DNA of 64,000 nt from Watersipora subatra (lineage: Eukaryota > Bryozoa > Gymnolaemata > Cheilostomatida > Watersiporidae), in contig NC_088708.1 in NCBI RefSeq assembly GCF_963576615.1, forward strand, positions 2,480,001 through 2,544,000, written 5' to 3'. Made by a program: the position numbers and the translations under genes. Shown here piece by piece: positions 1 through 64,000 of the stretch; the first letter of the stretch is position 1, and each line of letters opens with the position of its first letter. Below the pieces are notes generated by a model. The model was not told the origin of the DNA, ran no database searches, and saw nothing but the letters and a program-made list of their open reading frames with translations.

Positions 1-3000
1 CCAGGACAGATATACTGAAGATGTTTAATAAGAACCAGGACAGATATACTGAATATATCTAATAAGAACCAGGACAGATATACTGAAGATATCTAATAAG
101 AACCAGGACAGATATACTGAAGATATCTAATAAGAACCAGGACAGATATACTGAAGATATCTAATAAGAACCAGGACAGATATACTGGAAATATCTAATA
201 AGAACAAGGACAGATATACTGAAGATATCTAATAAGAACCAGAACGGATACACTAAAAATATCTAATAAGAACCAGGACAGATATACTGAGTATATCTAA
301 TAAGAACCAGAACAGATATACTGAAGATATCTAATAAGAACCAGGACAGATATACTGAAGATGTTTAATAAGAACCAGGACAGATATACTGAAGATATCT
401 AATAAGAACCAGGACAGATATACTGAGGATATTTAATAAGAACCGGGACAGATACACTGAAAATATTTAATAAGAACCAGGACAGATATACTGAGTATAT
501 TTAATAAGAACCAGGACAGATATACTGAAGATATCTAATAAGAACCAGGACAGATATACTGAAGATGTTTAATAAGAACCAGGACAGATATACTGAATAT
601 ATCTAATAAGAACCAGGACAGATATACTGAAGATATCTAATAAGAACCAGGACAGATATACTGAAGATACCTAATAAGAACAAGGACAGATATACTGAAG
701 ATATCTAATAAGAACCAGGACAGATATACTGAGGATATTTAATAAGAACCGGGACAGATACACTGAAAATATTTAATAAGAACCAGGGCAGATATACTGA
801 AGATATCTAATAAGAACAAGGACAGATATACTAGAGATATCTAATAAGAATAAGGACAGATACACTGAAGATACCTAATAAAAACGAGGACAGATATACT
901 GAAGATATCTAATAAGAACCGGGACAGATATACTGAAGATACCTAATAAAAACCGGGACAGATATACTGAAAATATCTAATAAGAACCAGGACAGATATA
1001 CTGAAGATATCTAATAAGAACCAGGACAGATATACTGAAGATATCTAATAAGAACCAGGACAGATATACTGAAGATACCTAATAAGAACCAGGACAGATA
1101 TACTGAAGATACCTAATAAGAACAAGGACAGATATACTGAAGATATCTAATAAGAACCAGGACAGATATACTGAAGATATCTAATAAGAACCAGGACAGA
1201 TATACTGAAGATATCTAATAAGAACCAGGACAGATATACTGAGGATATCTAATAAGAACCAGGACAGATATACTGAAGATATCTAATAAGAACCGGGACA
1301 GATATACTGAAGATGTTTAATAAGAACCAGGACAGATATACTGAATATATCTAATAAGAACCAGGACAGATATACTGAAGATATCTAATAAGAACCAGGA
1401 CAGATATACTGAAGATATCTAATAAGAACCAGGACAGATATACTGAAGATGTTTAATAAGAACCAGGACAGATATACTGAATATATCTAATAAGAACCAG
1501 GACAGATATACTGAAGATATCTAATAAGAACCAGGACAGATATACTGAAGATATCTAATAAGAACCAGGACAGATACACTGAAGATATCTAATAAGAACC
1601 AGGACAGATATACTGAGGATATCTAATAAGAACCGGGACAGATATACTGAAGATGTTTAATAAGAACCAGGACAGATATACTGAAGATATCTAATAAGAA
1701 CCAGGACAGATATACTGAAGATATCTAATAAGAACCAGGACAGATATACTGAATATATCTAATAAGAACCAGGACAGATATACTGAAGATATCTAATAAG
1801 AACCAGGACAGATATACTGAAGATATCTAATAAGAACCAGGACAGATATACTGAAGATGTTTAATAAGAACCAGGACAGATATACTGAATATATCTAATA
1901 AGAACCAGGACAGATATACTGAATATATCTAATAAGAACCAGGACAGATATACTGAAGATATCTAATAAGAACCAGGACAGATATACTGAAGATATCTAA
2001 TAAGAACCAGGACAGATATACTGAGGATATCTAATAAGAACCAGGACAGATATACTGAAGATATCTAATAAGAACCGGGACAGATATACTGAAGATGTTT
2101 AATAAGAACCAGGACAGATATACTGAATATATCTAATAAGAACCAGGACAGATACACTGAAGATATCTAATAAGAACCAGGACAGATATACTGAGGATAT
2201 CTAATAAGAACCAGGACAGATATACTGAAGATATCTAATAAGAACCGGGACAGATATACTGAAGATGTTTAATAAGAACCAGGACAGATATACTGAATAT
2301 ATCTAATAAGAACCAGGACAGATATACTGAAGATATCTAATAAGAACCAGGACAGATATACTGAAGATATCTAATAAGAACCAGGACAGATATACTGAAG
2401 ATGTTTAATAAGAACCAGGACAGATATACTGAATATATCTAATAAGAACCAGGACAGATATACTGAAGATATCTAATAAGAACCAGGACAGATATACTGA
2501 AGATATCTAATAAGAACCAGGACAGATATACTGAAGATGTTTAATAAGAACCAGGACAGATATACTGAATATATCTAATAAGAACCAGGACAGATATACT
2601 GAAGATATCTAATAAGAACCAGAACAGATATACTGAAGATATCTAATAAGAACCAGGACAGATATACTGAAGATATCTAATAAGAACCAGGACAGATATA
2701 CTGAAGATATCTAATAAGAACCAGGACAGATATACTGAGGATATCTAATAAGAACCAGGACAGATATACTGAAGATATCTAATAAGAACCAGGACAGATA
2801 TACTGAAGATGTCTAATAAGAACCAGGACAGATATACTGAAGATATCTAATAAGAACCAGGACAGATATACTGAAGATATCTAATAAGAACCAGGACAGA
2901 TATACTGAAGATATCTAATAAGAACCAGGACAGATATACTGAAGATATCTAATAAGAACCAGGACAGATATACTGAGGATATCTAATAAGAACCAGGACA

Positions 3001-6000
3001 GATATACTGAAGATATCTAATAAGAACCGGGACAGATATACTGAAGATGTTTAATAAGAACCAGGACAGATATACTGAATATATCTAATAAGAACCAGGA
3101 CAGATACACTGAAGATATCTAATAAGAACCAGGACAGATATACTGAGGATATCTAATAAGAACCAGGACAGATATACTGAAGATATCTAATAAGAACCGG
3201 GACAGATATACTGAAGATGTTTAATAAGAACCAGGACAGATATACTGAATATATCTAATAAGAACCAGGACAGATATACTGAAGATATCTAATAAGAACC
3301 AGGACAGATATACTGAAGATATCTAATAAGAACCAGGACAGATATACTGAAGATGTTTAATAAGAACCAGGACAGATATACTGAATATATCTAATAAGAA
3401 CCAGGACAGATATACTGAAGATATCTAATAAGAACCAGGACAGATATACTGAAGATATCTAATAAGAACCAGGACAGATATACTGAAGATGTTTAATAAG
3501 AACCAGGACAGATATACTGAATATATCTAATAAGAACCAGGACAGATATACTGAAGATATCTAATAAGAACCAGAACAGATATACTGAAGATATCTAATA
3601 AGAACCGGAACAAATATACTGCGGATATCTAATAAGAACCAGAACAGATATACTGAAGATATCTAATAAGAACCGGGACAGATATACTGAAGATATCTAA
3701 TAAGAACCGGGATAGATATACTGAAGATACCTAATAAGAACCAGGACAGATACACTGAAGATACCTAATAAGAACGAGGACAGATATACTGAAGATATCT
3801 AATAAGAACCAGGACAGATATACTGAAGATATCTAATAAGAACCAGGACAGATATACTGAAGATGTTTAATAAGAACCAGGACAGATATACTGAATATAT
3901 CTAATAAGAACAAGGACAGATATACTGAAGATATCTAATAAGAACCAGAACGGATACACTAAAAATATCTAATAAGAACCAGGACAGATATACTGAGTAT
4001 ATCTAATAAGAACCAGAACAGATATACTGAAGATATCTAATAAGAACAAGGACAGATACACTGAAGATACCTAATAAGAACGAGGACAGATATACTGAAA
4101 ATATCTAATAAGAACAAGGACAGATACACTGAAGATACCTAATAAGAACGAGGACAGATATACTGAAGATATCTAATAAGAACCGGAACAAATATACTGC
4201 GGATATCTAATAAGAACCAGGACAGATATACTGAAGATGTTTAATAAGAACCAGGACAGATATACTGAATATATCTAATAAGAACCAGGACAGATATACT
4301 GAAGATATCTAATAAGAACCAGGACAGATATACTGAAGATATCTAATAAGAACCAGGACAGATATACTGAAGATATCTAATAAGAACCAGGACAGATATA
4401 CTGGAAATATCTAATAAGAACAAGGACAGATATACTGAAGATATCTAATAAGAACCAGAACGGATACACTAAAAATATCTAATAAGAACCAGGACAGATA
4501 TACTGAGTATATCTAATAAGAACCAGAACAGATATACTGAAGATATCTAATAAGAACCAGGACAGATATACTGAAGATGTTTAATAAGAACCAGGACAGA
4601 TATACTGAGGATATCTAATAAGAACCAGGACAGATATACTGAGGATATTTAATAAGAACCGGGACAGATACACTGAAAATATTTAATAAGAACCAGGACA
4701 GATATACTGAGTATATTTAATAAGAACCAGGACAGATATACTGAAGATATCTAATAAGAACCAGGACAGATATACTGAAGATGTTTAATAAGAACCAGGA
4801 CAGATATACTGAATATATCTAATAAGAACCAGGACAGATATACTGAAGATATCTAATAAGAACCAGGACAGATATACTGAAGATACCTAATAAGAACAAG
4901 GACAGATATACTGAAGATATCTAATAAGAACCAGGACAGATATACTGAGGATATTTAATAAGAACCGGGACAGATACACTGAAAATATTTAATAAGAACC
5001 AGGACAGATATACTGAAGATATCTAATAAGAACAAGGACAGATATACTAGAGATATCTAATAAGAATAAGGACAGATACACTGAAGATACCTAATAAAAA
5101 CGAGGACAGATATACTGAAGATATCTAATAAGAACCGGGACAGATATACTGAAGATACCTAATAAAAACCGGGACAGATATACTGAAAATATCTAATAAG
5201 AACCAGGACAGATATACTGAAGATATCTAATAAGAACCAGGACAGATATACTGAAGATATCTAATAAGAACCAGGACAGATATACTGAAGATACCTAATA
5301 AGAACCAGGACAGATATACTGAAGATACCTAATAAGAACAAGGACAGATATACTGAAGATATCTAATAAGAACCAGGACAGATATACTGAAGATATCTAA
5401 TAAGAACCAGGACAGATATACTGAAGATATCTAATAAGAACCAGGACAGATATACTGAGGATATCTAATAAGAACCAGGACAGATATACTGAAGATATCT
5501 AATAAGAACCGGGACAGATATACTGAAGATGTTTAATAAGAACCAGGACAGATATACTGAATATATCTAATAAGAACCAGGACAGATATACTGAAGATAT
5601 CTAATAAGAACCAGGACAGATATACTGAAGATATCTAATAAGAACCAGGACAGATATACTGAAGATGTTTAATAAGAACCAGGACAGATATACTGAATAT
5701 ATCTAATAAGAACCAGGACAGATATACTGAAGATATCTAATAAGAACCAGGACAGATATACTGAAGATATCTAATAAGAACCAGGACAGATATACTGAAG
5801 ATGTTTAATAAGAACCAGGACAGATATACTGAATATATCTAATAAGAACCAGGACAGATATACTGAAGATATCTAATAAGAACCAGGACAGATATACTGA
5901 AGATATCTAATAAGAACCAGGACAGATATACTGAAGATGTTTAATAAGAACCAGGACAGATATACTGAATATATCTAATAAGAACCAGGACAGATATACT

Positions 6001-9000
6001 GAAGATATCTAATAAGAACCAGAACAGATATACTGAAGATATCTAATAAGAACCAGGACAGATATACTGAAGATATCTAATAAGAACCAGGACAGATATA
6101 CTGAAGATATCTAATAAGAACCAGGACAGATATACTGAGGATATCTAATAAGAACCAGGACAGATATACTGAAGATATCTAATAAGAACCAGGACAGATA
6201 TACTGAAGATGTCTAATAAGAACCAGGACAGATATACTGAAGATATCTAATAAGAACCAGGACAGATATACTGAAGATATCTAATAAGAACCAGGACAGA
6301 TATACTGAAGATATCTAATAAGAACCAGAACGGATACACTAAAAATATCTAATAAGAACCAGGACAGATATACTGAGTATATCTAATAAGAACCAGAACA
6401 GATATACTGAAGATATCTAATAAGAACCAGGACAGATATACTGAAGATGTTTAATAAGAACCAGGACAGATATACTGAGGATATCTAATAAGAACCAGGA
6501 CAGATATACTGAGGATATTTAATAAGAACCGGGACAGATACACTGAAAATATTTAATAAGAACCAGGACAGATATACTGAGTATATTTAATAAGAACCAG
6601 GACAGATATACTGAAGATATCTAATAAGAACCAGGACAGATATACTGAAGATGTTTAATAAGAACCAGGACAGATATACTGAATATATCTAATAAGAACC
6701 AGGACAGATATACTGAAGATATCTAATAAGAACCAGGACAGATATACTGAAGATACCTAATAAGAACAAGGACAGATATACTGAAGATATCTAATAAGAA
6801 CCAGGACAGATATACTGAGGATATTTAATAAGAACCGGGACAGATACACTGAAAATATTTAATAAGAACCAGGACAGATATACTGAAGATATCTAATAAG
6901 AACAAGGACAGATATACTAGAGATATCTAATAAGAATAAGGACAGATACACTGAAGATACCTAATAAAAACGAGGACAGATATACTGAAGATATCTAATA
7001 AGAACCGGGACAGATATACTGAAGATACCTAATAAAAACCGGGACAGATATACTGAAAATATCTAATAAGAACCAGGACAGATATACTGAAGATATCTAA
7101 TAAGAACCAGGACAGATATACTGAAGATATCTAATAAGAACCAGGACAGATATACTGAAGATACCTAATAAGAACCAGGACAGATATACTGAAGATACCT
7201 AATAAGAACAAGGACAGATATACTGAAGATATCTAATAAGAACCAGGACAGATATACTGAAGATATCTAATAAGAACCAGGACAGATATACTGAAGATAT
7301 CTAATAAGAACCAGGACAGATATACTGAGGATATCTAATAAGAACCAGGACAGATATACTGAAGATATCTAATAAGAACCGGGACAGATATACTGAAGAT
7401 GTTTAATAAGAACCAGGACAGATATACTGAATATATCTAATAAGAACCAGGACAGATATACTGAAGATATCTAATAAGAACCAGGACAGATATACTGAAG
7501 ATATCTAATAAGAACCAGGACAGATATACTGAAGATGTTTAATAAGAACCAGGACAGATATACTGAATATATCTAATAAGAACCAGGACAGATATACTGA
7601 AGATATCTAATAAGAACCAGGACAGATATACTGAAGATATCTAATAAGAACCAGGACAGATATACTGAAGATGTTTAATAAGAACCAGGACAGATATACT
7701 GAATATATCTAATAAGAACCAGGACAGATATACTGAAGATATCTAATAAGAACCAGGACAGATATACTGAAGATATCTAATAAGAACCAGGACAGATATA
7801 CTGAAGATGTTTAATAAGAACCAGGACAGATATACTGAATATATCTAATAAGAACCAGGACAGATATACTGAAGATATCTAATAAGAACCAGAACAGATA
7901 TACTGAAGATATCTAATAAGAACCAGGACAGATATACTGAAGATATCTAATAAGAACCAGGACAGATATACTGAAGATATCTAATAAGAACCAGGACAGA
8001 TATACTGAGGATATCTAATAAGAACCAGGACAGATATACTGAAGATATCTAATAAGAACCAGGACAGATATACTGAAGATGTCTAATAAGAACCAGGACA
8101 GATATACTGAAGATATCTAATAAGAACCAGGACAGATATACTGAAGATATCTAATAAGAACCAGGACAGATATACTGAAGATATCTAATAAGAACCAGGA
8201 CAGATATACTGAAGATATCTAATAAGAACCAGGACAGATATACTGAGGATATCTAATAAGAACCAGGACAGATATACTGAAGATATCTAATAAGAACCGG
8301 GACAGATATACTGAAGATGTTTAATAAGAACCAGGACAGATATACTGAATATATCTAATAAGAACCAGGACAGATACACTGAAGATATCTAATAAGAACC
8401 AGGACAGATATACTGAGGATATCTAATAAGAACCAGGACAGATATACTGAAGATATCTAATAAGAACCGGGACAGATATACTGAAGATGTTTAATAAGAA
8501 CCAGGACAGATATACTGAATATATCTAATAAGAACCAGGACAGATATACTGAAGATATCTAATAAGAACCAGGACAGATATACTGAAGATATCTAATAAG
8601 AACCAGGACAGATATACTGAAGATGTTTAATAAGAACCAGGACAGATATACTGAATATATCTAATAAGAACCAGGACAGATATACTGAAGATATCTAATA
8701 AGAACCAGGACAGATATACTGAAGATATCTAATAAGAACCAGGACAGATATACTGAAGATGTTTAATAAGAACCAGGACAGATATACTGAATATATCTAA
8801 TAAGAACCAGGACAGATATACTGAAGATATCTAATAAGAACCAGAACAGATATACTGAAGATATCTAATAAGAACCGGAACAAATATACTGCGGATATCT
8901 AATAAGAACCAGAACAGATATACTGAAGATATCTAATAAGAACCGGGACAGATATACTGAAGATATCTAATAAGAACCGGGATAGATATACTGAAGATAC

Positions 9001-12000
9001 CTAATAAGAACCAGGACAGATATACTGAAGATATCTAATAAGAACCAGGACAGATATACTGAAGATATCTAATAAGAACCGGGATAGATATACTGAAGAT
9101 ATCTAATAAGAACCAGGACAGATATACTGAAGATATCTAATAAGAACCAGGACAGATATACTGAATATATCTAATAAGAACCAGGACAGATATACTGAAG
9201 ATATCTAATAAGAACCGGGACAGATATACTGAAGATATCTAATAAGAACCGGGATAGATATACTGAAGATATCTAATAAGAACCAGGACAGATATACTGA
9301 AGATATCTAATAAGAACCAGGACAGATATACTGAAGATATCTAATAAGAACCGGGACAGATATACTGAGTATATCTAATAAGAACCAGGACAGATATACT
9401 GAAGATATCTAATAAGAACCGGGACAGATATACTGAAGATATCTAATAAGAACCGGGATAGATATACTGAAGATATCTAATAAGAACCAGGACAGATATA
9501 CTGAAGATATCTAATAAGAACCGGGACAGATATACTGAAGATATCTAATAAGAACCAGGACAGATATACTGAAGATATCTAATAAGAACCAGGACAGATA
9601 TACTGAGTATATCTAATAAGAACCAGGACAGATATACTGAGTATATCTAATAAGAACCAGGACAGATATACTGAAGATATCTAATAAGAACCAGGACAGA
9701 TATACTGAGTATATCTAATAAGAACCAGGACAGATATACTGAAGATATCTAATAAGAACCGGGACAGATATACTGAAGATATCTAATAAGAACCGGGATA
9801 GATATACTGAAGATATCTAATAAGAACCAGGACAGATATACTGAAGATATCTAATAAGAACCGGGACAGATATACTGAAGATATCTAATAAGAACCAGGA
9901 CAGATATACTGAAGATATCTAATAAGAACAAGGACAGATATACTGAAGATATCTAATAAGAACCAGGACAGATATACTGAAGATATCTAATAAGAACCGG
10001 AACAAATATACTGCGGATATCTAATAAGAACCGGGACAGATATACTGAAGATATCTAATAAGAACCAGGACAGATATACTGAAGATACCTAATAAGAACC
10101 AGGACAGATATACTGAAGATATCTAAGAAGAACCAGGACAGATATACTGAAGATGTTTAATAAGAACCAGGACAGATATACTGAATATATCTAATAACAA
10201 CCGGGACAGATATACTGAATATATCTAATAAGAACCGGGACAGATATACTGAAAATATCTAATAAGAACAAGGACAGATATACTGAAGATATCTAATAAG
10301 AACAAGGACAGATATACTGAAGATATCTAATAAGAACCAGGACAGATATACTGAAGATATCTAATAAGAACCAGGACAGATATACTGAAGATGTTTAATA
10401 AGAACCAGGACAGATATACTGAATATATCTAATAAGAACAAGGACAGATATACTGAAGATATCTAATAAGAACCAGGACAGATATACTGAAGATATCTAA
10501 TAAGAACCGGAACAAATATACTGCGGATATCTAATAAGAACCGGGACAGATATACTGAAGATATCTAATAAGAACCAGGACAGATATACTGAAGATATCT
10601 AATAAGAACCAGGACAAATATACTGAATATATCTAATAAGAACCAGGACAGATATACTGCGGATATCTAATAAGAACCGGGACAGATATACTGAAGATAT
10701 CTAATAAGAACCAGGACAGATATACTGAAGATGTTTAATAAGAACCAGGACAGATATACTGAAGATGTTTAATAAGAACCAGGACAGATATACTGAATAT
10801 ATCTAATAAGAACAAGGACAGATATACTGAAGATATCTAATAAGAACCAGGACAGATATACTGAAGATATCTAATAAGAACCGGAACAAATATACTGCGG
10901 ATATCTAATAAGAACCGGGACAGATATACTGAAGATATCTAATAAGAACCAGGACAGATATACTGAAGATGTTTAATAAGAACCAGGACAGATATACTGA
11001 ATATATCTAATAAGAACAAGGACAGATATACTGAAGATATCTAATAAGAACCAGGACAGATATACTGAAGATATCTAATAAGAACCGGAACAAATATACT
11101 GCGGATATCTAATAAGAACCGGGACAGATATACTGAAGATATCTAATAAGAACCAGGACAGATATACTGAAGATATCTAATAAGAACCAGGACAAATATA
11201 CTGAATATATCTAATAAGAACCAGGACAGATATACTGAAGATGTTTAATAAGAACCAGGACAGATATACTGAATATATCTAATAAGAACCGGGACAGATA
11301 TACTGAATATATCTAATAAGAACCGGGACAGATGTACTGAAGATATCTAATAAGAACCAGGACAGATATACTGAAGATATCTAATAAGAACAAGGACAGA
11401 TATACTGAAGATATCTAATAAGAACCAGGACAGATACACTGAAGATATCTAATAAGAACCAGGACAGATATACTGAAGATGTTTAATAAGAACCAGGACA
11501 GATATACTGAAGATATCTAATAAGAACCGGGACAGATATACTGAAGATATCTAATAAGAACCAGGACAGATATACTGAAGATATCTAATAAGAACCAGGA
11601 CAGATATACTGAAGATGTTTAATAAGAACAAGGACAGATATACTGAATATATCTAATAAGAACCAGGACAGATATACTGAATATATCTAATAAGAACCGG
11701 GACAGATATACTGAATATATCTAATAAGAACCAGGACAGATATACTGAAGATATCTAATAAGAACCAGGACAGATATACTGAAGATATCTAATAAGAACC
11801 GGGACAGATATACTGAAGATATCTAATAAGAACCAGGACAGATATACTGAAGATATCTAATAAGAACCAGGACAGATATACTGAAGATGTTTAATAAGAA
11901 CAAGGACAGATATACTGAATATATCTAATAAGAACCAGGACAGATATACTGAATATATCTAATAAGAACCAGGACAGATATACTGAAGATATCTAATAAG

Positions 12001-14812
12001 AACCAGGACAGATATACTAGAGATATCTAATAAGAACCAGGACAGATATACTGAAGATATCTAATAAGAACCAGGACAGATATACTGAAGATGTTTAATA
12101 AGAACCAGGACAGATATACTGAATATATCTAATAAGAACCAGGACAGATATACTGAAGATATCTAATAAGAACCAGAACAGATATACTGAAGATATCTAA
12201 TAAGAACCGGAACAAATATACTGCGGATATCTAATAAGAACCGGGACAGATATACTGAAGATACCTAATAAGAACCAGGACAGATATACTGAAGATATCT
12301 AATAAGAACCAGGACAGATACACTGAAGATATCTAATAAGAACAAGGACAGATATACTGAAGATATCTAATAAGAACCGGGACAGATATACTGCGGATAT
12401 CTAATAAGAACAAGGACAGATATACTGAAGATATCTAATAAGAACCAGGACAGATATACTGAAGATATCTAATAAGAACCAGGACAGATATGCTGAAAAT
12501 GTTTAATAAGAACCAGGACAGATATACTGAATATATCTAATAAGAACCAGGACAGATATACTGAAGATATCTAATAAGAACCAGAACAGATATACTGAAG
12601 ATATCTAATAAGAACCGGAACAGATATACTGAAGATATCTAATAAGAACCAGAACAGATATACTGAAGATATCTAATAAGAACCAGAACAGATATACTGA
12701 AGATATCTAATAAGAACCGGAACAGATATACTGAAGATATCTAATAAGAACCAGAACAGATATACTGCGGATATCTAATAAGAACCGGGACAGATATACT
12801 GAAGATATCTAATAAGAACCAGAACAGATATACTGAAGATATCTAATAAGAACCGGAACAGATATACTGAAGATATCTAATAAGAACCAGGACAGATATA
12901 CTGAGTATATCTAATAAGAACCGGGACAGATATACTGAAGATATCTAATAAGAACCGGGACAGATATACTGAAGATATCTAATAAGAACAAGGACAGATA
13001 TACTGAAGATGTTTAATAAGAACCAGGACAGATATACTGAATATATCTAATAAGAACCAGGACAGATATACTGAAGATATCTAATAAGAACCAGGACAGA
13101 TATACTAGAGATATCTAATAAGAACCAGGACAGATATACTGAAGATATCTAATAAGAACCAGGACAGATATACTGAAGATGTTTAATAAGAACCAGGACA
13201 GATATACTGAATATATCTAATAAGAACCAGGACAGATATACTGAAGATATCTAATAAGAACCAGAACAGATATACTGAAGATATCTAATAAGAACCGGAA
13301 CAGATATACTGAAGATATCTAATAAGAACCAGAACAGATATACTGAAGATATCTAATAAGAACCAGGACAGATATACTAGAGATATCTAATAAGAACCAG
13401 GACAGATATACTGAAGATATCTAATAAGAACCAGGACAGATATACTGAAGATGTTTAATAAGAACCAGGACAGATATACTGAATATATCTAATAAGAACC
13501 AGGACAGATATACTGAAGATATCTAATAAGAACCAGAACAGATATACTGCGGATATCTAATAAGAACCGGGACAGATATACTGAAGATATCTAATAAGAA
13601 CCAGGACAGATATACTGAAGATGTTTAATAAGAACCAGGACAGATATACTGAATATATCTAATAAGAACCAGGACAGATATACTGAAGATATCTAATAAG
13701 AACCAGGACAGATATACTAGAGATATCTAATAAGAACCAGGACAGATATACTGAAGATATCTAATAAGAACCAGGACAGATATACTAGAGATATCTAATA
13801 AGAACCAGGACAGATATACTAGAGATATCTAATAAGAACCAGGACAGATATACTGAAGATATCTAATAAGAACCAGGACAGATATACTGAAGATGTTTAA
13901 TAAGAACCAGGACAGATATACTGAATATATCTAATAAGAACCAGGACAGATATACTGAAGATGTTTAATAAGAACCAGGACAGATATACTGAATATATCT
14001 AATAAGAACCAGGACAGATATACTGAAGATATCTAATAAGAACCAGGACAGATATACTAGAGATATCTAATAAGAACCAGGACAGATATACTAGAGATAT
14101 CTAATAAGAACCAGGACAGATATACTGAAGATATCTAATAAGAACCAGGACAGATATACTGAAGATGTTTAATAAGAACCAGGACAGATATACTGAATAT
14201 ATCTAATAAGAACCAGGACAGATATACTGAAGATATCTAATAAGAACCAGGACAGATATACTAGAAATATCTAATAAGAACCAGGACAGATATACTGAAG
14301 ATATCTAATAAGAACCAGGACAGATATACTGAAGATGTTTAATAAGAACCAGGACAGATATACTGAATATATCTAATAAGAACCAGGACAGATATACTGA
14401 AGATATCTAATAAGAACCAGAACAGATATACTGCGGATATCTAATAAGAACCGGGACAGATATACTGAAGATATCTAATAAGAACCAGGACAGATATACT
14501 GAAGATATCTAATAAGAACCAGGACAGATATACTGAGGATATCTAATAAGAACCAGGACAGATATACTGAAGATATCTAATAAGAACCAGGACAGATATA
14601 CTGAAGATACCTAATAAGAACCAGGACAGATATACTGAATATATCTAATAAGAACCAGGACAGATATACTGAAGATATCTAATAAGAACCAGGACAGATA
14701 TACTGAAGATATCTAATAAGAACCAGGACAGATATACTGAAGATATCTAATAAGAACAAGGACAGATGTACTGAAGATATCTAATAAGAACCAGGACAGA
14801 TATATTGAAGAC
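1..14812. repeat. 34-bp satellite array with higher-order structure
   Basis: About 435 head-to-tail copies of a 34-bp unit (core GACAGATATACTGAAGATAT followed by CTAATAAGAACCAG), reaching the left edge. Copies differ by a few recurrent substitutions (GATGTTT, GAATATAT, CCGGGAC, AACAAGG, TGCGGAT). Strings of such variants recur at fixed offsets that are exact multiples of 34. The 235-1200 pattern returns 4216 bp later. 4451-6320 is repeated almost exactly at 6321-8190 (1870 bp, 55 units). About 2600-3730 returns at 7870-9000 (5270 bp). The units carry TAATAA and no open frame. The last unit degenerates near 14812. No gene is inside. Confidence 0.97.
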
Positions 14813-15432
14813 ACCGAGAGTTGTGGGAGAGACATAATTCCTAATACAATACATTGTACGTTGGCTATACTGTTGCGAAATTTGAATAAATAAATTAGAA
14901 ACATCAAATAAAGCATAAAACAAAAGAACAACACTAACTTCTCTTCATTTGTCCTGTCCTCAGAAACGTGATTAGAAGAACCTTTAGGAACGGATAGAGG
15001 AGACTCCTCATTGTAACAAGCTATAAAAACAACCACAGAATCTGTAGAGTAACAACACACACCGCCTTTGTATTTTTATCCATTTATTTTTTCCTTGCGG
15101 CAACGTGGGTTATCAGTTTGTTGCATCGTCAACCCCAAAATATATGATACCTATCTATATAGAGAGCATAGCTTATTTTAAAATATTGAAAAACCCCAAT
15201 CATTTAAAAAATATTCCAACTTTTTAATCAAAACCATGAATATTTCTAAATGTGTTGTGTTGCTATTGATTTTATAGGCTGCATTAGAGTCAAGAATTTT
15301 AATGCATGCAGTAGTGGTAAAAAATCAAAAATCAAAGGACATTTTTTGTATGGATGCTGCAAGAAAAAGAGAGCAAGTAATTGTGTTTATTTTAGCACAT
15401 TTCCAATCAGCTTTGCAAACTATTAGTTGTTG
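14813..15432. other. Unique sequence between satellite and gene end; minus-strand poly(A) signal
   Basis: No exon recognised. On the minus strand an AATAAA hexamer lies at 15391-15386, about 42 nt after the stop codon of the minus-strand gene that ends at 15433, so it is the likely poly(A) signal of that gene. A 115-codon minus frame here (15060-14713) runs into the satellite and looks fortuitous. Confidence 0.5.
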
Positions 15433-18043
15433 CTAATGGTTTGATAAGTTTTCCGGCCATCCTCTAAGAGTGAATATTGTACTGACAAAACTAAAGTAGT
15501 CCTGAATTTTCAACATCAAACCTTTTGCAGTCTGAGAACGCTGATGCCTGAATTGCTGGCGAGGTGACTCACAATCACAAATGGCTTGAAATAATCTTTG
15601 GAGGTGTGAAGAAGAGTCATTAGGAGTGACCGGGGCACTTAATGCTCGTCGTGGAGCTGGTCTGCATTTGATGTACATCATTGCATCCTTGTCCCACGAG
15701 TACCTGGTAGCTGCAGCAACTCCGCTGTCATTTATAGTATGTATTGCATACAAAATTGACTCCCCATCTCCGGGGTCTGCTGAAATGGTCATGCAACAAC
15801 TGACTCTTAAAGTAATAAACTGGTAAACAAAGGAGTCTAGTACCAACTCATACATATACAACTGACCCTTAAAGTAATAAACTGGTATACAAAGGAGTCT
15901 AGTACCAACTCTTACATATACAACTGACCCTTAAAGTAATAAACTGGTATACAAAGGAGTCTAGTACCAACTCATACATATACAACTGATCCTTAAAGTA
16001 ATAAACTGGTATACAAAGGAGTCTAGTACCAACTTATACATATACAACTGACCCTTAAAGTAATAAACTGGTATACAAAGGAGTCTAGTACCAACTCATA
16101 CATATACAACTGACCCTTAAAGTAATAAACTGGTATACAAAGGAGTCTAGTACCAACTCATACATATACAACTGACCCTTAAAGTAATAAACTGGTAAAC
16201 AAAGGAGTCTAGTACCAACTCATACATATACAACTGACCCTTAAAGTAATAAACTGGTATACAAAGGAGTCTAGTACCAACTCATACATATACAACTGAC
16301 CCTTAAAGTAATAAACTGGTGAACAAAGGAGTCTAGTACCAACTCATACATATACAACTGACCCTTAAAGTAATAAACTGGTATACAAAGGAGTCTAGTA
16401 TAAACTCATACATATACAACTCACCCTTAAAGTAATAAACTGGTATACAAAGGAGTCTAGTACCAACGCACACATACACCCCCTTTACTGCTGACCTGCT
16501 CTAAATGCATCTTACATTAAACCACAGACACCATAAACATTCTTTGAAACAATGAGACGCTTGTGACAACTACAAGACAAAATAGACTAATCAATAATAG
16601 ACAACAAAACGAGCAGTCTACCTTTCAACCTTGATTCTTTAGATGATCTCCAAGACTTGTTAGTGGTTGTTGACAAAGCTGTCAACGGTCTCCTTCTGCA
16701 CACTGAATGTAGTTTCGTCCTATAACCAACAGACCATAACCGCCACTCTACGATAGTTTCATTATCAGCACTGTGTCCTCCAGACTATGTTAAAGTTAGA
16801 ATCTTTTCCATTCAATCATAAAATACTTTTCTTTAGTAATGCTACAGGACCTCACATATATTCACATACTAAAATCTCTTCCTGTTCAACAAGTACAAAG
16901 ATCATATACTTTCTCAGTTTGTTCAAATTATAGTGAGTCAATTAACGAATTAAAAATAATCTGTATATGCAATTCAGTTAATAAAGTAAAAATAACTTGT
17001 ATATGTAAGTCAGTTAATAAAGTGAGGATAACCTGTATATGTAAGTCAGTTAATAAAGTAAGGATAACCTGTATATATACGTATGTCAGTTAATAAAGTA
17101 AGGATAACCTGTATATGTAAGTCAGTTAATAAAGTAAGGATAACCTGTATATGTATGTCAGTTAATTAAGTAAGGATAACCTGTATATGTAAGTCAGTTA
17201 ATAAAGTAAGAACAACCTGTATATGTAAGTCCGTTAATAAAGTAAAAATAACTTGTATATGTAAGTCAGTTAATAAAGTAAGGATAACCTGTATATGTAA
17301 GTCAGTTAATAAAGTAAGGATAACCTGTATATGTAAGTCAATTAATAAAGTAAAGATAACCTGTATATGTAAGTCAGTTAATAACGTAAGGATAGCCTGT
17401 ATATGTAAGTCAGTTGATAAAGTAAGGATAACCTGTATATGTAAGTCAGTTGATAAAGTAAGGATAACCTGTATATGTAAGTCAATTAATAAAGTAAGGG
17501 TAACCTGTGTAAGTATGTCAATTATGTATTATGGGTATACTACTGGAATAGTAACTACTTTGTAATAGTAACTGTAATAATGTAACAATAACTTTATTAC
17601 ACAGAGCACTTAGTTCATAAGGTATCTACAGGTCATTAGCTGTGTGACTGGCTGTGTGACTGACTCTATAGTTGTATGACCTACCTTGATAAATCGCAGT
17701 CTTCAGTGCTTTCCTTTTTAGTCATACTGTCATAAGGCAGAAATTCATATGACTCAACTGCTATAGACAGCTGGGGCTCTATCTGAGATGTATTATATTT
17801 GTTTTCTATGCTGTGTAAAGGACGTCTCTGCAATGGGAACAGAACAGGTCACCCAATACATCCACAGCATTACATAACGCAACCTTCAGTTGAGAGCTTA
17901 CTCTGGTACATCCTGATAACTCTTCTTGGTCTATTACAGACGGTAAAGGGATAAATGATTTCCATAGCATTGAGCTTTCTTCTTTAAATAAGGGTTTGTT
18001 GGTAGAATTACCTGTTGAATGCAACTTTGCATGATATATGACT
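15433..18043 (-). CDS. C-terminal four exons of an unrecognised protein
   Basis: I do not recognise the product. Four minus-strand exons join in phase: 18043-17902, 17827-17685, 16719-16622 and 15779-15433 (TAG stop), giving 242 residues. Each internal exon has a pyrimidine-rich 3' splice site (TTCTCTTCTAAAG, TGTTCCCATTGCAG, TTGGTTATAG, ACCATTTCAG), and the donors are GTAAGC, GTAGGT and GTAGAC. Junction phases 0, 2 and 1 all carry through without a stop, which is strong evidence for a real gene. The protein is Ser/Thr- and Arg-rich with basic stretches (for example KSWRSSKESRLK and CRPAPRRALSAPVTP) and no domain I can name. An upstream exon must end in phase 2 and was not found; it may lie beyond the 38-bp array. 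Introns contain the 36-bp and 62-bp arrays. Poly(A) signal at 15391-15386. Confidence 0.6.
15799..16476. repeat. 62-bp minisatellite, ~11 copies
   Basis: Head-to-tail unit beginning CTTAAAGTAATAAACTGGTA, then TACAAAGGAGTCTAGTACCA. It lies in the last intron of the minus-strand gene and its first unit starts only about 19 bp from that intron's 3' splice site at 15780. Confidence 0.93.
16937..17528. repeat. 36-bp minisatellite, ~16 copies
   Basis: Unit GTAAGTCAGTTAATAAAGTA then AGGATAACCTGTATAT, with a few point variants. It lies in the intron between 16719 and 17685 of the minus-strand gene. A plus-strand frame at 16839-17093 is a product of the repeat, not a gene. Confidence 0.92.
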
Positions 18044-18342
18044 CTTTAGAAGAGAAACAATGTAACATTCCTTTAAGAGTGACTGTCTCATATATGTAGC
18101 ATATTCATTCACACAGTATTTACTAAGACCTATTCAGCATTTCCAGCATATTTGAAGTTTTCTATCTAGTTACCTGTTCACAATCACTTATCTATTTAAT
18201 TAATCTGGCGCATAAGCAGAACCACAGATATTTGCAAGCAATATGTTACAATAAAGCAATGTAAAGCAGCAATGACCGATTGCGATGAGAGTTAGCCAGC
18301 AAACATAACCGAAAGATAATAAAGATACGTAGTTCGTTCTAC

Positions 18343-19104
18343 CCACTATTTACTGTAGTTGTATATAGATTATATTGCTATTGATATCTACTGTAGTTGT
18401 ATATAGAATATATTGCTATTGATATCTACTGTAGTTGTATATAGAATATATTGCTATTGATATCTACTGTAGTTGTATATAGAATATATTGCTATTGATA
18501 TCTACTGTAGTTGTATATAGAATATACAGCTATTGATATCAACCGTACTTGTATATAGAATATACAGCTATTGATATCTATTGTAGTTGTATATAGAATA
18601 TACTTTTATTGATATCTATTGTAGTTGTATGTATAATATACAGCTATTGATATCTACTGTAGTTGTATATAGAATATACAGCTATTGATATCTACTGTAG
18701 TTGTATATAGAATATACAGCTATCGCTGTCTACCATAGCTGCGTACAGCATATACAGCCATTGATGTCTACCATAGCTGCGTACAGCATATACAGCCATT
18801 GAAGTCTACCATAGCTGCGTACAGCATATACAGCCATTGATGTCTACCATAGCTGCGTACAGCATATACAGCCATTGATGTCTACCATAGCTGCGTACAG
18901 CATATACAGCCATTGATGTCTACCATAGCTGCGTACAGCATATACAGCCATTGATGTCTACCATAGCTGCATACAGCATATACAGCCATTGATGTCTACC
19001 ATAGCTGCGTACAGCATATACAGCCATTGATGTCTACCATAGCTGTACGCAGCTATGGTAGACATCAATGGCTGTATATGCTGTATGCAGCTATGGTAGA
19101 CCTT
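18343..19104. repeat. 38-bp minisatellite in two sequence classes, ending in an inverted copy
   Basis: 18343-18720 has units like CTACTGTAGTTGTATATAGA. 18720-19045 has a diverged but same-length class (GTCTACCATAGCTGCGTACA). At 19046-19049 the array flips: about 55 bp (19050-19104) are the reverse complement of the preceding units with one mismatch, around a 4-bp spacer TACG. The result is a near-perfect hairpin. Confidence 0.93.
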
Positions 19105-19832
19105 TTCACACCTTTGTTTTCTTATGTAGTCTTCATTAAGATAAAATGGATGGTAGAAAAATTATGGTTAGCACTTGAAGCAGCTTGTTAAACCTTTACA
19201 GTTAAAGGATGTAAATTGCATGTAGAATTTGGTTAGTGTATAGAACTCTAGTTATGCGTGTGAAGTATGAAAAACAGTATTTCAAACACGCAACATACCA
19301 GTACACACAACATACCAGCTCTTTGTATAAATTCCATGATATTCCCTGACGCGACATTATCGCTACAGGAATAGCTGAAACAGTGCACCTTCGAAGTAAA
19401 ATATGCGGATTATTTGGGTGAGAAGTGATTAAAGTGGTTCAACAGCGCAACTGAACTGTACAACACAGCTGTACAACAGTGTGTACACATGATAACTGGT
19501 CTCGATAACAAGAGTTGAACAAAAAATCCTATATTTTCTACGCAGCCTGCTAATTTTATAGTTACATTTCCGGTTAGTACATTATCAATTATTTTTTGTG
19601 TTTAATTCATGTTTGTCGATAGATATTTCTATATATCTGTTTATCTATTTTCACTGTAGGAATAAACAAATTTTCTGTTTTTGTATACACATTTTGCCAT
19701 TGTATACTTATGTTTTCTGATTAGCTATTTACTTTTACTGTTTGTATAGTTACATGTTATGTTAGTGTATTTACATTCCCTGTTGTACGTCTGGCATTCC
19801 GGTTCATTTCTTTACCATAATTGTAGTATTAC
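19105..19832. other. Non-repetitive, AT-rich; nothing recognised
   Basis: No exon, RNA gene or transposon end found on either strand. Confidence 0.4.
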
Positions 19833-20942
19833 TACTAGTGAGTACTTAACTCTGTACTACTAGTGAGTACTTAACACTGTGCTACTGGTGAGTACTTAAC
19901 ACTGTACTACCGGTGAGTACTTAACACTGTACTACTGGTGAGTACTTAACATTGTACTGCTGATGAGTACTTAACATTATACTACTGGTGAATATTTAAC
20001 ATTGTACTACCGGTGAGTACTTAACACTGCACCATTGGTGAGTACTTAACACTGTACTACTGGTGAGTACTTAACACTGTGCTACTGGTAAGTACTTAAC
20101 ACTGTACTACCGGTGAGTACTTAACACTGTACTACCGGTGAGTACTTAACACTGTACTACCGGTGAGTACTTAACACTGTACTACTGGTGAGTACTTAAC
20201 ACTGTGCTACTGGTGAGTACTTAACACTGTACTACTGGTGAGTACTTAACACTGTACTACTGGTGAGTACGTAATACTTACTTAATGAAGAATACTTAAC
20301 ACTGTACTACTGGTGAGTACGTAATACTTACTTAATGATGAATACTTAACACTGTACTACTGATGAGTACTTAACACTGTACTACTGGTGATTATTTAAC
20401 ACTGTACCACTGGTGAGTACTTAAAACTGTACTACTGGTGAGTATTTAACACAGTACTAATGGTGAGTATTTAACATTGCACTGCTGGTGAGTACTCAAC
20501 ACTGTACTACTGGTGAGTACTTAACACTTACTTAATGATGGATACTTAACACTGTACTACTGATGAGTACTTAACACTGTACTACTAGTGAGTACTTAAC
20601 ACTGTACTAATGGTGAGCACTTAACACAGTACTACTGATGAGTATTTAACACTGTACTACTGGTGAGTACTTAACACTGTACTACTGGTGAGTACTTAAC
20701 ATTGTACTACTGATGAGTACTTAACACTGTACTACTAGTGAGTACTTAACACTGTACTAATGGTGAGCACTTAACACAGTACTACTGATGAGTATTTAAC
20801 ACTGTACTACTGGTGAGTACTTAACACTGTACTACTGGTGAGTATTTAACACAGTACTACTGGTGAGTATTTAACATTGTACTACTGGTGAGTACTTAAC
20901 ACAGTACTACCGGTGAGTACGTAACACTGTACTATTGGTGAC
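19833..20942. repeat. 25-bp minisatellite, ~44 copies
   Basis: Unit TACTACTGGTGAGTACTTAA then CACTG, with local insertions (GTAATACTTACTTAATGAAG-like) that themselves recur at 20272 and 20325, showing multi-unit duplication. Confidence 0.94.
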
Positions 20943-21960
20943 CTCCTGACTTGGAAAATTTACAATGTATCTGCAAAGGGAGGCAATAACTCATATCCCT
21001 TATCAAAAATAAATGGGATACATATCTGCCCTGTTAAGTTGTCAGCTTGTTCTTATACCGCTCATAAGTCTGCTTTGTAAGATATTTCTCTTGTTTAGTC
21101 ATTGACTGCTAGAAACTATTAAAAAACAAAGAGCTAAAACAAAAATGTGTGCTAGCAGACAAATTGTGTTAAAAAAATTATAGATAAAAAACACATGTTC
21201 AAGCATGTATGACAGACAGAGTAAAATCGCTGTTGGCGGGTTGACAATAGGTTGAGGTGTAATAAAGGAAAGACATTATAAAGCACACGTGATGGTGCCA
21301 ATTTTATTTCTCCATGATTTGCATGGCTAGTTAAACATTGAAACTGTGAAAGAAGCAACTGCAGAGTGTAGCCTATTCTGCACCATCTTGTGCGTTACGT
21401 GCAAAACAGCCTTAAAGCAACATATTGTGATGAATACTCAGATGCCATCAAAGTGGTTTTGTCTTTGTCTCTTAAACACGTGTCGTTAAATCTATTATGT
21501 AAGGCAAGGGTAGCATTTTAAAAAAACTTCAGCATCTTCCATTCTCAATTGTTGTTTGTAGATTGAAGACAAACTCATGTCTGCAATTCCTTTATCATAT
21601 GCAACAACATCCTAGTTCATACACTAAGCACTAAAGATGATTTTGTCTATAAGTTGTTCATTCTTTAAAAATAAGCTCTTTTGCTAAAACACTGGTATTT
21701 TGAGCAACTCACAAAATGAGAGTTAGCATTACGGTAAACATAAAAACTCACGAATTAATCACTCAAACCACTTCACAAGAATTGAGCTTATTCTTTAGAT
21801 GAGTTGACAGGCTTCTGAAGGTGGTCTGTCAATTACCGATGAATAGGCCCATTAATGCCACCAGCTTAGCTCAGCCGCGATCCTGGTTTGACCTTTTGAC
21901 CTGAAAAATAGAAAAGTATTTAAAAAAAACTTTCTACCACTTTTTTAAATTGCTGATATG
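20943..21960. other. Unique sequence; nothing firm
   Basis: A good minus-strand acceptor (CTATTTTTCAG) lies at about 21901, but every frame after it stops within 9 to 16 codons. No gene is called. A 68-codon minus frame (21358-21152) has no family resemblance that I can see. Confidence 0.35.
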
Positions 21961-21969
21961 GGCTTCTTA

Positions 21970-22130
21970 GTCTAATCTTTACTATAATAAGAGCGGTGTC
22001 TGTCTGTCTGTCTGAAACCACGCTGAGAGCGTTAGGAAAAAGAGTGCCTCATAGGCGAATCAAACTCGGGCATCAGAGTCAAAAGCAAGCGCACTGTCAC
22101 TGCACCGCTTAGTCACCTTACCGCTATTCG
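21970..22130 (-). mobile_element. tRNA-derived SINE with (CAGA)n tail
   Basis: On the minus strand a tRNA-like head carries an A-box-like GTGACTAAGCGGTGCAG (22118-22102) and a B-box-like GAGTTTGATTCG (about 22068-22055). A body follows, then a CAGACAGACAGA tail (about 22015-21998) and an AT-rich end. Pol III promoter spacing is right for a tRNA-derived SINE. The tRNA fold is degenerate, so it is not a functional tRNA. Confidence 0.6.
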
Positions 22131-23127
22131 GGATAATTATTTATATACTGATTACTCATGATGATCTCTCACAGTGCACAGGACTGGCAAGCGTACTAGT
22201 TCTCAGAATACTCTATTAATCAACAGATATTAGAAAATAAACTTCTCGATTCAAGGTCAATTATGCAAATCGAGCTCACACCCACTAATAAGGTATAAGT
22301 GTATATAACATGTGGGCTCACATTCATGTTTATATTATATACGCTTATGCATATAACATATATGCGTATATAAGCTTTTAGTACGTTCCCAAAAATTACC
22401 TTGAAGTCATGATTCATGTCTGAACAAATGATGAACAAACAACAAGTGGTCCTTACTTCACAATGGCTTAAAGTAATGAAAGCATGTTAAAAACTATAAA
22501 AATTATCAGAAAAATGCTTAAAGAAACTGAATAAGAATAAAAAAAGACATATTTCCCAAAACCATAAATAATCCTGAATTTGTAGGTGTTACACATGCGC
22601 ACTTACTGTGACATTGTTTTTATGCTATTACGATATTGGTTGTTTGGATAATATCTGTCATTTAAGCACATAAAGTTACGGTTGCTAGAAATATCTGTTG
22701 CAGGTGAATCATTATGAAAAAGACCTACGGTATTTTAATTATAATAAGACATATGTATAGCCATTATGTAATGCTTGTTTACACTAAAGGAATCAACTTA
22801 TCACGAATTGAAACATGTTTCACATTACAACATTGTCAAATAACACTCCTAATAATAAATAACACACTAATTTTTAAACCAATATAAGACATAATTTGAT
22901 AGACATTAAAGAAGATAACTGTTTTGATTAAGTCTACCCTCAACAGCACAAATACGAATTGACTCATTGCTGTTAAGTGTCTTCAATATGGTATTTTTCA
23001 GCCAGGTTTTAGACTTTTGCTTGCAGATGGACTCTCTTCTTAATACTAAGCCAGCTAAACGTTATACACATGTTGATCTGTGCCATCATCCTACACTGAA
23101 ATGCTGGAGCTGATCATTGATGCTCTT
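22131..23127. other. Unique AT-rich sequence; nothing recognised
   Basis: No supported exon or element. A short 72-codon minus frame at 22438-22220 is low complexity. Confidence 0.35.
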
Positions 23128-23272
23128 TAGTGTTTCTACCTATCAATGCCGTAAGCAGTAACAGGTATTTCTACCTATCAATGCCTGAAGCAGTAACAGG
23201 TATTTCTACCTAGCAATGCCTTAAGCAGTAACAGGTATTTCTACCTATCAATGCCTTAAGCAGTAACAGGTA
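23128..23272. repeat. 35-bp tandem repeat, ~4 copies
   Basis: Unit TATTTCTACCTATCAATGCC then TTAAGCAGTAACAGG. Confidence 0.9.
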
Positions 23273-24160
23273 TTTTTGTCAAAGCTTTTATTATAATTTT
23301 ATTAATTTAGTTCATCACAAATTTAAGATAATTATGTTGTTTTTTGCGAAGTTGATGACTGCATGGCTGTTGTAGCTCGTGATCGGCGTTAGGCGTGCCT
23401 TGAGCCTCTGCCAATATAAGTAAAAGACAAGTGCCCAGAGAGTTTTGAGCCTATCCACCTCTGTGCACAAAAATCTTGCGCTAACCTACCGCTGTCTTGA
23501 TCATTATTGATATAAGAGCCAACTTTGACAGAGAATATTTTTGAACAAAACAATAGATTTTTACAACTACAGCACATCAACCGACATTCCGGCCAAAAAT
23601 GTTAATGAAGGTTCTGACTATTTAGTCAACCAGTGATACTAACCAGTGATACTAACCTGCTGAAGTCTTTCTTAGAGCACAACCCCTCATTCTTACTAAC
23701 TTGTATGTTCAATAATTGTACATTCCAAAAGAGCCATTAATACTATCTTGTTCAGTTGATAATCCTCTTTTATTTAATTAAAAGTTTGTTAATGTATAAT
23801 AAATTATGGCACTGATAAATGTAGTACCAGTGTCTTTAACTAAGTAACTTTTTTAACCCAACCCCAAATTTTAGATGCATCATTCCTTAGGCAATCTATC
23901 TATTATTTTTTTTAAATTCTTCACAAGCTTTAGTCAAATCTAATAATTTTATTAAATAAGCTTGTTTACGTATGTAAATCAACTTGTAAATCAGCAGCAC
24001 AATGGGTTAAAACGTATTTCACATCTTCTAAAAATGTTTGTTTGTATATAATACTTATTGAGGTTAGAATAAGAAATTAACATTTGTTCAGTCTCACCGA
24101 TAATTTAAAAAAAACTAAATGGAACTTAAATGAGTATATGATTTGAGTAGTGGATAGGAT
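23273..24160. other. Unique AT-rich sequence; nothing recognised
   Basis: Poly-T/A-rich, no supported gene. A possible minus splice donor (GCG|GTAGGT near 23487) has no open exon in front of it that fits a gene. Confidence 0.35.
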
Positions 24161-24164
24161 ATGC

Positions 24165-25289
24165 TGTTATGGGTGGATGTGGAGAAATTATGTTATGCAT
24201 AACTAATCCATGAAAACATGTGTTGAAATTGCTTGTCATATTATTCTATTTTGACTATGCTTAGTTTGCACACTTTTGCTTAGCTTGTGGGAACTAATTT
24301 GATTATTAATGGTTCAGGTACAAGTGAAGGTATTGAGCTGTTGTAAACAATACTGATATTTACCAGTAAAAGTTACTTCCTTATTCTATAAGTCTGACAA
24401 TTAAAATACACAACTAACAAAATCCTAAACAATAATATTAATGTCAAGAGGTTAAAATAGCTAATAAAAGTTACACCCTTACTCAAACGGTCATCTATGT
24501 TTGCTTGCTTGGTTCATATGGCTGCGAGTCTCGATAATCAGATGAGAGTCATGGCAGTCATTATATGTAGAGGCACGGTAGTTGAAATAGAGAAGTAGAA
24601 GAAGATCAGCTGATGATGGCGAAGGAGGCTCCATAGGTAGGGAAAGAGTAGACGCTCTAGAGGCAGAGGGAAGTGAGAGGGAGGCTCCAGAGGGGGAGAG
24701 ACGCTCTTTAGTAAGCAGAGGAGAGAGCGTCCAAGGAGGCCCCCGAAAAGAGAGCTGGATGGAGATACAGATGCTGAATCATTGGAGCTGTTCTTTTTTA
24801 TAGATGCCTGGCATGTGGGATGGTTAGCCTGTGGGTATAGGTTGAGTGTTAGGGTTCAATGCTTTATGTCAGGATTGTAAAAATATCTTGCTTGTGTAAG
24901 TCTTCAGCTGGTGCACGTGATGTTGACATGTAGGGTGGAGCTTGTGACTTACTCCTGGTATCCAGGTCATGTTTGACAGGAGTGGCAGATCTATATTTGT
25001 GTACTCATTTGATTCAACTCTAATGTTTCTCTGACGGTTTTCTGGTGATGGTGGTTGAAAGGTTTAATTGCTTCGTCATCTTTTCGGCATGTTCACCATT
25101 TGGTTCTGACGCAATTTTTATGGTTAATTCTTCCAATTTTTAAGTTTTTAATTTACTTTCGACATTTTCTAATTATTAGATCTTTTGATGTCTTTGGGCG
25201 TCTTGCTGCATGCACGTATTATATACTTATCCTGTGGTCTGGCCGCATTCCCTATTGGTATATTGTTTTTGCAGTATTTCCATACAGCC
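24165..25289. mobile_element. Solo LTR (copy 1), probably Ty3/Gypsy-type
   Basis: 1125 bp closely related along its length to 43808-44993, in the same orientation. It begins TGTTATG and ends CATACAGCC (CATACAACA in the sister copy). It is flanked by a 4-bp direct repeat ATGC (24161-24164 and 25290-25293). A TATA-like TTTTTTATAGATG follows GGAGCTGTTC near 24790. No gag/pol frame lies inside or beside it, so a solo LTR left by recombination is the simplest reading. A 4-bp target duplication fits Ty3/Gypsy (inference). Frames inside it are not genes. Confidence 0.72.
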
Positions 25290-25293
25290 ATGC

Positions 25294-28200
25294 TATGTAT
25301 GTAAGTAACAAAGCACGGGATAGAGTAGAATAGACTAAACTTTATATACATGAGATAGGAAAAACTCAAAACTTGATTTGGCAATTAAACTAGAATTTGA
25401 ATTAATTGCTTGTACTACGGGATATATGTAAAAAAATTAATTCCTTTATCACGGGAGACTCCCTACGCTATTATTCAAGCACCAACTATGGCCTAAAAAT
25501 GTAGACTGCTCGTTTTTTATTAACAAAGAAAAAAATGTAAGAACTAGGTGTTTATCAGCAAAAATGTGTGCGCTTTAACAAACAAAAGTAATATGAAAAT
25601 TGCCCAAGTCAAGGAGTAACAATTTAATCGGTTGCGTCTGGATGTTGATAAAAGCAATGATATACAGCCCTCCTCAATGATATATGGGGGGCTGTATATC
25701 ATCGATAGGAGCTTCTACGGGCTCACGAGTGCGGCCATTTTATCGTAACGCAGCAACCGTTGGGAATTCTCAGCAGCATGGTTTATGAAATATTTAAATA
25801 TTGTTGTCATAAAATTAATTAAAATAATTAAAAATTAAAAAAAAAACAATCAAAACGTATGTATACCGTTTAGCTGCTTATATACTTTTTTCATTTATCT
25901 TATTTAAGACTAAATTTGTGCGAAATTTGAAGAATAGACAGGTAGCGAATTACGCGCTACGGTTTTGTCTTTACACTGTTAGTTGGTGAAAGCAGGAAGT
26001 CTTGCCAAGTCTATAAATGACCCACTAAAACAAAAACGTTACTTCAGTTATTGTCTTTATTGAGATAAAACTTCTAAGCAATTTATAGCAATCATATTGG
26101 GGAAAGCCTCTAGTCGTTTCATATTGTTTGAGTTCGGGTGTAGCCTACTTGTGTAACGGCATTTTACTCGCTAGGATTATTGTGTACTGGCCGATGTTCT
26201 CTTCATATTATTTTAAAGGAGGACATGATGACATTTTTGGTCTTTGACACTTGTGATCAGCAAAGAAAGACGGTGGTCCTTCCTCTTTTAAGGTGTGCTT
26301 AGTTTTATGCTTTCTCCTGCTGCGGCTGTGATGATGCTTTATTCACGTCCTTCAAGATTTCCAATTAATCATATCGTATTTTTTATATAATTTCAATAGT
26401 GTAATATATAGTATTTCTGATATAAGGATTCCATCAGCACATTTTAAAATTGATCTGCACAGATTTATGTAAGCAAGCTGTTTGGTCTGTTGGTGCGCCG
26501 CACATGATATGCTTCAGGCTATGTCCTTCAAGCATTCTCCTCGACTTGGCACATTTTTGCATACATGTTGGTCAAACTTCCCTTGGTTGTAGCAAGATGT
26601 TTTGTGCTTTTAGTCCATTCAAGGGGTGAGGAGCTGAGGGCGTGTATTGTTTTTGTTTCTATGTTTCTGAAACATGCTGCTTGGTTTCTCTTCTTGTTGA
26701 ATGGCATTTTCCAGTCCCTTGACTAGTTGTACAGAGCATTTTTTTATCTGAAATTTTGCGGCATCCAACTGGTTATATCAGCAGTTTGATAGAGCAGTGT
26801 ATTATCAGTGTAAAGGCAAATGTGGTAGGATAAACCATCAGGCAGGTCAAGTAGGCCTACAACACATTTGACAAGACACAGTTTTGTTATGACAATCTAA
26901 ATAACCTATGTGCTTGGTAAAGCCTGACAAACATATCATCGATTGAATACCAAAAACTGTTGGTTTGAGTTGGTAAGACATGTAAACTAAATGATAAGAT
27001 ACACAAAATGTAATACCTTTTGCACCTTAGTTAATTTCTAATCATTTGCTTCTGAAAGATATGGCTAGACTAGCCTAACGAGTTTTCGTAATCACTCTGC
27101 TACCTTTTTACTGCACTCATTAGTCAAAGTATCTTTTATGCAGAACTTATGTACATCTATCATCATAACTCAGACCAAAATATAGTGCCGTAGAGCGGTA
27201 AAATAGACAGAAAGTTGTATTGTACAGCCAATAAAATCAAACATTGCTCACTGTTATCCATCATTGCTCAAACCCATTAGTTGTAAAAGTATTTGAGATA
27301 TTTGCAATAACTACACAAATGCTTCGACATCCAAAGTTTAAGGATTGAAACAGATTTTCACATATAAACTTGTTTGCCTCAAAAGGTGTGCTGACAACAT
27401 AAAACACAACTGCAATATTGTTATGTGAAGTCAACAAGATGCTGTTATAATTCATTAAAAAGTGGATAGAAATTAGAGAAGAAAGAATACATGATATATT
27501 TAGTTTTAAGCCATTGTGATCCAGTGATATATGCTACAACTATGCTGTCCTATACCTACTTAGCGGGCTCAGCATCTGCTAATTAAGTACTGAAAAGAGG
27601 GTTTTAATTAACTTTCTTCCATGACTATAATTCTATCTTTCAGTTTTACTAGCATCTTGTAAGTACAAGCAGTTTTAACAATTTAGGGTAGTTTGTCAGT
27701 CTAGTCAAACTTTGTCACCAATTTGAAATTTTTATTAATTAGAGTATTGCTTAACCTACTATTTACATGACTTCTTTATCTGATTTTGTTTGGCTGTAAC
27801 AGTTGAGTCAATTTTGATTTTAGTATCTGATATGAGAGTATCTAATACGAGTTTAATCTTCAAGTAATAGGCAATTGGTAGGACAGGTTTGAATATCCGT
27901 TTCAGGTGGACAATATAAAATGGTATAAAGCACTCGGGGAAGCCCAACAATTAAAGATTTTTAGTTCCTTGATGTTCTTCCGATTACAGCTTTAATTATG
28001 GCATACAGTGCCGGACAAAATAGTTGGGATGCAATTGTTGAATCGCCAAAGTTAATTGTTGTAATAACTTAATTAATAATAGTAATAATTTAATTGTTGT
28101 AACATAATCATTGTAATTCTCTATCCTTTTTACGATACTATAAGCTGTTCATAAGTTACCAAAATGCCTCTCATTGAGATTGGACTCCAACTCATTAAAC

Positions 28201-28908
28201 ATGGGTTGAGTTCCAGGTCATGAAAGAGTTGAACAGGAAAACCTGTTTCTCATAAAGATTACGTTCAACTATTCCATGTCGCCCTTTGAAGTTGATGTTT
28301 GCAGATAGCTAGCTTCTGATCGAGTCACTCCTATCATTTATCTACAAAAAACTATGAGTCAGTCCATGAGCCAAATGAGTCAGTCAGACTTATTGCAAAC
28401 AGCTCAAATGTGTAAATACAGTCTTTGAGTCCTTCGTAAGACATGATACTATTGCCTGGTTTGCATTACGCCATAGGCAGATATTCTTTGAGCAATCTGT
28501 ACAGATTTTTACCATAATTTCAGTTGCTTGTCCACTGCTTCTCACCAAGACTGAGCATAGAGCGTGGCATAATTGTGCGTTGCACTCCTGTTTTCTGATG
28601 GATCGCATGAATTTTCTCTGTTCATTTTAGTCGGGAACATTTTAGTTATGCAGTCTGCCCTCATAAGTGTGTTATTATTGCAGTCATTGTCATTTCAGTT
28701 TTATGTGTACTTTTTTATACAAAAGTTCCTTTGGGTAGCATAATTGTTGCAAGCATGGACAAAGAAACTTCGTACATCACCGTCTTTATCATGATACCAT
28801 TTTTAGGAGAGAAGACAATTCCTATCTTTAGTAGATTCTATTTCTTGAAGTAAGAACATAATCATATAAAAGTCTCAGTTACATAATATGTGAAAGACTA
28901 AGCTAACA
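25294..28908. other. Gene-poor stretch with one hairpin and a possible transposon end
   Basis: A 17-bp inverted repeat (25657-25673 with 25686-25702, ATGATATACAGCC arms) flanks a 12-bp loop. At about 28004 the string TACAGTGCCGGACAAAATAG resembles a Tc1/mariner terminus, but I found no partner end. Short minus frames at 28608-28390 (Cys-rich) and 27455-27261 are not assignable. Nothing else recognised. Confidence 0.35.
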
Positions 28909-28910
28909 TA

Positions 28911-30690
28911 CCCTACAGGATGAATTTATTTGTGGAGTTAAGTTTCGAGCAAATTGCCTTTTCTCATGCATATTCGCGGACTAATTTATTCGCGGGTGAA
29001 CGCAATCACTCTCTATTAAGAGTTAACTCTATTGCGGCTAGCAATAGAGTTAACCTTTCGCATACCCACACTGCGTGTTTAGGTTTCTATTTAGCTTACA
29101 ACTACGAGTCGATCATGCTAAGCTATAAATTTCTTGCTGCGTTCGGAGGTTTTCAGGAATATTCATCGATTTGGAGGCCTTTGATGAACCGACAACTTGT
29201 GGAAAGTAATGAGTTTTTTCAAAACCATTTTATAAATTAATTGAATTTTACTTTGGTTCTTCGGTAAAACGCAACATTTATTTTTTCCATCTCTACCATT
29301 TCGTTATTTGTTTTAGTATGTGAGAGAGTCCAATAATCTGCACGACCTATTTGCACTAAAGCTAATAAACGCAGACTGCGCAACGGTTGGTCATCTACCC
29401 CGTGAATTAAGTAGAGTAAGCAGCTTTTTCATCATACACGGAGGCACAATGACTGCAAGGGTGGTAGATGTCATTCCTAGAAAATCACCAATCATTCAGG
29501 GAGGTTTTGAAATTGAGGTAGAAGTGACCGCAGCTGCTAATGAGGAGAATATATCTGTTTTAAAAAGGAACAAAAACGCCTTTACGAGCACAAATCTTTG
29601 GCCAACTTGCAGAACTTTGTAACAGTAAGCCATGAGGAGAGTTCTGATGATAACTCTCTTACCAGCCATGTATTAGCGAGAGAATCGCCTTTAACACCTA
29701 CCCAAAACAGTGACAGCAATATAGAGCTGCCATAACCAAAATAACTAGTCAGAGAGCACCATTGCATGCTAGTATTTACTTATCAAGAGTATCAGTTTAA
29801 TTTTATTGCCAGACATCCTCCATATGGGCTAAACTGTTTTTATTTACTCCATTCATCATTTGTAAAATTTTATTTGTATTTGACATATTTTATTTCTACA
29901 CTCAAGTTTGTAATAAATTATAATATATCTATACATGAAATAAAATATATAATCATGTTTGCTGCAGCGGTATAAAGGAGTTGTTGTTGATAAAGGGGTC
30001 TAGGTTGACTGGTTGCTTCTCTGCCAATCTTCCTGCCTTGGTGAATATTACTACTTGTCTCTAGTTTTCGTAATCGGAATAGGTTCTGTTTCATTCTCAA
30101 TCTGCAGTAAACACAAAAGAACAATATTAACAAGTGTAAAAGAAGTACAAAAACAAGCTATTGTACTTGTACTTCAGCTAAGTACAAGTACAATAGCTGA
30201 AGTATTGAATGAAAGCGATCAGTTTTTAAACAAGAGAATGAACTAATGCAGTTATTTATGGAAAAACGTATCTGCACTGCAAATCAAATACATATCATAA
30301 TGTCCAGATCAGAATCATTATCGTCATAAACTTCAGTATTAGATGTCGATGGAGTTGATTTCAATGTACAAAGACTGTAGGAGAGATTTTTTGCGATGAC
30401 GACGCCATGCCGAATAATTTGTAAAAACTTTGAATAGTTTTGTAAAGAAGTGTGATGCATTGGCAATGGGGGTTAACTCGAAGCCCCGGCGATGATTTTA
30501 AAAAAGTTTTGGAACTGGTCTACAGTTAGAATTTCTGCCTAGCGGCTAGTTTTTTATTTGAGGCAGTAGTTAAAAATAAACTTGTGTTTAAAAATAAAAC
30601 TAATTATTCGCGGAATTTAATAATTCACGGAATTGACTTTTCGCGAAATCGTGAATTTTTATATCCATCCAATATTTTCATCCTGTAGGG
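28911..30690 (+). mobile_element. TIR DNA transposon with HIRAN-like gene
   Basis: 1780-bp element with perfect 14-bp terminal inverted repeats CCCTACAGGATGAA, flanked by TA on both sides (28909-28910 and 30691-30692). Both subterminal regions carry TTCGCGGA-type motifs, on opposite strands. Inside are two perfect hairpins: 29022-29054 (14-bp arms) and 30156-30198 (19-bp arms, 5-bp loop). One recognisable frame, at 29115-29622, lies between the ends; no transposase was recognised. A TA target is typical of Tc1/mariner but not proof. The right end stops about 200 bp before the CDC20 start codon. Confidence 0.7.
29115..29622 (+). CDS. HIRAN-domain-like protein inside TIR element
   Basis: The second frame (29317-29622) reads YVRESNNLHDLFALKL, then VGHLPRELSR, then a Gly-rich beta segment and SPIIQGGFEIEVEV. 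This is the pattern of the HIRAN domain (HIP116/Rad5 N-terminal; known to bind single-stranded 3' DNA ends in HLTF): a conserved N-x2-H/D-D followed by VGHLP-x-EL. A preceding frame ending at about 29198 supplies GGFQEYSSIWRPLMNRQL, matching the start of such domains. A weak donor (CTT|GTGGAA) and a good acceptor (TTTGTTTTAG at 29316) would join them in phase. The ATG at 29115 is a guess, giving about 129 residues. No helicase or transposase motif is attached. The gene could be element cargo or a host exon captured by the element. Confidence 0.5.
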
Positions 30691-30873
30691 TACTAATAAG
30701 CTAAAATTATCGTAAAACCTAAAATCTGATTAGAAACTATGTGCTGCAAAGCACTAGGCTCAGCTGGAGCTTAAATGAAGAGAAACTTGTATTGTTTAGT
30801 CACATGCTGGGTTGGCTTGTAAGTTTATCGATGCGTTTGCCAAGGTTTCTGCATACATAATGTCAGTCAATGG

Positions 30874-30886
30874 TTTGTCTTTTAGT
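30874..30886 (+). promoter_or_regulatory. 3' splice site 6 nt before CDC20 ATG
   Basis: TTTGTCTTTTAG followed by TTTGCA and then the ATG at 30892. It implies either a 5'UTR intron or a trans-splice acceptor. The ATG is chosen because the MA(L/Q)F start matches the family. Confidence 0.5.
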
Positions 30887-30891
30887 TTGCA

Positions 30892-33800
30892 ATGGCGCTC
30901 TTTAGCCTTGAGAATGACTTTGATAAAGCGTTGAGAATGGATGGACCAATCTCTAAAGGGCCAACAATGAGATGGCAGCGAAAATTGAATGAGTCAAGTG
31001 GAAATAGCAGTTCTCTGACATCTAATGGTTCTCTTCTTCAAATGAATTCATCTTTGGGTGGGAAATCACCCGCAAAACTCCGTAGGTCTCTTAGTCTCTC
31101 GAGCATTCAAACGAAAGAGAATAACTCCAACAAATCTACTCCATCACGTCGAAGTCGCACACCAGGTACCCACTATATCTACACAGTTATGTTAACTAAT
31201 TTTCATATCACACCAAGATTTGAAAGTGAGACCGAAGACTGTATGGGCGTACTGTAGGGGTACAAATATTTTGAGTGAGCTAACAAAATTTCTTGCTAAA
31301 GTTGATCTGTACAGCCTTATACATCCAGAAACCAAACAATTGAGAATTGTCAAAGGTTGCAGACATTCTGTCGAGTAGGAGAGCCTTAGCTAAACTACTG
31401 GTGTCAATCACTGGTTTCACTTTTAAATTAGTTTTAATCTAGTTGTTCCATAAATTTTTTAAAACAAATTTGAACCAATCATGTTTGGTCATCTTCATCC
31501 CTCTGCATTCTACACCTGACTTCTAGCTTAACGTTTCACATGCTATATTTTTTTATATTACCTCAACAGGTAATACGATGCATCTAGAACTTAAGCTTAT
31601 GACCTGGTTTATTTCGCCATAACATCATACTTTTTAACACGCTATCAGCTCATTATTCTTAGTGCAAACAATGGAAATAAAAGATTTACCAAAAGCTCCT
31701 TTGAGGCTCCATTTAATTCCAGGTCGATTCAAGACACCGACAAAACAATCAGCTGCCTCTGGAGATAGATTCATTCCAAATCGCTTCTCCACTGATTTCG
31801 AGTCAGCTCACCATCGCGCAAGTCAAAACCATTTAGCTGACACAAAGCCTGCTGATACAGCTAACAGTGACGTAAACAATTTAAAAAAAGAGGAGTTTGA
31901 GAGAGTTATGTCTGCCAACTTGAATGGAGAGCAGCCATCTGCCAAGATTCTTGCATTCCGCCAGAAGGCGCCTGCAGCTCCTGAAGGTCATCATCATCAT
32001 ATTAACTAGAATATATTTTATACATCTTCCTGGTCTTGTCATAGGAAAATAAATGTTTGCCACATTACATGAATTTAATTATGTGAGTGAAATTTTTTAC
32101 ACTTTACATGAAATTTTATATTTCATGTAAATCATTTAGTTGACCTCTTTAACTACTGAAACCAGGCCCCTATTTTTACTAATCTAATGAGAGCTTATAA
32201 ACACCATCAACCCTTCTGCTGATGTCAATGTCCACAATATTTCAGGTAGCCGCAATACTGGTATGGCCTTATGGACTCTAATTCATTGATTTCACTGTTG
32301 CCTATTAAGGTCATATGTTTGCTAGTTTGGAGTGTTCATAATAGGCGCATTTATCTCTTTAAAGGTTGGCTTGCAACAAAATTCACATTACAGTTATTTG
32401 ATATCAAAAGATTCACCATGTCTTACTCTGTTGTGTTGTAGGTGCCAAATATGAGGGAATGTGATTACAAGCTCTTAAAAGCCAAAAAACGAACAGTTAA
32501 TCGCAGCCACACGAGATCGCCATAGTTTGGATTCTCTTTCCAAAACGGCTCAAACAGCTGTGTTAGATGGTTTCTGTTTACACTTTCATGCAACCTTATT
32601 CGTCGAAATATTTTCACAAATATACTTCACGCATTCAATAAAACCATGTCTATTGTTCTTACGCGTCTGTTTTATCGTCATTGTAATTCTGTCACTTTTA
32701 GCAATGATATCTTATAACTTACCGTAAAAATTTGTTTATTTTTTTAACATTACCTCGAAGGAGTACATATCATTGTTTGATAATCATGACGAGCCTGTTG
32801 GTCACCTGTGATAATCGAAAAGTGCTGCAAAAATTATTTTCGAAGTATTGGGGCACATGATCAGATTACGACTTGCCGATTAGACCAGGTCGAAACAAAA
32901 CTAAAGTAGCGAGCATCTATATTTGATATGGGGTCTTCGGTAAAACCCGAAGTGTTTGTCATAAACTAGTGCTACGATAAGTTTATATTGAGCTTTTTAT
33001 TGGCCTTTCAATTCACGTGAGAACATAAAGTGACAAGACAATGAATAAATTTCATGGCTACGTCAGAAAAATAAAGAGATTCCAATCTACAGCGGCTTTT
33101 CGTTTTTGAGCTTTTAAGAGCTTGTAATCACATTTCCACATATTTTGCACCTACAACACAACAGAGTAAGACATGGTGAATCTTTTGATACCAAATAACT
33201 GTAATGTGAATTTTGTTGCAAGTCAACCTTTAAGCTTATGTACCTGACGTGCTGATGTTTTTACAGGGCATCTTAACAACCTAAGAGTCTTATACAGTCA
33301 GCACAAGACCCCATCATCTACCGCTAAAAAGACAGCTAGGCACATCCCTTCAGCCCCAGAGAGAATTCTAGATGCTCCTGATCTTCTGGATGACTTCTGT
33401 ATGTTCTTTCAACTTGTTTGCTCTGTGTGATTAGGCTTGTCAACTTAAACAGTTTCATCTTCTGTAGTTATTATTTTGTCACTCCAATTATTAGTTTGGT
33501 CCTTAGGCTAACTATCTCATTTGGATAAAAATTACACATTGATAAGCTTTGTTCACCCAAGCTAACCACACATGCCACCATTCCAAATCGATTTGTTCAT
33601 TGCGAGCCTAGGCTACCTTTTTGTGGGCTTCACAGTAGTGTTCATGTATTACCCCATGTTATCTCTGTTTTTCTTGAATAGATTTCATATGTTACATAAT
33701 AGTTCTCATGTGTTAAACATGTTTCAAATTGTGTAGTTGATGTGCATCACTTTTAGATCTCAATCTGCTCTCATGGTCCAGCGGTAACCTGCTGGCTGTG

Positions 33801-35331
33801 GCACTTGGCTGCAGACTGTACGTTTGGAATGCTACCAGCGGGGACATTGCACAGTTGATGGAATTAGATGAGACAGAATACATCAGCTCAGTTTCCTGGG
33901 TAAAAGAAGGAAGCTTTCTGGCTGTGGGAACAAGTACAGGAGAAGTGCAGGTGGGCAGGTTGGAAGTAAATACAGTTGGTATACAAGTGGATGTGTTTAC
34001 ACAAATACAGGAAAGCGCACTTGATAGAATTGGGACAAATGGTAGGGTGATTATGGTCTAAGAGCTAGCCCACCTGATGTTTCACTGTAGACGACAACGT
34101 ATACTGAATTATTCAATACAACAATTTATAAATTGCACATATACCTCTACTGATGATCATCAGATTTTTAAGAATTGTTTGGTTTGTAGATATGGGATTC
34201 TGCTCACAAAAAGAAGTTGCGATCTATGTTTGGTCAGGAGTCGAGAGTGGGAAGTTTAGCATGGAACTCTCACCTACTCAGTAGGTAAGCTAGGCAGCCA
34301 GCTGTGTGTTGGGTGACACTGACAACCTACCATGTGCTGAATGGAATCAAGCTTTTTTATTTTGTTGCAGTGGTAGTCGTAGTGGTACAATACACCAGCA
34401 TGACGTGAGGGTGGCAGAGCATCTTGTAGGCGTAACTGATGCTCATATACAAGAAGTATGTGGCTTGGAATGGTCACCAGACGGAAAATACCTCGCCAGC
34501 GGAGGAAATGACAACATGCTGAATGTTTGGTCTGACAATTTTTCCCTCACCAGCACCATCGAGCCTGTGTATACATTCAATCAGCATCAAGCTGCAGTTA
34601 AGGCCATTGCCTGGTGTCCTTGGCAGCCAAGTTTGCTCGCCAGTGGCGGGGGTACAGCCGACAGGTGCCTCAAATTCTGGAATTGTAATACTGGCGTTTG
34701 TCTCAACAGCGTTGATACGAAGTCACAGGTTAGTACCAAAATACCTGTAATTCAGTTATCTACTTGCTTGTTTTTATGGCGGCTTTATAGGCTACGGAAT
34801 GACCGTTGCTTTGCTTCAAATGGTTTTTGCCGCCTACCCAAGCTTGTGGCCTAGAAAGTCTATACGATGAAGGACTAACTCATCGTGTAGACTTCCTAGC
34901 CAAATTGATCATGAGCTGATTGATTAAAGTGTTTGTGAACTGTGACATTGTTGCAGGTGTGTTCAGTCTTGTGGAGCCAGGCACACCAGGAGCTTATCAC
35001 CAGTCATGGCTACCCAGACCACCACCTCTGTATTTGGAAGTACCCGACCATGAGCCGAGTGGCTGATCTCATGGGTCAGTTAATGTTAAATGCATGGCTA
35101 CTACAATGTTGTGTCGAGTTATCTTAGTTTTGCTGCATTTGTTTACTTGTGGCTCTTGTAGGACACAGTGCAAGGGTGTTGCACACAGCCATGTCTCCTG
35201 ACGGAACCACAGTTGTATCTGGAGCCGCTGATGAGACCCTGCGTCTGTGGAAATGTTTTGCCATTGATCCAAAAAAGGCCAAAAAAGCAGCTAAACCAGT
35301 TTCAGTTCCATTTGGAAGAGGGATTAGATGA
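30892..35331 (+). CDS. CDC20: Cdc20/Fizzy, APC/C activator
   Basis: Eight exons: 30892-31165, 31723-31986, 33267-33398, 33757-33950, 34190-34284, 34371-34728, 34957-35074, 35162-35331, all in phase, 534 residues (human about 499). Cdc20 recruits mitotic substrates to the anaphase-promoting complex and is the target of the spindle checkpoint. Seen: KEN box at residues 75-77, C-box DRFIP at 106-110, Mad2-binding segment KILAF at 166-170, then seven WD40 blades (RILDAP; VGTSTGEVQ; LASGGNDN; AWCPWQ; IWKYPTM; TLRLWK) and the C-terminal Gly-Ile-Arg tail that docks on APC3. The human CRY-box position reads ARH. Donors of exon 2 (GTCATC) and exon 4 (GTGGGC) are weak but give exact family sequence. 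Intron 2 holds a TTAA-flanked TIR element. Tail to tail with TRAPPC5. Confidence 0.96.
32363..33229. mobile_element. TTAA-flanked long-TIR element (copy 1), in CDC20 intron 2
   Basis: 867 bp with imperfect terminal inverted repeats of about 120 bp (ends AGGTTGGCTTGCA and TGCAAGTCAACCT), bounded by TTAA at 32359-32362 and 33230-33233. TTAA duplication is characteristic of piggyBac-like (also Kolobok) elements. No transposase, so non-autonomous. The interior is the reverse complement of the interior of 62909-63802, so the two copies lie in opposite orientation. Confidence 0.75.
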
Positions 35332-35339
35332 ATATTTAG

Positions 35340-35350
35340 TTTATTTTATT
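35340..35350 (-). terminator. Two AATAAA signals for TRAPPC5
   Basis: Overlapping minus-strand AATAAA hexamers at 35350-35345 and 35345-35340, 64-74 nt after the TRAPPC5 stop. Cleavage 10-30 nt further would fall at or inside the last codons of CDC20 on the other strand. No plus-strand AATAAA was seen close after the CDC20 stop. Confidence 0.55.
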
Positions 35351-35413
35351 ATACAAAAATTTTTTACATTTTAAAAAATAGCAACAATTACATAATTTTA
35401 ATGCGAGTAGTTT

Positions 35414-37571
35414 TTAGCCAACTTTACTCAGGGTTGCATCATCAAACTCTATTCTATACATCGTTCCATTGTGGTAGTGGGCTGAGACTTTGGCATTCTG
35501 TAACATATTATTTAATAACATTTTGATACAATTATATTATAAATACAACAGTAATATTATTTGGGATGTTCACAGAAATATGCATGCACTGGTAACGCAA
35601 AGCACATAAAATTGACTAAGGAAGTCCATTGTATTGACCATAACTGCTTACGTAGTTTGAGCCAATGAGGAACGCCTCAATGATGCCAGCGGTGAAGGAT
35701 GTGCATTGTACATTCTCTACAATTCAACAAGGACTCTCGTATGAAACACTTATACAAATCTTCATAACGTAATGGCAGCCTTCAGAGTTAACAAATATGT
35801 AGCAATTTATGAGCATGATTCTCCGTGAATTAACAGCCTTTCAATGTGCCAGCTGTTAGGTGAATAAAAAGTGGTTATACAAGATGGCCGGTCATGTCAG
35901 TAAAAATAAGTATAAAATAATACTCACGTCGATCCTTTGGCATGGAAAAGAAATTGTTTACTAGAGGTTCCTTTTCTAATATGTAATCTGATTGGTGAAT
36001 AAAGGAAATAAATAATAACAGTAACAACATGTATGCCACTTTTTATGAGTGAACTCGAGATTTACCAAAAAGGATACAGACATTCTGATCCTTCTGGTCC
36101 TGATTCAGCCCATCAGCTTCCCTTCCGAACAAGCTCTATGATACAAACACAATTAATGCTCATTAAAACCCAATTGAAGAGAGGTTAACTTAGTATGAGA
36201 TGCAAAAGCATTGATAAAAGAAAATTTATGAAAATAATGAGAGCAGAGCGCTTTGATCTGGTAAAAATAGTGCATGTAATTTAGTATACTTACTCTCCAT
36301 ATGCTGGTAGTGCATGTAATGAGTGAACTTACTCTCCATATGCTGGTAGTGTATGTAATGAGTATACTTACTCTCCATATGCTGGTAGTGCATGTAATGA
36401 GTATACTTAATCTCCATATGCTGGTAGTGTATGTAATGAGTATACTTACTCTCCATATGCTGGTAGTGCATGTAATGGGGTATACTTACTCTCCATATGC
36501 TGGTAGTGTATGTAATGGGGTATACTTACTCTCCATATGCAAATAGTGCATGTAATGAGTATACTTACTCTCCATATGCTGGTAGTGCATGTAATGAGTA
36601 TACTTACTCTCCATATGCTGGTAGTGCATGTAATGAGTGAACTTACTCTCCATATGCTGGTAGTGTATGTAATGAGTATACTTACTCTCCATATGCTGGT
36701 AGTGTATGTAATGGGGTGTACTTACTCTTCATATGATGGCAGTGCATGTAATGGGGTATACTTACTCTCCATATGCAAATAGTGCATGTAATTTAGTATA
36801 CTTACTCTCCATATGCTGGTAGTGTATGTAATGAGTATACTTACTCTCCATATGCTGGTAGTGCATGTAATGAGTGAACTTACTCTCCATATGCTGGTAG
36901 TGTATGTAATGAGTATACTTACTCTCCATATGCTGGTAGTGTATGTAATGGGGTGTACTTACTCTTCATATGATGGCAGTGCATGTAATGGGGTATACTT
37001 ACTCTCCATATGCAAATAGTGCATGTAATTTAGTATACTTACTCTCTATATGCTGGTAGTGTATGTAATGAGTATACTTACTCTCCATATGCTGGTTTTG
37101 ATAAATGTAAGCATTTTCTGAAGATTTATTTCTCTTTTATATCCTTTCTCTCTAATATAATTTACATCGAGTATCTTCGTACCGACTTCATAGCCAAGCG
37201 CGTGCAACCTGCAGTTAAGTATGGCAATGAAACGCAAGTAAAAATAGAATGTAAGCTCATGCTAAAATGCAAGCAATTAGAATGTCAACTAAAGAGCAGA
37301 TTAATGTTACTGCTGCTATCAGTACCTGCCATTGAGATCTGAAACTGTGCTAGCACGTTTCTCGCAGTAGGATACCATCTCTGAGAACAGAAACGCAAAT
37401 GTTGCCACATTTATCTAAAATATACAAAAAGGATAAATAAACTAGTAAATCCGCCAGCCAGTAAAACAATAAATATGCTTGATGCATTGAGACAGAAGTG
37501 AACCAAACCTCTGCTTTGCTCTTGCTTAGTGGCCTGTCTAAAATGCTTGCTTTCCGTCCTCCTGTAGACAT
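35414..37571 (-). CDS. TRAPPC5: TRAPP complex subunit 5 (Trs31/BET3 family)
   Basis: Seven minus-strand exons: 37571-37509, 37414-37326, 37208-37082, 36135-36066, 35987-35928, 35716-35652, 35497-35414. Phases all agree, 185 residues (human 188). TRAPPC5 is a core subunit of the TRAPP complexes that tether vesicles and act as Rab1 exchange factor at the ER-Golgi. Family landmarks seen in order: SILDRPLSK near the N-terminus, FAFLFSEMVSYC, LHALGYEVG, REKGYKRE, SLFGREAD, EKEPLVN, CTSFTAGIIEAFL, and the C-terminal KVSAHYHNGTMYRIEF. The ATG at 37571 gives the expected N-terminus and sits 7 nt after a splice acceptor (TTTTTTATATTTGCAG). Intron 3 is filled by a 39-bp array built from the exon 3 end and its donor. 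Convergent with CDC20. Confidence 0.95.
36267..37098. repeat. 39-bp minisatellite made of the TRAPPC5 exon 3 / 5' splice site
   Basis: About 21 copies of a 39-40-bp unit. Read on the minus strand, each unit is the last ~15 nt of TRAPPC5 exon 3 plus ~24 nt of intron, junction ATATGGAGA|GTAAGT. The authentic exon end (37082) is the first member. One unit (near 36405) has lost GTAAG (reads TTAAG). Two have AAGA instead of GAGA before the donor, and the first duplicate has TAG in place of TGG. Blocks of about 237 bp recur (36540, 36777, 37014). Periodic frames on both strands arise from the unit length and are not genes. Confidence 0.95.
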
Positions 37572-38640
37572 AGCTGACCTGCAAATATAAAAAATCTACA
37601 GAGCTTCAAAGGATGTATGGGTATACAATAATTTATAGCCGCAAATGGTTGGGTGATAGAGGTAATGTTGAAGAACTCTGCAGACATATGTGCCGATTGA
37701 ATAAGGAGTAGTCCTACTGACTGTAAGAATAAATAAGTAGTGACTAATGACCTGTATTACAATTGCTAAATATTTAATACATTTACATTTTCTTTTTTAT
37801 CATGTTTGTGCCACTCTTGTACTTTCTTTTTATAATGCTATCTGCGTAGGAAGATACTTAACACATACATTATAACTGTTAACCATCAATCGCATTTTCA
37901 ACTTTCTAACGCTTAACAATCATCTAAAACGTATGCAAGTCAAACTTTCTGATTTATTCTTGACTAAGCATTTTATCCTAGTCATCTATTGCTTTCAACC
38001 AACATCCATTACTTAAAGAAAAAAAATGCAAACAAAATATGAAATATGAAATCTAATAAACAATGATTGATCGACGTACATGCATATTTAGATGGTTTTT
38101 ATAAAGCTACAACAGCCAATCTTGCGGAGCAATTTAAATGAAGATTTAGATCTGTAGAAAGCACAAAAAGCATCCCAAGCCTAAACATTTTTCACATAAA
38201 AACTGTTATTACTATTTACTTTTATTTCTTGTAGTGACAATAACTGGCTAATACCCCAATAACCTAATCATATGATATGCAAAGATGACTTTTGTTACAG
38301 CTTTGGATTTATTTGGCTATACATATATTTGCATGTGATGTTTAGCACTTTCAAATGGTGGTACTCACATACATGTGAATAAAATATATTTTAAACTTTT
38401 ATTAGATAAAAAACTATTCTACGGTGGGTAGATATTGCTATAGAAGCTGCGATAATTGTATGATTGTATTATGGTTGCATATTCTTAAATAGTAATAAGT
38501 ATTATAAAACAAATAAAAAAGCTACTTCCGTCATTACATTATCTGTAATAGCACACAGTGGTTTGGTAAATTGCTATATCTTTAGTTTTTTCATTGCCTC
38601 GTAAAGTAAATGGTAATAACCAGAATCAGATTTTTGAACA
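37572..38640. other. Region upstream of TRAPPC5; no exon recognised
   Basis: Likely holds TRAPPC5 promoter and any 5'UTR exon, but I see no distinct box. A 3' splice site (TTTTTTATATTTGCAG) ends 7 nt before the TRAPPC5 ATG, at about 37579. Confidence 0.4.
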
Positions 38641-38644
38641 AAGT

Positions 38645-38940
38645 GGTGGCTCTGAAAAGGGCCATCGAAGATTGCCGGCTTGGTTCTACAGTCTGTAGTT
38701 ATTCAAAGATTTCTAATGGAGCCATCAGTCACACAGCAACAGAAGTTAGTGAGGAGGCTGTGGTGGTACTCGGCGAGTGGGATGACGATGACAGTGGCAC
38801 GATTCATGTCTTTGGTGGCATTGCTTGTTTGAAGACTTTTGGCAACACCCGTGCGGACACTGGCTGCAACTGGAAGGGGCCTCAGTTTGGCAGGCTGTGG
38901 TCTTGAAATGCTTCCATAGGGTGTAGGGTTTTAAAACCTT
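38645..38940 (-). pseudogene. Degraded L7Ae/SNU13(15.5K)-like pseudogene
   Basis: One minus frame (about 38935-38703) contains NPTPY, KLRPLPV and then LQTSNATKDMNRATVIVI followed by PLAEY. This resembles the L7Ae-family RNA-binding core of SNU13/NHP2L1 (family pattern L-R-K-G-x-N-E-A-T-K-x-L-N-R-G). A TGA then interrupts, and a KPAIFDGPF-like continuation appears in a shifted frame. There are no splice sites and the match is partial. A processed pseudogene is my best reading; chance similarity is possible. Confidence 0.35.
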
Positions 38941-39225
38941 GTTTGATGGGAACTGAACACTGCAGTGAGGGCAGCATAAAACGGCAATGGAGATGCTCAT
39001 GTTTCTTAAACTCCTGTAAGCTTCTCATTTTGTAGGAATTACCAACACAGTATGGCACTATAGTTGCCAGTAAAAAGTTCTATCAAGACGCATTGTATTT
39101 ATAGGGAATAGGGGTTGTATGAGAGACATGCCCTGTTAGGCAATTGTGAAAGTCAATAAAACTTGCCGATCGTTTAAATAGTTTAACATCACATCATGTG
39201 GATTGTGAACCCTTCTGTGCTTGGC

Positions 39226-39302
39226 CCAATCATAGCCAATAGGATCAACCTGTAATACTTTTAATCAATCATTTGTTGTTTTGCTGAATGAATGTATATA
39301 AA
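39226..39302 (+). promoter_or_regulatory. Promoter-like CCAAT/CCAAT/TATA cluster
   Basis: CCAAT at 39226-39230 and 39236-39240, with TATATAAA at 39295-39302. Spacing suits a pol II promoter reading right, with initiation near 39330. No recognisable coding exon follows before 40000, so it may be a relic, a non-coding transcript start, or coincidence. Confidence 0.25.
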
Positions 39303-40001
39303 GCTTTTGTGCCACACATGGTGGGCAGTCTGCTTTTTGTTGTAACCTTGTTTTGTTGCTCATAAACTTTAGAATTCATCTAAAACAAAGCTTCAATAGT
39401 TATATATTTGGTAATCCAACTAGTTTAAACTACCCTGCTCTCTATATTTGTACATTGTAGTAACCTTAACAATCAAAAATGGTATTCCAGCAAACCAACT
39501 CAATGAATTGAGTGATGGTCCTGAAAAGGGACATAAAGGAGCGACTCCGTAAAGTAACCCAAACAGTAGGGCATCTCTCATGCCGTTGCGATTTTATTAG
39601 CGTGGCAAGGTATCCACGGCAGGGAGGCATGATGGACTGATGAAAGAACGAGGTGACCGAGCCACTATATATAAAGTAAAAACTTCAGGGATAGAAGTTG
39701 ACACAGAAAAAATGACATACGCCACGTACCGAGATTTATAGAACTCTTTATGCTATTGACGATGTTCATCGAATTTATTACAACTGTTCACATTTTAGTA
39801 AACATTATTTATGTTCATGGTTGCGTGTTGAAATAGTATAGGTATCTGTTTCATTTAGTTACTAGTTGTTAAAATTCCTTTAGCAGGTAATATCTTTCCA
39901 TTTTTATTTATACATTTTCTCGATATGACATTTTGTATTTATTATTTTACGTCCTCAGGTCTTCTATTACTTGAGAAATGAGAATACTGTTTCCTAAATA
40001 G
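39303..40001. other. Unique sequence; no gene recognised
   Basis: No supported exon. Contains GTCCTGAAAAGGGAC near 39520, a small inverted motif, and nothing else I can name. Confidence 0.35.
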
Positions 40002-40003
40002 TA

Positions 40004-40809
40004 CAGACGGTTCCCTACTTACGAACATTCGAGTTACGAACAACGATACATACGAACGCATGTACGTTGTTCGTAACTCGATTAACTTTCGAATTATTTG
40101 TTTGAACTTTGTTTGAACTTTACATACGTATTGTAGATTTGCAGGCCTTTACTTGGCAAGATCTCTACTAATAAATAAAGATAAGAGAGTGCCTGTAGTT
40201 TCATCCAGCTTTTAATTAGCGAAGGAAATTTCACCAGCCGAGGAGCATACGGCTATTTGCTCTGCTCAACTAAATGCGCGCACTCATTTATATACAATAA
40301 TATCAACCGTTCCAGCTAACGGCAAACGGTAAGAACACCGGCTAACAAGGTGAATGAATAGGACCGCTAGTGCGTTGTTATGACAACAATCTAAGTGACG
40401 ATAAGTGATGGTGTTATGACGGTATATCAGATATAACAATAGCATAACGAGTGAAACAACGATATAATAAACGGACAACACATACAAAAAATAAGACAAA
40501 TACGATAAGTGATAGCATAACGATCAAAACAACAATATAATAGAAAGGACGATAAATAAGAAATGCAGTGTCATGGCCCGGCGTCTACCAAAGTATTATT
40601 TCCATTTTATTAAATTTTTTTTTTCAGTACAAACCAATACAGGTTAATTATACAAGCCTTAAACATACTTATATAAACCTTCAATATACTTATATAGGCC
40701 TTAAACATAAATTATAATACAAAATATAGCACTGAAGCAACTTACGAACAAATTCACCTTACGAACAATCGTTCGGAACGTAACGCGTTCGTAGATTGGG
40801 AACCGTCTG
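40004..40809. mobile_element. TA-flanked TIR element A (Tc1/mariner-pogo type, non-autonomous)
   Basis: 806 bp. Left end CAGACGGTTCCCTACTTACG, right end is the complement of CAGACGGTTCCCAATCTACG. TA flanks at 40002-40003 and 40810-40811. An internal 16-bp perfect inverted repeat lies at 40030-40045 and 40065-40080. No transposase found; frames inside are fortuitous. Confidence 0.75.
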
Positions 40810-40820
40810 TATATGTTATA

Positions 40821-41585
40821 CAGTGGAACCTTGGTTTTTGAACATAATCCATTCCAGAAGGCTGTTCGAACACCGAGTTGTTCAAGATCCGAAACAATTT
40901 TTCCCATTAGAATAAATGTTATGTAAATTTTAATTCGTTCCAAAGCATGAAAACAACTTCGGTAAAATATTTTACATTTTACACTTCAAACTACTGTATA
41001 CTGCGTACTATAAATAAAAACAGGTAGATATAGATCGTGTTAATTTTAATAAAAGGTTTACTGTTTATGATGATAAAAGAAAACAAAAGTAAACATTTCG
41101 TATGTTTTGCTCTTAAAACATCAAAAACATTAAAGGTTAAGATACAATAACAAAATTGCAGAAATTGATAATGAAACAGCAAAAAGATGCAACAGATCAG
41201 TTACATAAAAAACAGTGGGAAAAAGAAAATATAAACAGCAATGGCACGTTTACTTCACATTTTTGAAGGAAAATCCTCCTTTAAAGCAATTTAGGGTAAC
41301 TCGACTGGAGGGGTTATCTCTTGAGCAAATCTCTTCGGTAGAGGAGACGTCGTCCAGGATGGTTCTTCCCTTTTTGTAAAGAATTTATGAAGCGTAAATT
41401 GCTTCTCCGTTTGTTAATGAATGTTTCCATGCTGTTTACGGAGCTGTTTCAATTCTAATGTGCATGCTCCGGTTTGGTCAAGAACCGAATTTATGTTCGA
41501 GATATGAGACCAACAAATCTCAAAACTTATGGTCAAAAACCGAGTTGGTCGAGAATTGAAGCGTTCGAAAACTGAAGTTCCATTG
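40821..41585. mobile_element. TA-flanked TIR element B (Tc1/mariner type, non-autonomous)
   Basis: 765 bp. Left end CAGTGGAACCTTGGTTTTTG, right end is the complement of CAATGGAACTTCAGTTTTCG. Left flank TA; the right flank is AA (decayed). Long subterminal similarity (GTTCGAAC / GTCAAAAACCGAG motifs). It starts 11 bp after element A ends. No transposase. Confidence 0.72.
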
Positions 41586-41973
41586 AATGTAAACTTTTAC
41601 AGACTTTTTGTTAGTATCTAGTTCCCTGCACCATGATGGCTAGTTGTCATTCAATAATCTTTTAATGTTGCGGCTGTGAAAGTCTTATAAAGTTAGCAGT
41701 CAGCAGAGCAACGCAAATTGGTCAGTTCAAACAATCAATGTTAAGCTTTAGCCTGCCTGCTTGCGTAATATAAATACTGCGCAATTGTTAGGAGAATCAG
41801 TTTGTGTTTTGCTCCTGAGGGAGACACAGACATATTACTTCAATAAAATTTTTTATTCGTTGAAGAAATATTATCACTAATGATGTTCATTAAATAACTG
41901 ACATGATGATTAGAACAAAAGAGTTATTGCTCTTACAAAACATTTAGTTCCTTTCTGTTATGTCCAGCTAGTT
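41586..41973. other. Unique sequence; nothing recognised
   Basis: No supported gene or element. Confidence 0.35.
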
Positions 41974-42655
41974 GTATTGCAAGAAGCATTGAGTTCAGCG
42001 CGCTCTGTTGCTTTCAGCAGAGCATTAGTGAGTTCCTTTTAGCTCACCCCAGTTAAGTCTAGTAGGCTGTATTGTAGGAAGCATTGGGTTCAGTGCATTC
42101 TGTTGGTTTTAGCAGAGCATAAGTGAGTTGGTTTCAGCTACTTCCTGGTAGGTTCGGCAGATTGTGCTATAGGTAGCATTGGTTTAGCACACTCTGTTAG
42201 TTGCAGCAGAGGACAAGTGAGTTGGCTTCAGCTCTTTGCTGTTGGGTTCAGCAGCTTGTATTGTAGGAAGCATTGGGTTCAGCGCACCGCTGGTTTTGTG
42301 AGAGTGTGCTGACCTCACACTTATGGGTTCGGCGTAAAGATATGTTTGAGTGATGAACACTGCATATAGCAATCACGTGTGAAAAACTGACTAGCTATAG
42401 CTAAAAATGCTTTTTATATAAAAAGTAGGAGGGTATGACTGATGTCAAAACATAAATATTGCCAAACACAACTTGGTATATGTGACCCACAAAATTAGCC
42501 AAAATATACATTTTATTTTTTAGACACAAATGTGTTGATGTTGCCCAATGGGTTGGTTCTAGCTCTCTCCTGCTGGGTACAGCGGGTTGTATTGCAGGAA
42601 GCATTGCCCTCAGCGCACTGCTGGTTTCAACAGAGCACAAGTGAGTTGGTTTTAG
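41974..42655. repeat. ~95-bp tandem repeat, ~5 diverged copies, interrupted
   Basis: Units start at about 41974, 42069, 42164, 42258 and 42589, with core GAAGCATTGGGTTCAGCGCA then GTGAGTTGG and CAGC. The fourth and fifth units are separated by about 235 bp of other sequence. The last unit abuts the LINE fragment. Confidence 0.8.
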
Positions 42656-43090
42656 CTTATCCTTTATTAAATGCCTTTTTAAAATTCAGTACAATAGCAT
42701 GTGTGCTTTGGGATTCATCATGTGCTTTTGCAAGGTTGCAATAAGTAGAGCACAGTTTAGTATCGCATGGCATTCCCTTATAAAAGTCATGCTGTCTGTT
42801 GTTTAGAAACGAAACTAAGTAACTTGTTCAGGTAATGTAATACTATGTGTTCCAACATCTTGCAGGGGATACTAGCGAAGGAGATAGGTCGGTAACTGTG
42901 TCATGCCTTTGTTCCCTGTCTACGGTACTGGTGTTACATTAGTAAGCTTCTATTGATCTGGTAGTTTACCAGCTTTTAGAGAGGCATTGTAAATGTGTCA
43001 TAAGCATTCAGCAGTCATGTTAACATCAACAAGTAGATCCAGTTTACTGATGCCATCTGGTTCAGGTGATTTGCCGTGATTAAGACCGGC
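42656..43090 (-). pseudogene. Dead LINE reverse-transcriptase fragment
   Basis: Minus-strand sequence shows non-LTR reverse-transcriptase landmarks in order, across frameshifts and at least three stops: KSPEPDGIS, YNASLKAGKLPD, LTNVTPV, YRPIS-like, then LNNRQ-like, then IVLNFKKAFN. The last corresponds to catalytic motif A, where the expected Asp is Asn. Only the N-terminal part of the RT domain is present. Jockey/CR1/RTE-like by motif style; I cannot assign the clade. Confidence 0.72.
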
Positions 43091-43803
43091 CATCCTCTGT
43101 CACCAATTTCAGTTTTTTCATTGTTGATTTTAACTTTTACTGCGTGTTATGATCCTAAGTACTTTTTTTCAAATATATCTCTGCTTTTAAGCAATATTGC
43201 AGCTCAGATGCTCTTTTGGCAAATTTCAAATTCACCGACTGAAGAAAACAGAAATCGTATTGTTTGACAAAATTGTTGACGTTTTGTTCTTTAATATCCA
43301 TTTTTATGACTTGCAATCACATATGAATATATCTTTGTATCGTTTAGCGTACATATTTATTCATGTACGTAAACGACACAAAGTTCATTCATACAGCGAA
43401 CATTCAGCTCGAAAATGTCAATGTTCAAAAAACCTTCCAGAATTTGATAAACTAAATGACTTTCACATAAATTAGTATTCGGCCTTGACCTTAGCATAGG
43501 CGTTGTCACAAAGCCCAAATGTCACAACATTTTACTCTTTCACATCAGAGACTGCTAATTTGCGCGTGCGCATTATCACAGTTGCTAGGTTGCAGTTTGC
43601 AAGGATACTGACTTCAGTGATCAGTCGCATGGTAATTTTTTCTACGTTCTGACTGGAAAGTGTTTGTTCGTATAAGCCTGATTAAAATGTAAGATATTTT
43701 GAATTTTTATAAACCATTAAGTTTTTAATGTACTTGACATTGTTAGAAATAATATACTACTGCAGGATAAGTTAAAATCAAGCAAGATGTATATCACTAT
43801 GCA
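43091..43803. other. Unique sequence; nothing firm
   Basis: An open 92-codon plus frame (43197-43475) has no recognisable domain or splice context. No other feature supported. Confidence 0.3.
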
Positions 43804-43807
43804 ATGG

Positions 43808-44993
43808 TGTTATGTGTGGTTGCGGAGAAATTATATTATGCATAACTAATCCGAATTCACACACAACATCAGTGTTGAATTTGCTTGCCATATTATTCTA
43901 TTTTGACTATGTTTAGTTTGTGTACTTTTGCTTAGCTTGTGGAAACTAATTTAATTATTACTGGTTCAGGTACAAGTGAAGGTGTTGGGCTATTGTAAGC
44001 AATGGCCAGCAATGCTGATATTTACGAGTAAAAGTTACTTCTTTATTCTATAAATCAAACAATTAAAATACACAACTAACAAAATTCTAAAACAATAATA
44101 TTAATGACAAAACAATTAGAAGAGCTAATGAAAGTTACATCCTCACTCGAACGGTCATCTATGCTTGTTGATCAGTCCTGTACAGCTGTTAGTTTCGACA
44201 GTCAAACGAGGGTCGTGAGAGGCCATAGGTAAAGAGTGTCGGCAGTTGAGATAGTGGCGTAGAGGAGGCTCAGCTGGTAGAGGAGAAGGAGGCTCCAGAG
44301 AAGAGTAGAGAAGAGAGACAAAGGCTCTCTTCTCTACTCTTCTCTGAGTAGAGAAGAGAGCCTTTGTCCTTTGAAGAGAGCCAAGCAGGCAGATGGGAAA
44401 GCGTCCAAGGAGGCCCTCGGGAAGAGAGCGAGAGCCCGAGCTCAAGCTAGGGCCGGAGATAGAGATGAGGATAGAGATGCTGAATCATTGGAGCTGTTCT
44501 CTTTTATAGATGTCTGGCATGTGGGATGGTTAGCCTGTGGGTGTAGGTTGAGTGTTAAGGTTCAATGCTTCATGTCAGGCGTGTGAAGATATCTTGTTTG
44601 CATAGGTCTTCAGCTGGTGCTTGTGATGTTGACATGTAGGGTGGAGCTCGTGACTTACTCCTGGTATCTAGGTCATGTTTGACAGAAGGGGCAGATCTGT
44701 ATGTGACTCATTTGACTCATCCCTAATGTTTCTCTGGTGGCTTTTTGATGATGGTGGTTGGTAGGTCTAATTGCTTCGACTTCCCTTTGGCATATTCTCT
44801 TTCTGGTTTAGACGGAATTTCTATGATTGATTTCTTCCAAATTTGAAGTTTCTAATTTGCTTTTGATATTTTCTAATTATTGAATCTTTTAATGTCTTTG
44901 GGCGTCTTGCTGCTTGTATGTATTATATGCTTATCCTGTGGTCTGGCTACATTCCGTGTTGGTATTTTATTTTCGCAGTACCTCCATACAACA
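43808..44993. mobile_element. Solo LTR (copy 2)
   Basis: 1186 bp, sister of 24165-25289. Begins TGTTATG, ends CATACAACA, with terminal TGTT..AACA. Flanked by a 4-bp direct repeat ATGG at 43804-43807 and 44994-44997. It differs from copy 1 by an AG-rich insertion containing a perfect 22-bp inverted repeat (44318-44339 with 44346-44367, 6-bp loop). No internal retroelement genes. Its right end is about 840 bp before DNAI2. Confidence 0.75.
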
Positions 44994-44997
44994 ATGG

Positions 44998-45823
44998 TAC
45001 GGAAATCCTCATTTGCGCTACAATATTTGGATGTTAGGGCATAACAACAGTTTGATATTTTGAGTAAAATCAATTTTTAAAGCTTATATAGTTGGTCTGT
45101 AATTTTTTGTTTATCAAGAACATGTTTTTAAACACTTGTATACACGATCAAATAAAATGAGAACTCTTTTTATTAGCTTGTTATTTCTAAAGGATGTACG
45201 TAGTTATCAGCTTGTGGTACACAACTAGTAGTTCTGTCTTGGCGATATGTGCTTAAGATAAAATTTTACATCTCCATTCATTTTATCTCAATTATCCAGT
45301 ATCTCAAGTGTTTTTATTCTAACTATAATGCTTGGATGCAACCATAATGCGTTACAATCATAGCTGAAAAAATACTCTATTTGTTGTACCATTCAATATA
45401 AACAAAACTATGCAATACAGTAATGCCCATTGCACTTTGCATTTTTTCTTTTGCAGCATAATTAGATTCAAATAAAAACAGTAGCAATAGGCAAGAAATG
45501 CTACAAATGATATTTTAGATATTGCAAGTTTAGGTGGAGTGTTTTTAATTTTTTTGACACATTTAATTTGTTAGCTTTGCAAAGCGCAGACTATTGAAAG
45601 GGCTAGGTCTTATCACTAAAGACTAGGCAAACTTAGTCTGTAGTGATGAGCAATTTCTACCTTAATAGTTTAGAGTTATACATTTTATTGTGCATTGTTT
45701 GATTATTACCTGTTTTGGTCAAACAACCAATAACTTTTGTTCATTTTCCATAGAAATCTATTTGAGTGCTAGTATCAAGCTTCAATTATGCTAATGTTTT
45801 TTAATTAGGCATTCATTATTTTT
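44998..45823. other. Upstream region of DNAI2; no exon recognised
   Basis: AT-rich, no clear TATA/CCAAT cluster. A 3' splice site (ATTATTTTTTAG) ends 8 nt before the DNAI2 ATG. Confidence 0.4.
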
Positions 45824-45834
45824 TAGAACAAACT

Positions 45835-48800
45835 ATGGAGATTGTGTACGTATACACAAAGAAGCGGGCAGAGTTTGGAAAGCAGTGCAACTTTTCAGAT
45901 CGCCCTGCAGAGCTTCATGTAGATATACAGCCTGATCCAAGCTTGTTGGAAAATTTTATAGAGAGAGATCCAGTCGATAATGGCATACAATGCGTGCAGA
46001 TGATGTCAGAGCACGATGTACGTTGTTTTGGTGTAATCTTTTTGCTGGTTGAGTATAGGATAGACAAATATTTTTTCTGATTATATCATAATTATTATGC
46101 TAATATGACGTTGGTAATTCCTAGATGCAGTTGACCTTGCAAGCAAAGTGATCTTAAATTAGTGGTTGCGGTTTGCATCAGATATTTAAAGAGCTTAACC
46201 AATTTTACGTGCCTTTATAGCCACCTCTGCAACCTGAAGTCATTAAACTTTATTTTAGTCCAAAACTGTCAGGTATTTTGGCTGTATTGAAAAGGTAATA
46301 CAGTAACCGACTTTAACATCCAATAAGCTGATGGTATTGAAATAAAATTATTCAAGCAGGCAGTTGTAAGCTAATTATGTATAAACTTAAATGAATAACT
46401 AAAAATATATCATACAGTGACTCTTTTTTGCTCATCCGTTTGTCAAAAAGTCTTAGATTGTGTGCTTGGCAAAATGACCTGATCCATTACATTTTTGCTG
46501 AATTTTTAGGTGAATACTGAACGGTTTGAAACAGAAACTCGAGGCATAAACCATACAGAGGGTGGCTGGCCTAAAGATATAAATCCAGCAGAAGTAGAGC
46601 AGGTGATGAGGTATCGAAAGAAGGTTGAAAAAGATGAGATGTATGTAAACACAATTCATCAACTCGGATCGGTAAGTTGTTTTTGCATTGTTATCACAGA
46701 TACGGTGTTGGTAAATTTACCAAAATTATAGCAATTACTTTTGTCTGCTCGATTATACTACACTTTAAGAACAAATAAAGTAACTCTTCTACAATAAGTC
46801 TGTATCTAATGAGAAAAAAGATTGGATGAGTATAGCCAGTTGTTTCAGTAGACTTTGGCATTACAGGTCATGGAGCATATCATTCGACAGAACAATGCTC
46901 TAGATATTTACGAGGACTATTTTGCTGACATCGAAGTCGAACGAACTGATGAACCTCCCTCGGCCAAAACTATCAATGTCTTCAGGTTAGTTAAATCTTT
47001 TATTGGATGAAAACTTGTCTCATTATTCTCTTGCGTTAACTAATTATTATTTTGATGCTCTGAGAATTAATGTTTAAACTATATTGTGTTTAAAATCTAT
47101 CATCAGAAACAGGAGATATTTTTGCATGTACTTTTGTTCTGTCGTGTGCTACCATAAAAAATGCATACCATTTTTGTAGAGATCCAAATGAATATAAGAG
47201 AACAGCGACACACATCTCCTGGTTTCCTGATGGACCAAGGAAACTGGCTATCGCTTACTGTAATCTAGAATTTCAAATGTCACCTACTGATATATGCAAT
47301 GACTCATACATTTGGGATGTCGGTAAGTATTGTCTCTTAGTGTGGCACCAGCACCTGATTCTGTCCTCTTTTTTCTTGACTATTGTTTCTATATAGTTTT
47401 CACAGCTACCACCATCGCTTATGTTTTGCAGAGAACCCTAACAAACCTGAGATGACTCTGAAACCAGTCTCACCATTGGTCTGCATTGAGTACAACCCGA
47501 AAGACTCTCACATTCTTCTCGGTGGCTGCTACAATGGCCAAGTCGGTAAGCCAACCCTAGTACATAATAATACTCACCAGTTCTTGTTGTGTTTGTTGTG
47601 CAAGATAGCAAACATCAGGCTATGGGCTAACAGCTAGCTAAACAGCTTTATCTAGAGAAGAATGGTGCTGTGCTATACTGTTGCCTGTTGTTAGATTGAA
47701 CAGACAAGTGTTGTTTATTTTGCTAGCTTATTGGGATGTAAGAAAAGGCTCTCAACCGGTAGAGATGACACCGGTGGAACAGAGTCACAAAGATCCTGCA
47801 TACAAAACTGTCTGGCTGCAGAGCAAAACAGGAACTGAGTGTTTCTCAACTAGTACCGATGGGCAGGTGCTTTGGTGGGACACGCGAAAGTTCAGCGAGC
47901 CGTTTGAAAGCATGATACTTGATCCGACAAAGAAACAAGACCCTGTTAAGTCTCAGGGTGCAATGGCTCTCGAGTATGAGCCAACAATGGTACGTTCTAG
48001 AAACTGTCTGCTCGATATAACTTCATTGTTTACTCAAATCATAAACAAATTTGTGCATGTTTTAGTTGTGTTGTTGCACTGAGTAACCAAACTGTCTTGT
48101 AGCGGTACTAGATGTAGTTTATGTTACATCAATAATATAATTGTAGTGCCGGTGAGACAAGCGGTTGTCGATTGTTTATGCTACTGAAAACAGTTTAGCG
48201 AAAATTTGAAAAATTTTGTTTTGTAGCCAACAAAGTTCATGGTTGGTACTGAACAAGGCTCTGTATTCACCTGCAACAGAAAGGCAAAGACACCGGCGGA
48301 GAAAATTGTGTCAGTCTATCCAGGCCACCACGGACCTGTCTATGCCCTTCAAAGAAATCCCTTCTTCCCTAAAAACTTTTTGAGCGTTGGAGACTGGACA
48401 GCGAGGGTCAGTAATATTCACAGCTTTTTTAACAGAAACTGACACTTGAGAAGTTGTTGTCTTAGGGAATTCCCACATGCTGTAGATTATTGGCTGAGCA
48501 GTTCACAGAATAAATAAATATTTTTAGATAATGAATCTACTCTATAGCAGTCTATGCTCTGACTACTTATCCATTATACATGTACATAACGATTTACCCT
48601 GATGACTTATAAGTAAACATGTTTACATACACGTACAATTTGAAGACGGCAGGTAAATTTGTCTACATGTAGATATGGTCTGAGGACATCAGAGAAAACT
48701 CTATAATGTGGACCAAATATCACATGGCCTATTTGACTGATGGTTGTTGGAGCCCTACCAGACCAGCTGTATTTTACACCACAAGAATGGATGGCACACT

Positions 48801-50314
48801 TGATATCTGGGATTTCTTGTTCAAACAAAACGACCCAACACTTAGTATTCAGGTAATTTATAGACTGATGGCTACAAAAAATGCTTAGATGAGAGGTCAA
48901 TGTTTTAGTATAGCTGTTGCTGCTATGCTTCTGATCTATGGAATCATTTTTAAATGTGGAATTTAATCTATGGTTGCATGGTTTAGGAAGGGCAGTTTTA
49001 ATAAAGCAATAATGGTATTTTTATGGGCACATGCAGGTTTGCGATGAACCATTGATGAGCCTTAGAGCGCAAGATCAAGGACGACTGCTAGCCTGTGGAT
49101 CCCAAGAAGGTACTGCTACTCTGTTGGAGCTGTCTGATGGGCTGATATCATTGCAGCGTAATGAGAAACAGCTAGTCACTGCTGTAAGTATTTTTTTCCA
49201 GCAACCATTACACTGAATGTGTTAAATATTCACTAAGGCCTGTCAGATATTGTCTGTTGCACTCTGCACTTGTAGATTAGCATATGTATATAACAAGCAT
49301 ATGCTTGTTATACAAGACTTTATAGGTTTTGAATCCAAACTCATTCTGTAGATGTTTGAGAGAGAAACTCGGCGAGAGAAGATTCTAGAAGCAAGACACA
49401 GGGAAATGAAATTGAAAGAAAGAACGAAATCGAAGGGAGCTGGTGAGAAAGTGAGTGCAGTTCGAATTGAAAAAGATGTCAAAGATTTTACCGAACACAG
49501 TGATGCAGCCTGCATGGTGTTTCCTTGAATTCAACCCCAATTTTACTGATTCGTGTTTAATTTAAAAAGGTTTCACAGTAAAGTAACTCTGCCTACATGA
49601 CTTGGTAATTAGGTCTTTTTAGTCAGGCAGTTCAAGTTTCAGCATCGGGGAGGCGACACCAAAAACCTATTTTGATCATTCATTATAAGAAATATTGGTG
49701 AGGACATTGTGTGGGTACAGGGCTATTTTTGTGCAAACACTGATGCGAGCTGAACATAAACAGATTCCTGTGCATGAAATTATGGTTAACTTGAGTCATG
49801 TTTTACAGGAGGATGAAGAAAAAGATGAAGTAGAAGATGAAGAAGATTTGGTAAAGAAGGCCGAGGAAGAATTTTTTGAAACAATAGAGCACGCCGTCAA
49901 ACTGCGTGAGAAGAAAGAGGCCGAGAAGCGAAAACAAGAAGAAGCTCTGAGAAGTAGCGACGAGGCTGGCAGTGGAAAGGTTTGTCATGTTTATTATAAT
50001 GCCAGTTCACCCTCTTTTAGTTTGTACTATTCACCCGCGTATCTAACAAAACAAAGAAGTAACAAGCGGTGATACCTAGTTGAAAAATAGTAGTGTGGCA
50101 ACAAAATTCCATTTGAAATAATATAACTCTATTCAGTATAGTATAGAGTTAGTTCCTAGGAGTGTAGTCAGCAAAAGGAAAGAATTTTGTTCTATGTAGA
50201 GTATCATGGGACTCGAGTGAGGAGCACCTTGTAGGCAAAGTTTGATAGAGTGACTTGTGTTAGCAGGTGTCACCAATAGAAGAGGAAGACGGGAGCAATG
50301 AGAAGAATGACTAA
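45835..50314 (+). CDS. DNAI2: Axonemal dynein intermediate chain 2 (outer arm, IC70-type)
   Basis: Twelve exons: 45835-46017, 46510-46671, 46867-46985, 47180-47322, 47432-47545, 47727-47989, 48227-48406, 48673-48852, 49037-49183, 49352-49450, 49809-49979, 50267-50314. All phases agree, 602 residues (human about 605). DNAI2 is a WD-repeat intermediate chain at the base of the outer dynein arm, needed for arm assembly and ciliary beating. Seen: the diagnostic N-terminus MEIVYVY-x-KKR-x-EFGKQC, [17 protein letters not shown], then the beta-propeller ([83 protein letters not shown]), [18 protein letters not shown], and an acidic, coiled-coil-like C-terminus. The last exon adds 15 residues. The ATG follows a splice acceptor by 8 nt. 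Confidence 0.97.
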
Positions 50315-51620
50315 GATGTACTCAGAAGATCTCTCAGAAGTAACTCTTACTAACTTAATTCTCTCTTTCATGCTTCATTTTGTAAATATTACTATTTATT
50401 ATACCCATAATGTAATACGTGTTTTAAAAATGTACCAAATATGACCAAGACTTTGCTTCTCATCTCTACTACTCCTTTGGTTCAAATGGGATGTCTGCAA
50501 CAATTTCATATGCATGTCAGACTAGTGCACTTACATGTAACACTCCATCAAAGTCGTGCTAGCTTTTATATGGGGTATCGATTGAAAAAAGGTCTAGCTT
50601 TATACTGAGCACGCGCAACTATCAGCATGTATTTGGGCGGCTATCTATTTGTCAGCAGCCTGGTGCACTGCCGCTAGCCTTAGAACCAAATGAAAGGTGT
50701 GCCCTAGTTATGTGAATGGGTGGTTTTGGAAGCCTCACTCAGTATTTGATAAACTTTGATACTACACAGCTCCCTGCTACTCTAAACTTTTACAAAAGGT
50801 TTGAAACCTTTTCAGGATTTTGTCAAAAACTATAATTAGTTTGTTGCCAAGGGTGAAATAAGCAAATCAACCACGGTATATTATTAATTCATTTTCACAT
50901 GAGATGAGTATGCAACTCCTTACATTATTTCCTTACTCCTAAGCAAAGTGATTTCAGCATTTTGCAGAAGCGCATTCAGAAATTTTGCATCAACTTGGTA
51001 AGTTACCTTCAACACTAAAGCCAATAGTACTACAAACTAGCAGAGCCTGCAGGCTTCGCTGTGGTCATGATATAAATTAACAAGTCTTACACAGGCATCT
51101 ACATACATGGCACATCTACATGAAACAGCTCCACACCAGTTAAACGATATAAACATTTCTGTACTTGCATATTATTTATAATAACTCCATTAAACATATT
51201 TTGGCAACACCTAGTTTTATCCAGCCGTTTAAAGACAACAACGAGCATTGGAAGTCTTATATGCAAAAGTTGACCTCACAGCTAGATGCCCTACAGCCTG
51301 CTTTATTGATTACAAAAAATATGAATCAATTTAAGATATCTCGGTGAACAAGGTGGCACAAGATAAACAATGGATTTTGAAAGAAAATATTGTATATTTA
51401 TAACACAAAATAGAATACAAAATTAAACAAGCAAATTATATGGAGATTTCTGCCTGGCTGCATAAATGAGGTGCCAGCGAGCTCTGTGCTCCTGAGAATT
51501 TATGCAAAAAGGAATGTGTTACAATCTCCTATCTATGATAGCACTTAGACAACAAAATGCTGCCTATAACCATTAATAAATATAACAGACGATAAATAGA
51601 ATAGAATACGAGCTGCTGAG
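50315..51620. other. DNAI2 3' flank and SRPRA downstream flank
   Basis: Convergent interval between DNAI2 (plus) and SRPRA (minus). No canonical AATAAA close after DNAI2. A minus-strand AATAAA at about 51307-51302 could serve SRPRA but is 500 nt from its stop. A 60-codon plus frame at 51165 is not recognised. Confidence 0.35.
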
Positions 51621-51621
51621 A

Positions 51622-51772
51622 ACATGGCTTATGCTGATGGGAACATGGCTAATGCTGATGGAAACATGGCTTATGCTGATGGGAACATGGCTTATGCTGA
51701 TGGGAACATGGCTTATGCTGATGGGAACATGGCTTACGCTGATGGGAACATGGCTTATGCTGATGGGAACGT
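51622..51772. repeat. 21-bp tandem repeat, ~7 copies, SRPRA 3'UTR
   Basis: Unit ATGGCTTATGCTGATGGGAA+C. Being a multiple of three it stays open on both strands (plus reads MAYADGN repeatedly), but it begins just after the SRPRA stop codon on the opposite strand and has no gene context of its own. Confidence 0.92.
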
Positions 51773-51801
51773 AGAACAAAGGAAGCATTCCTCTGGAGTA
51801 C

Positions 51802-54800
51802 TCAAGCTTTCATAAGAGCAGATACTACAGCACGGGCATTAAGGGTCTTCAGGTCCGTGTAGGTTTGACCAGTGCCAACGAACACTATAGGCTGACCCGT
51901 TATATAGGTCATAGATATGGCTGCTCCAACCTGAAGGTGATAAACAAAGGATGCCAGTACAGAGCTTTCGGGTTTAAACAGAGCTCTAGGAATACTCGTA
52001 CAATGACAGTTATAGCAATGGATACAATGAGGTCAGGTAATAAATACGCTGTACAGTTAAACAGGCTCGCTGTACCTCTACACAGTTAGACAGACTCGCT
52101 GTACCTCTACACAGACAGGCTCGCTGTACCTCTACACAGTTAGACAGGCTCGCTGTACCTCTACACAGTTAGACAGGCTCGCTGTAACTCTACACAGTTA
52201 GACAGGCTCGTTGTACCTCTACACACACAGGCTCGCTGTACCTCTACAGATTATAGATTGTTATTTGTACTTTGTGTCAAATAAATACATAATACCGTAT
52301 TCCATGTATCTTAGTAAATAAAAAACAATTAACAAATTATAAGAAAAGCATTCCTAGAAGGAAAAATGTGACAAAATAACGAGTTAAGGGAGCAACACAG
52401 ACAGGCTCAAGTTGAAATAGAGACCCAGGCTACACCTGGCCTCTTCTTATGCATATATGGTAGATAGTCTTAATCTATTCCACTATAGTAACTCGCTCGA
52501 GAGTAAGCTCTTCGGCCTGTCACTCCTGTTATAAAAAAGGCCGCGGACAGCCGCTGAGCTGAGAAAAGATAAGGGCAGAATAGAATGACCAGTGTGGGAT
52601 GACCGGTGCGATAAGGGTGTCACTAGCGGTACAGGAATATTTCTAGAATCCACTGGTCTATTTCTCGAGCAAGTAATGGTGCTAGCGGGTAATAAATAGA
52701 GTAAATAACAAACCCAACCACTATCAGCGAGCTGACCGAAATATCTACCTTATCGTCAATGGTGTCAAATTTGGTAAGAACGATTCCATCAATGAGGTGA
52801 GGGTTCTCCTGCTGCGAGTGGTCAGCAAGAGCCTGGTTAAACTTGACCAGCTGGTCCACCGCCTCATTGCCGACAAGAGCCTCACCAACAAACAGCACCA
52901 AGTCAGGCTGGTTCACCTTGATAAGCTGCGCCATGAGAAAAAAGCATGAGATGTAATTGACAGAGACAAAAAAGTTAGTTATATCAGGACAGTCCTAGAA
53001 CACAGGCTACAATCGATGCACGGCTATGAAGAGAGGTCCATACCTTAGCCAGGGATCTCATCAGTGGTTCGTTATCCTGCATTCTACCAGCGGTGTCCAC
53101 CAGCACAACATCTGTCTTGGTGTCTCGAGCTATGGAAATATAATGAGCTATGAAAATATACATTAGATGCAAGACAATACATTTTGACCTAACAATTGAG
53201 TGCACATATCCTAAATACTACATACACTATGTTTCTTTCCACGATGCTCGTGATTCGCAAACTTGAGCCAATCTGCAAGTTAACCGCGTCATGGAAAAAG
53301 TATAAATTCGCAAGCTAAGCAGTTTTGCAATTTGCAAAACTTTATCGAATCTATCATGCTTGCGAATAATGGAAACACACTTGCAAATGATGCACATTAA
53401 AATACTACGCCAACTATTCAATTTTAAACATTTTCAATACATCCGTCGTCCTTTCTTGATCGAGCTTCCCGCGTTTGCGTCGCTAACACGTGTGTTGCTA
53501 GTTATTAACTTATAGCGTACAATTCCTTACCTTTTTTTCAACAAGGCGGAGTTAATCCACATCATGCGAATGTACATAGAAACACTTAAAATTCGCATGG
53601 TCACGCAACGTGGGCACAACTCCAAATCCGCATGATGCGAGTCATGGAAACATAGTGATAGTAAATGTACCACATGCGCAGCAGCAAGCATACGACACTA
53701 AAAGTCAGGCAATGCAGTCTTATATATCAAAGCAATGAATATTGATTAGTGGGTATAGTATTGTCAATGAGCATTGAACACTTGCTGACTACTATACAGG
53801 GCCCAACCGTACAATATGGTTGCTAACAAGCAAGTAATGGCAGCCGGGTTCCTTTCTAACCGTGAGCAAGCGCTGACATTGCCACAAAGGCAGCATCCTT
53901 ATCATAGCCTTTGTCAAACAATTGCACCATCTTTTTGTCGTTCTGTATTCGGTTCAGTTTCCTTGTGTGTGTTCGCAGCTGTTCCACAGCACCAGCACGG
54001 AAAGTATCGCAGGCAGCGATCAGCACAGTGAGACCATTCTCAATTAGCCAGAAAGCCACCTACAACAGAGTGATGTAAAACGCTACTGTAACGCAACAAT
54101 GATACAAATTAGATAACGACAGGAAGTGTGCAGAATCAACACAACCAACTCTTGTGCACACAAATCATTAAATGTTATTATAAGTTCTAGACTAACTTCC
54201 TACCTTGGAGAGGTTTGTAGATTTGCCTACGCCGTTCACTCCGCAAAACGTTATACAATATGGTTGACCTTTTGACTTAGCATCCATGGCATCTCTGAGA
54301 ATGTCGATTCGGCGCTTGGGTGACAGAATCTGCACGCATGATTCCTGCAGAGTTGATTTGACAGTTGAAGCCACGCCTGCAAATTGAGCATAGTCGAGGA
54401 AAAGATAGGTTAAGGCTGCAGGAATGAGAGTGGGCGGGAAAGAAGAGGTAAATGTAATAACATGTTATAACTTACCACTAAAGGTTCCCAACACTTTGCC
54501 CTCCAATTTAGTGGCAACAGAATCGCACAGCTTCGCCGCTATGTCAGATGCAACATTCTTAGCTGAAACCAATTATGATCTATTATGATCTAAAGCAGCA
54601 GCATGGAAGTTAATGACAGGAACACAATGGATTGGTCAATAAAATAATTAAAGACAAGAACAAACATCTTTCACGTGATCCCTGTCATCGCCCCTGATTC
54701 TGACACGCTTTGACGTGTAATAAAATTCCAACCATGTAAGAAAGTTAATTATTTCGACTGTTGCACTCGCATGATAGTGGGAGATCTTGCTATGTTGACA

Positions 54801-57800
54801 TTATTACAAGCAAAACCATAGTGAGGATGAGAGTTAAAGTCAAAATGCTGATACCTTCTGAAGTAGAGCTACTCAAAGCAAACATAGTTTCTGGCTCTCT
54901 GAGACCAGCACATAAAACCTGCTCCTACATGCCACCATTCATACCATGACAAATATTTCATAGCTGGCTATAATTAGTGCACACATTTAAATGCGGCATG
55001 TTTATTGCGGATCCCTTGCTGAGCTGGATATTTTCATGCAATACCTTTAACTGAAGTCTATTCTATACTTTCCTATCTAGCAGCGAGATAGTCACAGGGA
55101 GGAGCATCTCAACTTACCTATCAGATGGTCCTTCATTTTTTCAAGGGCGGGCGCTACTGACTCCTTAGTCAGAGTTTTGGACATGGAGAGTGACTTAAAT
55201 ATACCGAAGATGCCCCCCGAGCTACTAGCATCGCTAAAATATACAAAGCATATCATCTGCCGAGGGCAAGGTTACGTATTTAAAGACTTGGCTGAATAAT
55301 AACTTTTTAGCAAGGAATGGTGGACACTCGGGGCAGTAGGGAGATACACTTGACAGGTATCAAGTAGGGAGATGCGCTTGACAGGTATCAAGTAGGAAGA
55401 TGTACTTGACAGGTATCAAGTAGGGAGATGCACTTGATAGGTATCAAGTGGGTGATGTACTTGACAGATATCAAGTGAGAGATGCACTTGACAGGCATCA
55501 AGTAGAGAGATGTACTTGACAAGTATCAAGTAGGGAGATGTACTTGACATGTATCAAATAGGAAGATGTACTTGACAGATATCAAGTAGGAAGATGTACT
55601 TGACAGGTATCAAGTAGGGAGATGCGCTTGACAGGTATCAAATAGGAAGATGTACTTGACAGGTATCAAGTAGGGAGATGCACTTGATAGGTATCAAGTG
55701 GGTGATGTACTTGACAGATATCAAGTAGGAAGATGTACTTGACAGGTATCAAGTAAGGAGATGCGCTTGACAGGTATCAAGTATGAAGATGTACTTGACA
55801 GGTATTAAGTAGGAAGATGTACTTGACATGTATCAAGTAGGGAGATGTACTTGACAGGTATCAAGTGAGAGATGCACTTGACAGGCATCAAGTATGGAGA
55901 TGCACTTAACAGGTATCAAGTGAGAGATGCACTTGACAGGCATCAAGTAGAGAGATGTACTTGACAAGTATCAAGTAGGGAGATGTACTTGACATGTATC
56001 AAATAGGAAGATGTACTTGACAGATATCAAGTAGGAAGATGTACTTGACAGGTATCAAGTAAGGAGATGCACTTGACAGGTATCAAGATGAAGATGTACT
56101 TGACAGGTATTAAGTAGGGAGATGTACTTGACATGTATCAAGTAGGGAGATGCACTTGACAGGTATCAAGTGAGAGATGCACTTGACAGGCATCAAGTAT
56201 GGAGATGCACTTAACAGATATCAAGTGAGAGATGCACTTGACAGGCATCAAGTAGAGAGATGTACTTGACAAGTATCAAGTAGGGAGATGTACTTGACAT
56301 GTATCAAATAGGAAGATGTACTTGACAGGTATCAAGTGGGAGATGCTTGACATGTATCAAGTAGGGAGATGCACTTGACAGGTATCAAGTAGTTAGATGC
56401 TTGACAGGTATCAAGTAGGGAGATGCACTTGGCAGGTATCAAGTAGGGAGATGCACTTGACAGGCATCAAGAATGGGAGATGCACTTGACAGGTATCAAG
56501 CATGGAGATGCACTTGACAGGTATCAAGCAAGAAGGACGCCACTCACCTGACAGAAGTATCACTTGAATTTTCTTCTTCTTCCTCCTCTTCTCCATCAGT
56601 GTCAAGGTCCTTGAGAGCGCCGGTCATTTGACCCTTCAATTTCATCTGTAAATATTGCCCATCATATTGATATCATACTCATGTTATAAAGCAGGAGTGA
56701 TTAGTCTCTCACAATCTCGTATTCATTTTAAGGCTGGCATAACAATTTCTTTTGAATGAATGCATATTTTACAAAGTTTAACAGCTCGCTGAAGCTCAAT
56801 ATTTCAATAAAAGAAATCCAGCAGTTGATCTTAGCACGCAAATATCAATGTTTCCACGCTCTATGATTAGCCATTTATACAATCCTTTCTTTAGTATATG
56901 GAACAGAGCAGAGCTGCTAATATTTAATGTACCGAAGAGTGCATTTCCTATTAGTTAGTCTTTCAAGAGATGGATCCTTCGAACAATGCGAATACCACAA
57001 ATCATAACCAGTCTGGATTAAAGACTGCATGTTGTGATTTCCACTGTGGTCATTCGGCTTTGACCAGTTTAGCACTATAAGAAAATGTTTAAAGTTATTT
57101 GAACTTAAATCAAATAATTAAAGAATTATTATTACTACTACACATTTCTACAAGTAAACCTCAAAAACTGAGCGCTTAACATAGTAAATCAGTAAACAAG
57201 TTGAGCAGGTTAACCGTCATATAAAATACATGTATATAAATTATGGCAATTTATAAGGTTGCAAATCTTTTTTTGGGTTGGCACAACAATAAATACTAAT
57301 CCATGAAATTGTGTTACCTATAACCTTCTCCGATTTTATGGAAACTCAGCTGCAACTGTTTCTTTGAAGAAATGACACAGTCGTAAGAAGACTTTTGAAT
57401 AATGGAACAAAGCAAAAGATATCGCTAAGCAGCTCAAGGAGAACATTAGAACTAATATAATCAACTCCTTACAGATGAATTTACACACACTTTTTGTAGA
57501 TTCCATCAGAAATTATCGGCATTTTTCTATCTTTTGCGATTGTTTGATGTCTGAGGTGATCTGATTGTCAGGATGTTTTTAGAATAAAATCAATAAAAGT
57601 AATCGCGATTAAAACGCTCAGAAAGAAACATACGTGCAAAATGTTGTTATCACCAGTTGTTATTGTTGCTATAGTTGATATCAGCTATTGTGTTCAAGGT
57701 GAAGCGTTACTCGTCTCTATTCTGTCGGTCTTTTTGCAATTATAGATGTCATAATCGCACTTTTCGTTCATCTGATCGTTTTAATCGCGATAAATTGACC

Positions 57801-60323
57801 TCAAACATCAAAAACAATTGGAAATGATAGAAAAGTACCAATAAATACTTTCTGATAAATCTACAAATGTTTCGTGTAAGTTCATCTTTAATGAACCAGC
57901 CAAACCACACCCATATGATGGACAAACCACACCCATATGATGAACAAACCACACCCATATGATGGACAAGCCACACCCATATGATGGACAAACAACATCC
58001 ATATGATGAGCAAACCACACCCATATGATGAACAAACCACACCCATATGATGGACAAACCACACCCATATGATGGACAAACCACACCCATATGATGGACA
58101 AACTACACCCATATGATGGACAAGCCACACCCATATGATGAACAAACCACACCCATATGATGGACAAACCACACCCATATGATGGACAAACCACACCCAT
58201 ATGATGGACAAACCACACCCATATGATGAACAAACCACACCCATATGATGGACAAGCCACACCCATATGATGGACAAACAACATCCATATGATGAGCAAA
58301 CCACACCCATATGATGAACAAACCACACCCATATGATGGACAAACCACACCCATATGATGGACAAACCACACCCATATGATGGACAAACTACACCCATAT
58401 GATGGACAAGCCACACCCATATGATGAACAAACCACACCCATATGATGGACAAACCACACCCATATGATGGACAAACCACACCCATATGATGGACAAACC
58501 ACACCCATATGATGAACAAACCACACCCATATGATGGACAAACCACACCCATATGATGGACAAACCACACCCATATGATGAACAAACCACACCCATATGA
58601 TGGACAAGCCACACCCATATGATGGACAAACAACATCCATATGATGAGCAAACCACACCCATATGATGAACAAACCACACCCATATGATGGACAAACCAC
58701 ACCCATATGATGGACAAACCACACCCATATGATGGACAAACTACACCCATATGATGGACAAGCCACACCCATATGATGAACAAACCACACCCATATGATG
58801 GACAAACCACACCCATATGATGGACAAACCACACCCATATGATGGACAAACCACCCCCATATGATGGACAAACCACCCCCATATGATGGACAAACCACAC
58901 CCATATGATGGACAAACCACACCCATATGATGGACAAACCACACTCATACGATGGACAAACTACACCCATATGATGGACATACCACCCCCATATGATGGA
59001 CAAACCACACCCATATGATGGACAAACCACACTCATATGATAAACAAACCACACCCATATGATGGACAAACCACACCCATATGATGGACAAACCACACCC
59101 ATATGATGGACAAACCACACCCATATGATGGACAAACTACACCCATATGATGGACAAGCCACACCCATATGACAAACCACACCCATATCACATCAATATC
59201 TATGGAAATTAGACCTCTACCTTGCTCATATGTCAGTTTCAACAAGAGACGGGCACACACAAGCTGAGTAACTAGAGTCTATCAGTAAATAGAGTATAAC
59301 AAAGTTATTCCATCAGTAACTAGAGTATAATAAAGTTAGTCCACCAGCAACTAGAGTTTAATAAAGTTAGTCCACCAGTAACTAAAGTATAACAATGTTA
59401 GTCCATCAGTAACTAAAGTATAACAATGTTAGTACATCAGTAACTAGAGTATCTATCAGAGTATCCATCCAACAATGATAGTTGATCAGTAACTAGAGTA
59501 TAATAAAGTTAGTCTATCAGTAAATAGAGTATAACAATGTTAGTCCATCAGTAACTAGAGTATAACAATGTTAGTCCATCAGTTACTAGAGTATAACAAT
59601 GTTAGTCCAGCAGTAAATAGAGTATAACAATGTTAGTCCATCAGTAACTAGAGTATAACAAAGTTAGTCTATCAGTAACTAGAGTATAATAAAGTTAGTC
59701 TATCAGTAAATAGAGTATAATAAAGTTAGTCTATCAGTAAATAGAGTATAACAATGTTAGTCCATCAGTAACTAGAGTATAACAATGTTAGTCCATCAGT
59801 TACTAGAGTATAACAATGTTAATCCATCAGTAACTAGAGTATAACAAAGTTAGTCTATCAGTAACTAGAGTATAACAATGTTAGTCCAGCAGTAACTAGA
59901 GTATAACAATGTTAGTCCAGCAGTAACTAGAGTATAACAATGTTAGACCATCAGTAACTAGAGTATAACAAAGTTAGTTAATCAGTAACTAGAGTATAAC
60001 AAAGTTAGTTCATCAGTAACTAGGGTATAACAAAGTTAGTTCATCAGTAACTAGAGTATAACAAAGTTTGTCCATCAGTAACTAGAGTATTCATCCAACA
60101 AAGTTAGTCCATCAGTAGCCAGCAGCCAACAAGATTCTAGAATAACGTAAGTTAATATGAATTATAAACGCAACAGACCTCGCTGACTGCCACGTTCACT
60201 TCATCGCTGTTTGCAGAAGTCTTGAACACATCCAATTCTGCCATATCTTTTTTCCCTCCACCAAGATCCCATTTTCTGCTTTCCTTCACCCTTTTCTTTG
60301 GAGCATCATCTGACTTAACAGCC
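51802..60323 (-). CDS. SRPRA: SRP receptor alpha subunit, C-terminal part (5' end outside window)
   Basis: Nine minus-strand exons: 60323-60179, 56645-56548, 55233-55118, 54562-54476, 54376-54204, 54059-53861, 53129-53044, 52925-52749, 51930-51802; all phases agree, 402 residues to the stop. SRPRA is the GTPase that docks SRP-ribosome complexes at the ER membrane. Seen: charged linker ([17 protein letters not shown]; run of Glu), N-domain ([17 protein letters not shown]), then G-domain motifs GVNGVGKST (P-loop), [24 protein letters not shown] and VFVGTGQTY, ending SALMKA like the family. The first exon begins in phase 2, so the N-terminal SRX domain and roughly 230 residues lie further right, beyond the window or in exons I could not find before 64000. 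Introns hold four minisatellites and a TIR element. Confidence 0.95.
52053..52253. repeat. 29-bp minisatellite, ~7 copies, SRPRA last intron
   Basis: Unit GTTAGACAGGCTCGCTGTAC then CTCTACACA, some units lacking GTTAGA. Lies about 120 bp inside the intron upstream of the last exon. Confidence 0.88.
53225..53657. mobile_element. Short TIR element (MITE) in SRPRA intron
   Basis: 433 bp bounded by CACTATGTTTC and its complement GAAACATAGTG, with repeated TTCGCA/TGCGAA motifs just inside both ends. ATA flanks both sides (a 3-bp duplication would suit PIF/Harbinger, but ATA is not their usual target). No coding capacity. Confidence 0.6.
55330..56530. repeat. 28-bp minisatellite, ~43 copies, SRPRA intron 2
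   Basis: Unit GAGATGCACTTGACAGGTAT then CAAGTAGG, with length variants and multi-unit blocks that recur (for example around 55420 and 55670, and around 55500 and 55930). It ends 18 bp from the exon ending at 56548, whose end plus donor resembles the unit. Confidence 0.94.
56646..57897. other. SRPRA intron, unique part; nothing recognised
   Basis: Low-copy AT-rich intron sequence without an exon or transposon end that I can support. Confidence 0.4.
57898..59190. repeat. 22-bp minisatellite, ~58 copies, SRPRA intron 1 of window
   Basis: Unit CAAACCACACCCATATGATG+GA. Variant blocks (with AACAACATCC) recur at 57991, 58277 and 58629, offsets 286 and 352, both multiples of 22. The reverse complement of the unit has no stop in any frame, so minus-strand frames of up to 306 codons appear (22-residue period). 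They are repeat artefacts. Confidence 0.96.
59268..60115. repeat. 31-bp minisatellite, ~27 copies, same SRPRA intron
   Basis: Unit TCAGTAACTAGAGTATAACA then ATGTTAGTCCA, with AATAAAGTTAGTCTA variants. Ends about 64 bp from the exon at 60179. Confidence 0.94.
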
Positions 60324-61345
60324 CTGAAAAAGTGAATATCGACGTATGTGACATGTCAAAGCAAGATATGCTAGCAACAATAACTAACATAGAAACTGGT
60401 AAAGTATGCTGTCAATGTTCGCACAACGCAACCAAAGCAACCAATTGTCTTGGTGACTGGGAAGGTGGTTAATGCAAATTTCTATGAGAATATATAGATA
60501 TAACTGAAGAGTAGCATGTTCCGCGTACAGCACTTGGAGATCATATACCGTAAAACCTCTATCTGAACGTCACCTTCACTTTAACTGCATTTCTATATGA
60601 TCGCCACTATAAAACAGGGGTTGAAAAATAGAACGAGACCAGTTAATTGAATGCCACCTTTATATGTACGCCATATTGACATTTTTACGAACCCATAATA
60701 GAAAGTGATCAGTAAAAGTGTCCACAAAATAGTAGTAATGATGACTCTGTAACAGAAATAATAATTAATTCCGTCATTATTGCTGTTCGTATCAAAGTTC
60801 ATTTTTTTCTAACTCCAAAACTTATGGTTTTTCTTTAAAACTTTAAAATTTAAAAGCAACGCCACAAAAATAATTAATAACCCTATCAGGCTAACAGTAG
60901 TTCTTGTCTAACGCGTTCTTGATACTTCAACGTATGTGAAAAACGGTTTACAATTACGATGGAATCTGTACTACTATTTTCAGACTATAACTTGTGGTAA
61001 GCGTGTATGCGTCTAAAAGTTTAGCACTATTTTTGCCAAAAGTTTTTCAAATAACAATGCATAAAAGTTTTGCTCTGCTAAAAAAATTGTTTGGACGCTA
61101 ATATCGACTAGTTCAGCAGTGCATAAAAAGAGTTGAGGTCAGAAGACGTTGCGGAAGGTATTGAACAGCCAAAAGAAGATGAAATGATTCCATACAAAAA
61201 AACAGCAACAATCAGAACGCAACCTGCCGAGCAGATGATGTGAATATTTTTGTTTCAAAAACATTAATCTTTGTTTTCTGCATGTATATGTATTATAATT
61301 ATGGTTTGTTTCCACTTGTTCTTCAGTCTACATATATAACTCTCA
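60324..61345. other. Upstream of the last visible SRPRA exon; no exon recognised
   Basis: If SRPRA continues to the right this is intron. No element ends or exons found. Confidence 0.35.
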
Positions 61346-61999
61346 GTGTTTGTGTGTCTGTCTGTGTGTCTGTCTGTCTGTACTTCGGTATGTTTAGTTA
61401 TAGCTATTAAAGTTTGTGTGTCTGTCTGTACTTCGGTATGTTTAGTTATAGCTATTAAAGTTTGTGTGTCTGTCTATACTTCGGTATGTTTAGTTATAGC
61501 TATTAAAGTTTGTGTGTCTGTCTGTACTTCGGTATGTTTAGTTATAGCTATTAAAGTTTGTGTGTCTGTCTGTGTGTCTGTCTGTACTTCGGTATGTTTA
61601 GTTATAGCTATTAAAGTTTGTGTGTCTGTCTATACTTCGGTATGTTTAGTTATAGCTATTAAAGTTTGTGTGTCTGTCTATACTTCGGTATGTTTAGTTA
61701 TAGCTATTAAAGTTTGTGTGTCTGTCTATACTTCGGTATGTTTAGTTATAGCTATTAAAGTTTGTGTGTCTGTCTGTACTTCGGTATGTTTAGTTATAGC
61801 TATTAAAGTTTGTGTGTCTGTCTATACTTCGGTATGTTTAGTTATAGCTATTAAAGTTTGTGTGTCTGTCTGTACTTCGGTATGTTTAGTTATAGCTATT
61901 AAAGTTTGTGTGTCTGTCTATACTTCGGTATGTTTAGTTATAGCTATTAAAGTTTGTGTGTCTGTCTATACTTCGGTATGTTTAGTTATAGCTATTAAA
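61346..61999. repeat. 48-bp minisatellite, ~13 copies, in a SINE tail
   Basis: Unit TGTGTGTCTGTCTATACTTC then GGTATGTTTAGTTATAGCTA and TTAAAGTT. Because 48 is a multiple of 3, a 221-codon plus frame with a 16-residue period is open across it, but no gene context supports coding. It directly adjoins the tRNA-like sequence that follows. Confidence 0.93.
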
Positions 62000-62100
62000 A
62001 TCTTGGAATGAAAAGCTTGCTGCGTGCTGGATTTGAGCTCATGGAGATGACAATCCCATGTTACAAACCATGCATCTAACCACTGAGCTATACAGCCCTT
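62000..62100 (-). mobile_element. tRNA-derived SINE head (minus strand)
   Basis: Minus strand from 62098 reads GGGCTGTATAGCTCAGTGG (A box inside), then TTAGATGC, and a B-box-like GAGCTCAAATCC at 62040-62029. The A/B spacing is right for a tRNA gene, but the T stem and anticodon stem are mispaired. The sequence leads straight into the CAGACAGACA-containing 48-bp array, the position expected for the SINE tail. SINE or tRNA pseudogene rather than a working tRNA. Confidence 0.6.
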
Positions 62101-62904
62101 ACCATTCTATCACTCTGATCATATAACGTATACCATGCACTTTTGATTATTACCTAATATTAATTTTTGCATTTGTTATTTTTTGAAATTGTTTAAAAAC
62201 TAATTTTTTGCTACCATTACCTATTTTTTTAATTTGTAATTTTAAATGTGTCGTTTCAATTTCAAATGTGCCGGTACACTTATATTTCCGGTTTTTCCTA
62301 AGGTTCGATTGCTAAATTGGTAAAGGCTAATAGTTTTCACGCGGACAATTGTCTTATCTCGAGTAAGAATAGCCTCTACATTCTCTTTCCGTTTGGTCAT
62401 ACAAAGTACCAGACAATGACAGTCCGAGATCTCATTTTTACATTTGTACTAGTATCGAGAGGTACCAGTATCCGTGATATTCAAAGTTTTAATGGATAAC
62501 TTCTGCTAGAAAAGTAACCTTTTTATACACACACACACTTCTATGCACAAATTGTTATTATTAATTCAATGTATTCAGGATTTTATTTTGTTCTTTCAGT
62601 TCATATTAATTGTATCATTACCAAATCATCTTTTATTGTAATCGTAGCAAAACAGACTTAATTTAGCTATTACTCGCTAATTATTTCACATCTACATTGA
62701 AACACTTTTATAGCCGTTTTTTAATTTATTTGACCTGCACAAAACACTTTTCTCATGATATGAAGTTTGAAAGTTAGATGTTTGACAAAGTTTAAAAGCC
62801 TTTACTGCTGTTTTATTTATTTTTTCTCCATTTATTTCAACTGCACAAAATACTTTTCTCGTGATATGAAGTTTTAAAGTTAGAATGGTAACTGCTGTTA
62901 TATG
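62101..62904. other. AT-rich sequence; nothing recognised
   Basis: A related 60-70-bp segment appears twice (about 62745-62780 and 62835-62885: CTTTTCTC-TGATATGAAGTT), a small local duplication. No gene found. Confidence 0.35.
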
Positions 62905-62908
62905 TTAA

Positions 62909-63802
62909 AGGTTGACTTGCACCAAAATTCACATTACAATTATTTGGTATTAAAAGATTCACCATGTCTTACTCTGCTGTCAGGTGCAAAATATGTGTAA
63001 ATGTGATTACAAGCTCGTAAAAGCTCAAAAACGAACAGTTGATTGCAGCCATCACGAAACCGCCGTAGATCGGAATCTATTCATTTTTCTAACGTAGTTA
63101 TTACATTTTGTTATTGTTTAGTCACGTGATGTTCTCACGTAAATTGAAAGGCCAATAAAAGGCTCAATATAAAACTTCTTGTAGCATTAGTTTATGACAA
63201 ACACTTCGGGTTTTACCGAAGACCCCGTATCAAATGTAGATGCTCGCTACTTTACAGTTTTGTTTCGGCTTGGTCTAATCGTCAAGTCGTAATCTGATTA
63301 TGCAACCCATACTTCAGGAATAACTTCTACAGAATTTTTCGATTATCACAGGTGACCAACAGGCTCCTCATGTTTATCAGATAATGATATGTATGCCTTC
63401 GAGCTAAGGTTGAAAAATTAAACAAATTTTTATGGTAGGTTATAGGATATCAGTGCTGAATGTGACAGCATTACAATGACGATAAAATAGACGCATAAGG
63501 ACAATAGGCATGGTTTTATTGAATGAGTGAAGTATATTTGTGAAAATATTTCGACGAATGAGGTTGCGTGAAAGTGTAAACAGAAGCCATCTTGTACAAC
63601 TACGTCCCATTTGAGCCGTTTTGGAAAGAAATTCCAATCTACGGCGGTTTTGTGATGGCTGCCATTAACTGTATGTTTTTGAGCTTTTAAGAGCTTGTAA
63701 TCGCATTTCCACATATTTTGCACCTATAACACAGCAGAGTAAGACATGGTGAATCTTTTGATATCAAATAACTGTAATGCAAATTTTGATGCAAATCAAC
63801 AT
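62909..63802. mobile_element. TTAA-flanked long-TIR element (copy 2)
   Basis: 894 bp, bounded by TTAA (62905-62908 and 63803-63806), ends AGGTTGACTTGCA and complement, TIRs of about 120 bp. The interior matches copy 1 (32363-33229) in reverse orientation, including the GTTTTACCGAAGACCCCG segment. Non-autonomous; minus frames inside are not genes. Confidence 0.74.
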
Positions 63803-64000
63803 TTAAATAAAAATAAATTTTCTGTACAAAGACTTTTATTACCCGAGCAACGTCATGCATTCAACTAGTATATGTTTATAGCATGTGATAGATTATTATT
63901 GTACAACTTATAAATTTGCAGGCTTATAGCATATTACTTGCTAGCATCATAGCAGTTATCTAAACAAGGCTTGCAATGGATTGACGCTCATAACTCCTTT

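Follow-up and report, generated by a model that had tools for sequence, protein, structure and literature searches.

The window analysed here is a 64,000-nt stretch of the Watersipora subatra genome, and all coordinates are given as positions in it. The complete coding region of TRAPPC5 lies on the minus strand at 35414..37571 and consists of seven exons joined at GT/AG sites (in gene order 37571-37509, 37414-37326, 37208-37082, 36135-36078, 35987-35928, 35716-35652 and 35497-35414). The joined exons yield an uninterrupted frame of 181 codons with a single terminal stop. A first-draft protein, in which one exon was still in the wrong frame, was used as query for the database comparisons and matched the Pfam TRAPP family with E=1.2e-26 and solved TRAPPC5 chains in the PDB with E=9.8e-46. 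Exon 3 (37082..37208, 127 nt) finishes with the bases ACCAGCATATGGAGA, which correspond to the terminal codons ACC AGC ATA TGG AGA. It is followed by intron 3 (36136..37081), which starts with GTAAGTAT at 37081, finishes with TATCATAG at 36136 and has a length of 946 nt, while the other introns of the gene measure 94, 117, 90, 211 and 154 nt. Downstream of TRAPPC5 a CDC20/Fizzy-like gene on the plus strand appears to be arranged tail to tail with it, the two stop codons (35414 and 35331) being 82 nt apart. One exon piece of this neighbour matched WD40_CDC20-Fz with E=7.4e-54 and a score of 183.5 bits, which is below the cut-off of 200, and the tail ending in GRGIR before the stop at 35331 was assigned to it by eye.

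Tandem Repeats Finder revealed an array at 36268-37096 with a period of 39 and 21.0 copies, and in addition a period of 237 bp. Splitting the array at the donor (36269..37096, minus strand) resulted in 21 units, 12 of 39 bp and nine of 40 bp, each representing a copy of the end of exon 3 together with its donor. The repeat unit straddles the exon-intron boundary, with 15 nt corresponding to exon 3 and 24 or 25 nt to intron 3, and the homology begins 15 nt inside the exon (ACCAGCATATGGAGA/GTAAGT). In unit 1 (37058..37096) the 15 exonic nt are the authentic end of exon 3 and the donor is the real one; in the open gene model the genuine exon 3 boundary is itself one unit of the array. The GTAAGT motif is kept in 20 of the 21 units, or in 19 of 20 if only the copies are counted, and the repeat units thus offer donors. 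Unit 18 has lost its donor by a change to TTAAGT (36405..36410), and the last intact donor belongs to unit 21 (36269..36308), from whose first intron base at 36293 an intron of 158 nt is predicted. A first-pass annotation of the stretch had described a minisatellite multiplying a 5′ splice site about 21-fold within TRAPPC5 intron 3, with unit 1 as the real exon end, about 24 nt of intron behind the 15 nt of exon and the donor in each unit, and about 20 intact GTAAGT motifs. Our unit counts and the open gene model agree with this description, both for the roughly 21-fold donor and for unit 1 as the real exon end.

The multiplied junction is beyond chance. In 40,515 nt outside the arrays GTAAGT was counted 10 times on the plus and nine times on the minus strand, compared to 20 occurrences within the TRAPPC5 array. 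For a comparison with other splice sites we used a second gene on the minus strand (51802-60323, nine exons in open frame in a model without the 5′ end of the gene), two pieces of which match SRP54-type GTPases and which we take to be SRPRA. For a total of 28 junctions (six donors and six acceptors of TRAPPC5, eight and eight of SRPRA) near copies of the junction 24-mer were sought within the same intron. The donor of TRAPPC5 intron 3 was found at 20 further sites in the intron with at least 19 of 24 matching positions, while 100 shuffles reached at most 16 of 24, and it was the only one of the 28 junctions multiplied at the level of at least 19/24. The best of the other 27, an SRPRA acceptor, reached 16/24 and was equalled by three of 100 shuffles. 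A search of viral contigs for the TRAPPC5 pattern gave nine stretches and no relative, and a 20-mer of the unit had 0 matches in viral contigs; in both searches the records of the window's own genome were possibly excluded. Rfam and tRNA scans of the window gave no matches.

The 21 units fall into 10 distinct types, and unit 1 is identical over its full length to units 5, 7, 11, 17 and 19. Furthermore, a higher-order duplication is present at 36584..37057 (minus strand), where units 2-7 and units 8-13 form two blocks of 237 bp each with only two differences. One of these is a TAG in unit 2 (37046..37048), which stands in frame at the place of the TGG of unit 1 and is restricted to this unit; the corresponding unit of the other block, unit 8, reads TGG. 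From these identities and the similarity of the blocks we infer that the array is either young or strongly homogenised and that the TAG is a late change in one unit. For the same reasons the authentic boundary itself seems to take part in the homogenising exchange.

The array goes back to a tandem duplication of the boundary, covering the last part of exon 3 and the first part of intron 3, as shown by the coincidence of unit 1 with the exon end. Since the exon part codes for a conserved protein, the direction was from exon to intron. After unit 21 the intron continues with CACTATTTTTACCAGATC, and the same CACTATTT is carried by the junction type CACTATTT/GCATATGG found at the start of units 3, 9 and 15. 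Judged from the letters, the first duplicated segment may have extended from GCATATGGAGA to CACTATTT, thus comprising 11 nt of exon and 29 nt of intron, and ACCAG may have spread later from the real exon end into the inner units. Growth to 21 units probably proceeded by unequal exchange or slippage, for which the recent duplication of the 237-bp block and the identity of unit 1 with five inner units argue. Long tandem arrays are prone to misassembly, and the copy number or even the whole array could be an artefact of the assembly. Nevertheless, the units show informative differences, as seen from their 10 types, and an intact gene flanks the array on either side, so that we regard such an artefact as very unlikely.

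Exon-intron boundaries duplicated in tandem in the manner of a minisatellite are known from lancelets, where they are called mirages. The excerpts of two papers on which our comparison rests describe them for BflGb6 and BflGb9 and, from earlier work, for Adh3, whose units measure 10-72 bp (PMC3087553), as well as for troponin C and PGBD5 (PMC3902484). Like the TRAPPC5 array, these mirages consist of tandem repeats across an exon-intron boundary with splice signals in the repeats, and they turn over by exchange within the cluster. At 39/40 bp the TRAPPC5 unit falls within the range of Adh3 and is shorter than that of BflGb6 (150-160 bp), whereas the number of 21 units exceeds the six and three units of the two BflGb6 haplotypes (PMC3087553); somatic instability is described there for Adh3. 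A further difference concerns the first unit, which in TRAPPC5 is identical to inner units, while the boundaries of the lancelet clusters are described as excluded from homogenisation (PMC3087553). According to the same excerpt, RT-PCR of the globins and the Adh3 data suggest that regular splicing is undisturbed, although many repeats carry AG/GT signals whose cryptic use is conceivable. The excerpt of PMC3902484 likewise states that the Adh and TnC mirages yield no aberrant mRNAs, and for PGBD5 it mentions one gene prediction that makes the repeats an exon without transcript support. The TRAPPC5 structure is a mirage-like minisatellite in which the three structural features of this known kind are found, and it is not a novel class. 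A literature search found no paper naming both TRAPPC5 and minisatellite; excerpts of papers on intron repeats in earthworm metallothionein (PMC12783039), on fish myostatin (PMC3045353), on an hTERT repeat (PMC2915984) and on competing donors in DOK7 (PMC5585400) deal with subjects without bearing on the argument.

The TAG of unit 2 determines what the use of a later donor would mean. Splicing at any of the donors 2-21 would add 39 to 788 nt to the transcript and bring in the TAG in frame 11 codons beyond the true exon end. The first-pass annotation had noted TAG for TGG in the first duplicate and had concluded that the choice of a later donor leads to a stop codon; the former could be assigned to unit 2, and the latter applies to every donor from 2 to 21. 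With three introns located downstream of the stop, nonsense-mediated decay of such mRNAs is expected.

This stop also bears on a possible role of the array in intron gain, in which an inner unit would at some later time become a new exon, or the exon border shift, so that new intron positions could arise from the array. Such an intermediate has been published as a model for mirages and proposed for the lancelet globins (PMC3087553), and internal repeats located at exon-intron boundaries of human genes may likewise give rise to new introns (PMC2812944). Another model is that of Rogers, Zhuo 2007 and Gao and Lynch 2009 (as cited in PMC3087553), in which introns are gained by tandem duplication of AG/GT sites. 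Tandem duplication copying splice signals is common to this model and to the TRAPPC5 array. In the model, however, the new intron arises inside a former exon, whereas in TRAPPC5 an existing intron has become longer and the coding sequence is unchanged. No new intron within former exon sequence was found at this junction, since the protein aligns there without insert or loss and the copies lie in the intron. Considering that the alignment to solved relatives shows no insert in TRAPPC5 at this place and that inclusion up to any of the donors 2-21 reads the unit-2 TAG, we judge an intermediate of intron gain to be quite improbable.

The strength of the donors was compared by calculating their duplex energies with the U1 5′ end. 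The best score, −8.3 kcal/mol, occurs in 15 of the 21 units, namely in unit 1 and in 14 of its 20 copies, and the remaining units have −7.8 (two units), −6.4 (three units) and −4.5 (the broken donor of unit 18). The five other donors of TRAPPC5 pair weaker with U1 (−1.3 to −7.7 versus −8.3 for donor 1). In local folding the unpaired probability is 0.005 for donor 1 and 0.000-0.051 for all 21 donors, compared to an RNA-wide mean of 0.070; the array RNA folds slightly better than its shuffles (z −1.69, none of 20 shuffles as good). Secondary structure was rejected as a selector of donor 1, as all 21 donors are poorly accessible. Donor 1 is thus singled out by neither U1 pairing nor structure, since its energy is common to 15 units and folding hides all 21. 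The length of the intron even speaks for the last donor, from which an intron of 158 nt would be close to the other introns of the gene (90-211 nt). With donor 1 the intron measures 946 nt, and this tension remains. Donor 1 could be favoured by the exon sequence that precedes the repeat and by the order in which the donors are transcribed, and the precedent of other mirages would point the same way.

If the donors themselves were selected for, they should stand out among the columns of the unit. Among the 10 distinct units one of 16 column changes falls into the six donor columns of 40, with about 2.4 expected for an even distribution; this count is a weak measure because it takes alternative letters per column and counts linked changes separately. 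Invariant runs of five to seven columns occur elsewhere in the unit, too. According to this weak test the donors are not visibly better protected than the rest of the unit, and selection preserving them is unsupported at the little power of the comparison.

In human IFI6 (6-16, G1P3) a minisatellite reportedly provides several splice donors, a finding that is ascribed to Turri, Cuin and Porter in 1995. An array offering several donors is what this gene and TRAPPC5 have in common, and splicing of IFI6 makes use of the donors of two downstream repeat units, giving rise to three mRNAs (PMC4526556). Such use would be the basis of a competition in TRAPPC5, in which the ladder of near-identical donors captures U1, a copy-number-dependent share of the transcripts proceeds to later donors, takes up the unit-2 stop and is destroyed, and the length of the array tunes TRAPPC5 output. 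The 20 intact donors of 21, the U1 energy shared by 15 of them including donor 1, the ordinary length of the intron behind the last donor and the inclusion of the TAG by every donor from 2 to 21 are compatible with this, as is the IFI6 precedent. Nevertheless, the repeat donors of IFI6 are used in mRNA, whereas the TRAPPC5 copies are putative donors whose use would bring in a stop codon. No sign of selection on the donors is visible, and the TAG is present in unit 2 alone, from which the stop must be considered recent. In addition, the excerpts of PMC3087553 and PMC3902484 mostly describe normal splicing for the mirages of lancelets, and we consider a dosage effect of competing donors unlikely.

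We rather favour with good confidence a neutral, unstable minisatellite of the mirage type, in which donor 1 is normally used. Neutral slippage, a decoy array and isoforms sensitive to nonsense-mediated decay had been offered side by side in the first-pass annotation. The evidence leans to slippage, given that the donors are not visibly better preserved in the weak test, that the block duplication is recent and that published mirages mostly splice normally, while a regulatory function found no support. By analogy to the published mirages the copies would be tolerated because donor 1 stays in place and is normally used, and the array would leave the transcript together with the intron. Low-level use of later donors may generate transcripts with an early stop, which would be removed by nonsense-mediated decay. 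Most likely the array has no effect on TRAPPC5 or a small one, and the number of its units is probably polymorphic, of which the recent block duplication is an indirect sign. We give little credence to a length-variable splice-site rheostat, in which the proportion of TRAPPC5 transcripts that run into the unit-2 stop and are degraded would depend on how many equal donors are present; if true, a fast-mutating minisatellite would adjust the amount of a core trafficking protein from one individual or cell to another.

Independently of this, the locus represents a natural competition experiment, with 20 intact and evenly spaced donors, 15 of them with equal calculated U1 energy, in the intron of a conserved gene. 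The donor that is actually used would reveal which of position, exon context and intron length governs the choice in this animal. TRAPPC5 extends the short list of genes with boundary minisatellites, and the window is rich in arrays, which makes this host suitable for asking how often minisatellites start at splice sites.

Four arrays are located in introns of SRPRA (at 52053, 55335, 57901 and 59276), and another one follows its stop codon (51612-51770). The 28-bp array at 55335-56535 (minus strand) starts 12-19 nt behind a donor whose intron begins at 56547, and its unit resembles the exon end (TGATACCTGTCAAGT versus TGATACTTCTGTCAGGT), matching exon end plus GT with a 2-nt gap at a score of 18. 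This score was reached by none of 300 shuffles in a first test, which has to be read against 39 flank tests made. In a larger test it was reached by 130 of 20,000 shuffles, 215 of 20,000 Markov samples as well as 25 of 1,966 real 80-nt stretches. The ungapped junction test gave 14/24 for this array, which was equalled by 10 of 100 shuffles, and after all these tests we do not claim a second mirage. In the 31-bp array at 59276-60090 (minus strand) the gene-strand unit resembles, by eye, a 3′ splice site (GACTAAC ... TTTGTTATACTCTAG).

Among the other arrays of the window, a 34-bp tandem array with about 436 copies and 93% matches extends from its first base across 14.8 kb (1-14811). GTAAGT or GTGAGT is present on one strand of the unit consensus in four of 14 arrays (16956-17524, 19830-20941, 41951-42287 and the TRAPPC5 array at 36268-37096), compared to 0.59 expected by shuffling (P ~0.002, for a motif chosen after the fact). 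In the three arrays outside TRAPPC5 the motifs lie mostly on the plus strand, and no gene was matched there. Exon-like pieces on the minus strand at 15436-19390 surround the arrays 15796-16476, 16956-17524 and 18347-19037, with no Pfam match for the pieces tried. Finally, the open frames at 32479-32724 (plus) and 63433-63723 (minus) encode peptides that by eye look strongly alike, and a weaker likeness was seen between those at 24494-24855 and 44158-44484 (both minus), which suggests that these pairs are dispersed repeats.
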